A stretch of 64,000 bases of DNA from Sphaerisporangium perillae (GTDB taxonomy: Bacteria > Actinomycetota > Actinomycetes > Streptosporangiales > Streptosporangiaceae). Each line of letters starts with the position of its first letter. The first letter of the stretch is position 1. Shown piece after piece: positions 1 through 64,000 of this stretch. A program made the translations under genes and the position numbers. The notes below the pieces were generated by a model that ran no database searches, was not told where the DNA came from, and saw only the letters and a program-made list of their open reading frames with translations. Location: NCBI RefSeq assembly GCF_023276435.1, contig NZ_JALLPO010000025.1, positions 62,001-126,000 on the forward strand, given 5' to 3'.

Positions 1-1
1 C

Positions 2-1522
2 CTGTGGTCGACGGGCGAGCCGGAGAACTGGACCGCGGGGCCGCGTTCCGGCTACCTATGGTGGCCCGTGGCGGGCGGTCTCCCGCAGCCGCACTCCTGG
101 CAGGACGCCGCCGAGCGCCGCCTGGCCGCCGGGCTGGTCATCGACCGGCAGGGCGCGGTCCTGCACACCGACGCCCTCGGCCTGAACGACATGAACGTCC
201 GTCTCCTCGGGGACGCCCTCTACTTCTCCGCCCGCCTCGACCCGCTCGTCCGGCTGGACGACGCCCCCTTGCACATCGACTGGTCGGCGTGGGCGAACCT
301 CCTGGTGATGACCACGCCGCTCGCGGACGAGACGCCGTTCCGCGAGATCAGGCACCTCGCGCCCGCGACCGCCTGGCGTGCGGCCCCCGGCGGTCCCGAT
401 CGGCTGCGGGTGGAGCGGTTCGAGCCCGCGTGGCTGGCGGCGGAACCGGACAAGCCGCCTTCTCCGGAGGACATGGTCGACCTGATCGCCCAGCGGATCC
501 CGCACCGCGCGGGTCCCGTGGCGATCGGGCTCAGCGGCGGCTGGGACTCCCGGCTGCTCGCCGCGCTCGCCGTCCGCCGCCCCGGCAGCCAGGTGGAGGC
601 GTGGACCACCAGCACCGACGACGGCCTGGACCTGGACATCTCCTGCGCTCGTACCGTCGCGGCGGCGCTCGGCGTGCCGCACCACGTGGTGGTGCCGGGG
701 CCGGAGTCCTGGCTGGAAGAGCACCGCCAGGTGTGGCGCCGCACGCAGTACCAGACCTTGCACCACGGATGGGCCATGCCGTACGCGCGGGCGGCGCACC
801 GCCTGCGGGCGCCTCTGATCGACGGCTGCCTCGGGGACGGGCTGCTCAGGACCCGTGGCGACCACCGGGACGTCATGGGGGCCGCGAGTCCCGAACAGGC
901 CCGCACCATCACGTGGCGGACGCTGTCGACGCACTTCCCCCGGCAGCCGGAGGTCTGGGCGCCCGGTGTGGGCGACGCCCTCGCCGACCTCAGCCTGGCG
1001 GCGTTCCACCGGGTGACGCGTCCGGTCGACGGGCATCACGCCATGCCGATCCTCGCGCGGCTCCTCACCCGCTACCGCGGCATCTACTCCTCTCCGAACT
1101 GGCTGCTAGGGCCCGAGGCCGAGCTGTGGCTGCCGTTCGCCGACCCCGACGTGGTCACCGCCGCGCTGAGCGTGCCGCTCGCCGCCCGGGAAGATCATGC
1201 GTATTACCTGGCGATGCTCGGGTCCGGTTCACCAGAGCTGGCCTCGCTGCCCTCCACGAACGACGCCGGCGACCAGCCCGCGCCTGGCCCGCGCCGGGCG
1301 ACCACCCCGGCCGCGCTCGCCGCACTCGCCGAGAGCATCTCGGGGCGCGACGAGGTACGCGCGCTGCTGGGTCCTCGGCTGCTCGCGACGCTGACCGATC
1401 CCGGACTCCGTGCGCGCCAGGCGCAATGGTCAGGACCGCTCTACGTCCTGCGCTGGGCGAGCATGCTCGCTCGCTGGTGCGAGGAATACGGCTCCCGCGT
1501 CGCTTGGGAGCCCGTTATCTGA
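2..1522 (+). CDS. Asparagine-synthase-like amidotransferase (5' end outside window)
   Basis: The frame is open to the left edge, so the N-terminus is missing; a GTG at 68 is internal because meaningful sequence (ENWTAGPRSGYLW) precedes it. The visible part begins in a region resembling the end of the Ntn glutaminase-like domain, followed by the synthase domain with the PP-loop motif SGGWDSR at about residues 176-182 of the visible protein, which binds ATP and adenylates the acid substrate. Such homologs amidate sugar carboxylates or close lasso peptides. No lasso precursor is visible, and the next three genes are a methyltransferase and two glycosyltransferases, so I infer amidation of a surface glycan or its sugar. 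Family assignment is firm; substrate is a guess. Confidence 0.8.
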   Translation: MWSTGEPENWTAGPRSGYLWWPVAGGLPQPHSWQDAAERRLAAGLVIDRQGAVLHTDALGLNDMNVRLLGDALYFSARLDPLVRLDDAPLHIDWSAWANLLVMTTPLADETPFREIRHLAPATAWRAAPGGPDRLRVERFEPAWLAAEPDKPPSPEDMVDLIAQRIPHRAGPVAIGLSGGWDSRLLAALAVRRPGSQVEAWTTSTDDGLDLDISCARTVAAALGVPHHVVVPGPESWLEEHRQVWRRTQYQTLHHGWAMPYARAAHRLRAPLIDGCLGDGLLRTRGDHRDVMGAASPEQARTITWRTLSTHFPRQPEVWAPGVGDALADLSLAAFHRVTRPVDGHHAMPILARLLTRYRGIYSSPNWLLGPEAELWLPFADPDVVTAALSVPLAAREDHAYYLAMLGSGSPELASLPSTNDAGDQPAPGPRRATTPAALAALAESISGRDEVRALLGPRLLATLTDPGLRARQAQWSGPLYVLRWASMLARWCEEYGSRVAWEPVI

Positions 1523-1570
1523 CATCCGAATACTCGGGACCCCTCCTTGATATATCCAGAAAGGGCAGTA

Positions 1571-2857
1571 ATGCGGACATTACCTCCACGCCTCCTGCTG
1601 ATCATCAGCGCCGCCTTCGCGGGTGTCGTGATGATCACGCTGGTGCTGCTGTCCGCTGCGGGAGCCGTCGACCCCATCGCGGCGGCTCAGCTCGCCGTCT
1701 CGGTGCTGACCCTGGCCGCGGCGGCCGTGATCGTCGCCGCCGTGCGCAGGACGGACGGCAAGGCCTTGCGGATCGACGCACGGACCAAGCGCGAGGAGGC
1801 CGCGCTCACCAGAGCCGAACACGGCCTGGCGCAGCTCGCCGCCACCCTCGATGGGCTCACCGGGCGGCTGGAGGAGGCCGGGCTCAGGCAGTCGCGCGTC
1901 GTCCTCGCCGCCCTCGGTGAGGACCGCATGGAGCTGACCGCGCAGGCGGAACGGCTCTCCCAGCTCGCGAGCGCCGTGTCCCGCGTCGACGCCACCGTCC
2001 GGGAGAGCGCCGGCGACCTGGAAGACCTGCGAAAACTCCGCCACGACCACGAACAGCTCGCCCGCACGGTCCTGTCGGCCGTGCGCGACCTTGACGAGCG
2101 GCTCGACACGCTCGGCGGCGCGGTACGGGACGGACAGGCGGATCTGGCCAGATCCGCTCGCCACAACTACGCACAGCTCGAGGCCCTGATCGACCTCCGC
2201 GCCCTGCTCCAGCCGCGCGCCCCGCTTCCCCGGCTGCGCGGCTGGGCGGCCTCCCCCGACGTCCTTCGCCTGCTCATCGAGCGAATCGCGGTGGATCGTG
2301 CCAAGATCATCGTCGAATGCGGCAGCGGTTCGTCGAGCATCTGGCTCGGCTATGCCGTCCAGCAATTCGGCGGCGGGCGGGTCGTCGCCCTGGAGCACGA
2401 CGAGAGGTTCGCCGAGGCGTCCAGAGACCTCGTCCTCGCCCACGGCCTGCAGGACGTGGTGGAGGTGCGCCACGCGCCGCTCGCCTCCTGGACCCCCGGC
2501 GGCCAGGCCGCCGGCCGTACCGGCGAGGAGCCCGGCACTCCGCAGGAAGGCCCCACCGGCCCGGACGGCGGCGAGACCTTCCCCTGGTACGACACCAGCG
2601 CGCTGGACGACGTGACCGGCATCGACCTGGTCTTCGTGGACGGGCCGCCCGGGAACACCGCCCCGCTCGCCCGCTACCCGGCGCTGCCCGTGCTGCTGCC
2701 CCGATGCGCGGACGAGGCGTGGTTCGTCCTGGACGACACCGACCGCCCCGCCGAGCGGGAGGTGGCCGACCGCTGGCTCCGGGAGCACCCGGAGCTGACC
2801 GGCGCCGCGTACCCCGCGGAGAAGGGCGCGATGGTCCTGAGGCGGAACCCCCGATGA
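1571..2857 (+). CDS. Membrane-anchored coiled-coil class I methyltransferase
   Basis: 428 residues. ATG at 1571 follows AGAAAGGG at a good distance; the in-frame ATG at 1547 has no ribosome site. Two hydrophobic helices (about residues 8-30 and 38-58) are followed by a long Ala/Leu/Arg/Glu heptad region (about 65-205), then a Rossmann methyltransferase domain with SAM motif ECGSGSSS and a downstream acidic motif DLVFVDGPP. The insertion rich in Gly/Pro between core strands is unusual. Position between the amidotransferase and glycosyltransferases suggests modification of a glycan at the inner face of the membrane; the coiled coil could tether or measure the complex. The acceptor is unknown. 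Confidence 0.75.
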   Translation: MRTLPPRLLLIISAAFAGVVMITLVLLSAAGAVDPIAAAQLAVSVLTLAAAAVIVAAVRRTDGKALRIDARTKREEAALTRAEHGLAQLAATLDGLTGRLEEAGLRQSRVVLAALGEDRMELTAQAERLSQLASAVSRVDATVRESAGDLEDLRKLRHDHEQLARTVLSAVRDLDERLDTLGGAVRDGQADLARSARHNYAQLEALIDLRALLQPRAPLPRLRGWAASPDVLRLLIERIAVDRAKIIVECGSGSSSIWLGYAVQQFGGGRVVALEHDERFAEASRDLVLAHGLQDVVEVRHAPLASWTPGGQAAGRTGEEPGTPQEGPTGPDGGETFPWYDTSALDDVTGIDLVFVDGPPGNTAPLARYPALPVLLPRCADEAWFVLDDTDRPAEREVADRWLREHPELTGAAYPAEKGAMVLRRNPR

Positions 2858-2900
2858 GCCGCCGCCCCTTCTGGACGGGAACCATCGAGGGAGGCCGGAC

Positions 2901-2954
2901 ATGACGGCCGCCCCGATGCCGTCGGAGCCGGCGGCCGAAGGAGACCCGGTATGA
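2901..2954 (+). CDS. Possible 17-residue coupling mini-ORF
   Basis: ATG at 2901 is preceded by AGGGAGG at 2888-2894 and runs for 17 codons. Its TGA overlaps the ATG of the glycosyltransferase at 2951. The peptide has no recognisable motif. The arrangement fits a translational-coupling leader, because ribosomes ending here would stop on the downstream start. The downstream gene also has its own AAGGAGA, so coupling may be redundant. Only codon geometry supports it. Confidence 0.35.
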   Translation: MTAAPMPSEPAAEGDPV

Positions 2955-5017
2955 CCGCCGAGCTGGTATCGGCCGGGATGACGGCCGAACTCACCAAGGC
3001 CGGCGGGAAGATCGCCGTCGCCGTCGCCGGGGTGGAGACCGCCGATCTCGACGACCTGCTGCCCGGCGTGGCCTTCGAGGCGGCGGACGTGGAGAGCATG
3101 GGCCCGAGGCCGTGGGCGACCTCCGAACCGGCCGCCGTCCTGGTGGTCGCGCGGACCCTCACCGACCTGCGACGCGCCGTCACACTGAGCGAAGGACTCC
3201 CCTCGGCGCCCATGATCGGCGTGATCGTCGTCGAGTCGCCGCCGTGGTGCAACGCCCCCGGGGTACCGCTGTCGCCAGGGCTCGGCCGGCGCTACCTCCG
3301 GGCTGTCGGCGTCTCCCGGTACGGCCACAGCGGCTGGCGGGTCAAGGCCCGGTTCTCCGAGCCGCGGCCGGCAGGGGAGGTCGCGGCGGCCGTCGCCAGG
3401 AGCTTCGGCGGCCACTCCCTGAACGGGTACCCCTTGCCGATGGCCGCGGTGGCCGGGCCCGGGCTCGCCGACTGGCGGCCCGGCGACCCCAACGTCACCT
3501 TCGCCGACCGGCGCGGGCCGGCGCCGGAACGCTCCGGTGTCTCGAGCGCCGACCTGGCGATACGCGCCGTGCCGCCGGCTCGGAGGACGCGACCGGCCTC
3601 GGGCGCCGATCACCCCGCGAACGGTGGTGCGGACGTCGACGGCTCCGGTCCGGACGGCGCCTTCGACCACTCCGGTGCGGACGGCGCCTTCGACGGCTCC
3701 GGCGCGGACGGCGGCTTCGACGAGTGGATCGACGAGCGGGTTCCCGCCTTCGACCGTTCAGCGACGATCACCTGGGAGCGCCTCGGCTCTCCCGGCGGGT
3801 ACGAGGCGCTGCTGGGCGCGGTGTTCGAGCCGGAGGCCGTGCCGCCCGTGGACGAGCGTTCGGTCAATCCGCGAGGGTTCCTCAGGACGCCGACGAGGCC
3901 GGTGGCCGATCTCGCCCAGCACGACGGCCGCTGGGAGGTCCACCTCGACGACCGGACGCTCGTACGCCTGCCCGCCTCCGGCGGCGTGACCGACGCCGAC
4001 ATCGGCCGCCTGCGCCGGCTGCGGGGCGTGCGCCTCACGTGGCGTCCGGCCCACACCGGCCCGATCGCCGCCGTCCGCGCGGTGGCCGGCCTCGCCGCCG
4101 CCGGCGTCCCACTGCTCTCTGATCCGCCGCCCGCGTGGGCCGCGCAGGCGCTCGGACCGGAGCTGGCCACACGGCTGGCCGCCGTGACCGAGCAAGAGCT
4201 GGCCGACGACCTGCGCAGGGAGGAGCACAGCGTTCGGCTGCGCCGGCTCGCCCTGACCCGCCACGGGACCACGGCACGGTGGCGGGAGCTCGCCGCCCAC
4301 GCCGGGATGCCCGTCCCTCCCCAGCCGATGATCTCGGTCATCATGTGCACCCGGCGGGCCGACCTGGTGCCCTTCGCCCTCTCCCAGATCGCCAGGCAGC
4401 GCGGAGTCGAACTGGAGGTCATCCTCACGCTGCACGGGGTGCCCGCCACCGCCCCGGAGATTGCGCGGGCCGTCAGGGACTTCGACCGGCCGATCACGGT
4501 CGTCGAAGCCGACGGCTCCGTACCGTTCGGCACCGTGCTCAACATGGCGGCCGCCCGGGTCTCCGGGTCCTTCATCAGCAAATGGGATGACGACGACTGG
4601 TACGGCCCCGACCACCTGGCCGACATGATGCTCGCCCAGTCCTACTCCGGCGCGGAGCTGGTCGGCGCGGCCTCGGAGTTCTTCTACCTGCAGCAGATCG
4701 ATGTCACCATCCGGCGCAACTGGACCAGCGAGACGATGTCCGACCACGTCGCGGGCGGGACGTTCGTCGTCTCGCGTTCGGCCTTCGAGGCGCTCGGCGG
4801 CTTCCGGCCGGTGGCGCACTCGGTGGACGTCCAGTTCTTCCAGGCCCTGCTCCACGCCGGCGGCGGCATCTACCGGACGCACGGCCTCGGTTTCGTCGCG
4901 CGCAGGGCGGCCAGAGGCAAGCACACCTGGCAGGAGCCGGTCGGATACTTCCTGGCCAGGGCCAAGGACCAATGGCGGGGTTTCCGGCCGAGCCGATTGA
5001 TGGAGTGGAAGCAGTGA
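2951..5017 (+). CDS. Family 2 glycosyltransferase with N-terminal extra domain
   Basis: 688 residues, ATG after AAGGAGA (2938-2944). Residues 1-455 form a poorly recognised N-terminal part containing three 9-residue repeats (SGPDGAFDH, SGADGAFDG, SGADGGFDE; DNA 3644-3724), probably a flexible linker. Residues from about 459 to the end are a GT-A fold family 2 domain starting SVIMCTRRAD, with the acidic metal/nucleotide-sugar motif KWDDDDW near 544-550. The C-terminal module is clearly paralogous to that of the 33396-35471 protein (same VLN, WDDD/MDDD and GAELVG/DAEMVG landmarks). It probably transfers a sugar onto a growing surface glycan. The stop overlaps the next start (GTGA). Confidence 0.8.
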   Translation: MTAELVSAGMTAELTKAGGKIAVAVAGVETADLDDLLPGVAFEAADVESMGPRPWATSEPAAVLVVARTLTDLRRAVTLSEGLPSAPMIGVIVVESPPWCNAPGVPLSPGLGRRYLRAVGVSRYGHSGWRVKARFSEPRPAGEVAAAVARSFGGHSLNGYPLPMAAVAGPGLADWRPGDPNVTFADRRGPAPERSGVSSADLAIRAVPPARRTRPASGADHPANGGADVDGSGPDGAFDHSGADGAFDGSGADGGFDEWIDERVPAFDRSATITWERLGSPGGYEALLGAVFEPEAVPPVDERSVNPRGFLRTPTRPVADLAQHDGRWEVHLDDRTLVRLPASGGVTDADIGRLRRLRGVRLTWRPAHTGPIAAVRAVAGLAAAGVPLLSDPPPAWAAQALGPELATRLAAVTEQELADDLRREEHSVRLRRLALTRHGTTARWRELAAHAGMPVPPQPMISVIMCTRRADLVPFALSQIARQRGVELEVILTLHGVPATAPEIARAVRDFDRPITVVEADGSVPFGTVLNMAAARVSGSFISKWDDDDWYGPDHLADMMLAQSYSGAELVGAASEFFYLQQIDVTIRRNWTSETMSDHVAGGTFVVSRSAFEALGGFRPVAHSVDVQFFQALLHAGGGIYRTHGLGFVARRAARGKHTWQEPVGYFLARAKDQWRGFRPSRLMEWKQ

Positions 5018-6675
5018 CGCAGCCGACCGAGCACGCGCGACCCGGCCAGCCGAGAATCCGGCACAACGACTACGGGGTGCTGGCGCCGCCGGAGCCCGGA
5101 GCCTGGACGCCCCGGCTGTCGGTCAGCGTGGTGATCGCCGCCTACGGGCACCAGGACAAGCTCGACCTCACCCTCGCCGCCCTCGCCGCCCAGAGCTATC
5201 CCCGGCACCTGATGGAGGTCGTGGTCGTCGACGACGGCACCGATCCCCGCCTCCGCCTGCCCGAGATCGTTCCGGAGAACACCCGCCTGATCACCACCGA
5301 GCCGGGGTCGCGAGGCCGGTCCAACGCCCGCAACGCCGGGCTCGCGGTCGCCGGCGGCGACGTCGTCCACTGGCTGGACGCCGACATGGTGACCTTCCAT
5401 GACGAGGTGGAGGCGCACATGCGCTGGCACCACCTCGCCGACTACCTGGTGGTCATGGGGTACGTGCGGTACGTCGACCACCATCCGGGCAGCCCGACTC
5501 CCTCCGAGGTGCACACGGCGGTCTCGGCCGGCGCCACCGAGAAGCTCTTCGACGAGGCGGCGAGCGAGCCGCACGCCTGGATCATCGACCTCGCCGAACG
5601 GACCGACGGCCTGCGCACGGCGGGCGACTCGGCGTACCGCGTCCACGTGACCAACGCCGCGTCGGTGAACGCCCGCCTGCTGCGCGAGGCCGGGCCGCTG
5701 GACACCGGTCTGGTCCTCGGCGAGGACACCGAGCTGGGCTACCGGCTCGCCCAGGCCGGCGCCGCGTTCGTGCTGGCGCCCGAGGCCCGGAGCCGCCACC
5801 TCGGCACCTCGATGATGATGCGCGACGGGGAGCAGGTCCGGCGGTACAACCAGGCGTTCGTGCCCGACCACATCCCGCACATGCGGTGGCTGCGCACCCA
5901 CCCCCACCGCCAGTGGCTCGTGCCCTACGTCGAGGTCGTGGTCGAGGCCGGCGGCGCCTCCTACGAGGACACCCGGGCGACCGTGGACGGCCTACTCGCC
6001 AGCTCGCTGAACGACATCCGGATCACCCTGGTGGGACCGTGGGACTCCGTCCAGGAGGACCGGCGCAACCCGCTGGACAGCCCCGCGCTCGACCTGCTGC
6101 TCGTGCGCGGGCTGTACCGGAGCGAGCCGCGCGTGCGGTACGTGGACCGGGTGCCCGGCACGGCCGCGCCCTCCCCGTACCGCCTGTTCTGCCCGCTCGG
6201 CTGGGTCCCCGGCCCCGAGTCGCTCCGGCGGCTGGTGCGGCACGCGGCCGAGCACGGCCACGGGCTGGTCAGCGTCGCCCTCGACGAGGCCGACGAGGTG
6301 GTCACGGCCCGGCTGGAGCACACCGGCGCCTTCGCCAGGGCCGCGCTGGTGCGCGGCGAGGACGAGCCGTTGGACGCCGCCGTCGACGACGTGTACGGCA
6401 CCCACTGGATGGACGGCAGGACGCTGGGCTTCCTCCCGGCGGCCGAGGCCCAACCCCCGAAGCGGGGCAAGACCGAGGACCCGGCGCTCACGCGGGAGAT
6501 CGAGCGGCTCCGCGCGGAGAACGCCCGGCTGGCCGAGCGGCTCGCGGCCCTGACCAGGGACACCTCGCCCCCGGACGGCGCCGGCGCGAAAGCGGGCGCG
6601 GACCGCGGCGATGGCCCGGGCGCGGGCAACTCCCCTCGCAGAAGCCCCAAGGCCCTGCTCCGGCGCCTGCGCTGA
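5014..6675 (+). CDS. Family 2 glycosyltransferase
   Basis: GTG at 5014 overlaps the previous stop, with GGAG/GGAA just upstream; an ATG at 4972 lies inside the preceding gene and is less likely. The GT2 domain begins SVSVVIAAYG at about residue 38 and has the donor-binding motif WLDADM at about 120 and an ED acidic pair (LGEDTELGYR) further on, as in chondroitin-synthase-type GT2 enzymes. A second domain of unknown role (about 300-470) and a C-terminal heptad segment (TREIERLRAENARLAERL) follow, then a basic disordered tail. Last gene of this glycan cluster; a perfect palindrome follows the stop. Confidence 0.82.
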   Translation: MTQPTEHARPGQPRIRHNDYGVLAPPEPGAWTPRLSVSVVIAAYGHQDKLDLTLAALAAQSYPRHLMEVVVVDDGTDPRLRLPEIVPENTRLITTEPGSRGRSNARNAGLAVAGGDVVHWLDADMVTFHDEVEAHMRWHHLADYLVVMGYVRYVDHHPGSPTPSEVHTAVSAGATEKLFDEAASEPHAWIIDLAERTDGLRTAGDSAYRVHVTNAASVNARLLREAGPLDTGLVLGEDTELGYRLAQAGAAFVLAPEARSRHLGTSMMMRDGEQVRRYNQAFVPDHIPHMRWLRTHPHRQWLVPYVEVVVEAGGASYEDTRATVDGLLASSLNDIRITLVGPWDSVQEDRRNPLDSPALDLLLVRGLYRSEPRVRYVDRVPGTAAPSPYRLFCPLGWVPGPESLRRLVRHAAEHGHGLVSVALDEADEVVTARLEHTGAFARAALVRGEDEPLDAAVDDVYGTHWMDGRTLGFLPAAEAQPPKRGKTEDPALTREIERLRAENARLAERLAALTRDTSPPDGAGAKAGADRGDGPGAGNSPRRSPKALLRRLR

Positions 6676-6691
6676 TCATGGGCGGCGACCG

Positions 6692-6723
6692 GTCGACCCG
6701 CTCAGGCGCCTGAGCGGGTCGAC
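6692..6723. terminator. Perfect 32-bp palindrome after the glycan cluster
   Basis: Arms GTCGACCCGCTCAGGC and its exact reverse complement meet without a spacer. It lies 17 bases after the last cluster gene, has no T-tract, and would fold into a very stable hairpin in RNA from either strand. Terminator is the simplest reading. Confidence 0.6.
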
Positions 6724-6881
6724 GAAGGCCTGCCCGTTCTGCCTCCCGGCCCCCCAGAGGCGGAACCCTTAGGCCCTGTGGGCGAAGCCGTGGGTCCTGC
6801 GGGGGGATAGCGACAATTTTCGGCTTTCCCGATGTATCACAGCAGGCGGTATGACCACGCAGGCTCAACACAGGTAAGACT

Positions 6882-7307
6882 GTGCTCATGGAAACGCACG
6901 AGAACCTTATCGCCGGGCCGCCCCCCACCCATCTGCCGGACAACCCGGAGGCCCGGGGGGCCCTGGAGTCCGGTGCCAAGGCAAGTGACGTCGCCGCGCG
7001 CTTCCCGGCCTTCCCCGCGGCATGGGCGACGCTCGCCGACGAGTACTTCGCCGCCGGGCACGCGGTGACGTCCTACGCCTTCGCCCGCACCGGCTACCAT
7101 CGGGGCCTGGACCAGCTTCGCCGGGCGGGCTGGAAGGGTCACGGCCCCATCCCCTGGGAGCACGAGCCCAACCGGGGGTTCCTGCGCTGCCTCCACGCCC
7201 TCGCCCGCGCCGCCCAGGCGATCGGCGAGAAGGACGAGGCCGAGCGGTGCGCACAGTTTCTCCGTGAAAGTAGCCCAGTGGCGGTAAAGGCGCTCAACTC
7301 CCCGTAA
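6882..7307 (+). CDS. DUF3151 family protein
   Basis: About 140 residues, the usual size of this actinobacterial family of unknown biochemical function. GTG at 6882 sits 7 bases after AGG (6872-6874); ATG at 6888 is the alternative and gives [10 protein letters not shown]. Recognisable signatures include the run [23 protein letters not shown] and the motif [20 protein letters not shown]. The gene directly precedes purA and ends in front of a hairpin that may terminate it or attenuate purA. No catalytic residues are evident. Confidence 0.8.
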
Positions 7308-7314
7308 GTCGCGC

Positions 7315-7344
7315 TTGGGCGGCATCAGCATGCTCGGGTAGTCT
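7315..7344 (+). promoter_or_regulatory. Candidate purA promoter
   Basis: TTGGGC (7315-7320), an 18-base spacer, and TAGTCT (7339-7344). Transcription would begin near 7351, at the foot of the leader hairpin. Motif match only. Confidence 0.35.
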
Positions 7345-7349
7345 CTCAA

Positions 7350-7391
7350 CGCAAGAGCCCCTGTCGCGCTTGCGCCAGGGGTTTCGTTTTT
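7350..7391 (+). terminator. Intrinsic terminator or attenuator in the purA leader
   Basis: CCCCTG (7358-7363) pairs with CAGGGG, enclosing a GCGC/GCGC inner pairing, and is followed by TTTCGTTTTTT. A real T-tract is rare in this sequence. The run of T ends 18 bases before the purA ATG. CGCAAG (7350-7355) can instead pair with CTTGCG (7369-7374), which would disrupt the terminator stem. It may end the DUF3151 transcript or control purA. Confidence 0.6.
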
Positions 7392-7408
7392 GTGCGCGGG
7401 AGTTAACC

Positions 7409-8692
7409 ATGCCGGCTGTCGTTCTCGTGGGCGCCCAGTGGGGCGATGAGGGCAAGGGTAAGGCCACCGACCTACTGGGCGGCGAGGTCGACTACGTCGT
7501 CCGCTACCAGGGCGGGAACAACGCGGGTCACACCGTGGTGATCGGCGACCAGAAGTACGCGCTGCACCTGCTGCCGACGGGGGTGCTGTCGCCCGAGGTG
7601 GTCCCGGTGATCGGCAACGGCGTCGTCATCGACCCCGGGGTGCTCCTGTCGGAGATCGACGGGCTGCAGGAACGCGGCATCTCCTGCGACCGGCTGCTCA
7701 TCTCGGCGAGCGCGCATTTGATCATGCCCCACCACAAGGCCCTCGACAAGGTCACCGAGCGCTACCTCGGCAAGGCCCGCATCGGGACGACCGGGCGCGG
7801 CATCGGCCCCGCGTACGGCGACAAGATCGCGCGTATGGGCATCCGCGTGCAGGACCTGCTCGACCCGGGCATCCTCGGCAAGAAGATCGAGGTCGCTCTC
7901 GGCGAGAAGAACCAGGTGCTCACCAAGGTCTACAACCGCAGGGGCATCGAGCCCGCCAGGGTGCTGGAGGAGTACCTCGGCTACGCCGAGCGGCTCACGC
8001 CGCACATCGCCGACACCTCGCTGATCCTGAACAAGGCGCTGGACGAGCACAAGGTGGTGCTGCTCGAAGGCGGCCAGGGCAACCTGCTCGACATCGACCA
8101 CGGCACCTACCCGTTCGTGACCTCCTCCTCGCCGACCTCCGGCGGGGCCTGCATCGGCTCGGGCATCCCGCCGACCCGCCTGACCCGCGTGATCGGCATC
8201 CTGAAGGCCTACACCACCCGCGTCGGCTCCGGTCCGTTCCCGACCGAGCTCACCGACGAGATGGGCGACTGGCTGCGCACCACCGGCGGCGAGTACGGCG
8301 TGACGACCGGCCGCAACCGCCGCTGCGGCTGGTTCGACGCGATCATCGCCAGGTACGCCACCCGTATCAACGGCGTGACCGACTTCTTCCTCACCAAGCT
8401 CGACGTGCTCTCCGGCCTCGAGCGCATCCCGGTCTGCGTCGCCTACGAGGTGGACGGCGTCCGCCACGACGAGATCCCGATGACCCAGACCGACTTCCAC
8501 CACGCGAAGCCGATCTACGAGGAGCTGCCGGGCTGGCAGGAGGACATCACCGAGGCCAAGTCCTTCGAGGACCTGCCGAAGAACGCCCAGGACTACGTCA
8601 GGGCCCTTGAGGAGCTGAGCGGCGCCCCGATCTCCGCCATCGGCGTAGGCCCCGGCCGCACCCAGACCCTCTCCATCCGCCCCTTGATCTAG
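7409..8692 (+). CDS. purA: Adenylosuccinate synthetase
   Basis: 427 residues, full length. Makes adenylosuccinate from IMP, aspartate and GTP in AMP synthesis. ATG at 7409 follows GGGAG and gives the canonical N-terminus [17 protein letters not shown], containing the GTP-binding loop and catalytic Asp; the NNAGHT motif and the [13 protein letters not shown] motif are present, and the C-terminal substrate loop appears as [12 protein letters not shown]. Upstream lies the attenuator-like hairpin, downstream a strong terminator, so it is probably transcribed alone. Confidence 0.97.
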
Positions 8693-8708
8693 CCCGACCC
8701 ACCGGGAC

Positions 8709-8740
8709 AAGGCGCCCCGTCCCGCAGGACGCGGCGCCTT
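8709..8740. terminator. Terminator hairpin after purA
   Basis: Arms AAGGCGCC and GGCGCCTT with an inner CGTCC/GGACG pairing around a CGCA loop. It starts 17 bases after the purA stop. No T-tract on the plus strand. Confidence 0.75.
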
Positions 8741-8809
8741 ACTCCCCCCGGAACGGTGCTCACGTATCCGGCGCGGTGGGAAGGGGGGCGGCGGAGCTGA
8801 TCAGTTGCA

Positions 8810-8852
8810 TGATCATTTCGGGGAAACGTAGCAGATCGTCCCTAAATGATCA
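8810..8852. terminator. AT-rich hairpin between convergent genes
   Basis: TGATCATTT (8810-8818) and AAATGATCA (8844-8852) are inverted repeats with an inner GGGGA/TCCC pairing. The site lies beyond the stop of the leftward heparinase gene, is unusually AT-rich for this DNA, and probably terminates that transcript. Confidence 0.45.
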
Positions 8853-8912
8853 AAAATATGGCACCTCGCGGCGACGAACGAGCGACCCCGGCCAAGGTCG
8901 CGTGATGGGCCG

Positions 8913-10700
8913 TTAGCGCAGCTCTCCGGGGGCCGGCACCGTGAAGGAGACGGGGCCGCTGGGCGTGCGCACGGTGACCTTGCCGCCAGTGCAGGTGATC
9001 TCGGGGTCGGCGGCGCCGGGCACGATCACGCTCAGCACGGCGCCGGCAGGCGGGGAGATCACCGTGGGGGCCGGAGTCCTCTTCAGATAGGACGGCGAGA
9101 CCCAGCCCTGGAAGGGACTGGACTTTCCGGCTTGTACCGATTGCCCGGTGAGGGGCTCGCACGAGGACGCGTTCATCTGGGCCAGCGTCACCCTCCAACC
9201 CTTGCCCGCCGGTCCCGCACCCGATCCGTCGCCGCTACCACCCTCGTCCCCGGTTCCGGTTCCGGTTCCGAGGACCACTCTGCCGTCCTTGTCGGAGAGC
9301 ACCTCGAGGGACGGGGAGAAGTGCCAGATGGGTGATACTCGCGATCCCGCCGGCGCGGTGTCCAGTACGGCCATCAGGTCCTTGCCGTGGTTCACCAGTA
9401 CCGATCGGCCGCGGACGACCCCGTACGCCTGGTCGGTGAGCCGGTACGACTGCCGGGTGGCGCCGATCGACCGGCCGGCGAGCGTGGTCGGCGTTCCCGG
9501 GCGGAACCTCGCGCCGGCCACGACCGGGACGTTGTGCGCCTCCGCGGACGTCGTCCAGAACTGGTAGGGCGTCTTCTCGTAGGAGTGGAAACCCGCTTCG
9601 ACCAGGATGTCGCGTCGTTGCGCGTGGTAGGTCACGCCCATGTGGTCCTCGTGCCCGTGGAACCTGCGCCCGGGGCCGAACCTGATCGAGTAGTACGCCG
9701 CGTCCTCGCTGTCCCAGGCGGTCCTGCCGAACACGTAGCCGCCGCCGAACACCTTCACCGTCGCCGCCTCGTGCGGGTAGCCCTTCGGGCGCAGGTCGGC
9801 GGGGCTGTCCCCGAGCGGCACCATGCGGCCGTCGGGCTGCGTGGCGTGCGCGATGTAGGTCTCCAGCGCCCGCCGGCGGGCCACGAGATCGTCCGGCACG
9901 GCCGTGCGACAGTCCTTGATCATGGTCATCACGATGCCGAGGCGCTCGTGGACGTACAGCCCATACCGGGGGGCCTGCTCCTGGAGGACGCCCTGCTTGT
10001 CGATGGCGATCCGCCCCGATGCGGTCATCCTGCGCAGGGCCAGGTCCTTCCAGCCCTCGTCGTGCAGCCGGCAGGCGATGCTCAGCAGCGCGATGTCCTG
10101 GTCCAGACCGTGGTTGTGCCCCTGCTTGTACAGCGCGGGATCGGCGAGGGCGGCGGCGTGCTCGGCCAGGCCGCCCGCCAGCCAGCCGGCCTTCACGTAC
10201 TTGCTGAGGCAGACCAGGACCGGTGCCCGGAGCGCGATCGCGTGCTCGGCCCAGGCCCACTCATCGGTGCCGGACGCGCCACGCGGGTTGTCGTGCACCC
10301 AGTCCTCGGCGATCGCGACGGCACGGTCGAGGTAGTCCTGCCGCCTGGTCGTCTCGTAGGCCAGGATCAGGTTGCCGATCCAGCGCAGCGAGTGGAAGTC
10401 GAGCGCCCAGGACCGGTTCCGGTACGGGTCGAGGTGCCAGTCGATGTCCTTGCCGATGGAGAACGCCGGAAGGCCGGCGAGCGCCAGCCTGCCCTTCATC
10501 ACGTCCGCCGCCCCGACGGCGGCGGACTGGTCGACTCGGCATTTCACCCCGTTCGCGCTCGCCGCGAGCGACGGGGTGGCGGGCTGGGTCAGCTTGATGA
10601 CGCAGGCCACGATGATCGCCACCAGGAGGACGAGCTGCGCGAGGGGCGCCCATATACGGCTGCGGCGTCCTCGGCTGGACGGCTGGTCCTGCTGTGTCAT
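8913..10700 (-). CDS. Membrane-anchored heparinase II/III-type polysaccharide lyase
   Basis: 595 residues from ATG at 10700, chosen because GGAG lies 6 bases upstream (an upstream GTG at 10748 adds 16 unlikely residues). One N-terminal membrane helix (about 18-42) places the rest outside. An alpha/alpha-toroid region contains HNHGLDQDIALL, resembling the Asn-His catalytic segment of heparinase/alginate lyases, and a later beta-sandwich part contains RFHGHEDHMGVTYH with likely metal/catalytic His residues. It probably cleaves uronate-containing polysaccharide and may remodel the cell's own glycan. A low-complexity GTGTGTGDEGGSGDG linker lies near the C-terminus. Substrate not predictable. Confidence 0.8.
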   Translation of the reverse strand: MTQQDQPSSRGRRSRIWAPLAQLVLLVAIIVACVIKLTQPATPSLAASANGVKCRVDQSAAVGAADVMKGRLALAGLPAFSIGKDIDWHLDPYRNRSWALDFHSLRWIGNLILAYETTRRQDYLDRAVAIAEDWVHDNPRGASGTDEWAWAEHAIALRAPVLVCLSKYVKAGWLAGGLAEHAAALADPALYKQGHNHGLDQDIALLSIACRLHDEGWKDLALRRMTASGRIAIDKQGVLQEQAPRYGLYVHERLGIVMTMIKDCRTAVPDDLVARRRALETYIAHATQPDGRMVPLGDSPADLRPKGYPHEAATVKVFGGGYVFGRTAWDSEDAAYYSIRFGPGRRFHGHEDHMGVTYHAQRRDILVEAGFHSYEKTPYQFWTTSAEAHNVPVVAGARFRPGTPTTLAGRSIGATRQSYRLTDQAYGVVRGRSVLVNHGKDLMAVLDTAPAGSRVSPIWHFSPSLEVLSDKDGRVVLGTGTGTGDEGGSGDGSGAGPAGKGWRVTLAQMNASSCEPLTGQSVQAGKSSPFQGWVSPSYLKRTPAPTVISPPAGAVLSVIVPGAADPEITCTGGKVTVRTPSGPVSFTVPAPGELR

Positions 10701-11188
10701 GAGGTCTCCGGATCGGCTGGGACGGGCCGCGCACGGAAAGAGGGACAAGCAAGCGATTGCTCAAAACCCGGGCACGACGGAATGGCGGAACGGCGAAAGA
10801 AAAGGCGGGAAGGTTTGATCGCGCGCCTAGGGCAGCGCGTGGCGCGCTACCGGTGGCCGGCGGCTGAGGAACCCGCCTCGCCGGCCTCGTCCCGACGCGA
10901 GACGCATGTGCCCGGGTTCATGATCGCCCCCCTTTGCCGGACACAGCGTTAGATCACGCGGCTCCACGCAAGGTTGATAACGATCAGGTCTCGGCGCGCC
11001 CCGAACGGGCCGCCGTCCCGGCCGGAGTCCCTGTGGACCCTCCGGCCGGGCACGACCACCGGTCCGCTACGACACCTCACCTGTGTCTCTCCCGATCCAC
11101 GCGTTTCGCTTTCACCGGCGGACTTCAGCCTGCGCGCACGGCCCTGCCTGAACTCGGTCAAGGGATGTGAACGATAGGGTGCGCCATT
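10701..11188. other. Divergent intergenic region, no gene seen
   Basis: About 490 bases upstream of both the heparinase gene and the glycerophosphodiesterase gene. Short GC-rich inverted segments are present around 10825-10900, but no recognised riboswitch, tRNA or convincing small ORF was found. The leader on the heparinase side is long enough to hold control elements. Confidence 0.4.
11175..11188 (+). promoter_or_regulatory. Putative leaderless -10 element
   Basis: TAGGGT (11175-11180) lies 8 bases before the GTG start at 11189, the spacing expected when transcription starts at or next to the initiation codon. Confidence 0.4.
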
Positions 11189-12109
11189 GTGCAGGTGGAG
11201 ATACACGGCCACCGGGGGGCACGGGGCCTGCGCCCGGAGAACACCCTCCCCGGCATGGCCTACACGCTGGGGCTCGGCGTCCACGCCATCGAGTTCGACG
11301 TCGCGCTGACCGCCGACCGCCGGCTCGTCCTCACCCATGATCTGACCGTATCGGCGGTGACCAGCGCCGACACGGGCCCGGCGATCCCGGGGGACCCCGC
11401 GTTCCCCTACGTCGGCAAGCCGATCCGCTCGCTGACCCTTCAGCAGCTGCGCACCCTGGACGTGGGGGTGCGTCACCCGAAGTCCAAGTCAGACCGCTTC
11501 GTCCGCACGCAGCTCCCCATCCCGGGGGCTCGCATGCCCACGCTCGGCTCCGTTCTGGCGCTGGTGGAGGCCTACGGCGCGGACGAGGTGCGGTTGCACG
11601 TCGAGCTGAAGTCCGACCCGACCCGCCCGGACCTGTCCGGCGATCCACGCGAGCTGACCGAGCTCGTGGTCGCGGAGCTCGACCGGCACGGGCGGCTGGA
11701 CGGGGCGGCGATCCTCAGCTTCGACTGGCGCGTGCTGCGCGTCGCCGAGGGCCTCGTCGCCAGGCGCTACGCCTTGGTGGAGAAGGCGACGCTGACGCCG
11801 GCGTGGCTCGGGCTCGACCATGTCGCCGAGTTCGGCGGCGACATCGCCGCGGCGGCCGCGTCGATCGGCGCCACGACGCTGTCCCCCGACGGTGTGCTGG
11901 TCGACGAGGAGCTGATGAGCAGGGCCGCCGCCGCAGGGCTGCCGGTCGCCGTCTGGACGGTCAACGACCCCGAGGAGGCGGCGCGCCTGATCGACCTCGG
12001 CGTCATGGGCGTGGTCACGGACTACCCCGACCGGATGCGCGAGCTGTGGACGCGCCGCGGGCTCCCGCTCCCCCGGCCCGCCGCCGCGCTGCGTCCCGCC
12101 CCCGCCTGA
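11189..12109 (+). CDS. Glycerophosphodiester phosphodiesterase
   Basis: 306 residues. Hydrolyses glycerophosphodiesters to glycerol-3-phosphate and an alcohol. The N-terminus HGHRGARGLRPENTLPG has the HRG...PENT catalytic/metal signature; EFDVALTADRRLVLTHDL supplies the E-x-D metal ligands and the second His, and HVELKSD the later Glu/Lys. The C-terminus contains the usual VAVWTVNDPEEAARLIDLGV segment. No signal peptide, so it is probably cytoplasmic. GTG start with a TAGGGT element 8 bases upstream. Monocistronic, with a hairpin just after the stop. Confidence 0.92.
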   Translation: MQVEIHGHRGARGLRPENTLPGMAYTLGLGVHAIEFDVALTADRRLVLTHDLTVSAVTSADTGPAIPGDPAFPYVGKPIRSLTLQQLRTLDVGVRHPKSKSDRFVRTQLPIPGARMPTLGSVLALVEAYGADEVRLHVELKSDPTRPDLSGDPRELTELVVAELDRHGRLDGAAILSFDWRVLRVAEGLVARRYALVEKATLTPAWLGLDHVAEFGGDIAAAAASIGATTLSPDGVLVDEELMSRAAAAGLPVAVWTVNDPEEAARLIDLGVMGVVTDYPDRMRELWTRRGLPLPRPAAALRPAPA

Positions 12110-12110
12110 C

Positions 12111-12132
12111 CTCGCCGCGGCTTTCCGGCGAG
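12111..12132. terminator. Hairpin after the phosphodiesterase gene
   Basis: CTCGCCG (12111-12117) and CGGCGAG (12126-12132) flank an 8-base loop immediately after the stop codon. Confidence 0.5.
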
Positions 12133-12207
12133 TCCCAACATCAACTACAGCCCTCGCGGGAGTATGGTGCGAGGAACTGAAGCCAGGACGCCAATGGGAG
12201 GTCGCCG

Positions 12208-13038
12208 ATGCAGGCGGAGCCGGAGATGTCGAGGTGGGCCACCGAGCGCTTCGGCGAGCGCGCCGCCGCGGTGCGGGGCCAGCTCGCCGCGTCCCTCCTG
12301 GAGGCCGCCACCAACGCCCAGGACGCCCAGAAGTCATCCAGAAGCGACAAACGGTACGCCTACGGGTCCACGCTCATGGCACGCCGCTACGAGGCGCTCG
12401 TCGACGGGTTCAGGAACGAGCCCGGTTTCCAGGTCGTCAGGCCGTACGGCTCTCCGCACCACCTGGTCGTGCTCGACGGCAACCTGCTCCTGCCGTTCCG
12501 CTACGCCGAGGACGACACGACCCCGATCAGCGAGGGCCGGGTCAGCGACGGCCGCGTCTCCGCGCTGGTCCGCGAGCTGTTCACCCGCTTCGGCCCGCAG
12601 ACCCGCTACTACCAGGAAGAGCTCGAACTCGGCGTGGACGAGGCGGAGGAGGCCGCGGGACTGGCGGAGCTGGCCGCGGCGCGTCCCCTGCTCGCGCAGC
12701 TTCCCGACGACACCCGCCTCATCCCGGTCGCCTACGCCGCGAACGCCCAGGCCAGCCTGCTCAAGGTCTACTGGGGCGAAGCCGAGCTCATCGACGACAT
12801 GGGCCGCGTCCACTGGATCCACTGCGAGCAGATCCCTCTGCTGACGGCCCTGCCCTGGGTCGCGCAGGTCCTTCCCGACGCGGAGCCGGACGTCGCGGCG
12901 CGCTTCGACCGGGGCGCCGAGCCCGACCTCACCCTCACCAGGCGGCCCGCGGCCGAACGCGCGAATGGCATGATCTTCCCCGTGAACAGCGAGACCACCG
13001 CCGAGCCTCCGATCGCCGGCGCCGGCGAGCGGCCCTGA
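12208..13038 (+). CDS. Protein of unknown function paired with an XRE-peptidase
   Basis: 276 residues; GGGAGG 7 bases before the ATG. No family recognised with certainty. It is soluble and acidic, with an N-terminal helical part (RWATERFGERAAAVRGQLAASLLEAA), then alternating strands such as HHLVVLDGNLLLPFRYAEDD and TRLIPVAYAANAQASLLKVYWGEAELID. The last 40 residues look disordered. It lies 55 bases upstream of an XRE-ImmA/IrrE fusion, and the pair is likely one operon. By analogy with other ImmA/IrrE-linked pairs it may be the partner or target of the peptidase, or a toxin; this is inference. Confidence 0.6.
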   Translation: MQAEPEMSRWATERFGERAAAVRGQLAASLLEAATNAQDAQKSSRSDKRYAYGSTLMARRYEALVDGFRNEPGFQVVRPYGSPHHLVVLDGNLLLPFRYAEDDTTPISEGRVSDGRVSALVRELFTRFGPQTRYYQEELELGVDEAEEAAGLAELAAARPLLAQLPDDTRLIPVAYAANAQASLLKVYWGEAELIDDMGRVHWIHCEQIPLLTALPWVAQVLPDAEPDVAARFDRGAEPDLTLTRRPAAERANGMIFPVNSETTAEPPIAGAGERP

Positions 13039-13056
13039 GAAGGGCCGCGGCCGGAT

Positions 13057-13124
13057 CCGATGAACGACCGTCAGAACGACCGAGGCCGGGCCGATGAACG
13101 ACCGTGACAACGACCGAGGCCGGG
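13057..13124 (+). repeat. 34-bp tandem duplication over a start codon
   Basis: Units 13057-13090 and 13091-13124 differ only in a CAG/GAC triplet. Each carries the start CCGATGAACGACCGT. Because 34 is not a multiple of 3, the first ATG (13060) runs into TGA at 13105-13107 after 15 codons, while the second ATG (13094) opens the XRE-ImmA/IrrE gene. Confidence 0.85.
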
Positions 13125-14308
13125 TCCGCCTCCTGGACGCCTCCGGGGCGGCCGGACGCGGGCGGCCCGGGGGCCGTGGCGGGCCCAGCCCGCAGGCCGT
13201 GGCCGACGCCTTCGACCAGGCACGGCTCACCCAGGCGCGGCGGCTGGCCGGGATGACCAAGAAGGATCTCGCGGAGCGCGTGGGCGTGACCCCGGCGGCG
13301 ATCGGGCAGTACGAGACCGGCATGACCCACCCCCGGCCCGACCTCATCCCGCGCCTCGCCGACGTCCTCGTCGTCCCGCCCGCGTTCTTCCTGTCAGGAC
13401 GGCCGCACGGCAAGCTCGACGGGTCCATGGCGCACTTCCGCAGCCTGCGCTCCACCCGTGTGCACCAGCGGGCCAAGGCCGTGGCGTTCGTCGAGCAGGT
13501 GTGGGAGCTCACCCATGCCCTGGAGAAGCGCGTCCAGCTCCCGCCGGTGGACCTTCCCGGCTTCTCCGGCGGGGAGGTCCATTCGGGGGTCGAGCTGCCA
13601 CGCGACCCGGCCGCGGCCGCCCGGGCGCTGCGCGCCCACTGGGGACTCGGCACCGGGCCGATCTCGCACCTCGTGCGCCACATGGAGGCGCATGGGATCG
13701 TCGTGGTCTTCCCTCCGCCCGACGAGGACGCCACCACGGTGGACGCCTTCTCGACCTCGCAGCTGCCGCGGCCGATCGTGGTCCTGACCGCCAACCGCTT
13801 CGACGACATCCACCGCTACCGGTTCACCGCCGCCCACGAGCTGGGCCATCTCGTCCTGCACGGCGAGACGGCGGCGGGCGACGTCCAGCAGGAGCGGGAG
13901 GCCGACACCTTCGCCGCCGAGTTCCTGACCCCGCGCGACAGCATCCTGCCCGACCTGCCCCGCCGCCTCGACCTGCGCCGCCTGGCCGAGCTGCGCCACA
14001 CCTGGGGCGTGTCGGTGGACTCCCTCCTCTACCGCTGCCGCGAGGTGGGCCTGCTCTCGGACTCCTCGGCGAGCCGCGCCTACCAGCGTCTGCGCACCCT
14101 GCGCGACCAGCCCGGCTTCACCGGCGAGCCCATCACGGGCTACCCCGGGGAGCACCCGGTCCTGCTTCGCCAGGCGTTCGACCTCGCGGCGGCCGAGACC
14201 GGCCTCACGATGCCCGACCTCGCCGCCCGGCTCGCCTGGCATCTCCCCCGCGTCCGCGAACTGCTGGGGCTCCACGACCACCGCCCCAAACTCCGCATAG
14301 TGCCCTAG
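13094..14308 (+). CDS. XRE regulator fused to ImmA/IrrE metallopeptidase
   Basis: 404 residues. An XRE helix-turn-helix (about 44-95, AGMTKKDLAERVGVTPAAIGQYE) is followed by an ImmA/IrrE-type domain with the zinc motif HELGH at 248-252 and a downstream EREADTFAAEFL segment providing the third ligand. Such proteins bind DNA and cleave a partner repressor or regulator under stress. The start at 13094 lies in the second copy of a tandem repeat and lacks a strong ribosome site. The 12208-13038 protein upstream is the obvious partner. Domain calls are firm; the cue and target are unknown. Confidence 0.88.
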   Translation: MNDRDNDRGRVRLLDASGAAGRGRPGGRGGPSPQAVADAFDQARLTQARRLAGMTKKDLAERVGVTPAAIGQYETGMTHPRPDLIPRLADVLVVPPAFFLSGRPHGKLDGSMAHFRSLRSTRVHQRAKAVAFVEQVWELTHALEKRVQLPPVDLPGFSGGEVHSGVELPRDPAAAARALRAHWGLGTGPISHLVRHMEAHGIVVVFPPPDEDATTVDAFSTSQLPRPIVVLTANRFDDIHRYRFTAAHELGHLVLHGETAAGDVQQEREADTFAAEFLTPRDSILPDLPRRLDLRRLAELRHTWGVSVDSLLYRCREVGLLSDSSASRAYQRLRTLRDQPGFTGEPITGYPGEHPVLLRQAFDLAAAETGLTMPDLAARLAWHLPRVRELLGLHDHRPKLRIVP

Positions 14309-14451
14309 ACCATCGGCCCGGCGCCTCGGCCTCCGTGAAGGCACTGGCAGCGCCCTGGTACTGCGCGTTGGCCATATCTGACACAGGGTGGCAGGTACGG
14401 GCGGTAGCGTCACCGGTCGGTCGCCGTTGGTGTGACCAGAAGAGGAGGTAG

Positions 14452-14652
14452 CGCTGTGCGCTCGCGAGCATCGACCCGGCGGCCTACGCGCCCGAGGAGA
14501 TGCGGATCGGCAGGCGCGAGTTGTACATGTACTTCCCCGACGGCCTGCGCCGCACGAAGCTGCCGCCCCTGCCGGAGAAGCGGTCGAACGTCATCGCCAC
14601 GGTGCGCAATTGGAACACGGTCACGAAGCTTCTGCCCCTGGCCGAGGGTTGA
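14452..14652 (+). pseudogene. 3' remnant of a DUF1697 gene
   Basis: Frame 1 from the TAG at 14449 encodes a C-terminal DUF1697 segment: IDPAAYAPEEM, then GRRELYMYFPDGLRRTKL and the closing signature VRNWNTVTKLLPLAEG. Members are usually about 180 residues; only some 65 remain and the 5' two-thirds is absent. A GTG with AGGAGG at 14456 is out of frame. An ATG at 14500 could give 50 residues, but without the N-terminal half it is unlikely to work. Confidence 0.75.
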
Positions 14653-14754
14653 GCCGGACACACCGGCCCGCCTCGGCCTCCGCGGTGCGCCGTAGGAGGT
14701 GTCCCTGCCGGCGGCGGTTGCGGCGGCGGGGAGGGCAGGAGTTAGTCTCGGGCG

Positions 14755-14850
14755 GACAGAACGCGGGAGTCCGGCGCACCGGGCTGAGAGTGTGGCTGGC
14801 GCGGCCACAGACCGCTCGAACCTGACCGGGTCATGCCGGCGTAGGGAGTT
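14755..14850 (+). promoter_or_regulatory. TPP (thiamine pyrophosphate) riboswitch
   Basis: Contains the conserved GGGCTGAGAG (14781-14790), the CGAACCTGA core (14817-14825) and the 3' part GGGTCATGCCGGCG... ending TAGGGAG at 14842-14848. The final GGGAG is also the ribosome site of tenA, 8 bases before its ATG, so thiamine pyrophosphate binding should block translation by holding the P1 region closed. Confidence 0.93.
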
Positions 14851-14856
14851 GTATCC

Positions 14857-15552
14857 ATGGCGACGTCCGAGTTCACCGTCCTCCGGTCGCGGCCGTACAG
14901 CGAGGAGCTGTGGGAGGCGATCACGCCGATCTACAAGGCGATCCTTGCGCACCCGTTCATCAGCGGCCTGGTGGACGGCACGCTGCCGCGCGAGGCCTTC
15001 CGGCACTTCGTCGTGCAGGACTCGCACTACCTGCGCGACTACGCCCGCGCGCTGGCCGTCTGCGCCGCCAGGGCGCCGGGCGAGGACGACGTGCGGGCCT
15101 TCGCGAGCGACGCCGTGGGCGCCATCGCCGCGGAGCAGGAGATGCACGCGGCGTTCATGGCCGATCTGGGCGGCTCGGCCGAGCGGGCCGCGGAGCTGCC
15201 GGTGGGGCCGACCACGCGGGCCTACACCAGCTACCTGCTGGCCACGGTGTACGGCGGGTCGTTCCTCGACGGTCTCGCCGCGGTGCTTCCCTGCTACTGG
15301 ATCTACGCCCGCGTGGGCGAGGCGCTGCTGGAGGAGTCCTCGCCGGACCCGCTGTACCGGCGCTGGATCGCCGCCTACGGGGATGAGGCCTTCCAGAGCG
15401 TGGTCCGCCGGGTGGTGGCCCTCGCCGACCGCACCGGAGCGGAGGCGACCGAAGCCCAGCGCGACCGCGCCCTCGAGCACTTCGTCACGACGTCGCGCTA
15501 CGAGTGGATGTTCTGGGACGCGGCCTGGCGCAAGGAGACCTGGCCGGTCTGA
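14857..15552 (+). CDS. tenA: TenA aminopyrimidine aminohydrolase (thiaminase II)
   Basis: 231 residues, full length for TenA. Salvages base-degraded thiamine by hydrolysing aminopyrimidines. The N-terminus FTVLRSRPYSEELW, the segment FVVQDSHYLRDYARAL with its Asp/Tyr active-site positions, the nucleophile Cys146 in LPCYWIYARVGE, and the C-terminal YEWMFWDAAW with its Glu are all present. It is preceded directly by a TPP riboswitch, so it is expressed when thiamine is scarce. No other thiamine gene is next to it. Confidence 0.93.
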   Translation: MATSEFTVLRSRPYSEELWEAITPIYKAILAHPFISGLVDGTLPREAFRHFVVQDSHYLRDYARALAVCAARAPGEDDVRAFASDAVGAIAAEQEMHAAFMADLGGSAERAAELPVGPTTRAYTSYLLATVYGGSFLDGLAAVLPCYWIYARVGEALLEESSPDPLYRRWIAAYGDEAFQSVVRRVVALADRTGAEATEAQRDRALEHFVTTSRYEWMFWDAAWRKETWPV

Positions 15553-15613
15553 CCGGCGGCGGCGTCCGGCCGGACGGCGCCAGGGCGCGAGGTCCGGACG
15601 GATCGCCGGTCCG

Positions 15614-16747
15614 TCACAGCCAGCTGTTGCGGCGGAAGCCCCGGTAGAGCAGGGAGCAGATGACCAGCATCACGCCGATGACCAGCGGATAACCCCAGAC
15701 GGCGGACAGCTCGGGCATGTGGGTGAAGTTCATGCCGTAGATGCCGGCGATCATCGTGGGCACCGAGATGATGGCCACCCAGGCCGAGATCTTGCGCATG
15801 TCCTCGTTCGCGAGGGCGTTGGACCTGGCGAGGGCCGCCTGCAGGATGGAGTTGCACAGCTCGTTCGACGACTCCACCTGCTCGCAGACCCGCGAGAGGT
15901 GGTCGACGACGTCACGGAAGTACTCGCGCATCTCCGAGGGGATCATGCGGCGCTGCGGCAGGGCTCCCAAGGGGGTCTGCAGCGGCGTCACGGCCCGCTT
16001 CATCTCGATCATCTCGCGCTTGAGCTGGTAGATGCGGCCGATGTCGCGGGAGCTCACGTCGGCGAAGACGGCCGCCTCGACCTCCTCCAGCTCGGCCTGC
16101 ATCTGGTCGGCCACGGAAAGGTACTTGTCGACGACGTGGTCGGCGATGGCGTGCAGCACCCCGGAAGGGCCGCGCGCGATCATCTTGGGCTTCTCCTCCA
16201 GGCGCTCGCGCACGTCCGCGAGCGGGCAGTGCTCGCCGTGGCGGACGGTGACCACGAAGTCGGGGCCGACGAACACCATGATCTCGCCGCTGGCGATGAT
16301 CTCACTGGAGGCGGTCAGCTCGTCGTGCTCCACATAGGCGATGGTCTTCAGCACCATGAACAGGGAGTCGCCGTAACGTTCCACTTTGGGCCGCTGGTGG
16401 GCCTTGATGGCGTCCTCGACGGCCAGCGGGTGCAGGCCGAACACCTCGGCCAGCCACTCGACCTCGGGAGCCTCCGGCTCGTGCAGACCGACCCAGACGT
16501 ACGCGCCGCCCGTCTCGGAGGTGGCGTTGTGCTCGCGCACCAGGCTGACGGCCTCCGGAATGCCGGAGACGCGGACACGCTTGCCGGCGACATAGGCGCC
16601 GTACTCCACCAGTGAGTCACGCGGCGGCACGCAGCGGCCGTTCACAGGCTCACGCCGCACCACACCGGCCGACGGCACGGCGCCGAGCCGGACGTGCGTG
16701 GTGCGCGGGTGCAGGTTGATCCGCTGAAAAAGGGTTGACGAGCGCAT
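15614..16747 (-). CDS. corA: CorA-type magnesium/cobalt transporter
   Basis: 377 residues. A cytoplasmic N-terminal funnel with long helices (about residues 60-310) is followed by two C-terminal membrane helices. The pore signature YGMNF lies at the end of the first helix, with the periplasmic loop THMPEL next and the positively charged tail RGFRRNSWL at the end. The start ATG at 16747 follows AAGGGA. Forms a pentameric channel-like Mg2+ uptake system in the family. Faces away from purD with a 394-base shared upstream region. Confidence 0.93.
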   Translation of the reverse strand: MRSSTLFQRINLHPRTTHVRLGAVPSAGVVRREPVNGRCVPPRDSLVEYGAYVAGKRVRVSGIPEAVSLVREHNATSETGGAYVWVGLHEPEAPEVEWLAEVFGLHPLAVEDAIKAHQRPKVERYGDSLFMVLKTIAYVEHDELTASSEIIASGEIMVFVGPDFVVTVRHGEHCPLADVRERLEEKPKMIARGPSGVLHAIADHVVDKYLSVADQMQAELEEVEAAVFADVSSRDIGRIYQLKREMIEMKRAVTPLQTPLGALPQRRMIPSEMREYFRDVVDHLSRVCEQVESSNELCNSILQAALARSNALANEDMRKISAWVAIISVPTMIAGIYGMNFTHMPELSAVWGYPLVIGVMLVICSLLYRGFRRNSWL

Positions 16748-16870
16748 GGCGGTCCCTTCCCGCCCGACATCATCGAACCTACGCGCGAAGTAAGGGATAA
16801 CGCGACCAACGTCGCGGAAGAAAAAGGCGCGTGGCTCTCAGTCGGACACCGAATTGGAGTGGTCGGGTTT

Positions 16871-16899
16871 GCGCACGACGTACGTGCGCGAGCACGTAC
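16871..16899. promoter_or_regulatory. Overlapping inverted repeats upstream of corA
   Basis: GTACGTGCGCGAGCACGTAC (16880-16899) has 8-bp arms around GCGA. An overlapping pair GCGCACG...CGTGCGC (16871-16889) uses part of the same bases, so the two hairpins exclude each other. Located about 125 bases before the corA start; could be an operator or an RNA switch in the corA leader. The rest of 16748-17129 shows no gene. Confidence 0.4.
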
Positions 16900-17129
16900 T
16901 GCTGGGATCACCAGAAGTCATCCCGATTCCACCTCCAATCGCATAAGAGACGGCTCAAAGCTGCCCTAACTTACCACAGGCACGCTTCAGCTCACAGCTT
17001 ACATCCCCCTTAGGCCCCCCGATCATGTGGAACTCGACAAAACGTCGCCATCAGCACTGTGAACACCAGCCATCGCTTGACCGACCTGCGGTTACACCGC
17101 CGCCGTCCGGTGACCCCAGAGCCGGCCCG

Positions 17130-17141
17130 TAGACTCCCCAC
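17130..17141 (+). promoter_or_regulatory. Leaderless -10 element of purD
   Basis: TAGACT (17130-17135) lies exactly 6 bases before the GTG, with no ribosome site between. This is the standard geometry for a leaderless actinobacterial mRNA. Confidence 0.6.
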
Positions 17142-18374
17142 GTGCGCGTTCTTGTGATTGGATCCGGCGGCCGCGAGCACGCCCTCTGCCGCGCCCTCGG
17201 GCTCGACCCGGCGGTGTCCGAGCTCCACTGTGCTCCAGGAAACGCCGGCATCGCCTCGGTGGCCACCACCCATCCCGTCGTGCCCACCGACCCCGAGCAG
17301 GTCGTGGCGCTGGCCGTACGGCTGGGCGCCGAGCTGGTCGTCGTGGGGCCGGAGGCGCCGCTGGTGGCGGGCGTGGCCGACGCCGTCCGCGCCGCGGGCG
17401 TCCCGTGCTTCGGCCCGTCCAAGGAAGCGGCCCTCATCGAGGGCTCCAAAGCGTTCGCCAAGGACATCATGGTGGCCGCCGGAGTGCCGACGGCCGGAGC
17501 GCGCGTGTGCGTGACGCCGCAAGAGGCCGAAGCGGCGCTGGAGGCGTTCGGCGCGCCGTACGTCGTGAAGGACGACGGGCTGGCGGCCGGCAAGGGCGTC
17601 GTCGTGACCGCGGACCGCGCCGAGGCGCTCGCCCACGCGGCGGCCTGCGAGCGCGTCGTCATCGAGGAGTTCCTCGACGGCCCGGAGGTCTCGCTGTTCG
17701 CCCTGTGCGACGGCACAACCGCCATCGCGCTGCAGCCCGCCCAGGACTTCAAGCGCGCCTACGACGGCGACCAGGGCCCGAACACCGGCGGCATGGGCGC
17801 TTACACGCCGCTGCCGTGGGCGCCGGAGGGCCTCACCGAGCAGGTCATGGCCGAAGTCGTCCTGCCGACCGTCGGCGAGCTCGCGCGGCGCGGCACCCCC
17901 TACACCGGGGTGCTGTACGCCGGGCTGGCCCTGACGCAGGCGGGGCCGAGGGTCATCGAGTTCAACGCCCGGTTCGGCGACCCGGAGGCCCAGGTCGTGC
18001 TCGACCGCCTGGAGACCCCGCTCGCCGGCCTGCTGCACGCCTGCGCGACCGGCGCCCTCGGCGAGGAGCCCGCGCCGCGCTTCCGCGACGGCGCGGCCGT
18101 CACCGTGGTCATCGCCGCGGAGAACTACCCGGCCGACCCCGTCAAGGGTGACCGCATCGAGGGGCTGGACCCGGCCGTGAAGGACGCCTACGTCATCCAC
18201 GCGGGCACCGCGCTCGACGAGGAGGGCCGGGTCGTGTCCGCCGGCGGGCGGGTGCTCAGCGTGGTCGGCACGGGCGCCGACATCGCCTCCGCGCGCGCCG
18301 CCGCGTACGCCCAGGTCGGCCGCATCGCCCTCCGCGGCTCCCACCACCGCTCCGACATCGCCGCCCGCGCCTGA
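17142..18374 (+). CDS. purD: Phosphoribosylamine-glycine ligase (GAR synthetase)
   Basis: 410 residues. Joins phosphoribosylamine and glycine with ATP, second step of purine synthesis. N-terminus [14 protein letters not shown] is diagnostic; the ATP-grasp region contains [14 protein letters not shown] and the substrate motif [14 protein letters not shown], and the metal-binding end [18 protein letters not shown] is the likely leaderless start. The usual purine neighbours are not adjacent. A short CCGGCAG-C-CTGCCGG palindrome (18395-18409) follows the stop and may help termination. Confidence 0.97.
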
Positions 18375-18546
18375 CCCGTACGTCCCTGACCCGACCGGCA
18401 GCCTGCCGGGGGGAACCACGCATCGCTCCTGCGGCGACCAGTGGTCCTGGTCCACGGGCTCGGCGTGACCGATGATCGTGAAACGGTGGCGCGAAGCGGG
18501 AGATCACGGTAAGCCGGGGGGCAGAGGCGACCCCCTGGAGGAGCAC

Positions 18547-19590
18547 ATGGCAGCCGACCCCGCCGTGCGAGCGAGCGAGGCGTCCGGTGACGTCAGCGAG
18601 AAGGACGTGCTGCGCTGGCCCGGCGTGTGGCGCGTGTACATCGCCTCGCGCAGCGAGGAGATCAAGGCGGACGCCGACCGATGCCTGGGCGCGCGTGCGC
18701 ACGAGCCGGGCCTCGAAGCGCTGCACGCGTCGATCGGACGCCAGCTCGCGACGGCCGCGAGGTACGCCAAGGAGCGGCAGGGATGGCGGCGCTGGCTGAC
18801 CGGGCAGGCCATCGAGGGCGCCTGGTCCAACATCTACGGCGCGACCATCCTGCTCTACGGGCTGCTCCCGGCGAGCGAGCTGAACGCCCGCGCCCCCGAG
18901 GTGCTCGCTACCGGCCGCGCGTACCTGCATGCCGACGACGCCCGGCTCACCCAGCTCGCCGCGCGCACCACCGCGGGCGACATCGACGAGCGGGACCGGT
19001 CGTTGCTGCAGTCGGTGCTGAGGGCCGCCTACAGCGCGGCCTCGATCGAGAGCAGCCGGGTGCGCAGCTTCCGCAACCTGCTCCTCGGCGGCGTGGGCCT
19101 CCTCACGCTGATCGTGGCGGGCCTGGTGACCATCGGCGCGGTCTGGCCGTACGCGATCCCGATGTGCGGCAACGGCACCCTGCTGGCGAGCTTCGGGCCA
19201 CGCGGCGACCAGGTGTGCCCGACCGGTAACGGCTCACCGACGCACGGAGACGTGCCACTGGTCGCGCTCATCGGGATGCTCGGGGCGGCCCTCGCCACCG
19301 CCACCAGCCTGTCGACCCGCTCGGAGCTGTCCACCCGCTACTCGCTCGCGGTCGCGCAGAACCTGCTCAAGGCGCCCGCGGGCGTGGCGACCGCGATCAT
19401 CGGCCTGCTGATCCTCAACTCGGGTTTTGTGCCGGGGTTCGGCGGGCTCAGCTCGCAGACCTCGATCCTGGTGTGGGCGATGGCGTTCGGGTACGCCCAG
19501 CAGGTGGTGACGCGGCTGGTCGACCAGCGTGCCGACACCCTGCTGCACGCGGCATCGCCGAACGTGCCGACGAACCCGGCCGTACGGTGA
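18547..19590 (+). CDS. Multi-pass membrane protein of unknown function
   Basis: 347 residues from ATG 18547, which has GGAGG 5 bases upstream. A soluble helical N-terminal half (about 1-175; EKDVLRWPGVWRVYIASRSEEIKADADRC) precedes about four hydrophobic segments: FRNLLLGGVGLLTLIVAGLV, VALIGMLGAALATATSL, GVATAIIGLLILNSGFVPGF and TSILVWAMAFGYAQQVV. Cysteines at MCGNG and VCPTG in the loop after the first helix could form an external disulfide. No family recognised and no enzymatic motif seen. It follows purD by 172 bases and is probably transcribed separately. Confidence 0.7.
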   Translation: MAADPAVRASEASGDVSEKDVLRWPGVWRVYIASRSEEIKADADRCLGARAHEPGLEALHASIGRQLATAARYAKERQGWRRWLTGQAIEGAWSNIYGATILLYGLLPASELNARAPEVLATGRAYLHADDARLTQLAARTTAGDIDERDRSLLQSVLRAAYSAASIESSRVRSFRNLLLGGVGLLTLIVAGLVTIGAVWPYAIPMCGNGTLLASFGPRGDQVCPTGNGSPTHGDVPLVALIGMLGAALATATSLSTRSELSTRYSLAVAQNLLKAPAGVATAIIGLLILNSGFVPGFGGLSSQTSILVWAMAFGYAQQVVTRLVDQRADTLLHAASPNVPTNPAVR

Positions 19591-19754
19591 ATGATCAGCG
19601 GTTTTCAGGGCAGCTGTGCAGCGTCGAACCAGCCGGAAGTGTGTGACCGCAAACCGGCCGGCCCGGCATCCTGAAAGGGCTACTGTGGGCGGATAACTTT
19701 GCCGCCGTCCGCTTACAAGGCGCGTCATTTCCAGATTTCGAGGAGCCTCATCAT

Positions 19755-21026
19755 ATGGTTCGTTACCGCGTGCGCGGTGGCAACGCCCTGCGCGGAACCG
19801 CCTTCATCCAGGGAGCCAAGAACGCCGTTCTCCCGATGATCGGTGCGGCCCTGCTCGCCGCCGACGGCCGCACGGTCCTGCGCAACGTGCCCATCATCGA
19901 AGACGTCCGGCGGGCCCTGGAGCTCGCCGAGGCCGTGGGCGCCAAGGTGGAGCTCCACGAGGCCGAGCGCACGCTCGTCATCGACGCCTCGCGGCTCACC
20001 AGCCCCGTGCTGCCGGCCGAGATCGCACGGCGCTTCCGCGGGTCGGTGCTCTTCGTCCCCGCCCTGCTGCACCGCCTCGGCGAGGCCATCATCGAGGGCG
20101 TCGGCGGATGCAACCTCGGCAGCCGCAACCTCGACTTCCACTACCTCGGGTACAAGCGGCTCGGCGCCGTGGTGGACGAGGGCGAGAGCGTCATCCACGT
20201 CAAGGCCGCCGGCCTCACCGGCCACCCGCTGTACCTCGACACGCCCTCCCACACGGGCACCGAGAACCTCATCATGGCGGCCGCGCTCGCCAAGGGCACC
20301 ACCGTCATCGAGAACGCCGCGCTGGAGCCCGAGGTCCTCGACGTCATCGAGATGCTCACCAAGATGGGCGCCCGCATCAGCGGCGGCGGCACCGGCTTCA
20401 TCACCGTCGAGGGCGTCGACGAGCTCACCGCCGTGGAGCACCGCGTCATGCCCGACCGGCTCGACGCCGGCGTGTTCGCGATGGCCGCCGCCATCACCGG
20501 CGGCGAGGTCAACCTCGTCGGCGCGTCCCTGGAGCACCTCGGCGTGGTCCGGTGGAAGCTGGAGCAGATGGGCGTCGAGTTCGCCACCGACGGCGCCGTG
20601 CTGAACGTGCGGCGCGACCGGCCGCTGCGTCCGATCAACGTCATCACCGACACCTACCCCGGCTTCGCCACCGACCTGCAGTCACCCATCATGACGGCGG
20701 CCTGCCTGGCGGACGGGGCGAGCTACATCCACGAGCGCATCTTCGACGGCCGCTTCGCGCTCGCGGGCGAGCTCAACAAGATGGGCGCGCACATCGAGGT
20801 CGAGGGCAACCGCGCGGTCGTCCACGGACCGACCCCGCTGACCGGCACCGACGTGACGGCCCACGACCTGCGCTCCGGCATCGCCCTCGTGCTCGCGGGC
20901 CTGGCCGCCGACGGGGAGACCGTCGTCTCCCCCGGCTACCTCATCGACCGCGGCCACCACGACCTCGCGGAGCGCATGAAGGCCCTGGGAGGCGATGTGG
21001 TAAGAGAGATTTCCCCTAGGACGTGA
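19755..21026 (+). CDS. murA: UDP-GlcNAc 1-carboxyvinyltransferase (MurA type)
   Basis: 423 residues, standard length. Transfers enolpyruvate from PEP to UDP-GlcNAc, the first committed step of peptidoglycan synthesis. Landmarks: [19 protein letters not shown] with the GAKN substrate residues, the catalytic loop cysteine at residue 119 in [13 protein letters not shown] (so fosfomycin-sensitive in principle), [10 protein letters not shown] and [17 protein letters not shown]. The Met-Val-Arg start is preceded by GAGGAG-like sequence. Its sequence style differs from what I know of the main actinobacterial MurA, so it could be a second MurA paralog. Confidence 0.87.
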
Positions 21027-21070
21027 CTGAGCTCGTAAACCGCCTCTGACCTGTCCATATGACCATCACC

Positions 21071-21091
21071 CCCATGCCTTACGGGCATGGG
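21071..21091 (+). terminator. Hairpin after murA
   Basis: CCCATGCC and GGCATGGG flank a TTACG loop, 44 bases after the stop. Confidence 0.6.
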
Positions 21092-21348
21092 AGGGCCGCT
21101 TTCCCGCAAATCCGGGCGTGACATTAGTGCCTTGGCGAGCGATCGTTCCAAAGAGGACTAGACCGGATGGGCGACGAACCCTTGCCGGGAACGCCGTGGG
21201 CCGCCTTTCAGGCGGCCTGCTCGGCGCCCCCGGCGAGGCGGACTCGACCTGTGGATTTCGCGAGGAAGCCACGCCGGGCGCCCGCCATGCCGGACAGGCC
21301 GGTTTCGGGGGTCGCGCGGCGGGCGGCCTCCATCAAAGGTATGGCGGG

Positions 21349-22698
21349 ATGGGACGAACATTGGTCGAAAGGGCCGAAGAAACTCCGCGAGGATCACGTG
21401 TGGGCGCGTCGGGCCCGGACCTCACCATCGGGGTGGTGGGGCCTCACGACCTGGTCGAACGCGTGATGCTCATGGGCCACGCGGCGGCCCCGGTTCCGTG
21501 CCGGCTGGTCGCCGCGGCCTACCGCGACGAGCAGGAGGCGGCCGACAAGGTGGTGCGGCTCGGCCCGGGGGTGGACGCGTGCCTGTTCGCCAGCCCCGTG
21601 CCGTACGAGCTGGCCAAGCGTTCCGGCGTGCTGACGATCCCGGCGACGTACGTCCAGCTCGGGGGCCCGGCCCTGACGGCGGCGCTGGCGAGGGCGGCGA
21701 TGGACGAGCGCATCGACCCGCGACGGGTCAGCGTCGATCTGCTGAGCCGCTCGGACGTCGAGGAGGCCTACGCCGACCTCGGCCTGCCCACCGGTGGGGT
21801 GCAGACCCGCGAGGAGCCGGGGGCGACCGGCACCGTCGCGGCCTACCACGAGCGCCTCATCCGTCAGGGCAGCACGACCGGAGCGCTGACCTGCCTCCCT
21901 GCGGTCGCCGACCGGCTGTCCGCGGCCGGCGTGCCGACCGTGCGCGTGCGGCCGACCTCCGCGGCGGTCCGTACGGCGCTGCACACCGCGGCGCTGCTCG
22001 GCGCCCATCACAGGCTGGAGGAGTCGCAGCTCACGGTGGTGCTCATCGAGGTGCCGACGTTACGCGAGCCCGTACGGCGGGCGGCACCTAGGTACTGGCG
22101 TGACGAGCTGCGGCTGTCCCTGCACCGGTTGCTGGTGCAGGAGGCCAACCGGATGAACGCCGCCGTATGGGCGATCGACGACCACAGCTATCTGGTGACG
22201 GCGACGCGCGGCTCCATGGCCGCGGCCACCGATGGCTTCCGGGTCCTGCCCTTCGCCGCGCGCATCCGCGACGAGCTGGGGCTGGCGGTGGAGGTGGGCG
22301 TCGGCATGGGCCGCACCACCCACGACGCCGAGACCCACGCCAGGGCGGCGCTGGCCCGTACGCAGGCGGGCAAGCAGCCGCAGGGGTTCGCCGTGGACCG
22401 CGAGGGCCGCACGCTCGTGCCCGCTCCCCGGATGCCTCCCCAGGCGCCGGGACAGGGCAGGCCGAAGGGCGTCGAGGTGCTGGCGCGGCTGGCCGCGAAG
22501 CTGGAGGGCGGCGACACGATAGTGGACGCGGAGAGTGCCGGGCGGATGCTCGGAGTGACTCCCCGCACGGCTCGGCGGCTGTTGCGCACGCTGGTTGACG
22601 AGGGACTCGCGTGGCCGCTTCCGCCGAATCGCACTCCCCAGCCGGGCCGTCCCCGACAGCTGTACCGCCTCATCGTGGAGAAGCTCGGCCCCCGATGA
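21349..22698 (+). CDS. Multidomain regulator with degenerate cyclase-like domain and HTH
   Basis: 449 residues from ATG 21349; GTG at 21400 (CGAGGA 6 bases upstream) is an equally good start. Three parts are visible: an N-terminal Rossmann-like sensor (TIGVVGPHDLVERVMLMG to about residue 190), a middle domain with the GGDEF/cyclase-like tail LGLAVEVGVGMGRTTHDAETHARAAL but no GGDEF or other intact active-site motif, and a C-terminal winged helix (AGRMLGVTPRTARRLLRTLVDEGLAW). It probably senses a small ligand and binds DNA. I cannot name the ligand. The stop is followed by a strong hairpin, so it is likely a single-gene unit. Confidence 0.65.
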   Translation: MGRTLVERAEETPRGSRVGASGPDLTIGVVGPHDLVERVMLMGHAAAPVPCRLVAAAYRDEQEAADKVVRLGPGVDACLFASPVPYELAKRSGVLTIPATYVQLGGPALTAALARAAMDERIDPRRVSVDLLSRSDVEEAYADLGLPTGGVQTREEPGATGTVAAYHERLIRQGSTTGALTCLPAVADRLSAAGVPTVRVRPTSAAVRTALHTAALLGAHHRLEESQLTVVLIEVPTLREPVRRAAPRYWRDELRLSLHRLLVQEANRMNAAVWAIDDHSYLVTATRGSMAAATDGFRVLPFAARIRDELGLAVEVGVGMGRTTHDAETHARAALARTQAGKQPQGFAVDREGRTLVPAPRMPPQAPGQGRPKGVEVLARLAAKLEGGDTIVDAESAGRMLGVTPRTARRLLRTLVDEGLAWPLPPNRTPQPGRPRQLYRLIVEKLGPR

Positions 22699-22708
22699 AT
22701 CCTTCCCC

Positions 22709-22735
22709 GGGCCGCCCGCGTGGGGCGGGCGGCCC
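22709..22735 (+). terminator. Strong hairpin terminator
   Basis: An 11-bp perfect stem (GGGCCGCCCGC / GCGGGCGGCCC) around GTGGG, starting 10 bases after the regulator stop. Confidence 0.75.
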
Positions 22736-22782
22736 GCGGGCGGCGTCCTGGTTCCGGGATACCGGCGGGGCACCGGGGCGTT

Positions 22783-22974
22783 TGTGGACATCGCACGAGG
22801 TATCCGAAGGTTCGTGACCGCTTCGGCGCGTTTCAGGGGCGTCGGCGGGAGTGTTTTCCACAGGGTGTGGACAACTCCGCCTGATTGGACTTCATGCCAT
22901 TCTCGTGGGCCAGATGCGGAAATGTGATGCGCGGAGCCCCCTTGTCGGCCGAGTTATCCACATGATGTGGACAA
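22783..22974. promoter_or_regulatory. Cluster of DnaA-box-like sites
   Basis: Five 9-mers resemble the TTGTCCACA DnaA box: TGTGGACAT at 22783, TTTTCCACA at 22854, TGTGGACAA at 22866, TTATCCACA at 22954 and TGTGGACAA at 22966. The last four form two inverted pairs, each with a 3-base spacer, and the pairs start exactly 100 bases apart. The region (22699-23060) has no gene and is AT-richer than its surroundings. It could bind DnaA or a regulator using the same palindrome. Confidence 0.55.
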
Positions 22975-23046
22975 ACCTGTGATAGTGCCGCGACCGCTCG
23001 CATCTCAGGGTCTGAAACCCGCGTGTGATATGTCCGGGTAGCCCGA

Positions 23047-23060
23047 TATTGTCATGAGTC
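23047..23060 (+). promoter_or_regulatory. Putative leaderless -10 element
   Basis: TATTGT (23047-23052) precedes the ATG at 23061 by 8 bases; no ribosome site is present. Confidence 0.4.
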
Positions 23061-23999
23061 ATGGGGCAGAACACTCGTGACATCAAGGTATGGGCGGCAC
23101 TCGCGGCGGTGTACGTCGTCTGGGGGTCGACCTACCTCGGGATCAGGCTCACGATCGACACCATCCCCCCGATGCTCAGCGGCGGCCTGCGCTTCATCGC
23201 GGCGGCCCTCATCCTCGGCACCGTGCTCGCGATCCGCAACGGGCCGGCGACCCTGCGGATGACCGGACGGGAGTTCTGCGGCGCAGGGCTGGTCGGCCTG
23301 CTGCTGCTGACCGGGGGCAACGGCATGGTGGCCATCGCCGAGCAGCACATCTCCTCCGGGCTCGCCGCGCTCCTGGTCGCGTCGGTGCCGCTCTGGCTGG
23401 TGGTCTTCCGCGTGCTGGCCCGCGACCGTCCCCATCTGCTGTCGCTGACCGGCGTGCTCATCGGGTTCTGCGGCGTGGCGGGACTCTCGCTCACCGGCGG
23501 CGGATCGTCGAGCCCGCTCAGCATCGTGATCATCCTGATCGGGTCGCTCTCCTGGTCGGCCGGCTCGTTCCTGTCGGGCCGGCTCCCGATGCCCAAGGAC
23601 CCGTTCGTGGCCAGCACGGTGGAGATGGCCGTCGGCGGCGCCGGGCTCCTGGTGGCCGGCACGGCCTTCGGCGAGCGCATGCACCTCGGCACGGTCAGCA
23701 CGAGCTCGTGGCTCGCTCTCGCCTACCTCGTCCTGGTCGGCTCGCTCGTCGGCTTCACCTCCTACATCTGGCTGCTCGGGAACGCGCCGATCTCGCTGGT
23801 GTCCACCTACGCGTACGTCAACCCGGTCGTGGCGGTGCTCCTCGGCGTGCTGGTGCTCGACGAGCGGGTCACCGGGCAGATGGTGGGCGCCGGGCTCATC
23901 ATCGTCGTCGGGGTCGCGCTGGTCGTCTCGACCGAACGCCACGGCCGCCGCCCCGAGACGCGGGCCCCTTCGGGTGAGACGCAACTCAGCCGCACCTGA
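23061..23999 (+). CDS. EamA/DMT-family transporter
   Basis: 312 residues with ten hydrophobic segments in two EamA halves. The first begins VWAALAAVYVVWGSTYLGIR, typical of the drug/metabolite transporter superfamily; the second half ends with the VYAYVNPVVAVLLGVLVLDE-like segment STYAYVNPVVAVLLG followed by LDERVTGQMVGAGLIIVVGV. Probably exports a small metabolite. Start is likely leaderless. The upstream region holds the DnaA-box-like cluster, which may regulate it. Substrate not predictable. Confidence 0.88.
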   Translation: MGQNTRDIKVWAALAAVYVVWGSTYLGIRLTIDTIPPMLSGGLRFIAAALILGTVLAIRNGPATLRMTGREFCGAGLVGLLLLTGGNGMVAIAEQHISSGLAALLVASVPLWLVVFRVLARDRPHLLSLTGVLIGFCGVAGLSLTGGGSSSPLSIVIILIGSLSWSAGSFLSGRLPMPKDPFVASTVEMAVGGAGLLVAGTAFGERMHLGTVSTSSWLALAYLVLVGSLVGFTSYIWLLGNAPISLVSTYAYVNPVVAVLLGVLVLDERVTGQMVGAGLIIVVGVALVVSTERHGRRPETRAPSGETQLSRT

Positions 24000-24120
24000 G
24001 ACGCCCCCAGGCGCCGCCACAGGGCTTCGCACAGGTCGGGACACACGGGGAGACCGGGAGCACACCAGAGGGCTCTGAGGCGGATCAGGACCTCAGAGCA
24101 TGATGGGGCGCGCGGGGTCT

Positions 24121-25182
24121 CTAGCCCTTGATGAAGGCCTCGGCCGCGGCGAGAAAGGTGTCGTTGGCCTCCGGCGAGCCGATGGAGACGCGGGCGCCCT
24201 CGCCGGCGAACGGCCGCACGGCCACGCCGTCGATCGCGCATCGCTCGGCGAAGTCCATCGTGCGCTCGCCGAGCCGCAGCCAGACGAAGTTCGCCTCGGT
24301 GGGCGGAACCTCCCACCCCTGGCCGATCAGCGCCTCGCGGACGCGCGTGCGCTCCTTGACGACCGTCTCCACCCGCTCCAGCAGCTCGTCCTCGGCCGCC
24401 AGGGAGGCGATGGCCGCCGCCTGCGCGATGCTGTTGACGGCGAACGGCACCGTCACCTTGCGCACGGCCGCCGCGACGGGCTCGTGGGCGACGAGGTAAC
24501 CGGCCCGCAGGCCCGCCAGGCCGTAGGCCTTGGAGAAGGTGCGCAGCACGGCGACGTTCGGCCGGTCGGTGTACAGGGCGAGGCCGTCGGGCACGTCGGC
24601 GTCGCGGATGTACTCACGGTAGGCCTCGTCGAGCACCACCAGCACGTCACCGGGGACCTCGTCGAGGAAGGCCGTGAGCTCGGCGGTGCGGTTGACCGTG
24701 CCGGTCGGGTTGTTGGGGTTGCAGACGAGCACCATGCGTGTCTCGGGAGTGATCGCCGCCGCCATCGCCCGCAGGTCGTGGGTCTCGTCCGCCAGGGGCA
24801 CCCGCACGGAGGTCGCCCCGGCCAGGTCGGCGAGCACGGGATAGGCCTCGAAGGAACGCCAGGCGTACACGACCTCGGCCCCGGGCTCGCTCACGGTCTC
24901 GAAGAGCTGCTGGGCGACGGTCACCGAACCGGGGCCGAGCGCGACGTGCTCCGGAGGCACGCCGAGGCGCTCAGCGAGGGCCTCGGTGAGACGCACGCAC
25001 GCGGGATCGGGATAGCGGTGGACCTCCCGCACGGCGGCGGAGATCGCCTCCACCACCGAGGGCAGCGGCTCGTAGGGGCTCTCGTTGGACGACAGCTTGA
25101 ACGACCTGCCGTCGGCGGAGATCACGGACTTGCCCGGCCGGTAGGCGGGCAGCTCATCGAGGATCGGGCGGAAACGCGGCAT
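24121..25182 (-). CDS. hisC: Histidinol-phosphate/aromatic aminotransferase
   Basis: Class II PLP aminotransferase of about 353 residues. Landmarks: [24 protein letters not shown] (cofactor Asn), VLDEAYREY (Asp/Tyr) and [14 protein letters not shown] with the PLP lysine; the C-terminal [14 protein letters not shown] carries the carboxylate Arg. ATG at 25182 is preferred because TAAGGT lies 6 bases before it, the leaderless pattern; ATG at 25188 is the alternative. It stands alone, not in a his operon, so it may be the aromatic-type paralog (Pat). Reaction class is firm. Confidence 0.82.
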
Positions 25183-25261
25183 GGCCATACCTTATGACGC
25201 GGCGCCGCCCCCCGGTTCGGCGACCGTGCCGCCCTGTGGACGACCTGTACCGTGCGAGCCG

Positions 25262-25933
25262 CTATCCGCCGAGGCGCAGCATGGGAGGGTGGAGCAGCTC
25301 GGCGGGGCCCCGGCGGTACAGCATGGCCGGCCGGCCGCCGTCACGGGTGGTCGTGCGGCCGGTGGGGACCAGGAATCCGTCGGCCTTGGTCACCTTGCGG
25401 TGGAAGTTGCGCGGGTCGAGGGGACGCCCCCAGACGATCTCGTACACCCGGCGCAGATCGGCCACGGTGAACTCCTCCGGGCAGAAGGCGGCGCCCAGCG
25501 AGGTGTACTCCAGCTTGGCGCCGGCCCGCTCGATGCCGTCGAGCACGATGCGGCGGTGGTCGAAGGCCATCACCTGCAGCGAGGACACCGGCTGCCAGCT
25601 CATGTGCGCCTCGGTGGGCGCGGGCAGGTCGGGCGCGAGGCCGAGGTAGGCCACGCTGACCACGCGCTGGCGCGGGTCGCGGTCGGGGTAGCCGTAGGTC
25701 TGGAGCTGCTCCAGGTGGACGGGGGCGCCGGGCAGCCCGGCGCGCTCGGCGAGGACGCGCGCCGCGGCGGCGGGCAGGTCCTCCTCGAGCTGGATGAACC
25801 CCCCGGAGAGCGCCCACCGCCCCTCGTACGGCGGGCGGTCGCGCCGCCAGACGAGCGCGTTGAGCTGCTGGCAGCGGACGGTGAGCACGACGAGATCCAC
25901 ACTGACAGGAATGCGCGGGACCAGCGGGACCAT
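25262..25933 (-). CDS. NrtR-type Nudix transcriptional regulator
   Basis: 223 residues from ATG 25933. N-terminal Nudix fold (about 10-135) with a degenerate Nudix box: GGFIQLEEDLPAAAARVLAERAGL lacks the REUXEE catalytic core, as in NrtR regulators that bind ADP-ribose or related compounds without hydrolysis. The C-terminal part (LRRVYEIVWGRPLDPRNFHRKVTKADGFL) is the characteristic winged helix. TAACGT lies 7 bases before the start and overlaps a palindrome, so the gene is probably autoregulated. NrtR proteins usually control NAD or pentose pathways; no such gene is adjacent here. Confidence 0.85.
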   Translation of the reverse strand: MVPLVPRIPVSVDLVVLTVRCQQLNALVWRRDRPPYEGRWALSGGFIQLEEDLPAAAARVLAERAGLPGAPVHLEQLQTYGYPDRDPRQRVVSVAYLGLAPDLPAPTEAHMSWQPVSSLQVMAFDHRRIVLDGIERAGAKLEYTSLGAAFCPEEFTVADLRRVYEIVWGRPLDPRNFHRKVTKADGFLVPTGRTTTRDGGRPAMLYRRGPAELLHPPMLRLGG

Positions 25934-25941
25934 GGGACGCA

Positions 25942-25957
25942 CGTTACACCGGTAACG
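25942..25957. promoter_or_regulatory. Operator palindrome over the Nudix-regulator promoter
   Basis: CGTTAC-ACCG-GTAACG. Read on the minus strand it contains TAACGT, the likely -10 element 7 bases before the ATG. Overlap of a palindrome with the -10 box fits autorepression. Confidence 0.55.
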
Positions 25958-25972
25958 GAGGGCCGAAGACCG

Positions 25973-27781
25973 TCATGTCCCTCTATTGAGGTACACCGGA
26001 GCGTTGCTCTGCCGCCCGTCGGTGGAGGTCACGTCCACCCGGATCCAGGCATCCTGCGGCACCGACGACCAGTCGACCGGGACCCAGATCTTCCGCACCG
26101 CGCCGGGCAGTCCCGGGATGGGCGCGGGGTCGGACCATCCGACGCTCGCGGAGTCGATCACTCGCGGCTCCTTGGCCCCGTACCAGCTCAAAGTGACCTT
26201 GCCGCCGGTCAGGTTGTAGCCGCGGACCTCGATGCCGTTCTGGATGCCGCGCTTGGAGAGGATGGCCTGGATGGGGATGGGCCGGTCCCAGTCCTTGGCG
26301 ACCTGCTCGGCGAGGGTCGGGGTGCCGCAGGTGAAGAAGCTGCTCCACTTGTAGGAGATGATCTTCGAGACGTACGGCCCCACGAACGCGACCGCCGAGT
26401 CCAGGCGCTTCTTGTCCGTGGTGCCGCGCTTGCCGCCGGCCTCGCAGGCGCCGTCGCCCTTGGGTTCGAACGCCTCGACGTTGGCCCACAGCTCGACGTC
26501 ATCGCCCTCGGCGCGCAGCTCCGCCAGCGCCTCCGCCATCGCGCGGTAGTAGTCGCGCGTGGCCCCGTAGTACGCCTTGCCGTAGGAGGTGTCGCCCACC
26601 ACGGGCTTGAGCCGCTCGTCGACCGGCTGGCCCTTGAGGTTCGGCCAGAACAGGCCGACCTTGCCGGTGCCGCGGCTGTCCTGCGGGGCGACGATGCCGA
26701 CGCCCGTGCGCGCGAGCGCCTTGAACCCGGCCTTCACCTGGGCGGGCGTGGAGGTGAACTTCTTCTCCCTGCGCGCGTCCAGGTAGGGGCTGACGAGGAT
26801 CGGCTTGCCGGGAAGCTCCTGCTGAACGATGTCGTGCTGCTCGGCGTAGACCTGCAGGGTGGGCACCTGCGAGGGGTCGGGCCAGTCCCTGATCTGCAGC
26901 TCGAAGGGCTGGTAGACGCCGCCGAGGGAGGTGCGGTCCTTGAAGCGGTCACCGTAGTCCTGCAGGATGCGCCGGGTCAGCGTGGTGAGCGTCCCGATGT
27001 GCCGCTGGTCGGCCCGCGTCGGCTCGAGGCGCTCGCGCGGCGCGACCGGCAGCGCGGGGAAGACCTTCATCGCGAAGCGGTCGGCGAGGTCCAGGATCTC
27101 CGTCAGGCTGTCCTTGGTCGCCCCGTCGACGAGGATCAGGTGATAGCCGACCCCCTTGGAGGTGAAGTCGCAGCTCGGATTGTCCGAGCCGTCGTCGGGC
27201 GTGATGATCCGGTAGAACACCTCGTTGCCCACGGTGATGGTGTGCTCCATCTCCGGGCAGCGGAACAGGTCGGGCCCGAACGCCTCGTCGGTCCGGTAGA
27301 CATAGGTCCAGGTGACGCGGTTGCCGGGGTTGGCGGCCTTCAGGGCGGACTCCGCGGCCTGCACGCAGGTCAGTCCGTTCTCCTCGCACTTGGCGAAGCG
27401 CGGGTCGGGCTGGTCGCCCTGCGTGTCCAGCACGTGCCCGTCGCCGTCGACGGCGCGCGGCTGGAGTCCGAACCCGAGGCGGACGACGGTGTCCCCGCCG
27501 GCCTGGTGGATGGCCTGGAGCTGGCTGCGCCAGGTGCAGTGGTCGGAGGTCGGCACGAGCCAGTAGCCGGTCACGGCGTACGGGGTCGGGGTGGTGGTGT
27601 CGAAGGTTCCGCAGGGGTCGCTGAACACGCTGGTCGAGGGCGTGGGGCTTATCGTCGTCGGCTTTGGCGCCGGTGTCGTCGCGGCGGTCTGGGAACCGCC
27701 TCGGGAATCCGGCAGGACGATGACGAGGGCCGCGACAGCAGCCAGGAGGGCCGCTCCCAGGAGCAGAGTGAGGCCGCGCAC
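25973..27781 (-). CDS. DUF4434 glycosidase-like protein, membrane-anchored
   Basis: 602 residues. An N-terminal hydrophobic helix (about 3-24) and a Thr/Pro-rich linker (to about 50) place the rest outside the cell. The middle has DUF4434 TIM-barrel features: GKPILVSPYLDAR, GVGIVAPQDSRGTG with the conserved Q-D, YYRAMAEAL, and VELWANVEAFEP with a likely catalytic Glu. A C-terminal beta domain (about 505-602) resembles a carbohydrate-binding sandwich. Several paired cysteines support export. Position beside a glycan cluster suggests cleavage or remodelling of that polymer. Activity not proven for the family as far as I can tell. Confidence 0.7.
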   Translation of the reverse strand: MRGLTLLLGAALLAAVAALVIVLPDSRGGSQTAATTPAPKPTTISPTPSTSVFSDPCGTFDTTTPTPYAVTGYWLVPTSDHCTWRSQLQAIHQAGGDTVVRLGFGLQPRAVDGDGHVLDTQGDQPDPRFAKCEENGLTCVQAAESALKAANPGNRVTWTYVYRTDEAFGPDLFRCPEMEHTITVGNEVFYRIITPDDGSDNPSCDFTSKGVGYHLILVDGATKDSLTEILDLADRFAMKVFPALPVAPRERLEPTRADQRHIGTLTTLTRRILQDYGDRFKDRTSLGGVYQPFELQIRDWPDPSQVPTLQVYAEQHDIVQQELPGKPILVSPYLDARREKKFTSTPAQVKAGFKALARTGVGIVAPQDSRGTGKVGLFWPNLKGQPVDERLKPVVGDTSYGKAYYGATRDYYRAMAEALAELRAEGDDVELWANVEAFEPKGDGACEAGGKRGTTDKKRLDSAVAFVGPYVSKIISYKWSSFFTCGTPTLAEQVAKDWDRPIPIQAILSKRGIQNGIEVRGYNLTGGKVTLSWYGAKEPRVIDSASVGWSDPAPIPGLPGAVRKIWVPVDWSSVPQDAWIRVDVTSTDGRQSNAPVYLNRGT

Positions 27782-27865
27782 CTTCAGGAGATTACCGTCC
27801 TTATGTTGTGGCCCTGATAAATATCCATCAGCGCCGCATGCCCTACGGGCACGGCGCTCAGGGAC

Positions 27866-28954
27866 CTACTTCTTCACACCCGCCCAGGCTTCGAGCTGGG
27901 ACACGAACCGCCGGGCGGAGTTCGGCCAGTGGTGGTTGGCCCGGGCGGCGGCGTAACCGCGCGCCCCCGCGGCCCGGCGCTCCTCGGGATCGTTCCGGAG
28001 GCGCAGGACGGCGCGCACGACGGCCTGTGGATCGCGCCAGGGCACGACCACGCCGCTCTGGTAGCGCTCCACCAGTTCCACGGCCCTCGGGGACGGAGTG
28101 GTGATCACCGGGATGCCGTGCGCCATGTACTCCACGATCTTGGTGGGCATGGAGTGGCGGTAGTTCGGCTCGTCGTGCAGCAGCGAGAGCCCGGCCAGCG
28201 CCCCGTCGAGCCGCTTGAGCGCCTCGTCGTTGGGCATGAAGTCACGCCACTCCAGCACTCCATCGGCCACGGCCTGATTGAGCATCGGCCTGCTCTGCGG
28301 GTCGGCGTAGCCGATGAGCTCGACCGCGACGCGGTGCGGCTGGAGCAGCCGGCCCACCTCCACGGCCTCGCGCACGCCCCGCGCCTCCGACAGCCAGCCC
28401 AGGTACACCACCCGGTCGTCGGAGGGCTCGCTGACGTGGTCGGGCACCCAGGTCTCGTTCGGCACGACGAGATGCGCCTGCCGGAACCTTCCGGCGTAGG
28501 CGGTCTCGGCCAGGAGCAGGTGAAGGTGGCGCTCCGCCGTCCCCTCCAGCATCCGGGCGAGGAAACGCGTCGGCGGGCGCAGGAACGAGGGCAGCCAGGG
28601 CTTCAGCGACAGGGTGGCCGGCGTGTCCTCGTGGACGTCCCAGACCACCGGCGGGCGCCGCCGCACGCCCGCGACCGCGAGCAGCAGCTCAGGATCGTGG
28701 ATCAGCGCCAGGTCGACGTCGTCGCGCATGCTCTTGAACAGCCGGCGCGCCGCCCGCACCGCCGACAGCCGCTTGCGCTCGGCGGCCCTTGGCAGGTCCA
28801 CCCCCGTGACCCATGACCGCGGCACGACACCGCGGGCGGTGTAGGGCGCGGCGTACGTGACGGCATGACCGGCGTCCACGAGCGCGCGGATCTGCCGGTG
28901 CAGGATCCGGGCGTCCTCGGGATGATGGACCACCGTCATGACAAGCACGTGCAC
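27866..28954 (-). CDS. Family 4 glycosyltransferase
   Basis: 362 residues, GT-B fold. The N-terminal domain contains VVWDVHEDTPATL, as in GT4 enzymes that begin capsular repeat units; the C-terminal domain contains VVYLGWLSEARGVREAVEV and HSMPTKIVEYMAHGIPVITTPSPRAVELVE, the E-x7-E-type nucleotide-sugar site. It precedes the dehydrogenase gene's 3' neighbour position by 18 bases and belongs to the leftward glycan operon. Sugar donor likely one of the UDP-hexosaminuronates made by neighbours. Confidence 0.85.
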   Translation of the reverse strand: MHVLVMTVVHHPEDARILHRQIRALVDAGHAVTYAAPYTARGVVPRSWVTGVDLPRAAERKRLSAVRAARRLFKSMRDDVDLALIHDPELLLAVAGVRRRPPVVWDVHEDTPATLSLKPWLPSFLRPPTRFLARMLEGTAERHLHLLLAETAYAGRFRQAHLVVPNETWVPDHVSEPSDDRVVYLGWLSEARGVREAVEVGRLLQPHRVAVELIGYADPQSRPMLNQAVADGVLEWRDFMPNDEALKRLDGALAGLSLLHDEPNYRHSMPTKIVEYMAHGIPVITTPSPRAVELVERYQSGVVVPWRDPQAVVRAVLRLRNDPEERRAAGARGYAAARANHHWPNSARRFVSQLEAWAGVKK

Positions 28955-28972
28955 GCGCCGACCCTCCGCCCG

Positions 28973-30238
28973 TCAGAGCCGCTCGACGCGTTCGCCCTCG
29001 GAGAGGACGCCCCGGGTGTCGAGAAGTAGATGCGCTCGTTGCTCCACCATGTCCAGATCGAACTCAGAGTGCTGCTGGAGGAGCACGGTCACGTCCGCCC
29101 TCTCCACCGCCTCCGCCAGGTCGTCCTCCCGTGGCACTTCGACCCCGTCGACCGTCCACCGCTTGACGTGCGGGTCGGCGAAGACCAGCTCGGCGCCGAG
29201 ATCGCGGAAGATCCGTGCGATCGGGACCGCGGGGGTCTCGCGCTCGTCGGCGATGTCCGGCTTGTAGGTGACGCCCATCAGCAGGACGCGGGAGCCGTTG
29301 ACCGGCTTCTTCGCGCGGTTCAGCAGGCGCTGCACCCGCGCCACCACGTACGCGGGCATCCGCTCGTTGATCTCCTGCGCCAGCTCCACGAACCGGAACG
29401 GGTAGCCGAGCTTGCGCACCGCGTGGGAGAGGTAAGAGGGATCGACCGGGATGCAGTGACCGCCGACGCCCGGGCCGGGCAGGAACTTCTGAAAGCCGAA
29501 CGGCTTGGTGGCGGCGGCCTCGATGGACTCCCAGAGGTTCACGCCCAGCTCGTCGCAGAAGATCGCCATCTCGTTGACGAGGGCGATGTTGACGTGGCGG
29601 TAGGTGTTCTCCAGCAGCTTGGCCATCTCGGCCTCGCGCGTGCCGCTGACGGTCACCACCTGCTCGACGAAGCGGGCGTAGAACGCCGCCGCCCGCTCGC
29701 GGCACGCCTCGGTGTAGCCGCCGACGACCTTGGGCGTGTTGCGCAGGCCGTACTTGGCGTTGCCGGGGTCGATGCGCTCGGGCGAGAAGGCGAGGTGGAA
29801 GTCGACGCCGGCGGTCAGCCCCGAGGCCTCTTCGAGGATGGGGCGGACGACATCGTCGGTGGTGCCGGGGTAGGTCGTCGACTCGAGGACGACCAGCGCG
29901 CCGCGCTGGAGGTAGCGCCCCACCGACTCGACGGCGCCGCGCACCGCGGAGAGGTCGGGACGGTGGTCCTCGTCGAGCGGCGTGGGCACGCAGATGACGA
30001 TGGTGTCGCTGCCGGCGAGCACCGACTGATCGAGCGTCGCCGTGAATCCGGCGCCGAGCATGGCGTCGAGATCGGCGTCGCTCAGGTCGTCGATGTACGA
30101 GCGGCCCGAGGTCAGGGCATCGACCTTCCGCTGGTCGACGTCGAGGCCGACCACCCGGAGACCCGCGCCCGACGCCTCCTTGGCGAGGGGCATGCCCACG
30201 TACCCGAGGCCGATGACCGCGAGATCGTATCCGCTCAC
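28973..30238 (-). CDS. UDP-N-acetylhexosamine (WecC/WbpA-type) dehydrogenase
   Basis: 421 residues from GTG 30238 (SGYDLAVIGLGYVGMPLA). An NAD+ four-electron dehydrogenase that converts a UDP-amino sugar to the uronic acid. N-terminal Rossmann GLGYVG, middle NTYRHVNIALVNE with the catalytic Asn/Lys region, and the nucleophile Cys in PGPGVGGHCIPVDP. The C-terminal domain has GVTYKPDIADERETPAV. The divergent wecB supplies UDP-ManNAc, so UDP-ManNAcA is the likely product; UDP-GlcNAcA is possible. A GTG at 30268 would add ten residues and is less likely. Confidence 0.87.
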   Translation of the reverse strand: MSGYDLAVIGLGYVGMPLAKEASGAGLRVVGLDVDQRKVDALTSGRSYIDDLSDADLDAMLGAGFTATLDQSVLAGSDTIVICVPTPLDEDHRPDLSAVRGAVESVGRYLQRGALVVLESTTYPGTTDDVVRPILEEASGLTAGVDFHLAFSPERIDPGNAKYGLRNTPKVVGGYTEACRERAAAFYARFVEQVVTVSGTREAEMAKLLENTYRHVNIALVNEMAIFCDELGVNLWESIEAAATKPFGFQKFLPGPGVGGHCIPVDPSYLSHAVRKLGYPFRFVELAQEINERMPAYVVARVQRLLNRAKKPVNGSRVLLMGVTYKPDIADERETPAVPIARIFRDLGAELVFADPHVKRWTVDGVEVPREDDLAEAVERADVTVLLQQHSEFDLDMVEQRAHLLLDTRGVLSEGERVERL

Positions 30239-30367
30239 TTGGCGACCTGAGGGAGTCCGAAACAACACTGCATGGTGGGAAAGGCTATCTCAACTCCGCA
30301 CAGATCACGTCTAATGCGATTGAACGCATAGCCAACCCGCAGTTTCCGAACGGTCATGAGGCTGCCA

Positions 30368-32029
30368 TCACCTGGCAACGGACTGGTAGATCGTCTTGTA
30401 GTTCTCGGCGATCCGGCTCCAGGTGCGCTTGGCGGCGACCTCGGCGCGACCGGCCTCGCCCATCTCGGCCCGGCGGTCCGGATCCTCACGCAGCCCGGCC
30501 AGCGCCTTGGCCAGCTCGGCGGGATCGCCCGGCGGTACGAGCAGCCCGGCGCCGTCGGAACCGACCAGCTCGGAGAGCGCGGGAAGATCGCTCAGCACGA
30601 CCGGCTTGCCGAGCGCCATGGCCTCCACCGGCTTGAGCGGGGTGACCAGGCGGCACACGCGCAGATCCTCGCGCGGGCAGACGAAGATGTCGATGGCCGA
30701 CTGGGCCTGCAGCGCCTCCTCGGGCCCGACCCGGCCCGGCAGGATCGCCAGGTCGCCCAGGCCGAGCTTCTCCACCTGCGCGAGCAGGGCGGGGCGCTCG
30801 GAGCCGTCTCCGACGATCAGCACGCGCACGGGCGTCCCGGCCTCGCGCAGGAGCGCGGCGGCCGACAGCAGCGTCGCGAAGCCCTCGTAGCCGACGATGC
30901 TCGACACCGAGCCGACGACGATCTCGTCCGGCGAGATGCCGTACGCGGACCGGAACGCGGCGCCGTCGTAGTCGGCGGTCAGCAGCGTGTCGTCCACGGC
31001 GTTCGGCGCCAGGAAGATCTTCTCGCGGGGCACGCCACGCTCGACGATCTCGGCCGCCATCGTCTCGGCCAGGGTCACCACGGCGTTCGCCGAACGCATG
31101 ATGTGGGCCTCCCGCTCACGCTGGAGCAGGTGACGTTCGCTGCCGACCCTCGCCGGGTCGCGCGAGGCCCAGGTCTCCTCCAGGAAGCCCCGCACCTCGT
31201 ACACCAGCGGCGTGCCGGTGCGCTCGCGCACGGCGAGCCCGACCGAGCCGTTGCGGTGGTCGGTGGCGGCGTGCAGCACCTGCGGCCGCAGCGTCCTGAC
31301 CAGCTCGCTCACCTCGCCGGCCCCCCGGATCATCCGGCCGCGGCTCTCGAACGGCACCTCGCCGCTCGGCAGCAGCCGGTGGTAGGGGACGCCGTCGATC
31401 TCCTCGTACGGCTCGGCGTCCGCGTGCCCCTGCAGCATGGGCCAGCCCCAGCTCGTCACCACGTGCGGGTCGAGCCCGGCGGCGCGCTGAGCGGTCACGA
31501 TGCGGTGGGTGCGGACCGTGTACCCCGCCTGGGTGTACGGCAGGGCGTTGGTCACGCAGTGCAGCACGCGGCCCTCGACACGCTCGCCGACGATCACCTT
31601 GGACTTGGGCGGGATCGGCGTCGTGCCGATCGCGGCCTTCTCACCCTCGTAGTAGGCGATCCTCCGGCGGATGAACGGCCAGCGCGCGTGCGGCTGGAGC
31701 ACCTCGATGGCCTTGGTCATCCGGCCGCGCTCGAACTCGGCCTTCGCCGCCTCGAGCGGCCCGTCCGCCATGCGCCGGGCGATCTTGCGCGCGGTCACCC
31801 GGACGACGCGCGCCACCGGCCAGGCGACCTTGCCTACGGCTGGACGCAAGCGTGGCGGCATGGCCTCCGCCGCCGCCTGCGCCACCCGCATAGGGTCGGA
31901 CTTGACCCTGGTGACGAAGACCCTGGAGACGATGACCGGATGCTGGACGAAGCCCTTGAGGAAGCCGCGCAGGCCGGCACGAGCCGACTTGGGGGAGACC
32001 TTCTCGGGCCGGCTGGCCTCGGAAACCAC
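30368..32029 (-). CDS. Large family 4 glycosyltransferase
   Basis: 553 residues. A basic helical N-terminal extension (about 1-130) precedes a GT-B fold. The acceptor domain begins RVLHCVTNALPYTQAGYTVRTH, and the donor domain contains EIVVGSVSSIVGYEGFATLL, VLIVGDGSERPALLA and the E-x7-E-like site LVTPLKPVEAMALGKPVVLSDLPALSELV. The start is GTG at 32029; a TTGACC...TATGGT promoter lies upstream on this strand. Part of the glycan cluster. The extension may bind membrane or partner. Confidence 0.85.
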   Translation of the reverse strand: MVSEASRPEKVSPKSARAGLRGFLKGFVQHPVIVSRVFVTRVKSDPMRVAQAAAEAMPPRLRPAVGKVAWPVARVVRVTARKIARRMADGPLEAAKAEFERGRMTKAIEVLQPHARWPFIRRRIAYYEGEKAAIGTTPIPPKSKVIVGERVEGRVLHCVTNALPYTQAGYTVRTHRIVTAQRAAGLDPHVVTSWGWPMLQGHADAEPYEEIDGVPYHRLLPSGEVPFESRGRMIRGAGEVSELVRTLRPQVLHAATDHRNGSVGLAVRERTGTPLVYEVRGFLEETWASRDPARVGSERHLLQREREAHIMRSANAVVTLAETMAAEIVERGVPREKIFLAPNAVDDTLLTADYDGAAFRSAYGISPDEIVVGSVSSIVGYEGFATLLSAAALLREAGTPVRVLIVGDGSERPALLAQVEKLGLGDLAILPGRVGPEEALQAQSAIDIFVCPREDLRVCRLVTPLKPVEAMALGKPVVLSDLPALSELVGSDGAGLLVPPGDPAELAKALAGLREDPDRRAEMGEAGRAEVAAKRTWSRIAENYKTIYQSVAR

Positions 32030-32040
32030 GCCGTGACCGT

Positions 32041-32080
32041 ACCATAGGCAACGCTTGGCCTATCTGGTCAACAGTTGACC
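32041..32080 (-). promoter_or_regulatory. Promoter with operator palindrome between divergent glycan genes
   Basis: On the minus strand TTGACC (32071-32066), a 19-base spacer, then TATGGT (32046-32041). The -35 half is embedded in the perfect palindrome GGTCAAC-A-GTTGACC (32066-32080), which offers a TTGACC to each direction and could be the shared control site. Confidence 0.5.
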
Positions 32081-32105
32081 CACTCCCGGCTGAAAGGCGA
32101 GGTCA

Positions 32106-33239
32106 ATGAGGGACAATCCCCTCGTTCTGCACGTGCTGGGCGCTCGTCCGAACTTCGTCAAGGCGGCACCGGTGGTGCGCGGCCTGGCCGAGCTGGGGGT
32201 CCGGCAGGGCATCGTCCACACCGGGCAGCACTACGACGCGCTCATGTCCGACGTCTTCTTCGCCGACCTCGGCCTGCCCGAGCCGATCGCCAACCTGGCC
32301 GTGGGCTCCGGCAGCCACGCGCGGCAGACGGCCGCGCTGCTGACCGGCCTGGAGGAGGTCGTCCTCGAGCACAAGCCGGACCTGGTCGTCGTCTACGGCG
32401 ACGTCAACTCCACGCTCGCCGCGATCCTGGTCTGCGCCAAGCTCCAGGTCCCGACCGCGCACGTCGAGGCCGGCCTGCGGTCCTTCGACCGGGAGATGCC
32501 CGAGGAGGTCAACCGGGTCGTCACCGACGCGCTCGCCGACATCCTGCTGGTGACCAGCCCCGACGGGCTCTCGCACCTGGCGAACGAGGGGGTCTCCCCC
32601 GCCAAGGTCCACCTGGTCGGCAACCCCATGATCGACAGCCTGTTCTCGGCGCTGCCGAAGCTCGACCCCGAGCCGGTGAAGGCGCGGCTCGGCCTGCCCG
32701 AGCGGTACGCCGTCGCCACGCTGCACCGCCCGGGGAACGTCGACGACCCCGAGTCGGCCCGCGAGCTGGTCGAGGCGGTGCTGGCGGTGGGCGAGCAGGT
32801 GCCGATCATCGTGCCGCTGCACCCACGCGGCCGGGCGCGGCTCGCCGAGGCCGGGCTGGTGACCGGCGACAACCTCACGATCGTCGATCCGCTCGGGTAC
32901 ATCGACTTCCTCTCCCTCGTGCGGGGAGCGGCGCTGGTCGTCACCGACTCCGGCGGCGTGCAGGAGGAGACGACCATGCTGGGCGTGCCCTGCCTGACCG
33001 TCCGGCCGAACACCGAGCGGCCCATCACGATCACCCACGGCACCAACCGCCTGGTCACCCCGGCGACGCTGCCCGCGGCGGCGTCCAAGGCGCTCGCGGA
33101 CGGTGCGGCGACCCCGAGCGGGGAGCTGCCGCCGCTGTGGGACGGCGCGGCGGGGCCGAGGATCGCCCGGGTCATCGAGGCGTGGCTGCGCGGCGAGAAC
33201 CTCTCGCCCGCCGCGCAGGCGGTCCCGCCGACGAGCTGA
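32106..33239 (+). CDS. wecB: UDP-N-acetylglucosamine 2-epimerase
   Basis: 377 residues. Interconverts UDP-GlcNAc and UDP-ManNAc. Canonical landmarks: HVLGARPNFVKAAPV, VHTGQHYDALMSD, VYGDVNSTLAA, HVEAGLRSFDREMPEEVNR with the active-site Glu/Arg residues, TLHRPGNVDD and DSGGVQEETTMLGVPCLTVRPNTERP. Together with the divergent dehydrogenase it should provide UDP-ManNAcA for the cluster. Expected upstream signal lies in the shared palindromic promoter region. Confidence 0.93.
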   Translation: MRDNPLVLHVLGARPNFVKAAPVVRGLAELGVRQGIVHTGQHYDALMSDVFFADLGLPEPIANLAVGSGSHARQTAALLTGLEEVVLEHKPDLVVVYGDVNSTLAAILVCAKLQVPTAHVEAGLRSFDREMPEEVNRVVTDALADILLVTSPDGLSHLANEGVSPAKVHLVGNPMIDSLFSALPKLDPEPVKARLGLPERYAVATLHRPGNVDDPESARELVEAVLAVGEQVPIIVPLHPRGRARLAEAGLVTGDNLTIVDPLGYIDFLSLVRGAALVVTDSGGVQEETTMLGVPCLTVRPNTERPITITHGTNRLVTPATLPAAASKALADGAATPSGELPPLWDGAAGPRIARVIEAWLRGENLSPAAQAVPPTS

Positions 33240-33395
33240 TCTCCCGCCGCCCTGGCTTGCGCCAGTGATCTGGGCATTCGGGAGAAATCACCCGACGCCG
33301 GGCGGCCGAAGCCGTACGATCGAACATCCCGGGCAACGAGCCTGAGCTCGCGAAGCTCGTGCAACTCGCGGATTTACGAGGGAGCAAGTCCGACC

Positions 33396-35471
33396 ATGGC
33401 CGATGACCAGAACAATCCGGACGAGCCGCGTTTCCAGCGTCTCGGGGCGGCGAACTGGCTGCCCGAGGAGCGCAAGGTCGTCGAGCGCTACGAGGAGCGC
33501 ATCCGCGACCTCGAACGCCGCCTGGCCACGGCCGAGGCGCGGGCCGAGTACGCCCAGTGGCAGCTCTCCGCCACCAAGGCGCAGCGCCCGTACCGCGTCA
33601 GCACCGCGCTCGCCGGCGTGAAGCGCCCGTCCAGGCTCGTACGGCTCCCGCGTGACCTGTCCAAGGCCATGAAGCCCAAGAAGGCGCCCAAGCCGCCCGC
33701 GACGGTGACCGCGAGCGCCGCCGCCATCGACGCCGTGCTCGCGCACGCCCCCGAGGTCAAGATCCCGAACCTCGCGTGGCCGGAGGGGCCGGTCAGCCGG
33801 CCCGACCTCAAGGTCGCCGTCATCCTGGACGACTTCTCGCGGATGGCGTTCAAATACGAGTGGGACCAGATCGAGTTCGGCCTCAAGGACTGGCAGGAGA
33901 TCTTCGCCGAGAAGCGTCCCGACGTGCTGTTCTGCGAGTCGGCCTGGCACGGCAACCAGGCGCGCTGGCGCTACCAGATGACCGGCACCAACGCGCCCAA
34001 GCAGGAGCTGCGCGACCTGGTGAGCTGGTGCCGCGAGCAGGGCATCCCCACGGTCTTCTGGAACAAGGAGGACCCGCCCAACTTCGACTTCTTCATCGAC
34101 ACAGCGAAGCTGTTCGACTACGTGTACACGTGCGACGGCGACATGGTGCCGAAATATCGCGAGATATTGGGCCATGACCGGGTGGACGTGCTGCAGTTCG
34201 CCGCCCAGCCGCGCGTGCACAACCCGGTCCAGACCAAGCAGGGCCGCCCGTACGACGTGGTCTTCGCCGGCATGTACTTCCGCGACAAGCATCCCGAGCG
34301 GCGCGAGCAGATGGAGACCGTGATCGCCCCCACCAGGGAGCTCGGCCTGCACATCTTCGCCCGCAACGACAAGGCCGGCGACAAGTACGCCTGGCCGGAG
34401 GAGTACCGCCCGCACATCGTCGGCGAGCTGCCATACGAGCAGATGCTGGCCGCGTACAAGATGTACAAGGTCTTCCTCAACGTGAACTCGGTGATCGACT
34501 CGCCGACCATGTGCGCCCGGCGCGTGTTCGAGCTGTCCGCGTGCTCCACCACCGTGCTGTCCGGCTGGTCACGGGCCATCGAGGAGACGTTCGGGCCGCT
34601 GATCCCGATCGCCCACACCCAGGAGGAGGCCTACAACCAGGCCCTCTACCTGATCAACAGCCCGGAGCTGCGCGCCAGGCAGGCCCACCTGGCCATGCGC
34701 GAGGTCTTCGACAAGCACCTCTTCTCCCACCGCGTCGACCAGATCCTCACCGCGCTCGGCCGCCCGGTCGTGACCCGTACCAAGAACGTGTCGGTCGTCC
34801 TGCCCACCAACCGCGCGGGCCAGCTGGAGCACGCCATCGCGCAGGTCGCCCGCCAGCGCCACCGCGACCTCGAGCTGATCCTCGTCCTGCACGGCCTGGA
34901 CATCGACCCCGAGGTGGTCAAGGACAAGGCCCTGGCCGCCGGCGTCCCCGCCGTCAAGGTGCTCACCGCCGACGCCTCGCTCACCCTCGGCGAGGTGCTG
35001 AACCTCGGCATCGCCCAGGCCGACGGCGACTACATCGCCAAGATGGACGACGACAACCTCTACGGCGCCCACTACCTGTCGGACCTGCTGCGCGCCTTCG
35101 ACTACGCCGACGCGGAGATGGTCGGCAAGGGCGCCCACTACACCTACTTCCCGGCCACCAACACGACGGTCATGCGCCTGCCCGGCCTGGAGCACCGGTA
35201 CGCCCACCTGGTGCAGGGCGCCACGATCCTCGCCAAGGCCGACCTGCTGCACACCTTCGCCTTCGAGGCGGTCAACGCCGGCGAGGACACCCGGCTCGTC
35301 CGGCGCTGCAAGGAGGAAGGCGTCCGCATCTACTCGGCGGACCGCTTCAACTTCGTCTACATGCGCGGCGCCGACGCCTCCGCCCACACCTGGAAGGCCC
35401 AGGACTACAAGCTCACCCGCAACGCCCAATTCTCCTTCATCGGCCACCCCGAATCCCACGTCATGATCTGA
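33396..35471 (+). CDS. Two-domain glycosyltransferase (CgeB-like + GT2)
   Basis: 691 residues. A short N-terminal coiled coil (about 24-55) is followed by a GT-B, CgeB/DUF3880-like domain (about 135-465) with YTCDGDMVPKY, VVFAGMYFRDKHPERR and the FLNVNSVIDSPTMCARRVFELSAC segment. The C-terminal GT-A family 2 domain (from about 466, SVVLPTNRAGQ) contains the metal motif KMDDDNLYG and is paralogous to the domain in 2951-5017. The protein may add two linkages or pair a catalytic and a structural domain. GAGGGAG lies upstream of ATG. It is the last gene of the cluster. Confidence 0.82.
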   Translation: MADDQNNPDEPRFQRLGAANWLPEERKVVERYEERIRDLERRLATAEARAEYAQWQLSATKAQRPYRVSTALAGVKRPSRLVRLPRDLSKAMKPKKAPKPPATVTASAAAIDAVLAHAPEVKIPNLAWPEGPVSRPDLKVAVILDDFSRMAFKYEWDQIEFGLKDWQEIFAEKRPDVLFCESAWHGNQARWRYQMTGTNAPKQELRDLVSWCREQGIPTVFWNKEDPPNFDFFIDTAKLFDYVYTCDGDMVPKYREILGHDRVDVLQFAAQPRVHNPVQTKQGRPYDVVFAGMYFRDKHPERREQMETVIAPTRELGLHIFARNDKAGDKYAWPEEYRPHIVGELPYEQMLAAYKMYKVFLNVNSVIDSPTMCARRVFELSACSTTVLSGWSRAIEETFGPLIPIAHTQEEAYNQALYLINSPELRARQAHLAMREVFDKHLFSHRVDQILTALGRPVVTRTKNVSVVLPTNRAGQLEHAIAQVARQRHRDLELILVLHGLDIDPEVVKDKALAAGVPAVKVLTADASLTLGEVLNLGIAQADGDYIAKMDDDNLYGAHYLSDLLRAFDYADAEMVGKGAHYTYFPATNTTVMRLPGLEHRYAHLVQGATILAKADLLHTFAFEAVNAGEDTRLVRRCKEEGVRIYSADRFNFVYMRGADASAHTWKAQDYKLTRNAQFSFIGHPESHVMI

Positions 35472-35488
35472 CCCGCCGGTGACGGACG

Positions 35489-35794
35489 TCACGCCTTGCC
35501 AGAGGGCCAGACAACCTCGGGCGGGGTGCCGGCATTGGGCGTCCGGATCGGGTGGGGGCGGGTGGCGGTGTACCAGGCGAGGAACAGGACGCCGAGGAAC
35601 ACCAGTCCGTAGAGGTCGATCCCGACCCCGGACGCTCCGAGCCCGGACGGACCGGCGAGCGCCTTCATGGCGGCGCACGTCAGGAACACCGGCGCTCCGG
35701 ACGCCAGCACGTGGAGCGACCGCGACCGTACCGCCAGTTCGGCGGCGACGAGGTCATCGCTCGCGTGCGCCACGGGGCGGCGCGACAGACTCAC
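35489..35794 (-). CDS. Small membrane protein, probably 5'-truncated
   Basis: 101 residues from GTG 35794. The annotated part has two hydrophobic helices (LHVLASGAPVFLTCAAMKAL and IDLYGLVFLGVLFLAWYTAT). The same frame stays open upstream and encodes a further good helix (GLLIAVLVTLLSCALQ) without any start codon until it meets the MITE-like palindrome at 35868. The natural N-terminus therefore seems to have been lost when that element inserted. No family recognised; it might be a pseudogene. Confidence 0.5.
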   Translation of the reverse strand: MSLSRRPVAHASDDLVAAELAVRSRSLHVLASGAPVFLTCAAMKALAGPSGLGASGVGIDLYGLVFLGVLFLAWYTATRPHPIRTPNAGTPPEVVWPSGKA

Positions 35795-35867
35795 CTGCAG
35801 CGCACAGCTGAGCAGGGTGACGAGAACGGCGATAAGAAGACCCGGTAGAGGTAAGATCGAACACCTG

Positions 35868-35937
35868 GAAAGTGCTCCTCGAACTGGTCAGATCAAATGC
35901 TTGGTCGCTTTGATTTCACCAGTTCAGGGGCACTTTC
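35868..35937. mobile_element. 70-bp palindromic MITE-like element
   Basis: Arms of 29-30 bases (35868-35897 and 35909-35937) match except for three substitutions and one extra base, around an 11-base loop. Ends read GAAAGTGC...GCACTTTC. It is AT-richer than its neighbours and cuts the upstream end of the membrane-protein frame. Looks like paired ends of an insertion sequence without the transposase. Region 35938-36206 shows no convincing gene. Confidence 0.55.
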
Positions 35938-36206
35938 TGCATGTAGTTGGACTAGTCGATCAAGTCTGCCGTGATTACTTGAGGCTAGGGCTTCAGGGGG
36001 TCGGCGCACCACCGGCCCCAATCGGAGCTTGGGTGGCCGCCACGCCAAGCGCATGATCCACCCGCCCAGTCCGGAGGGTCATGCGAGATGGACGGCGTGA
36101 TCCGCTCCGCCGAGGACTCGGGGGATGACCTCTTGTTCGATCTGGTTGTCGGTGAAACATTGCTTCTATACCTAATCGGCAGTTCCCGATCGAAATGGTG
36201 GGGATT

Positions 36207-36887
36207 ATGCGGGTCATCGGGGCGGGGTTCGGGCGTACGGGGACGCTTTCTCTCAAGACGGCTCTGGAGCGGCTCGGCTTCGGTCCCTGCCACCACATGA
36301 CGGAAGTGCTCCGGCGGCCGGGGCAGGTCCGGCGCTGGCTCGCCGTGGCCAAGGGAGAGTCCGCGGACTGGGACACCGTCATGGACGGCTACCAGTCATG
36401 CGTGGACTGGCCGGGCGCCGCGTACTGGCGCGAACTCGCCGAGCACTACCCCGAGGCCAAGGTCATCCTGAGCGTGCGGGACCCTCAGCGCTGGCTCGAG
36501 AGCATGAACGCGACCATCCTCAAGCAGCGTGAGCGGGGCTCGACGCTGTCCGGCAAGCTCATGATGCGGTTTTCGTCGCTACTGGGCACTGACTACGCCT
36601 CCTTCATCGCGATGACCGGACTGGTCGTCACGGGGCGCTCCTTCGGTGGTCGCATGGACGATCCCGAACACCTGTTGAAGACCTTCCGGGCGCACAACGA
36701 GGAGGTCAAGGCGGCGATCCCTCCGGAGCGGCTGCTGGTCTTCGAGGTCCGGCAGGGATGGGAACCGCTGTGCGGGTTCCTCGGGGTGGCGGTGCCCGAC
36801 GAGCCCTTCCCCCAGGTCAACGACTCGGCGGAGTTCCATGCCCAGGCCAGGGCCCGTGTCGCCCCACTGCTCCTACGGCGAAGCTGA
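36207..36887 (+). CDS. Sulfotransferase family protein
   Basis: 226 residues from ATG 36207 (RVIGAGFGRTGTLSLKTAL); an ATG at 36195 adds four residues. The N-terminal GAGFGRTGTLSLK is the PAPS 5'-phosphosulfate loop, and VILSVRDPQRWLESMN is the 3'-phosphate motif, both as in the bacterial Sulfotransfer_4-like proteins related to eukaryotic-type sulfotransferases. The acceptor is unknown; a glycan or small molecule is possible given the nearby clusters. No membrane segment. Confidence 0.85.
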   Translation: MRVIGAGFGRTGTLSLKTALERLGFGPCHHMTEVLRRPGQVRRWLAVAKGESADWDTVMDGYQSCVDWPGAAYWRELAEHYPEAKVILSVRDPQRWLESMNATILKQRERGSTLSGKLMMRFSSLLGTDYASFIAMTGLVVTGRSFGGRMDDPEHLLKTFRAHNEEVKAAIPPERLLVFEVRQGWEPLCGFLGVAVPDEPFPQVNDSAEFHAQARARVAPLLLRRS

Positions 36888-36945
36888 CCGGCCCGCGGCA
36901 CCGCCGCCGTACGTCCCCCCGCCCCAGGCCCCTCACCCGCCACCT

Positions 36946-37017
36946 TTGACCTTGTCTTTCTTGTGGGCTTATGCGGTATTCGCCGTTCATGGGCGGTTCT
37001 GGGGAATGTGAACGGCG
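36946..37017 (+). promoter_or_regulatory. Promoter and inverted repeat of the MFS gene
   Basis: TTGACC (36946-36951), 18-base spacer, TATGCG (36970-36975). Right after the predicted transcript start lies an inverted repeat with 9-bp perfect arms, CGCCGTTCA (36981-36989) and TGAACGGCG (37009-37017). It could be an operator or a leader hairpin in the roughly 130-base 5' UTR. Confidence 0.5.
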
Positions 37018-37111
37018 ATGAGAGAGTTGCGTACTTCCGGGATGGTCGCGCCCATGGTGAGGCGCGTCCGCCCACATGTAAATGATCAACGCACAAGGAG
37101 AGCTTTCCGAC

Positions 37112-38632
37112 GTGACGACGGTAACGACGTCCAAAGGCATCGGTCTCAGGTCGGAGCGCGGTCCGGTACTCGCCGCCATCATGCTCTGTACCGGCTTGGT
37201 GGCCCTCGACAGCACGATCATCGCGACGGCGGTCCCCTCGGTCGTCAGCGATCTGGGAGGGTTCTCCCAGTTCCCCTGGCTGTTCTCGATCTACCTGCTC
37301 ACGCAGGCGGTCACCGTGCCCCTGTACGGCAAGTTCGCCGACATCTTCGGACGCAAGCCGGTGATGTTCTTCGGGATCGCCGTCTTCCTTCTCGGGTCGG
37401 TGCTGTGCGGCATCGCGTGGAGCATGCCCGCGCTCATCGCCTTCCGCGCGTTGCAGGGCATCGGCGCGGGAGCCGTCCAGCCCATGAGCATCACGATGGT
37501 CGGCGACATGTACTCCGTCGAGGAGCGCGCACGCGTACAGGGTTACGTGGCCAGCGTGTGGGGCGTGTCCGCCGTGATCGGCCCCACCATCGGCGGGCTG
37601 TTCTCCGAGTACCTCTCCTGGCGCTGGATCTTCTTCATCAACCTGCCGCTCGGCGCCGTCGCCGCCTGGATGCTCGCCCGGCGGTTCAAGGAGCAGGTCA
37701 CCCGCAGCACCCACAAGATCGACTACCTGGGCGCGGTGCTGCTCACCGCCGGGTCCTCACTGATCATCCTCGGCCTGCTGGAAGGCGGGGTCGCGTGGGG
37801 CTGGGGATCGGCTCCCAGCCTGCTCATCTTCGCGGCCGGTCTGGTCATGGTCGCCGCCTTCCTGCTCGTGGAGCGCAGGGCGGTCGAACCCATCCTGCCG
37901 CTGTGGGTGTTCCGCCACCGCGTCCTCATCGGCGGCAACCTCGTCGGGCTGAGCGTCGGCGCGCTCATGATCGGGCTCACCTCCTACATCCCGACCTTCA
38001 CCGAGGGCGTGCTCGGCACCGGCGCCCTCGTGGCCGGCTTCGCCCTGGCCGCGCTCACCATCGGCTGGCCTCTCGCCGCGACCTTCTCCGGCCGCCTCTA
38101 CATGCGCATCGGCTTCCGCGACACGGCGCTCATCGGCAGCGGCGTGGTCCTGGCCGGCGTCGTCATGTGCGCTCTGCTCGGCCGGCAGGCACAAGTATGG
38201 GAAGTGGCGGCGGCCTGCTTCGTCGTCGGCGCCGGCCTCGGGCTCGCCTCCAGTCCGACGATGGTCGCCATCCAGTCCGTCGTCGGCTGGGAGCGCCGCG
38301 GCGTCGTCACCGCGACCAACATGTTCTGCCGCTCCATCGGCAGCGCGGTCGGGGCCGCCGTCCTCGGCGCCATCTCCAACGCCACGTTGTCCGACCGCTT
38401 CGCCCACCCGCCCGCGGCCCTGGCCGGCAAGCTGCCGAACAGCGTGGACGCCACGAGCCTCGTCCTCGGTGCCCAGGGCCCGGCCGCGCAGTCCGCCATG
38501 GCCTCCTTCGTCCGCAGGGCCCTGTACGACGCGAGCCACCACGTCTTCCTCGCCCTCCTGGTGGTCGCCGTCCTCAGCGTCGGCGCCTTCCTCCTCATGC
38601 CGAGGCGTACGGAAGAGCTCACCTTCGACTGA
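37112..38632 (+). CDS. MFS drug exporter, EmrB/QacA (DHA2) type
   Basis: 506 residues from GTG 37112, which has AAGGAG 11 bases upstream; ATG at 37082 has none. About 14 membrane helices. Motifs: LDSTIIATAVPSVVSDL (motif D1), GKFADIFGRKPVMFFG (motif A), RALQGIGAGAVQPM, GVSAVIGPTIGGLFSEYLSWRWIFFINLP (motif C and following). Probably exports drugs with proton exchange. No regulator gene is adjacent, but a promoter with an inverted repeat precedes it. Confidence 0.92.
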   Translation: MTTVTTSKGIGLRSERGPVLAAIMLCTGLVALDSTIIATAVPSVVSDLGGFSQFPWLFSIYLLTQAVTVPLYGKFADIFGRKPVMFFGIAVFLLGSVLCGIAWSMPALIAFRALQGIGAGAVQPMSITMVGDMYSVEERARVQGYVASVWGVSAVIGPTIGGLFSEYLSWRWIFFINLPLGAVAAWMLARRFKEQVTRSTHKIDYLGAVLLTAGSSLIILGLLEGGVAWGWGSAPSLLIFAAGLVMVAAFLLVERRAVEPILPLWVFRHRVLIGGNLVGLSVGALMIGLTSYIPTFTEGVLGTGALVAGFALAALTIGWPLAATFSGRLYMRIGFRDTALIGSGVVLAGVVMCALLGRQAQVWEVAAACFVVGAGLGLASSPTMVAIQSVVGWERRGVVTATNMFCRSIGSAVGAAVLGAISNATLSDRFAHPPAALAGKLPNSVDATSLVLGAQGPAAQSAMASFVRRALYDASHHVFLALLVVAVLSVGAFLLMPRRTEELTFD

Positions 38633-38841
38633 TCACGGCGGCCGGCCACTCTCCGGACCGTCCGTGACTGCGCCAATGCTCTGCTCTCAGCGGCAGCCGG
38701 CATGACATCCGTCCGGCCGGGAACGGTTTCAGATGATGAGCGGACTCCAACGTTCTTCACCGTCCGCCCCTCGCGGTGGCCGGTCATGGACGCCGAACAC
38801 CACGAGGGAAGAACACCGACCGCCCCGATAGGGGAGACACC

Positions 38842-39237
38842 ATGGCGATCTCTCTCAACCACACGATCGTCCCCGCACGAGACAAGCGCGCCTCGGCCGG
38901 CTTCCTCGCGGGCATCCTCGGCCTGCCTGTCGGCGAACCGATCGGCCCCTTCGTGCCGGTGCGCGTCGGGGAGCTGACCACACTCGATTTCGCCGACGCC
39001 GACTTCGCCGCCAGAGGCGTCAGTGAGATCGCCCCGCACCACTACGCGTTCGCCGTCGACGAGGCCGAGTTCGACCAGATCTTCGACAGGATCGTGCGGG
39101 CGGGCCTCGACTACTACGCCGAGCCCCACGAGCCCAAGCACTTCGGTGAGATCAACACCTCGCGCGGCGGGCGCGCGGTCTACTTCGACGATCCCGACGG
39201 CCACGTCATGGAGGTCCTGACCACCGCCACCTCCTGA
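38842..39237 (+). CDS. VOC-family (glyoxalase-like) protein
   Basis: 131 residues, GGGGAG 5 bases before ATG. A single vicinal-oxygen-chelate domain with two beta-alpha-beta-beta-beta modules: SLNHTIVPARDKRASAGFLAGILGL at the start and AVYFDDPDGHVMEVLT at the end. His at residue 7 or so, and Glu in VMEVLT, are candidate metal ligands. Could be a dioxygenase, lyase or drug-binding protein; its location after an exporter makes resistance conceivable but unproven. Confidence 0.85.
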   Translation: MAISLNHTIVPARDKRASAGFLAGILGLPVGEPIGPFVPVRVGELTTLDFADADFAARGVSEIAPHHYAFAVDEAEFDQIFDRIVRAGLDYYAEPHEPKHFGEINTSRGGRAVYFDDPDGHVMEVLTTATS

Positions 39238-39304
39238 TCCTGGCGGGAACCCGACTCCCTTACCGACGGTCGCCCGCGTGGTCGACGATGCCGTAGGCCA
39301 TCTG

Positions 39305-39346
39305 GGCTCGACGGCTCGACGGCTCGACGGCTCGACGGCTCGACGG
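39305..39346. repeat. 8-bp tandem repeat, five copies
   Basis: GGCTCGAC repeated five times perfectly, ending 6 bases before the stop of the leftward ATPase gene. Copy number is likely unstable. Confidence 0.9.
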
Positions 39347-39351
39347 CAATC

Positions 39352-39789
39352 CTACGAGCCGAGGGGCGCACCCGACCGTTCCCCGCACCACTGCCACGCG
39401 GCCCATACCGTCTTGCCGGTCCCGGTCTCGTCCGCGCTGTGGACGACACCCCACCGGTCCGAGAGCGCCTCGACGATGGCCAGCCCCCGGCCGTGGATGG
39501 CCTCCGGACTCAAGTCGAGGCGACGTGGGTCCTCCGGGCCGTGGTCGGTGACCCGTACGCACAGCTCTTCCGTCGTCGCCCACAGCGAGAGCCGTACCGG
39601 CGGCCTGCCGTACACGACGGCGTTGCCCAACAGTTCGCTGACCACCAGCACAAGGTCGTCGGCGAGTTGTGGCGGTACGCCCCAGCTCCGGCACGTGCCG
39701 CGCACCATGCTCCTGGCCTTCCCGACGATCGATGGCTCGCAGGGCAGGTCCCAGCACACGGTACGGAGACCGTCCGGAGTGGCGATCAT
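39352..39789 (-). CDS. RsbW-like anti-sigma/HATPase regulatory protein
   Basis: 145 residues from ATG 39789 with AAGGAG 5 bases upstream. A stand-alone GHKL ATPase domain: N-box VLVVSELLGNAVVYG, G1-type VTDHGPEDP and HGRGLAIVEALSDRWGV. In actinomycetes such proteins are encoded beside XRE/DUF5753 and DUF397 genes, as here, and are thought to act in developmental or antibiotic control. Divergent from the XRE gene across a 469-base region. Confidence 0.85.
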   Translation of the reverse strand: MIATPDGLRTVCWDLPCEPSIVGKARSMVRGTCRSWGVPPQLADDLVLVVSELLGNAVVYGRPPVRLSLWATTEELCVRVTDHGPEDPRRLDLSPEAIHGRGLAIVEALSDRWGVVHSADETGTGKTVWAAWQWCGERSGAPLGS

Positions 39790-39957
39790 CGAAGCTCCTT
39801 GTCGGAGGAGATGGGGGGATGTCTTCTGCCGCCCGTTCATACCGCCCTCTGACAGCGGCTCTCGTACCGGAAAGGCCCCGCCGCACAGCGCCGGCGAACG
39901 GCACGAATCACTCTTGTAAGCTCCACCACGGGATCGGACCTCCATCGTCCGTCTTAA

Positions 39958-39994
39958 GGAGGCCGTCCGGTGTACGCGCACCGCGACGGCCTCC
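39958..39994. terminator. Strong orphan hairpin in the divergent region
   Basis: GGAGGCCGTC-CGGTG-TACGCG-CACCG-C-GACGGCCTCC. It lies in the 469-base region between the ATPase gene and the XRE gene and follows no ORF. It could end a small RNA or insulate the two promoters. The rest of 39995-40258 is unusually AT-rich with no gene seen. Confidence 0.5.
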
Positions 39995-40258
39995 GCATTC
40001 AATGGACAGGGAACGCTGAATGACCTTCACCAAAAAGGCCATAGCGAGCCTTGTCGGGACATATAGCAAATTCTGCGATATTCCGAGGTCTACCCTCCCT
40101 CCAAGATGGCTTCGGTCGCATCGCCCGGCCGCGCGAGCAGCCTGTCCATTAGCATGCTGACAGGCGGGACTCGAAATCCGCAACAGACAAATCTCAATGC
40201 GGAAAATGTTCCGTTAGAGGAGAAAATACCTAACGCGCAATCTGGGCAGGATTACGAC

Positions 40259-41101
40259 ATGACAGGCAGTCCGACGGTCAAGCGGCGACGGCTTTCCCAA
40301 GAACTACGCCGGCTTCGCCTTCTAGCCGGATTCAACGTGACCGAGGCGGCGAAGCTGCTGGAGTGGGACCCCGCCAAGGTGACCAGGATGGAGCGTGGCC
40401 AGTGGAAGCTCCCCAGCATCCATGACATCCGCCTGCTACTCGATCTCTACGGAGTCACCGAAGACGACCGGCGTGAGGTGCTGGTCACTTTGGCCCGCGA
40501 GGCGCGTCAACGTGGATGGTGGGAGAAGTACCAGGACGTCTTCCGCAGCAGTCTTCCTGATTTCGAGGCAGGTGCCAGCGCCATCCGCACCTGGGAGATA
40601 GTGCTGATTCCCGGTTTGCTACAGACGGAACAGTATGCGAAGGCCGTCTGGCAGGCAGGGCAGGTACTCGATCAAGAACTCATCGAGCGTCATGTAACAG
40701 CCCGCCTCACCCGGCAGCAGGTGCTCGTCCGGGAGAATCCGCCCTCGTTCTTGGCCCTCATCGACGAGGCGGCGTTGCGGAAGCGGATCGGCGGAGCGGA
40801 AGTGATGCGCGGGCAGATCCATAAACTCATCGAGATGGCGGCTCGCCCCAACATCACCATCCAGATAGTCCCCGACTCGGCAGGTGCTCATCCGGCCCTG
40901 GAAGGCGCCTTCGTCATCCTGGACTTCCCCGAAGATCCCAGCCTGGTTTACACGGTCACCACCACTGACAGCCTCTGGCTGGAGAAGCCCTCGGAGTACC
41001 AGCGCTATAGCTTTATTTTCAGTCATGTGATGACATCGGCCCTGTCACCTGACGAGTCGGTGCGACATATGACAGCACTGGCGAACCTACTCGAGGGATG
41101 A
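40259..41101 (+). CDS. XRE regulator with DUF5753 domain
   Basis: 280 residues from ATG 40259 (GCAGG upstream). N-terminal helix-turn-helix (SQELRRLRLLAGFNVTEAAKLLEWDPAKVTRMERGQ), then the DUF5753 ligand/peptide-binding domain: WEIVLIPGLLQTEQYAKAV, FLALIDEAALRKRIGG, ITIQIVPDSAGAHPALEGAFVILDF. Member of the large actinomycete family that partners with DUF397 proteins and an RsbW-like ATPase; all three are here. Likely acts on differentiation or secondary metabolism. Confidence 0.9.
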   Translation: MTGSPTVKRRRLSQELRRLRLLAGFNVTEAAKLLEWDPAKVTRMERGQWKLPSIHDIRLLLDLYGVTEDDRREVLVTLAREARQRGWWEKYQDVFRSSLPDFEAGASAIRTWEIVLIPGLLQTEQYAKAVWQAGQVLDQELIERHVTARLTRQQVLVRENPPSFLALIDEAALRKRIGGAEVMRGQIHKLIEMAARPNITIQIVPDSAGAHPALEGAFVILDFPEDPSLVYTVTTTDSLWLEKPSEYQRYSFIFSHVMTSALSPDESVRHMTALANLLEG

Positions 41102-41107
41102 ACGTCA

Positions 41108-41311
41108 ATGGATCAGGGCATCAGAGGTCTCACCTGGCGCAAGAGCACTCTGAGCGGAGCCAACAACGACAACTGTGTCGAGGTGGCGGACCTCCCGGGC
41201 GGCGGGCGGGCCGTACGGGACAGTAAGTACCCGAGTGGGCCGATGCTGACGTTCACCTCCGGCGCGTGGCGGGCGTTCGTCCACGACGTCAAGCGTGGCG
41301 GCATCCGCTGA
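41108..41311 (+). CDS. DUF397 protein
   Basis: 67 residues, starting 6 bases after the XRE gene's stop. Contains the family signature LTWRKSTLSGANNDNCVEVADL, AVRDSKYPSGPMLTFTSGAWRAFV. DUF397 proteins are small partners of the preceding XRE/DUF5753 regulators. Confidence 0.92.
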   Translation: MDQGIRGLTWRKSTLSGANNDNCVEVADLPGGGRAVRDSKYPSGPMLTFTSGAWRAFVHDVKRGGIR

Positions 41312-41336
41312 TTCCAGGCACCGTCCAGGAGAACCT

Positions 41337-41504
41337 GTGTCCGCGACGACCACCATCACGATCGACGCCCCGGTCGCGACCCTGATCAACGTGTTCACCG
41401 TCCAGCCCGACCGCCGGCGCGAGCTCGTCGACCTGCTGGTCTGCGCCACCGAGGAGGTCATGCGGACCGGGACCGGGCGGCGTACCGCCATGACCTTCGT
41501 CTAG
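41337..41504 (+). pseudogene. Truncated antibiotic-biosynthesis-monooxygenase-like gene
   Basis: GTG with AGGAG 5 bases upstream. The first 44 residues (ITIDAPVATLINVFTVQPDRRRELVDLLVCATEEVM) match the start of ABM-domain proteins, usually about 100 residues or more. After RTGTG the sequence loses similarity and stops at 55 residues. The stop TAG overlaps the -10 element of the next gene. Confidence 0.65.
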
Positions 41505-41513
41505 GCTCCGCCC
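41502..41513 (+). promoter_or_regulatory. Leaderless -10 element of the pentapeptide gene
   Basis: TAGGCT (41502-41507), then 6 bases, then ATG. No ribosome site. Confidence 0.5.
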
Positions 41514-42197
41514 ATGCCCTCGCCTACCTCCAGCACCCGGTCCGGCACGTTGAAGGAACCGAGCCGGCCGAAGGTGAAGGCGGCCTTGACCAGGGCGGAG
41601 TTGCCCGAGCACGACCTCGTGGACGACGCGACGTGCCGGTCTCTCGAGTACAAGGCCATCGACCTCTCGTTCCGCGACACCGACGCGGCCGAGTTCGAGG
41701 GCTGCCGCTTCATCGAGACGGGGTTCTCCGGTACGAGGATGCGACGGGGCGGCTTCTCCGATGTGGACCTCCAGCGATGCGATCTCTCCAACATGGTCGC
41801 CACCTCGTCGACCATGCATCGGACCTGGGTCAGCGCCGGACGGCTGACCGGCATGACGTGGTCAGAGTGCGCGTTCCGCGACGTCCTGGTCGAGGACTGC
41901 CGGGTCAACCTGGCCGGATTCAGATTCTCGACGTTCAAGAACACCGTCTTCCGCGACTGCGACATGCGGGAGGTCAACTTCCAGAACGCGGATCTGCGGG
42001 GGGTCAGATTCGAACGCTGCGACCTGACGGGTGCCCAGTTCTCAGGCGCCCAGATGGCAGGCGCACGCTTCGCCGACTGCGTGCTGCTGGGGATCGGCGG
42101 CGTGACCAGCCTCGCGGGCGTCATCATCAAGGCCCGGGACGCGCAGGGACTGGTCTACAGCTTGGCGAGCGCCATGGGCATCGTCATCGAGAACTGA
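41514..42197 (+). CDS. Pentapeptide-repeat protein
   Basis: 227 residues. Right-handed beta-helix repeats of the A(D/N)LXX kind from about residue 45 to 190, e.g. FEGCRFIETGFSGTRMRRGGFSDVDLQRCDL and VNFQNADLRGVRFERCDLTGAQFSGAQMAGARFADC. Such proteins can mimic DNA or bind targets such as gyrase; function cannot be inferred from sequence alone. Probably leaderless. Confidence 0.88.
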   Translation: MPSPTSSTRSGTLKEPSRPKVKAALTRAELPEHDLVDDATCRSLEYKAIDLSFRDTDAAEFEGCRFIETGFSGTRMRRGGFSDVDLQRCDLSNMVATSSTMHRTWVSAGRLTGMTWSECAFRDVLVEDCRVNLAGFRFSTFKNTVFRDCDMREVNFQNADLRGVRFERCDLTGAQFSGAQMAGARFADCVLLGIGGVTSLAGVIIKARDAQGLVYSLASAMGIVIEN

Positions 42198-42409
42198 CCC
42201 GGTGATCCAACAGTCCCGACCAGGTGGGCACTCCACCTCCGTCCGCCGCGAATCCTCTTCTGCGATCAGATCAGATCAACCACGGTTTCGACCGGAATCG
42301 GCAGCATGCCGGACCACCGTGTCGATCGCCTCACCGCGGCCGTAACGACACGGGCCCCGGCAGGGGCCCACCGCGCGCCGCACGAGGATGCGTACGGCAG
42401 GCTGGTGGC

Positions 42410-43351
42410 ATGAAGCTGTTTTCGCCGGTCCCACTGGCCGAGTGGCAGAACACCAAAGAGACGCTGCACCGTTTCCTCCAGGTGGTGGGCAAGATCCGGC
42501 TCGCCGCCGGGGTGCGGCGCAACCACTGGTGGAACGCCCCGTTCCACCTGACCGGGCGCGGCCTGACCACCCGCCCCATGGGGCAGGCAGACGGCAACCC
42601 GATCTTCACCATCGACTTCGACTTCGCCGGCCACCGGCTCGACATCGCCAGGCTCGACGGCAAGGCGGTCTCGTTTCCCCTGTACGGGCGGTCGGTGGCG
42701 TCGTTCTATGAGGACACCATGCAGGCGCTGGCCGACCTGGACATACACCTGCGCATCGACATACCGCGGCCGTTCGACCTGCCCGACTCCGAGCGGCCGT
42801 TCGCCGAGGACACCGAGCACGCGACCTACGAACCCGCCATGGTCACCCGCTACTGGCAGGTCCTGAGCCAGGTCAACCTGCTGCTGGAGGAGTTCGCCGC
42901 GAGCTACTCAGGAAAGATCAGCCCGGTGCACCACTTCTGGCACACGTTCGACATCGCCTGCACCCGGTTCTCCGAGCGCCACGTCGACCCCTCGCCCGAC
43001 GCCGATCCGGTGACCCGCGAGGCGTACTCCCGGGAGGTGATCAGCGCGGGGTTCTGGTTCGGCGACGACACCTTCCCCGAGCCGGCCTTCTACTCCTACA
43101 CCGCCCCCGAGCCTGAAGGGCTGGAGAACGAACCCCTGCTGCCGCCGGCCGCCCAGTGGACGGCGCGAGGCGGGAGCCACCTGGCGGTGCTGCGCCACGC
43201 CGATGCCCGCGCCGACACCGATCCGCACGCCGCGGTGCTGGCGTTCTACGAGAGCGCCTACCGGGCGGGGGCTCGGCGCGCCGGATGGGACGTCGCCCGG
43301 CTGGCCTGCCCGGGTGGCATCACCGACCCGCTACTGCGTGTCAAAGCGTGA
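42410..43351 (+). CDS. DUF5996 family protein
   Basis: 313 residues from ATG 42410. Family signatures WQNTKETLHRFLQVVGKIRLA, RNHWWNAPFHLTGRGLTT, KISPVHHFWHTFDIACTRFSERH, EVISAGFWFGDD and PEPAFYSYTAPEP. Biochemical function unknown. The longer frame upstream to 42224 looks non-coding. It precedes the reductase gene by 156 bases. Confidence 0.85.
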   Translation: MKLFSPVPLAEWQNTKETLHRFLQVVGKIRLAAGVRRNHWWNAPFHLTGRGLTTRPMGQADGNPIFTIDFDFAGHRLDIARLDGKAVSFPLYGRSVASFYEDTMQALADLDIHLRIDIPRPFDLPDSERPFAEDTEHATYEPAMVTRYWQVLSQVNLLLEEFAASYSGKISPVHHFWHTFDIACTRFSERHVDPSPDADPVTREAYSREVISAGFWFGDDTFPEPAFYSYTAPEPEGLENEPLLPPAAQWTARGGSHLAVLRHADARADTDPHAAVLAFYESAYRAGARRAGWDVARLACPGGITDPLLRVKA

Positions 43352-43506
43352 CCGCCGGGCGCCCACCTTTGAGCCGTCGAGTCTTGATCCATCGAGGTTG
43401 ACACGAGCTGTCGCCGATGTGGACGATCCTCCGCGATCATCGACAGATCATCCGAATGCGGTACGGCCAAGTCGTCCCATCGGACGCGTCATGGGAGGCT
43501 CGGCGG

Positions 43507-44655
43507 ATGGACGACATCTGGGATCTGGTGGTGGTCGGGGGCGGCCCGGCGGGGTCGGCGGCGGCCATCCGGGCCAAGCAGCTGCGGCCGGACGCCCGGG
43601 TGCTGCTGCTCGACAGAGCGGACTTCCCCCGCGACAAGGCCTGCGGGGACGGCATCGCCGCCCACGGCCGCGAGGAGCTCGCCGTGCTCGGCGTCCCGGA
43701 CCTGATCGACGACTACCGTCCGACGCGGCGGCTGTCGGTCGTGTCGCCCGGCGGCGCAGAGGTGCTCGCCACGGTCGCGCGGCCGAATTACGTCGTCCCC
43801 CGGAAGGTCTTCGACGCCCGCCTCGTCGACGCCGCGCGGGCCCGTGGCGTCGAAGTGCGCCGCCACCGCGTCCGAGCCCTCACCGCGCACGGTGACCGCG
43901 TCGTCCTGGACGGCGCCGTCACCGCCCGCGCCGTCGTCGCCGCCGACGGGGCGAACTCGGCCGTACGGCGCCTGATCGGCCTGCCGGCGAGCCCCGAGAA
44001 GCACACCGCGATCGCCGTGCGCGGCTATGCCGACGTGCCCGCCGACGACGACGTCCAGTTCATCGCCATGCAGAAGGACGGCTGGCCCGCCTACGCCTGG
44101 TCCTTCCCCATCGGGGACGGAACGGCGAATGTCGGCTTCGGGATGCTGCTGCCCCGGCTGCACGCCACCGGCCTGCCCGGCCGTGAGGTGCTCCACGGCC
44201 GGCTCGCCGAACTGCTGCCCCACCTGCCGGCGCGTGACCTGCGCGCTCACCACCTGCCGCTGTCGCCGGGCCGTCCGAGGCCGGGAGCGGGGAGGGTGAT
44301 GCTCGCAGGGGACGCCGCGAGCCTCATCAACCCGCTCACCGGTGAGGGCATCTACTACGCGCTGGTCTCCGGCCGCCTCGCCGGCGAGGCCGCGGTCGCG
44401 GCGGCCGGGAACCCGCTGGCCGCCTACCGTCGCGGGTTGCGGGATGCCCTCGGGCGGCACCTGCTCACCACCGACGTGCTGGCCCGCGCCGCCCAGTCGC
44501 CGGGCTTCATCGACGCCGCGATCGATACCGCCGCCCGGCGCAAGGAGGTCTTCGACCTGCTCGTGGACGTCGGCCTCGGCGCCGGCACGGTACCGCTGCC
44601 GCTCGCCTTCAGCGTGATCCGGCGCTGGCTCCTGAACGGCGTCCAGAAGAAATAG
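43507..44655 (+). CDS. FAD-dependent oxidoreductase, geranylgeranyl-reductase type
   Basis: 382 residues from ATG 43507 with GGGAGG 8 bases upstream. N-terminal FAD motif DLVVVGGGPAGSAAAIRA, FPRDKACGDGI, central VAADGANSAVRRLIG, and VMLAGDAASLINPLTGEGIYYALVSGRLAGEA near the C-terminus. Hydrogenates prenyl chains such as menaquinone or geranylgeranyl groups in the family. The neighbouring formate dehydrogenase feeds electrons to quinone, but the genes are convergent and the link is loose. Confidence 0.88.
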   Translation: MDDIWDLVVVGGGPAGSAAAIRAKQLRPDARVLLLDRADFPRDKACGDGIAAHGREELAVLGVPDLIDDYRPTRRLSVVSPGGAEVLATVARPNYVVPRKVFDARLVDAARARGVEVRRHRVRALTAHGDRVVLDGAVTARAVVAADGANSAVRRLIGLPASPEKHTAIAVRGYADVPADDDVQFIAMQKDGWPAYAWSFPIGDGTANVGFGMLLPRLHATGLPGREVLHGRLAELLPHLPARDLRAHHLPLSPGRPRPGAGRVMLAGDAASLINPLTGEGIYYALVSGRLAGEAAVAAAGNPLAAYRRGLRDALGRHLLTTDVLARAAQSPGFIDAAIDTAARRKEVFDLLVDVGLGAGTVPLPLAFSVIRRWLLNGVQKK

Positions 44656-44758
44656 TGCGGTGCCGCTGCCCGTCCTAGGGGCGGACGCGCGCGCGGGTGA
44701 GCATCGACAGGCTGAGAAAGTGGTCTCCGGGCAAGCGGCGAGCGGGCGGGGACCTCGG

Positions 44759-45709
44759 TCAGGCGTACTGGCGGTCGCGGTCCTGGGAGGCGGCGGAGAG
44801 CCGGTTGCGCTGCGGGACGACGGTGTAGCGGGGGTCCTCGGTGGAGGCGACCCCGGCCGAGAACACGCCCAAGCGGAGGCAGGCCGACCCGGCCATGAAG
44901 GCGGCGCCGGAGAGCAGCGCGAGGGCACGGCTGCGACCGGCGACCAGCGCCCCGGCGGTCCCCGCCAGAGCCAGCGCCTCTGCCGCGCGGAGCAGGCTGC
45001 CCGCCCGGCCGCGCTCGTAGGATTCGGCGATCATGCCGATGCGGCGGCGCATGAGCCGTCCCGCGGCCAGTTCCAGGGCCGCGCCGAGGACGGCCGCTCG
45101 GCGGGCCGGGGCGTTCTCCGACCGAGGCGTCGCGATCAAGGCGGCGCCCGCCGCCGTGGCCGTGGCCGAGCCGGCGAACAGGAAGGGCATCTCACGGTGG
45201 CCCTCGTGCCAGGCCGGTACGGCGGTGTCGCTCACCAGCACGGCCGTGTACGTGGTGATCGCCGGGCCGATGACCGCCGCGCCGTAGCAGGCCGCGCGCC
45301 CGACCAGCGGCAACTTCCCGGTGAGGTCGCAGAGCGCGCTGACGCCGGCCAGCGGGGCGTACGCGGCCAGCAGCCAGGAGCCCATGTTCATCGGCGAGGT
45401 CGGCTTGAAGGTGCGCAGCATGTTGACGAAGCGCGCCGGCCGTCCGAGGTCCTCGACGAGCGCGACCAGCGACAGGGTGATGCCGGCGAGTGCGGCGACC
45501 TTGCCCACCCGCGCGAGCGCCGGGCGGCCGGTGAGCTGGCCCCCGGCCGCGAACACCGAGGAGGCGCCGGCCAGGCCGCCCAGGTAGAGGTAGCCGCCGA
45601 TGTTCACCTCGCGCCAGGTCGGCGGCTTGAGGATCCGGCGGTTGTAGTAGGAGGCGAACTCCTCCGTCATGTGCGCCGCCCGACCATCGACACGGCCTCG
45701 CGTGGTCAT
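44759..45709 (-). CDS. NrfD-type membrane subunit of formate dehydrogenase
   Basis: 316 residues with eight to nine membrane helices; no cytochrome-type paired His pattern obvious. N-terminal YYNRRILKPPTWREVNIGGYLYLGGLAG and later SLVALVEDLGRPARFVNMLRTFKPTSPMN are characteristic of PsrC/NrfD quinone-reactive subunits. Start ATG 45709 has GGGAG 5 bases upstream. Third gene of the leftward operon; it would pass electrons from the iron-sulfur subunit to quinone. Confidence 0.85.
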   Translation of the reverse strand: MTTRGRVDGRAAHMTEEFASYYNRRILKPPTWREVNIGGYLYLGGLAGASSVFAAGGQLTGRPALARVGKVAALAGITLSLVALVEDLGRPARFVNMLRTFKPTSPMNMGSWLLAAYAPLAGVSALCDLTGKLPLVGRAACYGAAVIGPAITTYTAVLVSDTAVPAWHEGHREMPFLFAGSATATAAGAALIATPRSENAPARRAAVLGAALELAAGRLMRRRIGMIAESYERGRAGSLLRAAEALALAGTAGALVAGRSRALALLSGAAFMAGSACLRLGVFSAGVASTEDPRYTVVPQRNRLSAASQDRDRQYA

Positions 45710-45812
45710 CTCGCTCCCTGTGCTCGTCGTGCTGGTTTCCGGATACGACCCGCCCGTCTCATCGGCGGCCCCGTGACCGCGGCGGTGCCGGTACCACCGG
45801 GGCGGACGCCGC

Positions 45813-46706
45813 TCACCGGCGTGCCGTGGCGAAGGCGGCGGCGATGCCGCAGGCCAGGGTCAGGGCCGCCACGGCCGCGTGCCGCCACATGGAGGGCAGG
45901 TCACGGGTGGTGACCTTGGGCGCCGGGGGCAGCCCGTACACCTCGGGCTCGTCGAGGAGCAGGAAGAACGCGCCGTTGCCGCGGACGCCGTCGGCCGGGT
46001 CGTGCCCGTAGAGCCGGGCGTCGGCCACGCCGTCCTGGCGCAGCTCCTGAAGGCGGGCCGCCGCCCGCTGGAGCAGCTCGTCCACCGGTCCGTACTGGAT
46101 GGACTCGGTGGGGCAGGCCTTGGCGCAGGCAGGCGTGAGGCCATCGACCTGCCGGTCGTAGCAGAGCGTGCACTTGAAGACGCGGCCGTCCTCCTCGCGC
46201 TTGTCGATCACTCCGTACGGGCAGGCCGACACGCAGTAGCCGCAGCCGTTGCAGATGTCCTGTTGCACCACCACCGTGCCGAACTCGGTGCGGAAGAGCG
46301 AGCCGGTGGGGCAGACGTCCAGGCAGGCGGCGTCGGTGCAGTGCTTGCACACGTCGGAGGCCATCAGCCAGCGCAGGTCGCCCGAGCCCTGATCGCCCGA
46401 GCCCTGGCCCTGGTCGCCGGCGCCGTCGGGCGCCTTGACCGGCTTGCGCTGCTCGATGAAGGCGACGTGCCGCCAGGTGGATCCGGACAGCTGCTCGGTG
46501 TTGTCGAAGGACATGCCGGTGAGCTCGAACGGCGCGTCGGACGGGAGCAGGTTCCACTCCTTGCACGCCACCTCGCACGCCTTGCATCCGATGCAGACCG
46601 AGGTGTCGGTGAAGAAGCCCATCCGTGGCGGATGCTCCGGGTAGCCGGTCTCCTCCTGGACCTGCGGCAGCCTGGTCGCCACCGGTATGGATCGCGCCGC
46701 CGTCAT
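45813..46706 (-). CDS. Formate dehydrogenase iron-sulfur subunit
   Basis: 297 residues from ATG 46706, GGAGG 6 bases upstream. Four ferredoxin clusters are visible: CIGCKACEVACKEW, CKHCTDAACLDVCPTGSL, CNGCGYCVSACPYGVI, and CTLCYDRQ...CAKACPTESI. The C-terminus has one membrane helix (AAVAALTLACGIAAAFA). Receives electrons from the molybdenum subunit and hands them to the NrfD-type subunit. The ribosome-site region is duplicated upstream (see mini-ORF). Confidence 0.9.
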   Translation of the reverse strand: MTAARSIPVATRLPQVQEETGYPEHPPRMGFFTDTSVCIGCKACEVACKEWNLLPSDAPFELTGMSFDNTEQLSGSTWRHVAFIEQRKPVKAPDGAGDQGQGSGDQGSGDLRWLMASDVCKHCTDAACLDVCPTGSLFRTEFGTVVVQQDICNGCGYCVSACPYGVIDKREEDGRVFKCTLCYDRQVDGLTPACAKACPTESIQYGPVDELLQRAAARLQELRQDGVADARLYGHDPADGVRGNGAFFLLLDEPEVYGLPPAPKVTTRDLPSMWRHAAVAALTLACGIAAAFATARR

Positions 46707-46759
46707 CTCGGGCCTCCTGCCGCCGCGCGGGCTCCGCACGTGCGCGTCACCGCCGTCAT
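46703..46759 (-). CDS. 18-residue mini-ORF made by a duplicated start region
   Basis: CAGGAGGCCCGAGATGACGG occurs twice on the minus strand, 53 bases apart, each with a ribosome site and ATG. The upstream copy (ATG at 46759) opens an 18-codon frame whose TGA overlaps the real ATG at 46706. This puts a coupled mini-ORF before the iron-sulfur gene. Whether it is translated is untested. Confidence 0.35.
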   Translation of the reverse strand: MTAVTRTCGARAAAGGPR

Positions 46760-46801
46760 CTCGGGCCTCCTGCTGGTACGGGCTCGCCGGTGACCGTCAT
46801 C

Positions 46802-49800
46802 TCAACGGCCATGGTGTGCGGGCTGGTCGATGCCGGCGCGGCGGCGGAAGGTCTCCACCAGGAGCTGCAGGCCGGGCCCTCGGGGGCGCCGCCCCGGCTG
46901 GATGTCCGCGGTGGTCACCTTGGTCTCCTGGATGTCGGCGTTCGGGTCGAGCACGATGGACGTCAGCTCGTTCGCCGGGTCCCCGGTGACGACGCCGTTC
47001 GGCCCCCAGTGGTACGGCAGGCCGATCTGGTGGACGACGCGGCCGTCCATGTGGAGCGTCGGCATCCGGTCGGTCACCAGGACGCGGGCCTCGATCGCGC
47101 CCCGCGCGCTGATGATCGTGGCCCAGCCGCCGTGCTCCAGCAGGCGCTCCTCGGCGAGTTCGGGCGACACCTCGCAGAACATCTCCGGCTGCAGTTCGGA
47201 CAAGTGCGGCAACCAGCGGCTCATGCCTCCGGCGGTGAAGTGCTCGGTGAGCCGATAGGTGGTCACCACGTACGGATAGACCTCGCTGCCGGCCGGGTGG
47301 TAGCGGTTGCCGGGACGGTCGTAGGTGATCCGGGCCGGGTTGCTGCGCTGCGCGGGGTACAGCAGGTTCTCGGCCGGGGTGTCCTGCGGCTCGTAGTGCA
47401 CGGGCAACGGGCCGTCCATGAGCCCGGCCGGGGCGAACAGCCAGCCCTTGCCGTCGCCCTGCATGATGAACGGGTCGATTCCGGACAGCGCGTCGGCGCC
47501 CTTGGCGTCGTCCGGCGGCCGGTAGTGCGGCGGACGGTCCTCGATGAAGTCGGGCACGTCGTGCCCGGTCCACTTGCCCATCCCCTCGTCCCACCAGACG
47601 TACGCCTTGCGCGGGCTCCACGGGTTGCCATCCGGGTCGGCCGACGCGCGGTTGTACAGGGTGCGCCGGTTGAGCGGCCACGCCCAGGCCCATTCGCGGG
47701 ACGTCCAGCTCTGCTCGGTGTGCGGCTTGCGGCGTGCCGCCTGGTTCACCCCGTCCGCGTACACCCCGCAGTAGATCCAGCAGCCGCAGCTGGTGGAGCC
47801 GTCGTCGCGCAGTTCGGCGTAGGCCGACAGGAGCCCCCCGTCGGGGCCGTACCCGTTGATCTCGCGCAGCACGGCGTCCGCGCTGGGCTCGGCGATGTCG
47901 CCCTCCACCGGGTAGTCCCAGGTCAGGTCGAGGACGGGCCGGTCGGCAGGGTCGGTGGACGCCCCCAGCCGCTCCCTGATGAGCCGGCCGAGATGGTAGA
48001 CGAACCACAGGTCGCTGCGGCGGTCGCCGCTGGGCTGCACGGCGGCGTCGTGCCACTGGATGAGGCGGTTGGTGTTGGTGAACGTGCCGTCCTTCTCGGT
48101 GTGCGCGGCGGCGGGGAAGAAGAAGACCTCGGTGGCGATCCGGTCGGTGCTCAGCTCGCCGTTCTGGATCTCCTGGCCGTCCTTCCACCAGGTCGCCGAC
48201 TCGATGAGCGAGAAGTCCCGCACCACGAGCCAGTCGAGGTTGGCCATGCCGAGCCGCTGCAACCGGGTGTTGGCCGATCCGACCGCGGGGTTCTGGCCGA
48301 ACAGGAAGTAGCCCTTGCAGGTGCCGTCGAGCTGGGCCATCGTCGTGTCGTAGGTGCTGTGCGAGCCGGTCAGCCGGGGCAGGTGGCCGAAGCAGAAGTC
48401 GTTGCCGGGCGTCGCCGCGTCCCCGTAGTAGGCCTTGAGCAGGCTGACCACGTAGTTGCGCGCGTCGGCCCAGAAGCCCTTCTGGGTGCTGATGACGTCG
48501 ACGAAGGTGTCCAGGTCCTCGTCGGAGTGCGCGAACGGCATGGGGATGTAGCCGGGCAGCAGGTTGTACAGGGTCGGGATGTCGCTCGACCCCTGGATGC
48601 TGGCGTGGCCGCGCAGCGCCATGATGCCGCCGCCCGGCCGCCCGATGTTGCCGAGCAGCATCTGCAGGATGCTCGCCGCCCGGATGTACTGCGTCCCGAC
48701 CGTGTGCTGCGTCCACCCCACCGCGTACGCGAAGGCGCTCGTGCGGTCGCGCCCGGAGTTCGAGGTCAGCGCGTCGCACACCCGCCTGAACAGCTCCGGC
48801 GGGATCCCGCACGTCTGATGCACGAACTCGGGGGTGTAGCGGGCGAAATGCCGCTTGAGGATCTGGTAGACGCACCTGGGGTCGGTGAGCGTCTCGTCCC
48901 GCTGCGGGTGCGCGTTGACGGGGGCGCCGCCGGAGCCGTGCGCCTCGCTGCGGCCGGGCATGTGGTACTCGGCCAGCCGCAGCCGCCGTCCCGACGCCGC
49001 CTGCACCCCCGGCCCCTTGTACTGCCAGGTGCCGACGTCGTACATGCGCCTGTCCGGGTCCCAGCCGGAGAAGACGCCGCCCAGGTCCTCGGTGTCGGCG
49101 TAGTCGTCGGTGATGATGCTCGCGGCGTTGGTGTAGTTCATGACGTACTCACGGAAGTCCTTCCCCTCCGTCAGGACGTGGTTGATGATCGCCCCGAGGA
49201 AGGCGATGTCGGTGCCCGGGCGGATCGGCACGTACAGGTCGGCCAGCGCGCTCGTACGGCTGAAGCGCGGGTCGACGTGGATGATCGTGGCGCCGCGCAG
49301 CTTGGCCTCCATCACCCATTGGAAGCCCACCGGGTGCGCCTCGGCGAAGTTGGAGCCCTCGATGATGATGCAGTCGGAGAACTGCAGGTCCTGCATGAAC
49401 GCCGTGGAGCCGCCCCTGCCGAAGGACGTGCCGAGGCCGGTCACCGTGGAGCTGTGGCAGACCCGCGCCTGGTTCTCCACCTGGACGACGCCGAGCCCGG
49501 TCATCAGCTTCTTGATGAGGTAGTTCTCCTCGTTGTCCAGCGTGGCGCCGCCGAGGCTCGCGATGCCCAGCGTCCTTGCCACCCGCCTGCCGTCGCAGTA
49601 CTCCTGCCAGGTCTCCCGCCGCGTGCTGACCACCCGGTCGGCGACCATGGCCATCGCCGTGTCCAGGTCGAGCTGCTCCCACTCCGTGCCGTACGGCCGG
49701 CGGTACAGCACCACGTGCTCGCGGCTGCGGCCGGTCGTGAGCTGGAGGGACGCCGCACCCTTGGGGCAGAGCCTGCCCCGGTTGATCGGAGAGTCGGGGT

Positions 49801-50023
49801 CTCCCTCGATCTGCACGACCCTCTCGCCGGAGACGTAGACGTCCTGGGCGCAGCCGACGGCGCAGTAGGGGCAGACCGACTTCACCACGCGGTCGGCGGT
49901 GGCCGCCCGGGACCGCAACGCGTCGGTGCCGGGCGACCTTACCGCCGCTCCGAGCCCGCAGCGGTCAGGACCGGTGAGCTGCCGCAGCACCGGCCATCTC
50001 CCCAGGAACCCGCTCATCCCCAT
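46802..50023 (-). CDS. Formate dehydrogenase catalytic subunit (Mo/W-bisMGD, Cys type)
   Basis: 1073 residues from ATG 50023. Oxidises formate to CO2. N-terminal [4Fe-4S] site C51, C54, C58 and C86 followed by the conserved Lys in CPKG; the active-site residue is Cys189 in ARVCHSSTVTGLGTSFGRGG, where selenocysteine occurs in the E. coli enzymes, with the essential His next to it. The C-terminal molybdopterin domain is complete (LPYHWGPNGVVTGDPANELTSIVLDP). An open frame to 50158 upstream lies largely in repeat DNA and was not used. No Tat signal is visible, so it is probably cytoplasmic. No fdhD or fdhE is seen nearby. Confidence 0.9.
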   Translation of the reverse strand: MGMSGFLGRWPVLRQLTGPDRCGLGAAVRSPGTDALRSRAATADRVVKSVCPYCAVGCAQDVYVSGERVVQIEGDPDSPINRGRLCPKGAASLQLTTGRSREHVVLYRRPYGTEWEQLDLDTAMAMVADRVVSTRRETWQEYCDGRRVARTLGIASLGGATLDNEENYLIKKLMTGLGVVQVENQARVCHSSTVTGLGTSFGRGGSTAFMQDLQFSDCIIIEGSNFAEAHPVGFQWVMEAKLRGATIIHVDPRFSRTSALADLYVPIRPGTDIAFLGAIINHVLTEGKDFREYVMNYTNAASIITDDYADTEDLGGVFSGWDPDRRMYDVGTWQYKGPGVQAASGRRLRLAEYHMPGRSEAHGSGGAPVNAHPQRDETLTDPRCVYQILKRHFARYTPEFVHQTCGIPPELFRRVCDALTSNSGRDRTSAFAYAVGWTQHTVGTQYIRAASILQMLLGNIGRPGGGIMALRGHASIQGSSDIPTLYNLLPGYIPMPFAHSDEDLDTFVDVISTQKGFWADARNYVVSLLKAYYGDAATPGNDFCFGHLPRLTGSHSTYDTTMAQLDGTCKGYFLFGQNPAVGSANTRLQRLGMANLDWLVVRDFSLIESATWWKDGQEIQNGELSTDRIATEVFFFPAAAHTEKDGTFTNTNRLIQWHDAAVQPSGDRRSDLWFVYHLGRLIRERLGASTDPADRPVLDLTWDYPVEGDIAEPSADAVLREINGYGPDGGLLSAYAELRDDGSTSCGCWIYCGVYADGVNQAARRKPHTEQSWTSREWAWAWPLNRRTLYNRASADPDGNPWSPRKAYVWWDEGMGKWTGHDVPDFIEDRPPHYRPPDDAKGADALSGIDPFIMQGDGKGWLFAPAGLMDGPLPVHYEPQDTPAENLLYPAQRSNPARITYDRPGNRYHPAGSEVYPYVVTTYRLTEHFTAGGMSRWLPHLSELQPEMFCEVSPELAEERLLEHGGWATIISARGAIEARVLVTDRMPTLHMDGRVVHQIGLPYHWGPNGVVTGDPANELTSIVLDPNADIQETKVTTADIQPGRRPRGPGLQLLVETFRRRAGIDQPAHHGR

Positions 50024-50051
50024 ATCGCCCCCCGCCGACTGGTCACCAGGC

Positions 50052-50292
50052 GAACTCACATGCTCGGGGGGCTCATGCGCTTCCTGCCCGTTCCTCCCCC
50101 ACGGGGCGGATTCCCAACCTCCGATCTCCGGGACCGGCCATCGCCAGGCAGCACCCATCAGGCCACGTCCGCCTGATTAGCCCGTCAGACGGCGTCCGCC
50201 AGACGGTGTCCGTCAGGCGGTGTCCGTCAGGCGTGGGCCGTCAGGTGGAGTCGCCGTACGGGCTGCGGCCGGAGGCGACGGCGGACAGCATC
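50052..50292. repeat. Direct repeat, left copy, flanking the insert
   Basis: 241 bp matching 60665-60876 with few substitutions. It holds the last 17 codons (including the stop at 50241-50243) of a PEP-mutase-like gene plus the intergenic region in front of the formate dehydrogenase. It contains four 14-bp units like CGTCAGACGGCGTC (50183-50238), while the right copy has two; this accounts for almost all the length difference. Homology ends abruptly at both edges. Confidence 0.9.
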
Positions 50293-50391
50293 TAGGTCCT
50301 CAACGGACCACCGGTGCAGCATGGAATGGTCGTCGAAGCGAATCCCGCGCTGGGCCGCGAGCCAGTCGCAGAAGTGGTCCAGCCTGCTCAC
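50293..50391 (-). pseudogene. Acyl-/acetoacetyl-CoA synthetase, 5' fragment cut at the insert edge
   Basis: GTG at 50391 overlaps the HAD gene's stop (GTGA), with GAGG upstream. The remaining 33 codons, including DHFCDWLAAQRGI and MLHRWSVEDLDA, match the N-terminal start of acetyl/acetoacetyl-CoA synthetases (usually 600 residues or more). At 50292 the frame runs into the direct repeat and ends at 50227 in unrelated sequence. The rest of the gene is gone. It shows that the operon once ended in an acid-CoA ligase. Confidence 0.7.
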
Positions 50392-51272
50392 GCAACCTCC
50401 CCATCGTTCCGACGCAGACCGGGCCATAGTGCTATCAACTCGTCCAGGCCCGCCACAACGAGGTCAGGGCGGTCACCCTCCGGGGCGCCGACGACGTCCT
50501 CGGCGCGGTGTGTGCCGGTGGTGACCAGCACCGCCACCGCGCCGGCGGCCTTGGCCATGCGGGACTCGAGCGTGAGGTCGTCGCCGACGGTGAGCACTTC
50601 GGACGGCGCGACGCTGAGCCTGCGCGCGGCGATCTCCATCGCGGTGGGAGATGGCTTGCCGAGCACCTCGTAGGAGGTCCCGGTGACGTGCCGGAGCCCG
50701 CTGGCGATGAAACCGCTGAGACCGGCCACTGGCCTGCCTCTTGAGGCGAAGCGGCGGGCGTCACTGGTGACCAGTAGCTCCGCGCCGTCCCACAACGCCT
50801 CCGCCGCCCGCTGCAACCGGTCGCGGGTGAAGGCCGTGTCCCAGCCGATGACCACGGCGGCGACCTGGCCGTCGTGCGAGTGGTCGACCACCTGCACGCC
50901 TTCCTCGATGAGCACGTCGACCAGGCCTGGGCCACCGAACGCGAGCACCAGTTGGTCGCCGAACCGCTTGCGCACCACCTCCGCCGCGACCACCGACGGG
51001 GTCAGTACCTCGGCGACGTTGACGTCGATGCCGAGCCCGCGCAACGTCTCGGAGATCGCGGCAGGAGTCTTACTGGACGCGTTCGTGAAGGCCACCAGTG
51101 ACCGGCCGCTGTGGCGTACAGCGCGCACCAGTTCGACCGCCCCGGGCAGCGCGAATCCGGTGTAGTTGGAGTGCGGGTCGAACAGCGCGAGGCACCCGTC
51201 GATGTCGAAGACGACACCACGCACCGCGGCCAGCCGGCCGGCCAGTTCCTCGGTCACGACCGTGGCCGTCAT
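50388..51272 (-). CDS. HAD-family phosphatase, NagD-like
   Basis: 294 residues; ATG overlaps the previous stop (ATGA). Catalytic motif VFDIDGCLALFD with nucleophile Asp23 and Asp25, motif II FTNASSKTPA, conserved Lys in GKPSPTAMEIA and motif IV VGDDLTLESRMAKAAG. The C2-type cap between motifs fits NagD/phosphoglycolate-type phosphatases. In this operon it may remove phosphate from an intermediate made by the PEP-synthase-like enzyme, or repair a by-product. Confidence 0.88.
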   Translation of the reverse strand: MTATVVTEELAGRLAAVRGVVFDIDGCLALFDPHSNYTGFALPGAVELVRAVRHSGRSLVAFTNASSKTPAAISETLRGLGIDVNVAEVLTPSVVAAEVVRKRFGDQLVLAFGGPGLVDVLIEEGVQVVDHSHDGQVAAVVIGWDTAFTRDRLQRAAEALWDGAELLVTSDARRFASRGRPVAGLSGFIASGLRHVTGTSYEVLGKPSPTAMEIAARRLSVAPSEVLTVGDDLTLESRMAKAAGAVAVLVTTGTHRAEDVVGAPEGDRPDLVVAGLDELIALWPGLRRNDGEVA

Positions 51273-52783
51273 TGCGACTCCGTCCTGCGCGATAGCGTTA
51301 CCGACTCGTCCCCGCGCGTGAGGTGCAGTGAACGCCAGCGCGGCAGCGCGGTCACCGCGTCGAGAAAGTCCATCAGGGACGCGACCGGCTTCGCGGGGCG
51401 CCAGGCGGATGCCGGACCAGCCGCGTCCATGGCGTCGAGCTGATCGCCGGGCAGTACGGACCGCAGCACAACGTCCCCATCGTTCACGTCCCGGCCAAGC
51501 GTGGCGCGCACCTGCTCGCGCAGCTGGTCGATCGACGGTTCCGGGCGCGGCTGGTTCAGTTCGCGGGTACGCGGCGAGGACTCCACGCGCTCGCGGATCT
51601 CGTCGGCGATCGGCGCGACGGGGGTGCCGAAGTGGCCGAGCACATAGCGGATGATCTCGTCCGGCAGGCGGCTCCACCGCTCACCGCCACCTCGGGTGGC
51701 CACCACGTTGAGTACGGCCTGTGTGCCGACGAACTGGCTGTACGGGGTGACCATGATCGGGTAGCCGAGCTCGGCCCGGACCCGGGAGACCTCCTCGAGG
51801 ACCTCGGGGAGTGCCTCGGACATCCTGACCTCGGCTAGTTGCCTGCGCAGGGTGCCCATCATCCCGCCGGGCACCTGGTGGGCGTGGTAGCTCAGGTCGT
51901 ACTCGGTTGGCCGGCCGGGTTCGAGGCCCTGTGTCCGGGCGATCGTCGCGATGATCTCCTCGGCCTGGGCCACCGCGTCGAGATCCACGTCGGTCGCGAT
52001 GCCCACGGTGCCCAGATTCGACACCAGCCGTGTGAGCGAAGGCTGGCTGGTGCCGTTGGCCAGCGCGCCGATCGCGGTGTGCAGCACTTCGACACCGAGC
52101 TGTGCCGCGAGCACGTAGACCTGTGGCGCGACGCCGGTGGTGCAGTGGCTGTGCAGTTCGAGCGTTTTGGCGCCCGCGGCGTCCTTGAGTTCGGGGATCA
52201 GCGTGGCGGTCCGTTCGACCGTCAGCAGCCCGCCGGGGTCCTTGAGGTAGACGGCGTCGACCGCGCCATCGCCGGCGAGCACGGACGCGGCCTTGCGGTA
52301 GATGTCGTCGGTGTGCACAGGGCTTTCGGTGAACGTCACCGCGGCCACGACCTGCTCGACGCCCTCCTCTTTGGCCACGCGCGCCACCGCGAGCGCGGCG
52401 CCCGTGTCGTTCATCGGCTCGGCGATCTGGATGCGGCGCAGCCCGGACTCGGCGAGACACCGCAATGCCAGGCGCATCAGCGCCTCCGGCGAGCGATCCC
52501 ACGACATGAAGCGCATGCCGGTAGTGATCAGCGACAGCGGCGTCTCCGGAACCACCGCGCGCATCCGTCGGATGCGCTCCCACGGGTTCTCCTTGTGCCA
52601 GCGCACACCGACGGACAAGTGCGTCGACGAGGTGAAGTCCAGGGCGTGAAAGCCTGCCCGTTCGAGCGCGGGGCCCAGCGCCTCCACCATGCCTGTGGTC
52701 AGCCCCGTGGCGCCCCAGAGGCTCTGATTGCCGTCGCGAGTACTGGTGTCGACGATGCGGACTCGTCGCTCGGGAGCCTTCAC
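51269..52783 (-). CDS. Biotin-dependent carboxyltransferase, OAD-alpha/5S/PycB type
   Basis: 504 residues; GTG overlaps the previous stop (GTGA). HMGL-like TIM barrel with DTSTRDGNQSL (metal Asp12), Lys181 in YLKDPGGLLT where pyruvate carboxylases have the carbamylated lysine, and His211/His213 in LELHSHCTTG. The C-terminal half has the PYC_OADA signature SQFVGTQAVLNVVATRGGGERW. Residues around the substrate differ from normal pyruvate carboxylase (RDAHQ is RDGNQ, and GRNAVGY is TGMRFMSW), so the acceptor may not be pyruvate. Works with the carrier and carboxylase encoded just upstream. Confidence 0.87.
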   Translation of the reverse strand: MKAPERRVRIVDTSTRDGNQSLWGATGLTTGMVEALGPALERAGFHALDFTSSTHLSVGVRWHKENPWERIRRMRAVVPETPLSLITTGMRFMSWDRSPEALMRLALRCLAESGLRRIQIAEPMNDTGAALAVARVAKEEGVEQVVAAVTFTESPVHTDDIYRKAASVLAGDGAVDAVYLKDPGGLLTVERTATLIPELKDAAGAKTLELHSHCTTGVAPQVYVLAAQLGVEVLHTAIGALANGTSQPSLTRLVSNLGTVGIATDVDLDAVAQAEEIIATIARTQGLEPGRPTEYDLSYHAHQVPGGMMGTLRRQLAEVRMSEALPEVLEEVSRVRAELGYPIMVTPYSQFVGTQAVLNVVATRGGGERWSRLPDEIIRYVLGHFGTPVAPIADEIRERVESSPRTRELNQPRPEPSIDQLREQVRATLGRDVNDGDVVLRSVLPGDQLDAMDAAGPASAWRPAKPVASLMDFLDAVTALPRWRSLHLTRGDESVTLSRRTESQ

Positions 52784-54168
52784 GCGGCGTGCCCCTTCGA
52801 TACGGTGCCGGAAGCCGAGGCCGGCGGCCAGACCGTGTCCAGCCAGCGCGTCTCCACGGCTGAGGCGCGGAAATCGGGATGCGCGAGGACGAACTCGTGC
52901 AACGGCGCGGTGGTAGTGACCCCGTTGATCTCGGTGGCGCGGACCGCGGCCAGCATCGCGTCGATCGCTTCGACACGGTTGCGTGCGCGGACGATCACTT
53001 TTCCCAGAAGGCTGTCGTAATAGGGCGGGAGGAGATAGCCCTCGTAGACGTGGCTTTCGATCCGAATCCCCGGCCCGCGTGGGAACGTCACCCGTGTGAT
53101 GCGGCCCGGCGCGGGCCGGAAGCCCGCGTATGGGTCCTCGGCGTTGAGCCGGCACTCGAGCACGTGCACCGCCGGTTCGGGAGGGTCATCAGGCAGCCCG
53201 TGCGGCTCCCCGAGCGCCAGGCGCAGCTGCGCGGCGACCAGGTCCACGCCGTAGGCCTCCTCGGTCACCGGGTGCTCGACCTGGATCCTGGCGTTCATCT
53301 CGAGGAAGACGATGGTCTGCGGGTCCGCTGTGGACTCGGTGTCGAGCACGAACTCGACGGTGCCCGCGCCGCGGTAGCGCAACTGCTCGACCAGGCGCGC
53401 CGCGCTCGTGCGCAGCAGGTCGCGCGTGGCGAGGCTCAGGCCCGGCGCCGGGCACTCCTCGATCAGCTTCTGATGCCGGCGCTGTACGGAACAGTCACGC
53501 TCCCCGAGCACGGCGACCCCGCCCTCGCCATCGCCGAAGACCTGCACCTCGACATGGCGCGCCGCGGCATAGAAGCGTTCCAGGTACAGCGCCCCGTTGC
53601 CGAAACCGGCCTGCGCCTCCGCCGCGGCGACGGGAAGCACCTTGACCAGCTCCGACTCGTCGCGCACGAGCGTGATGCCCCGGCCGCCACCGCCGTGAAC
53701 GGCCTTGACCAGCAAGGGGAATCCAATCTCGCGGGCAGCGCGAACGGCGGAGGTCTCATCCAACACCACCGCGCCCGGCGCCACCGGAACCCCCGCCTTC
53801 TCCGCCACGGCCCGTGCGGAGGCCTTGTCCCCCACTGCGCGCAGCGAGTCCGGCCGTGGGCCTACGAACGCGATGCCGTTGTCTTCGCAGGCCTCCGCGA
53901 GGGCAGGCTGCTCGCTGAGAAAGCCGTAGCCGGGGTGGAGCAGGGTCGCGCCCGTGGCGAGCGCGGCCTCGACCATGAGCTCTGCCCGCAAGTAGGACGA
54001 TGGTGCGGGCGCAGGGCCGACGCATATGGCGCGGTCGGCCAACTGGGCGGCAAGCGAGTCACGGTCGGCATCGCTCACCGCGACCACCGGCGTGAGCCCG
54101 AGCCTGCGGCACGCCGCCACGACGCGGACGGCGATCTCGCCACGATTGGCGATCAGCACCGCGGTCAC
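52780..54168 (-). CDS. Biotin carboxylase subunit
   Basis: 462 residues, GTG overlapping the carrier's stop. Carboxylates biotin with ATP and bicarbonate. Landmarks: LIANRGEIAVRVVAACRRLG, LLHPGYGFLSEQPALAEAC, ATP-grasp glycine loop VKAVHGGGGRGI, ERDCSVQRRHQKLIEECPAP, and FLEMNARIQVEHPVTEEAYGVDLV with catalytic Glu/Asn/Arg. Stand-alone subunit without carrier or transferase domains, so this enzyme is of the split type. Confidence 0.94.
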   Translation of the reverse strand: MTAVLIANRGEIAVRVVAACRRLGLTPVVAVSDADRDSLAAQLADRAICVGPAPAPSSYLRAELMVEAALATGATLLHPGYGFLSEQPALAEACEDNGIAFVGPRPDSLRAVGDKASARAVAEKAGVPVAPGAVVLDETSAVRAAREIGFPLLVKAVHGGGGRGITLVRDESELVKVLPVAAAEAQAGFGNGALYLERFYAAARHVEVQVFGDGEGGVAVLGERDCSVQRRHQKLIEECPAPGLSLATRDLLRTSAARLVEQLRYRGAGTVEFVLDTESTADPQTIVFLEMNARIQVEHPVTEEAYGVDLVAAQLRLALGEPHGLPDDPPEPAVHVLECRLNAEDPYAGFRPAPGRITRVTFPRGPGIRIESHVYEGYLLPPYYDSLLGKVIVRARNRVEAIDAMLAAVRATEINGVTTTAPLHEFVLAHPDFRASAVETRWLDTVWPPASASGTVSKGHAA

Positions 54169-54743
54169 CGCGTCACCTCGTCCGGTGCCACGTCCGGTGC
54201 CACGCGGAAGAGCACCTGGCCGAACTCCACCAGATCGCCGTCGGAGGCCACGACCTCGACGACACGACCGGAGGTATTGGCGCTGACAGGATTCATCAAC
54301 TTCATCACCTCCACAATCGCGACCGTGGTGTCGGCGGCGACCGTGCTGCCGACCTCCACGAAGGGCTCGACGTCCGGCGACGGCTTGCTGTAGAAGGTGC
54401 CCAGTATGGGCGCGGTGATCTCCACAAGGTCCGATGAGAGCGTTGCGGAGTGTGGTCGCGGTGTGGCGGTGGCCGTGGGTTCCGGCGCATCGGTGGGTAC
54501 TGGTGCGGCCGCAGGTGCTGGTGCCGCTGTGGGTACTGGCGGCTCCGCGGAGGCCCGCGGGCGCGCCGCGGGAGCTTGTTCGGTGAAGGCGTCCGGTGTG
54601 GTCGACATTCTCAGCCGGAAGCCGGGCATCTGAAGGTCCACGTCGGCGAAGGTCCCGGCGTCGAGCTTCGCGACGAGCTCGGCGATTTCCGCCCACGTGG
54701 GCAGGTCCTGCTCCGGGGAGGAGGTCGGGTTGGCGGCGGCCAT
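54165..54743 (-). CDS. Biotin carboxyl carrier protein
   Basis: 192 residues. Start ATG 54743 lies one base after the stop of the upstream gene. N-terminal helix (about 14-32), a long Ala/Pro/Thr linker (about 50-105) typical of carriers, and the biotinyl domain with the lysine at 148 in VEVMKLMNP. The TAPILGTFYSKPSPDVEPFVEVG segment with thumb-like residues is of the AccB type. Biotin must be added by a ligase encoded elsewhere. Confidence 0.93.
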   Translation of the reverse strand: MAAANPTSSPEQDLPTWAEIAELVAKLDAGTFADVDLQMPGFRLRMSTTPDAFTEQAPAARPRASAEPPVPTAAPAPAAAPVPTDAPEPTATATPRPHSATLSSDLVEITAPILGTFYSKPSPDVEPFVEVGSTVAADTTVAIVEVMKLMNPVSANTSGRVVEVVASDGDLVEFGQVLFRVAPDVAPDEVTR

Positions 54744-54744
54744 G

Positions 54745-55851
54745 TCATCGGCCTCCGTGTCGCTTGGCAGCGGCGTGGATGAGTGAGAGGTACCCGGCCT
54801 GCGGTGTCATCGCCCTGGCCTCCGCCTGCCGTTGCTTCCAGGTGGTCTCCGGCCTGCTTTGCAGCAACACGAACCGCGGCTCGCCGTCGACGTGTGTCAT
54901 CGCCCATTCGATGTCCTGCGGGCAGCCATAGTGCCGCTCCACCCGGATTGCCATTTCCGCGAGCTGGAGGACACTCGCGTCGTCGAGGCACGGCACGTCA
55001 CGCCGATCGACGGGCACGTCCTCGGTGGTCGTGCCACGGCCGGACGGATCCGGCACACAGCGATGCGCCTTGTGCGCCACCGTCGTCCTGGTCACTTCGA
55101 GGCCCACTTTGGACACCCAGAACTCGTCCGGGGTGACTTCGCCGGACACGACGGCGTGTCCCAGTCCCCAGCTGGCGTTGATCGCAACGACCGAGCGATC
55201 TCCGGTGCGAGGGCTCACGGTGAACGCGACCCCGGCGACCTCGGCGTCGACCATCGCTTGCACTGCCACCGAGATGCGCAGCGCCTCGCTCGCCTGATCC
55301 TCGGGTAGAGACGTGCGATAGGCGATGGCCTGCGGCGTGTAAAGGCTGGCCCAGCATTCCTTGACGTGCTCGAGCACGCTGTCCGCACCGACCACCCATA
55401 AGAACGTCTCCTGCTGGCCCGCGAAGCTCGCGGCGTCGCCGTCCTCAGCCACCGCCGAGGAACGAACGGCCACCGGCAGATCCTCCACGCCGAACCGTGC
55501 GCACAGTTCGTGGTAGCCCGCGCGGATCTCCGCCGCCATGGCGGCGGGCATCGCGGTGCGGCGCACCAATGTTGTCGCCTCATCTTGCGCGCGGGCCAAC
55601 GACGAAACACTGCCTGGTTCCGCGCCGAGCACCAGCGCCGTCAGCTTGTCGCCAAGTCCGTCCACGGCCCGGAAGGTTTCGAAAGCAGACACGGTGACGG
55701 CGAAACCGTCGGGCACCTCGACACCGGCGTGAACCAACTCGCCCAGGCCGGCGCACTTGCCGCCGACGGTCGGGCGGTCGGTAATCAGTAGGTCGGCGAA
55801 CCAGCGAGTGACGGGTGCGGACACGAAGGTCTCCTCGAGCGAAACTGTCAT
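54745..55851 (-). CDS. PEP-synthase N-terminal (ATP-binding) half, PpsB-like
   Basis: 368 residues, about 40 kDa; ATG overlaps the previous stop (ATGA). Only the ATP-grasp part of PEP synthase is present: GGKCAGLGELVHAGVEVPDGFAVT, VAVRSSAVAEDGDAASFAGQQETFLWV, INASWGLGHAVVSGEVTPDEFWV and DIEWAMTHVDGEPRFVLLQSRPETTW. In phenylphosphate synthase a 40-kDa subunit of exactly this type works with a 70-kDa subunit similar to the C-terminal half, as encoded next door. It would autophosphorylate the partner's histidine with ATP. Confidence 0.87.
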   Translation of the reverse strand: MTVSLEETFVSAPVTRWFADLLITDRPTVGGKCAGLGELVHAGVEVPDGFAVTVSAFETFRAVDGLGDKLTALVLGAEPGSVSSLARAQDEATTLVRRTAMPAAMAAEIRAGYHELCARFGVEDLPVAVRSSAVAEDGDAASFAGQQETFLWVVGADSVLEHVKECWASLYTPQAIAYRTSLPEDQASEALRISVAVQAMVDAEVAGVAFTVSPRTGDRSVVAINASWGLGHAVVSGEVTPDEFWVSKVGLEVTRTTVAHKAHRCVPDPSGRGTTTEDVPVDRRDVPCLDDASVLQLAEMAIRVERHYGCPQDIEWAMTHVDGEPRFVLLQSRPETTWKQRQAEARAMTPQAGYLSLIHAAAKRHGGR

Positions 55852-57728
55852 GCGGGGGTGTCCTGCAGAATTGTCACCGTGCCGTTGTTCCCATCAACGC
55901 GGATCCGTTGACCGGTGGTGATCGAGGTCGTGGCGGTGCCGGTTCCGACGACGGCGGGCAGCCCGTACTCGCGAGAGACGATCGAGGCATGGCACATGAT
56001 GCCGCCGATATCGCTGACCGCGCCTTTGATCCGCGCGAACACCGGTGTCCAGCTCGTACTGGTGATCGGAGCGACGAGGATTTCGCCCTCCTGGAGACTG
56101 TCCAGCTCATCAGGGCTGAGCACCACCCGAGCCGGCCCCTCGGCGACGCCGGGCGAGCCCGCGAAGCCGCTCAGCACCTTGGCGCCGTCACCGTGCTCCT
56201 GAGCGGCCAGCCACTTCTCGACCTGCTCGTCGGTGATACCCCAGAGCATGATCATCATCGGCTCGACAATGCCCTTGGGCGCGGGGCCCAGCGCAGGCGG
56301 CGGAGTCCAGCGACGTAGTGCCTCGTGGATGCGCCTGCGCTCGGCGACGATCGGCGGCCAGTGGTCGGGACCGAGCGGTTCACCGCCGCCGCACCACGCC
56401 ATCTGCAGGTCGGCGATCGCGTCGGCGATCTCGGAACGGCGCAGGAAGAACAGGTCGTCCACTGCGGGGAAGAACCCGAAACGCGCCAACAGGCTGCCGA
56501 GTTCACGCATCTTGTTCCAGAACACCGTCATGTACCAGTGCTCAATGAAGAAGTTGTGGTTCTCCACGTAGGGGAAGACCACCCGAGACAGGCCCAGGGC
56601 ATCGTCGAAGGCGCGCTGATCGTCGGGATCGGTGATCAATGCGCGGTAGCGTTCGATCGTCTCGTCCCGTTCGGCGGACACCTTTTCCAGCGGGCGGGAC
56701 AGGTCCTCGCCCTCACGCAGCCGCTCGGCGTACTCTCCGATCATCCGCATCGGGAAGGTGGGATTGTCCGACCAGCTACGGTGGTGGTGGTAGAAGCCGT
56801 TGCCGTAGGAGAAGTGGAACCACGGCTCGGCCGACTTGGTGTACTCGGCCAGCCAGGTCCGGCCCGCCCCGGTCATGCCGAGCCGCTCGAAAGTCTGCTC
56901 GGCGGGGGCGTCGGCCCTGAGGATGTCGGCGACCCCGAGTTCGATCGCACGGGCAGCGAGCTTCTTCAGCTCATCGTCAGGGCGGAACAGCAGCACCTCG
57001 ACGCCGCTGACCATCTTCGCGACGGTCTGGTCGCTGATCTCCGGGAAGTGTTTCTTGCAGAGCGTGAGGAAGTTCAGGTACGCCGCGTAGCCCATGTTGA
57101 GCAGTTCGGCGTGCAGGTTCCACGCCGCATCGACCGAGGCGAGGATACGTTGGTAGGCCACCAGAAGATCGTTCGACGACGTGACTCCCCGTCCGTTGAG
57201 GACCCGGTCGACGGGCTCGAACTCGCCGAGCGCGGGAATCTCGACGGCCTCCAGCGCGGCGATCTGTTCGCGGACCTTGGTCTCCCACTTCGCGTAGAGC
57301 TCCGGCCAGTTCTGGTAATAGTGGCCGGCGCGGATGGCGAACTCCTCGGCCCGCCGTGCCATCTCTTCCGGATCTTCCACGCTGTTGGCGCTCATGTACA
57401 TGTAGCCGTTGAGCACACGGACGTCCAGGCCGAGCGCTGGCGGCAGCGCGAAGACGCGAGAGTTCATGACGCCGGTACTCATGAATGCGCTGTCGGAGGT
57501 GACGATGTCGAACGGGGGCATCGGCTCGGGAAAGTGCATCCCGTTGCGAAACCAGGTACGCCGCGAGTCCTTATCTCTGCGGCTGGGCAGGAAACGGTTG
57601 TAGTACGGGTAGAGCTGCTCCCAGTCCTCCGCGCCCTCGGGCGCGGCGATCGAGTACGGGTCTGGGAACCCCTTGCGGGAGGACGGTTCTGGCTCGGCCG
57701 CCACCGGGATGATCGCTTCAGTTGTCAT
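55848..57728 (-). CDS. PEP-synthase C-terminal-type subunit with phosphohistidine, PpsA-like
   Basis: 626 residues, about 70 kDa, from ATG 57728 with GAGGAG 7 bases upstream. Residues 1-520 are a large, unusual substrate domain; the C-terminal swivel domain carries the phosphorylated His580 in GGIMCHASIVSREYGLPAVVG. Size and layout correspond to the large subunit of phenylphosphate synthase rather than to a PEP synthase. It should take phosphate from His580 onto an enol or phenol oxygen of the substrate. First gene of the operon, divergent from the IclR gene. Confidence 0.84.
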   Translation of the reverse strand: MTTEAIIPVAAEPEPSSRKGFPDPYSIAAPEGAEDWEQLYPYYNRFLPSRRDKDSRRTWFRNGMHFPEPMPPFDIVTSDSAFMSTGVMNSRVFALPPALGLDVRVLNGYMYMSANSVEDPEEMARRAEEFAIRAGHYYQNWPELYAKWETKVREQIAALEAVEIPALGEFEPVDRVLNGRGVTSSNDLLVAYQRILASVDAAWNLHAELLNMGYAAYLNFLTLCKKHFPEISDQTVAKMVSGVEVLLFRPDDELKKLAARAIELGVADILRADAPAEQTFERLGMTGAGRTWLAEYTKSAEPWFHFSYGNGFYHHHRSWSDNPTFPMRMIGEYAERLREGEDLSRPLEKVSAERDETIERYRALITDPDDQRAFDDALGLSRVVFPYVENHNFFIEHWYMTVFWNKMRELGSLLARFGFFPAVDDLFFLRRSEIADAIADLQMAWCGGGEPLGPDHWPPIVAERRRIHEALRRWTPPPALGPAPKGIVEPMMIMLWGITDEQVEKWLAAQEHGDGAKVLSGFAGSPGVAEGPARVVLSPDELDSLQEGEILVAPITSTSWTPVFARIKGAVSDIGGIMCHASIVSREYGLPAVVGTGTATTSITTGQRIRVDGNNGTVTILQDTPA

Positions 57729-58216
57729 GGCTTCACTCCTCGTCGAGCTTTCAATGAAACGATCACCCGGCGGCACAGGCCGCCGCTGATCATCAGGATC
57801 CGGCCGAAGACGATGCGGACCCTGCCCAGCGGGTGCCGGTGGTGGCGCGGGTGGCCAACCGAACGCATGGGCACCTCGGGGTTGCGGCAGGCGATGAATG
57901 CGGTCTCGCCGGCGCCCCCACATCGTCCTGTCGGGCCTGTGATTGCACGACCAGGGAGCAGTGGCGAAGGGGCGGATCGGCGTCGTGGCGTGTCACCCGC
58001 CTCATCCTGCGGCGACTGGCTACCGAGGTCTTCGCCGAGTGCTCGACCATGCCCACTGGCAGCCCACCCGGCCGGATGGCGGGCGATGATCGTGGGCGTG
58101 GTGCGCCGCCCTGGAGCACCACCACGTCGTACCGATCGACCACGTCATTCTTCCGTTCCTGGAACATGCTTAGTAGGTGATATGGTGCGCGCCGTCACGA
58201 CCTAAGTCAGTCGCGC
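57729..58216. promoter_or_regulatory. Divergent control region of the carboxylase operon
   Basis: 488 bases with no convincing gene. TTTCAATGAAA (57749-57759) is a perfect 11-bp palindrome 21 bases upstream of the PpsA-like start and shares the TTTC...GAAA ends of the IclR palindrome near 58217, so it may be a second, weaker operator. Confidence 0.4.
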
Positions 58217-58246
58217 TTTCCATCCGATGGAAAACGCGGCTATGAT
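58217..58246. promoter_or_regulatory. IclR operator and leaderless promoter
   Basis: Perfect palindrome TTTCCATCCGATGGAAA (58217-58233), the form expected for IclR sites, followed by TATGAT (58241-58246), exactly 6 bases before the ATG. The palindrome covers the -35 position, so the regulator probably represses itself. Confidence 0.7.
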
Positions 58247-58252
58247 CCCGTC

Positions 58253-59038
58253 ATGGCCGGTGCTTCGCACCGCACTCCGGGGCAGCCCGTAACCACACGG
58301 ACACTGTCCGCCCTGGACGCGTTCGACGGCGGTGACCGTGTGCTCTCGTTGTCCCAGATCGCCCGCCGCACGGGACTGCCCGTCGCGACCGCACACCGCA
58401 TGCTTGGGCAACTGTGCGCCGCCCGACTGCTGGCCAAACGACACGACGGCCTCTACGAGATCGGCGCGCGGATGTGGCGGCTCGGGCTGCTCGCCAGGCC
58501 TACAACACTGCGCGAGGCCGCGCTACCACACCTTCACGATCTGGTGATCCGCACCGGCCACACGGTGCACCTCGCTGTGCTGGACGGCTTCGACGCGTTA
58601 GTGATCGACCGCCTCGCCGGGTCACGGACACTGCCGACGCGCCACAGCCCTGGCGGTCGCCTGCCACTGCACTGCACGGCCGTGGGCAAAGTGCTCCTCG
58701 CCCATGCTCCGGCGTCCGTGCAGGAACGCGTGCTGACGTCGCTGCAGCGCCACACTCCGTACACGATTACCGACCGCCGTCAGATCGAGCGCCAGATGGC
58801 AGGCGTGCACCGCACGAACGTCGCGCGCAGTGCTCAGGAGCACCGAGAAGGCACGTCGTCGGTGGCCATGCCCGTCAGCGGGACGACCGGCGTTATCGCG
58901 GCTGTCGGTGTCATCGCGCCACTGACCAGCCACCGGTTCACTGACGTGCTCACCCCGCTCTCCGCGGCGGCGGCGGCCGTCAGTGCGAGCGCGCGCGACG
59001 CCGACTTTGAATCTGCCGCGGAACCGGAGCGGGACTGA
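58253..59038 (+). CDS. IclR-family transcriptional regulator
   Basis: 261 residues. N-terminal winged helix (LSLSQIARRTGLPVATAHRMLGQLCAARLLA) and C-terminal GAF-like effector domain with GHTVHLAVLDGFDALVIDRLAG, LPLHCTAVGKVLLAHAP and the later EGTSSVAMPVSG. Divergent from the carboxylase operon, with a perfect palindrome in its promoter; a local repressor or activator responding to the operon substrate is the natural role. Confidence 0.92.
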   Translation: MAGASHRTPGQPVTTRTLSALDAFDGGDRVLSLSQIARRTGLPVATAHRMLGQLCAARLLAKRHDGLYEIGARMWRLGLLARPTTLREAALPHLHDLVIRTGHTVHLAVLDGFDALVIDRLAGSRTLPTRHSPGGRLPLHCTAVGKVLLAHAPASVQERVLTSLQRHTPYTITDRRQIERQMAGVHRTNVARSAQEHREGTSSVAMPVSGTTGVIAAVGVIAPLTSHRFTDVLTPLSAAAAAVSASARDADFESAAEPERD

Positions 59039-59142
59039 GACGGCATTCAGCCCTGTGGCCTCGCCTCCATGGCTCCAGGTGATCGCCTCAGACTGCGGGC
59101 ACTGGCCGGGAGCGGTCGGCACCGCGAGGACGGTAGCGGACC

Positions 59143-59180
59143 GGGCGGGAGAGGACGCCCGCAGGCGCCCTCTCCCGCCC
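59143..59180. terminator. Bidirectional terminator between iclR-type gene and hydrolase
   Basis: A 12-bp perfect outer stem (GGGCGGGAGAGG / CCTCTCCCGCCC) with inner CGCC/GGCG pairing and a CGCA loop, between two convergent genes. Confidence 0.8.
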
Positions 59181-59188
59181 AGGTGCGA

Positions 59189-60184
59189 CTAACTCCTGCG
59201 CCAGTCGCGCGGCCAGTTCCTGGACTTCGTCGACCAATACTGGTTGTCGCAGAACCCGCAGGGGTTGTCGAGCAGATAGTCCGCGGCGTGGGAGTCGCCG
59301 CCGAGCGTCAGATCGAGCCAGGCGGTGCCGATGTCGGCGACTTCCTCTTCGAACGCGGTCGAGCGCCAGAAGCCGACGTGGCCGGCGTACAAGTGCTCGG
59401 CCTGGAACGCCGGGACCTCGAACCGCATCGCCCAGTCCGACTGGAAGCCCGGGTAGGCGACGTCACTCGTGCCGCCCATGATCCACGCGACCGGCACCTT
59501 GAGGCCGAGCAGCGCGGCGCGTCGGGGCTGCGACAGCCCCGCCGCCGCAGAGCTTGAGGTGTTGTAGCCGAGGACGGTGCGGAAGCGGGAATCCCGCGCC
59601 GCCGCGGCGATCGCGGTGACTCCGCCGCAGGAATATCCCGCGGACGCGATCGACGACAGATCGAGCTTGCCGTAGTACGGCCCCTGTGGGTTCGAATCCG
59701 CCTCCTGCGCCCAGTCGACCGCCGACTTCATCAGGCCGACGGCGGTGTCGATGATGGTGTCGAACCCGGTCGGCTCCGCATCGGTCTTCCCGGCGGGGGC
59801 CGGCGGCTCGAGCGGCGGGTCCGGGTCGAGGAGCGGCGACGTCGCGGGGAGCGGGAGCAGCGTGTCCTCGTACACCGGTGGGTTGGTGACCGGGCCTTTC
59901 GCTATCACGAAGTAGCCCGCCGACGCGAGCCGCGTCAGGAACGGTTCGTAGATCCGGTTGCTGTTCGCGCACGCGCCGTTCTCCCACACGACGACCGGCA
60001 GCCGGTTCGCGTTTCGTAACTCGGCCGGGCGGTAGATCGTGTGCGTGGGCAGCGTGGCGTCACCTTCGCGAACGACGCTGACGCGGTCGTGATGGTCGTC
60101 GGCCATGGCGCTGGTCGGACCGGCTGCCGCCGCGACAACGAGCACCATGGCGGCTAACGCGATGTACTTCCTCACTCTGGTCAT
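59189..60184 (-). CDS. Secreted alpha/beta hydrolase
   Basis: 331 residues. Signal peptide (RKYIALAAMVLVVAAAAGPTSAMA, cleavage after about residue 28). Nucleophile Ser in AGYSCGGVTAIAAAA (G-x-S-x-G), acid in WIMGGTSDVAYPGF and His in LYAGHVGFW. The oxyanion region VVVWENGACAN is like dienelactone hydrolase/cutinase-type enzymes. Two Cys pairs (ACAN and CGFC, SCGG) could form disulfides. Could release esters that feed the carboxylase pathway. AAGGAG lies just before ATG. Substrate unknown. Confidence 0.8.
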   Translation of the reverse strand: MTRVRKYIALAAMVLVVAAAAGPTSAMADDHHDRVSVVREGDATLPTHTIYRPAELRNANRLPVVVWENGACANSNRIYEPFLTRLASAGYFVIAKGPVTNPPVYEDTLLPLPATSPLLDPDPPLEPPAPAGKTDAEPTGFDTIIDTAVGLMKSAVDWAQEADSNPQGPYYGKLDLSSIASAGYSCGGVTAIAAAARDSRFRTVLGYNTSSSAAAGLSQPRRAALLGLKVPVAWIMGGTSDVAYPGFQSDWAMRFEVPAFQAEHLYAGHVGFWRSTAFEEEVADIGTAWLDLTLGGDSHAADYLLDNPCGFCDNQYWSTKSRNWPRDWRRS

Positions 60185-60413
60185 TTCTCCTTACGACTTA
60201 TCGAGTGTTTAGTGGCTCTACGCGCTTGATCGGAGAGCCGGGCTCGGGTACCAAGCGGCGATCACGGAGTGACAGCTGAGATGTAGGCCGACCCCTGGAT
60301 ATGCGAAGCCCGCAGCTCTTGTGGATCATGTCTGTTGTCTAGACAGTCGATCTTCAAGAAACCACGGGCGTGCACGACTTTATAGAGAACGCGGACGCGA
60401 CACTGCTGCTGGC

Positions 60414-60664
60414 TTAGAACTCCCAACAAAGTTGGAGGTTGACCAGCCGGCGCCAGCAGATGATGCCGCAGGCGAGGCTGAGGAAGGCTTCGTGGATGTC
60501 GTCGCGGACTTCCCAGCGGATGCGTAGTCGTCGGAACCAGTGCAGTAGTGCGAAGCTCTGCTCGACGACCCATCGGTGCACGCCCAGGCCGGAGCCGTGT
60601 TCGGTACCGCGGCGAGCGATGATCGGGGTGATCCCGGCTGCTCGGACTTGCTTGCGGTACTTGA
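60414..60664 (-). pseudogene. IS5-family transposase, 3' fragment
   Basis: Minus-strand frame IARRGTEHGSGLGVHRWVVEQSFALLH, then WFRRLRIRWEVRDDIHEAFLSLACG, is the conserved C-terminal block of IS5-type DDE transposases. The stop is at 60414-60416. Its upstream part is missing: similarity stops exactly where the right direct repeat begins (60665). Region 60185-60413 may hold more IS debris, including TGTCTAGACA, but nothing else is recognised. Confidence 0.8.
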
Positions 60665-60876
60665 GAACTCACATGCTCGGGGGGCTCATGCGCTTCCTGC
60701 CCGTTCCTCCCCCACGGGGCGGATTCCCAACCTCCGAACCCCGGACCGGCCATCGCCAGGCAGCACCCATCAGGCCACGTCCGCCTGATCAGCCCGTCAG
60801 ACGGCGTCCGTCAGGCGTGGGCCATCAGGTGGAGTCGCCGTACGGGCTGCGGCCGGAGGCGATGGCGGACAGCATC
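60665..60876. repeat. Direct repeat, right copy, flanking the insert
   Basis: 212 bp matching 50052-50292. It covers the last 17 codons of the PEP-mutase-like gene and its downstream region. It carries two of the 14-bp units (60795-60822) where the left copy has four. Near its left end, on the minus strand, GGTTGGGAATCC and a following CCCC-GTG-GGGG hairpin resemble the 3' ends of IS200/IS605-type elements. Confidence 0.9.
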
Positions 60877-61622
60877 GTGGCGAGGTACCTCTGGGTGGCG
60901 GCGTGCAGGCCGTGCCCGAAGCTGACCCGAGCCACGCCCAGGGCGGCCAGATCCGCGAGCGAGGGCGCGCCGGGGCGGAACAGCACGTTGACCGGGCCGC
61001 CGATCTCCGCGATTAGCGCCCTGATGACCTCCGGCTCGGTCAGCATGATCGGGTAGACGCAGTCGGCCCCGGCCCGCAGGTAGAGGCGACCGCGCCGGAC
61101 CGTGTCGGCGAGCCGCTCCGAGGTCGTCCCGTCGCCCCGGGCGTAGGTGTCGATCCGCGCGTTGATCACCAGGTCGACGCCCGCGTTCTCCGCGGCCGCC
61201 CGTACGGCCGCCAGGAAGTCGGCCTGCTCCGCCGGGTCGATCATCGTGCCGGTGCGCGGGTCGGAGTCCTCCAGGTTGAGGCCGGCGGCACCGGTCTCGG
61301 CGAGCCGCTCGACGAGCTCCGCCGGCGCGAGGCCATACCCTCGCTCCAGGTCGGCGGTGACCGGGACCGGTACGGCGCGCGCGATGCGGGCCACCGCGTC
61401 CAGCATCACGCCGGCCGGGGCGCTCTCCCCGTCGGCGTACCCGAGGGCAGGGGCGACCGCGGCGCTGCCGGTGGCGACGACCGGGAACCCTGCCTCCACC
61501 ACGGCACGCGCGGACGCGGCGTCCCACACGTTCGGCAGCACCAGCGGCCTGCCCGGCACGTGCAGCGCCCGCAGTTCGGCCCCCTTGGACGGAGAGGGCG
61601 CGGGTGCCTTCGTCCCGTCCAC
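60825..61622 (-). CDS. PEP mutase/isocitrate lyase-like protein
   Basis: 265 residues from GTG 61622. Small member of the isocitrate lyase/PEP mutase superfamily: LRALHVPGRPLVLPNVWDAASARAV, PVTADLERGYG (metal Asp), AAGLNLEDSDPRTG and DLVINARIDTYARG. The KKCGH-type lyase motif is absent, so C-C lyase or phosphonomutase activity is only inferred. The 3' end is inside the direct repeat. Only 4 bases separate it from the AhpD-like gene. Confidence 0.85.
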   Translation of the reverse strand: MDGTKAPAPSPSKGAELRALHVPGRPLVLPNVWDAASARAVVEAGFPVVATGSAAVAPALGYADGESAPAGVMLDAVARIARAVPVPVTADLERGYGLAPAELVERLAETGAAGLNLEDSDPRTGTMIDPAEQADFLAAVRAAAENAGVDLVINARIDTYARGDGTTSERLADTVRRGRLYLRAGADCVYPIMLTEPEVIRALIAEIGGPVNVLFRPGAPSLADLAALGVARVSFGHGLHAATQRYLATMLSAIASGRSPYGDST

Positions 61623-61626
61623 CGGA

Positions 61627-62136
61627 TCAGCTCCCCGAGGGGTGGTAGCCGCCAGGGGTCAGCCTGGAGGTGACGCCGATGCGGTTCCAGGTGTTGATCA
61701 CCATGATGGCCCAGATCAGCTTGGCCAGCTCTTCCTCGGTGTAGTGCTGGGCGGCGCGGTCGTACACCTCGTCGCTCACCCCGCCCTGCGGAAGCAGCGT
61801 GATCGCCTCTGTCAGTTCGAGCGCGGCACGCTCCCGGGGAGTGAAGAACGGCGTCTCGCGCCACGCCGGCAGGGCGTACAGGCGCTGCTCCTTCTCCCCG
61901 GCGGCCCGCGCGTCGATCGTGTGCATGTCGATGCAGTACGCACAGCCGTTGAGCTGCGAGGCGCGGATCCGCACCAGTTCGAGCAGGGGCCCTTCGAGCC
62001 CGGCGCCGGCGACCAGGCCGTCCAGCTCGATGAGCGCCTTGTAGATCTCCGGCGTGTGCCTCTTCAAGGAAGTACGGCGCCGCGCCCGCTCGGTGGCGGA
62101 CTCGGCGACCGTCGTGTTCGTCGTCACGAGACCCAT
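61627..62136 (-). CDS. AhpD-like carboxymuconolactone decarboxylase family protein
   Basis: 169 residues. The CXXC motif with following His, LNGCAYCIDMHTIDAR, is the peroxidase/thiol signature of AhpD-like proteins; the C-terminal ELAKLIWAIMVINTWNRIGV is also typical. Probably a thiol-dependent antioxidant. Divergent from the MocR regulator with a 38-base gap, so likely controlled by it, and cotranscribed with the PEP-mutase-like gene. Confidence 0.9.
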   Translation of the reverse strand: MGLVTTNTTVAESATERARRRTSLKRHTPEIYKALIELDGLVAGAGLEGPLLELVRIRASQLNGCAYCIDMHTIDARAAGEKEQRLYALPAWRETPFFTPRERAALELTEAITLLPQGGVSDEVYDRAAQHYTEEELAKLIWAIMVINTWNRIGVTSRLTPGGYHPSGS

Positions 62137-62174
62137 GCTAGGGGCAGAGTGGACCGAGGATAAGATCCAGTCTC

Positions 62175-63665
62175 GTGTCGAAATATTGGGCCACTTTCGG
62201 GATCGACCTGCTCGTCGAGGTCGACTCCGCGACCGGCCGGCGCAACGGGCTGGAGCACGCGCTGCGCGACGCCGTCCGGGAAGGCCGGCTCGCGCCGGGC
62301 GCCCAGCTCCCTTCCACGCGGGCCCTCGCCGCCGAGATCGGCCTGTCCCGTGGCACCGTGAGCGCCGCCTACGACCAGCTCGTCACCGAGGGCTACCTCA
62401 CGGCCCGCCGCGGAGCGGGAACCTCGGTCGCCGAGGTGTCCCCGCGCCGCACCGGAACACCCCGCACCGGCGGAGACGCCGTGGCGCCCCGCTACAATCT
62501 GCGACCCGGCCACCCCGACGTGACGACCTTCCCCGCCGCGGCCTGGCTGCGCTCCACCCGCCGGGTCCTCACCACCGCCCCCGCCGCCGTGCACGGCTAC
62601 GGCGAGGTGCGCGGCGTCCCCGAACTGCGCGCGGCGCTGGCCGGCTACCTCGGGCGCACCCGCGGCGTGCTCGCCACGCCCGACCAGATCGTCATCGCCT
62701 CCGGCTACGTCCAGGCGCTCGCCCTGCTGGCCCAGGTCGTGGGCGCGGGCTCAAGGCCGGTGATCGCGATGGAAGACCCCGGGTTCCGTTTCCACCGGGA
62801 CGTCGTACGCCGGGCCGGGCCGGAGGTGCTGCCCCTGCCCGTCGACGGGCGCGGCGCGCGCACCGACCTGCTCGGCGGGGCCCCGTACGACGGGACGGGC
62901 GCGGTCGTCGTGACCCCCGCCAACCAGTTCCCGACCGGCGTCACGCTGCACCCGGACCGCCGCCACGCCCTGGCCGACTGGGCGCGCGACAGCGGTGGTC
63001 TGATCATCGAGGACGACTACGACGGCGAGTTCCGCTACGACCGCCAGCCCGTCGGCGCCCTCCAAGGCATGGCGCCCGACCACGTCGCCTACCTCGGCAC
63101 CGCCTCCAAGACCCTCGGGCCGGGCCTGCGGCTCGCCTGGATGGTCGTTCCGCCGCACCTCGCCGACCCGGTCACCGAGGCCAAGCTCCACGCCGACCAC
63201 CACACCGAGAACCTCGGCCAGCTCGTGCTCGCCGATCTCATCGCCACCCACGCCTACGACCGGCACGTCCGCGCCTGCCGGTTGCGCTATCGCCGCCGCC
63301 GCGACCTACTGCTCTCCCGGCTCGCCTCCACGCCAGGACGTCCGTCCGAGATCGAGGTACCCGGGCTGGAACGTCCCTCTGGGATCGAGGTACAGGGCCC
63401 GGGACGTCCGTCCGGGATCGAGGTGCGGGGCGCCGCCGCCGGGCTGCACGCCATGATCGGCCTGCTGCCCGCCGGCCCGGACGAGGAGACGGTGCTGCGC
63501 CTGGCGCAGGCGCGCGGCCTCGCGGTGGACGGCCTCGCCGACTACTGGCACAACGGCGGCGACAACCCACAAGGCATCATCGTCGGCTACGGCACGCCGC
63601 CGGAGCACTCCTACCCCGCCGCCCTGGAGTCGCTCGCCGCCGTCCTCGCCTCACCGCCGCGCTGA
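62175..63665 (+). CDS. MocR/PdxR-type regulator (GntR HTH fused to aminotransferase)
   Basis: 496 residues. GntR-type winged helix (about 20-90: LEHALRDAVREGRLAPGAQLPSTRALAAEIGLSRGTVSAAYDQL) fused to a fold-type-I aminotransferase domain with QFPTGVTLHPDR, IIEDDYDGEFRYDR (PLP Asp) and YLGTASKTLGPGLRLAW (PLP Lys). A three-fold 11-residue insertion lies near residues 387-419. Probably senses PLP or an amino compound and regulates the two divergent genes. Confidence 0.92.
   Translation: MSKYWATFGIDLLVEVDSATGRRNGLEHALRDAVREGRLAPGAQLPSTRALAAEIGLSRGTVSAAYDQLVTEGYLTARRGAGTSVAEVSPRRTGTPRTGGDAVAPRYNLRPGHPDVTTFPAAAWLRSTRRVLTTAPAAVHGYGEVRGVPELRAALAGYLGRTRGVLATPDQIVIASGYVQALALLAQVVGAGSRPVIAMEDPGFRFHRDVVRRAGPEVLPLPVDGRGARTDLLGGAPYDGTGAVVVTPANQFPTGVTLHPDRRHALADWARDSGGLIIEDDYDGEFRYDRQPVGALQGMAPDHVAYLGTASKTLGPGLRLAWMVVPPHLADPVTEAKLHADHHTENLGQLVLADLIATHAYDRHVRACRLRYRRRRDLLLSRLASTPGRPSEIEVPGLERPSGIEVQGPGRPSGIEVRGAAAGLHAMIGLLPAGPDEETVLRLAQARGLAVDGLADYWHNGGDNPQGIIVGYGTPPEHSYPAALESLAAVLASPPR
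63333..63431 (+). repeat. 33-bp in-frame tandem repeat, three copies
   Basis: Spacing between GGACGTCC-type landmarks is exactly 33 bases twice. Encodes GRPSEIEVPGLE, RPSGIEVQGPG, RPSGIEVRGAA, an inserted loop in the MocR aminotransferase domain. Confidence 0.85.
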
Positions 63666-63698
63666 CGCGCGGGCACCGGCCGCCTGAGGGTCGGGGCG

Positions 63699-64000
63699 TC
63701 AGCGGGAGAACGGCGTGACGGACACCACGGCCGACACCGGGAGCGGACCGTAGATGTGCGGGAACGCCTCGCGCGCACCCGGCGGGACCTCCAGGAGCAC
63801 CGGGCAGCCGAGCAGGTCCTCGTCGACGGCCAGGACGACCAGCGGTTCGGTGACATCGGCGTAGTAACGCTCGGCGACACCACGCAGCTGCGCCATATCG
63901 GCACAGGCATGGATGAACCCTTCGTCGGCCAGGGTGCGCCCCAGCGTGGAGACCCGGTATTCGCCGGCCCGCACGGCGGCGTCCCAGTCATCGGTCAGCG
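63699..64000 (-). CDS. DUF952 family protein (5' end outside window)
   Basis: The frame stays open to the right edge and reads TDDWDAAVRAGEYRVSTLGRTLADEGFIHACADMAQLRGVA, matching the early part of DUF952 proteins, whose N-terminus normally starts a few residues earlier. The C-terminal FPHIYGPLPVSAVVSVTPF is characteristic. GTG at 63974 is therefore an internal codon. Function unknown. The gene is convergent with the MocR gene. Confidence 0.88.
   Translation of the reverse strand, partial: LTDDWDAAVRAGEYRVSTLGRTLADEGFIHACADMAQLRGVAERYYADVTEPLVVLAVDEDLLGCPVLLEVPPGAREAFPHIYGPLPVSAVVSVTPFSR

Follow-up and report, generated by a model that had tools for sequence, protein, structure and literature searches.

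The closest described counterpart of the locus examined here is the hydroxyphenylethanone (Hpe) operon hpeHICBADEF of Rhodococcus rhodochrous GD02, published in 2022 as a lignin-breakdown pathway (PMC9618137). As reported there, HpeHI phosphorylates 4-hydroxyacetophenone and acetovanillone, and HpeCBA carboxylates the phosphorylated ketones, with no detectable activity described on the free ones; the authors also report that the carboxylase could not be produced in E. coli. The phosphate is required for carboxylation and is stripped by HpeD before CoA activation, and HpeE and HpeF are proposed to form and then cleave the CoA thioester. That paper names four further genomes with such clusters; it describes A. 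macra NBRC 14102 as a carrier of a complete, syntenous one. The two larger carboxylase products seem to have exchanged names in its table. The structure of HpeI from GD02 has been solved (9GOJ) and reported together with a kinase mechanism, and HpeHI is described as accepting several phenols (PMC12167813). According to PMC13101465, a laboratory Rhodococcus given the first six genes of GD02, SYK-6, or A. macra converts hydroxyacetophenones to beta-keto acids; for the A. macra genes, conversion of 4-hydroxyacetophenone and acetovanillone is given.

Several related systems have been described. The acvABCDEF genes of Sphingobium SYK-6 (Acv pathway) form a six-gene kinase/carboxylase/phosphatase operon from which the genes for the final two enzymes are absent, a situation that our locus may share; those enzymes are encoded elsewhere, and SYK-6 uses the nonhomologous VceA and VceB for the last steps (Higuchi et al., as described in PMC9618137 and PMC13101465, on which this comparison rests). 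The MarK-initiated pathway of Novosphingobium aromaticivorans (Hall et al. 2025) is called very similar, with a single-component kinase instead of HpeH and HpeI (PMC13101465). Phenylphosphate synthase (PpsAB) and cresol kinase (CreHI) are also two-component phenol dikinases, with ∼45% pairwise identity, and the catalytic His of HpeH lies in a T/SXXGGXXXH motif with Met and Cys before it; CreH and PpsA have Ser in place of the Cys (PMC12167813).

We analyzed a 64,000-nucleotide stretch of the Sphaerisporangium perillae genome (the window). A check of open reading frames (ORFs) and translations identified six intact, closely packed ORFs and the start of a seventh gene on the minus strand (50388 to 57728). 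An original prediction, made from the DNA letters, had listed seven leftward genes here; the six intact ORFs, the families, and the junctions agree with it (from hpeH to the ligase: ATGA, a 1-base gap, GTGA, GTGA, ATGA, and GTGA), but the seventh gene is truncated to ∼33 codons. The hpeH-like gene (55848 to 57728, minus strand) encodes the substrate-binding/swivel (phosphohistidine) subunit of a predicted two-component phenol dikinase (626 amino acids [aa], 70.1 kDa), with the motif SDIGGIMCH ending at His580. By domain search, the protein belongs to the PEP-utilizers mobile domain family, and it matched NF006153, a model named hypothetical protein, at 794.8 bits (cut-off, 578). The hpeI-like gene (54745 to 55851, minus strand) encodes an ATP-grasp subunit (368 aa, 39.4 kDa; PPDK_N, 348 bits), and these masses and families bear out the proposed split into 70- and 40-kDa subunits.

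Downstream on the same strand are an hpeC-like biotin carboxyl carrier protein gene (54165 to 54743; 192 aa; Biotin_lipoyl, PF00364), with Lys148 in an MKLM motif, and the gene for the biotin carboxylase subunit of a predicted phosphophenylethanone carboxylase (52780 to 54168; 462 aa, 48.9 kDa; PF00289/PF02786/PF02785). The numbering of Lys148 and of His580 given earlier was correct by residue count. Next comes the carboxyltransferase subunit (51269 to 52783, minus strand; 504 aa from GTG; PYC_OADA, PF02436), in which the RDxxQ motif and the previously listed Lys181, His211, and His213 are kept, but the Asp of the motif is Asp17 and not Asp12 when counted from that GTG. An hpeD-like HAD-IIA-type phosphatase gene (50388 to 51272, minus strand; 294 aa; Hydrolase_6/Hydrolase_like) follows, in the same place after the carboxyltransferase as in relatives. 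Upstream of hpeH, a divergent gene for an IclR-family protein (58253 to 59038, plus strand; IclR_C/HTH_IclR) may encode the regulator of the operon; an opposite-strand IclR gene upstream of hpeH was also found in L039, L040, and L042 to L049, with intervening genes in some of them.

The order of kinase subunits H and I, carrier, biotin carboxylase, carboxyltransferase, and HAD phosphatase is that of A. macra (locus L049) and of the published hpe operon. The original prediction held that no described pathway had this set of genes, which was mistaken, as order and families match hpeHICBAD(EF) of R. rhodochrous GD02 (PMC9618137). Its logic of phosphorylation, biotin-dependent carboxylation, and CoA activation survives in the phenol branch, which coincides with the Hpe pathway described in that paper. 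The window agrees with GD02 and A. macra in how the first six genes are ordered, in their 4-base overlaps and subunit sizes, in the catalytic residues examined, and in having regulator genes upstream. The best match of the HpeI-like protein among PDB entries was 9GOJ (426.6 bits; next match, 244.6), and SDIGGIMCH of the HpeH-like protein fits T/SXXGGXXXH with Met and Cys before His580. The differences are that HpeH of the window is 62% identical to that of A. macra, that hpeE is truncated and hpeF is absent locally so that any HpeE or HpeF would be encoded elsewhere, and that the genes are inserted between a PEP-mutase-family gene and fdhA. We consider it highly probable (∼0.92) that the window carries an Hpe operon (H-I, carrier, biotin carboxylase, carboxyltransferase, and phosphatase) that was gained horizontally and cut within hpeE. 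The HpeH tree, a Thr/Ser column in the carboxyltransferases, the activity of the A. macra genes in Rhodococcus cells, and candidate downstream enzymes encoded elsewhere in the genome also speak for it. The claimed unknown pathway thereby falls away; as a member of the Hpe family, the operon comes with direct clues to its substrate.

From the gene content, order, and residues seen here, we infer an additional operon of a known pathway, for which we can propose activities, a substrate, and a supply of the last steps in trans. By homology, the HpeI-like protein would bind ATP and phosphorylate His580 of HpeH, and HpeH would in turn phosphorylate a 4-hydroxyacetophenone at its phenol OH. Carboxybiotin would be made from bicarbonate and ATP by the biotin carboxylase with the carrier, the carboxyltransferase would move CO2 onto the acetyl CH3 of the phospho-ketone to give a 4-phosphophenyl beta-keto acid, and the HAD phosphatase would take the phosphate off. 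A CoA thioester would then be formed and cleaved to yield 4-hydroxybenzoate or vanillate plus acetyl-CoA, which is impossible with the truncated local ligase. The genome encodes PobA (539.0 bits, just above the cut-off of 538.7) and PcaH (361.2 bits; cut-off, 296.4), and PobA and protocatechuate dioxygenase would channel 4-hydroxybenzoate into the beta-ketoadipate pathway. Acetophenone and phenol had been on the earlier list of compounds to test; the substrates described are 4-hydroxyacetophenone and acetovanillone (PMC9618137).

To place the operon among its relatives, we compared the window with 50 loci. A contig scan for close relatives gave 27 loci, including A. macra NBRC 14102. Of the 345 genomes covered by an order-level search, 27, among them that of the window, had an HpeH homologue (E ≤ 1e-60), and 18 of the 31 places, on 18 genomes, were extended. 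Five of the 10 plasmid records with most of HpeH were also taken. One locus (L092) was dropped as an A. macra duplicate with HpeF identical to that of L049, leaving 50 distinct loci, which are not a random sample. Carboxylase genes lie beside the kinase at 35 of these 50 distinct loci, the window included, which argues that the gene set is more than chance. A genome search for the same gene order and a full ligase had been suggested; an HpeE homologue was found at 29 of the 35 carboxylase-adjacent loci (limit, 1e-6, within the sequence compared). As for the other six, four (L041, L057, L065, and L107) are cut off by a contig edge close to where hpeE would be expected, the window holds a fragment, and L101 had no HpeE homologue at the same limit within the sequence compared. 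A ligase gene follows hpeD in L039, L040, and L042, and the annotation of a Rhizobium leguminosarum plasmid shows the complete order, H-I-C-BC-CT-D-E-F, with an amidohydrolase gene as its last member. The biotin carboxylase of the window is 67 to 75% identical to those of L039 to L042.

The 15 loci without carboxylase genes include short contigs (e.g., L050 and L051) and homologues of PpsAB/CreHI, the type with Ser before the catalytic His. Instead of biotin enzymes, these homologues have a P450 gene (L088 and L090) or genes for phenylphosphate carboxylase (L089) as neighbors. In the window, by contrast, the neighbors of the kinase are biotin enzymes and not phenylphosphate carboxylase (ppc) genes as at L089. 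Clusters of kinase and carboxylase genes, present at 35 of the 50 distinct loci, are thus more widespread than PMC9618137 indicates with its four further genomes, although this breadth is partly known (52 of 836 cases in Hall et al., as cited in PMC13101465).

A tree of HpeH was built from 49 rows, with L065 (too short) and L092 left out; GD02 is absent from it. The window fell into a five-row clade with Blastococcus, a Frankia MAG, Virgisporangium, and Nocardioides (support, 100/99), and this clade was joined (100/100) to 20 rows that include A. macra and Rhodococcus. Carboxylase adjacency as a label on this tree took two changes, and L101 and L102, which belong to the same family as the window, fell apart. 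The well-supported branches force only one change, so a single origin of carboxylase adjacency is possible. The residue before the catalytic His was Cys in 31 of 50 HpeH rows (the window, L039 to L065, L086, L091, and L101), Ser in 18, and Ala in 1. Ten of the 35 carboxylase-adjacent rows had Ser (L087, L093, L094, L097, L102 to L104, and L106 to L108), all of them outside the 25-row clade of the window. Thus, Cys marks the part of the tree to which the window belongs and not every hpe cluster.

Because the window's clade stands apart from the tested ones, its substrate could differ. The same enzymology might then act on a different phenolic aryl ketone, such as one whose side chain is longer or whose ring is substituted differently, a reading that fits the separate five-row clade, the 62% HpeH identity to A. 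macra, and the SDR and FAD-oxidoreductase genes that lie upstream in L039 and L040, the two clusters examined for this. However, the few active-site columns examined are alike in the window clade and the A. macra clade, and HpeHI is already described as taking several phenols (PMC12167813). We regard a different aryl ketone as possible but rather improbable.

The operon ends within its seventh gene. Truncated hpeE (50227 to 50391, minus strand) begins with a GTG at 50391 and retains ∼33 codons of an acetoacetyl-CoA-synthetase-like N terminus (50391 to 50293), after which the frame enters a repeat and stops at 50227. At and below position 50292, the DNA repeats the 3′ end of the neighboring PEP-mutase-family gene, so the window ligase is a truncated gene. 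The complete local route to a CoA thioester that had been proposed is unsupported because the gene is cut. Local alignment defined a left direct repeat (50052 to 50292; 241 bp), which consists of the PEP-mutase 3′-end copy plus intergenic DNA, and a right direct repeat (60665 to 60876; 212 bp), which overlaps the 3′ end of the intact PEP-mutase-family gene (60825 to 61622). The segment between them (50293 to 60664; 10,372 bp) holds the hpe genes, the IclR gene, and a hydrolase-like gene. Searching the genome with the repeat returned this pair and one weak 47-base match among the 40 of 113 candidates scored.

At E ≤ 1e-60, a search of 10 congeners located the PEP-mutase gene in 7 of them. In four of the stretches taken from these seven it is directly followed by fdhA, which was not found within 19 kb in the other three. 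The inserted segment had no blastn match in the seven stretches, and no HpeH homologue was detected in the 10 congeners at E ≤ 1e-60. Third-position GC was 0.81 to 0.875 in the hpe genes versus 0.957 in fdhA. The repeats, the uninterrupted junction in congeners, the lack of a congener match or HpeH there, and the lower third-position GC all fit a horizontal gain, with one end of the segment inside hpeE. A transposase remnant was suspected by eye near 60415 to 60660; Pfam gave nothing for the two ORFs tried, so we left the region unnamed.

We looked for the last two enzymes elsewhere in the genome. The displaced 3′ part of hpeE was sought with Blastococcus HpeE as the query, which gave four genome matches at E ≤ 1e-20; the two best are whole ligases with their own N termini, and the remainder of the cut gene was not recognized in this search. 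In a ligase tree, whose deepest forks are weak (79/69) and in which some long branches meet, the ligase at C55:100154-102118 grouped (100/99) with the E proteins of L040, L042, and L102, and it was apart from the type found in seven of nine congener rows, including C43 (100/100). The HpeE proteins of the clusters do not form one clade: the 14 that follow hpeD need five changes, the Blastococcus protein groups with those of Microbacteriaceae, and those of A. macra and Rhodococcus make up another branch. Our assignment of the C55 ligase is a guess from its resemblance to the E proteins of L040, L042, and L102, and not to the A. macra/Rhodococcus type. An amidohydrolase on C45 is an HpeF homologue, 89% identical to HpeF of A. 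macra. Its kin occur in 6 of 10 congeners, which are without HpeH; it thus has another role too and is not specific to hpe. The unlinked C55 ligase and C45 protein may together supply the last steps.

These candidates bear on whether the operon is a nonfunctional remnant, decaying since the insertion cut hpeE. The truncation itself and the lack of an hpeF homologue in the part of the window searched (44001 to 64000), where hpeE amounts to the ∼33 codons, would suit decay; against it, the six upstream ORFs are intact, their catalytic residues are conserved, the overlapping junctions are kept, and candidate HpeE and HpeF proteins are encoded elsewhere in the genome. We consider decay unlikely. 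A bolder reading is that the window clade (with Blastococcus, the Frankia MAG, Virgisporangium, and Nocardioides) would be a second Hpe lineage on a different phenolic aryl ketone, with the truncated operon working with an unlinked HpeE-type ligase and HpeF. We hold this combined proposal to be doubtful. The separate clade, together with an operon that is truncated and whose E and F candidates are unlinked, would offer a natural experiment on the set of hpe genes required.

An assembly artifact at the repeat, in which the true ligase continues elsewhere and was misjoined here, appears quite unlikely: although the break coincides with the end of the 241-bp repeat, the junction lies inside a contig, both outer flanks keep the fdhA-PEP mutase order of congeners, and each of the two top-scoring ligases of the genome has an N terminus of its own.

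As for other substrates, the original prediction had given acetone or another ketone as an example; acetone or a simple enol found no support, since the characterized carboxylase is described as not detectably active on unphosphorylated ketones (PMC9618137) and the described substrates are 4-hydroxyacetophenone and acetovanillone. Its fallback of a pyruvate to PEP/oxaloacetate module was a split PEP synthase with a pyruvate-carboxylase-type biotin enzyme. The carboxyltransferase does share its family and metal-site residues with pyruvate carboxylase subunit B, OadA, and transcarboxylase 5S, and Arg17, Asp18, Gln21, Lys182, His212, and His214 (numbered +1 relative to the GTG start) are invariant in the 35 carboxyltransferases, as is the biotinyl Lys in 35 of 35 aligned carrier rows. 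However, a column that is Arg in three solved pyruvate-carboxylase-type chains, presumably the pyruvate-binding Arg, is Thr in 33 and Ser in 2 of the 35 (Thr88 from GTG in the window). The module would be favored by the resemblance of the I subunit to the N-terminal half of PEP synthase (332.7 bits to NF005057; below the cut-off of 598) and of the carboxyltransferase to pyruvate carboxylase subunit B (296.6 bits; below the cut-off of 402). It is nonetheless scarcely credible, since the similarity of H to PEP synthases is mostly confined to the C-terminal ∼110 residues (with one model, it starts at residue 408), the best structure match of I is HpeI (9GOJ), the Arg column is Thr or Ser in 35 of 35, and phosphatase, ligase, and amidohydrolase neighbors do not suit pyruvate metabolism.

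hpeI, the gene for the ATP-grasp subunit of the two-component kinase, was not found in the cluster stretches compared of hpe loci L053 to L057, L062, L063, and L065, mostly from Microbacteriaceae, where the genes for the other kinase subunit (H), biotin carrier (C), biotin carboxylase (BC), carboxyltransferase (CT), and HAD phosphatase (D) were present. An unlinked I-like protein, matching the I subunit of the window at 41 to 44%, was recovered from all six genomes searched (L053 to L056, L062, and L063). ORFs were listed for four I-like loci (L125, L128, L130, and L131). In L125, L128, and L131, I was accompanied by a P450-like gene and by a second gene resembling H; in L130, the P450-like gene was followed by an I gene cut by the end of the locus. 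Among these P450-like genes, that of L125 alone had its identity backed by Pfam. L131 comes from the same genome as hpe locus L052, and that genome also carries its own hpeI. The ATP-grasp subunit may be common to two kinases.

Other relatives differed in gene arrangement. The order in L101 and L102 was C-BC-CT-D-H-I rather than H-I-C-BC-CT-D, and the HpeH tree placed their HpeH proteins outside the main clade; their kinase and carboxylase genes possibly became associated independently. In four MAGs, three from Chloroflexi and one from Actinomycetes (L059 to L061 and L064), a D-like gene was located upstream of H-I, and no biotin carboxylase genes were found in the stretches compared. The CoA ligases of hpe clusters (L039, L045 to L047, L087, L097, L102, and others) were split over several branches of the ligase tree, and HpeH was more coherent than these ligases, a pattern that would fit repeated recruitment of the ligase.

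For the hpe operon of Rhodococcus rhodochrous GD02, Table 1 of PMC9618137 labels HpeB as the carboxyltransferase and HpeA as the biotin carboxylase. The masses in the text of the paper (HpeA, 57.4 kDa; HpeB, 49.3 kDa), together with the gene order of relatives (L043, L086, and L049 from Actinomadura macra), agree with the reverse assignment, and the two labels in the table may be swapped.

In the window, the inserted segment carrying the hpe genes is flanked at its ends by direct repeats of 212 to 241 bp (50052 to 50292 and 60665 to 60876). The usual target duplication of a transposon is far shorter. Within the segment, a hydrolase-like gene on the reverse strand (59189 to 60184) has a short match to PAF-acetylhydrolase-type hydrolases. 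By eye, the N terminus of its product resembles a signal peptide.
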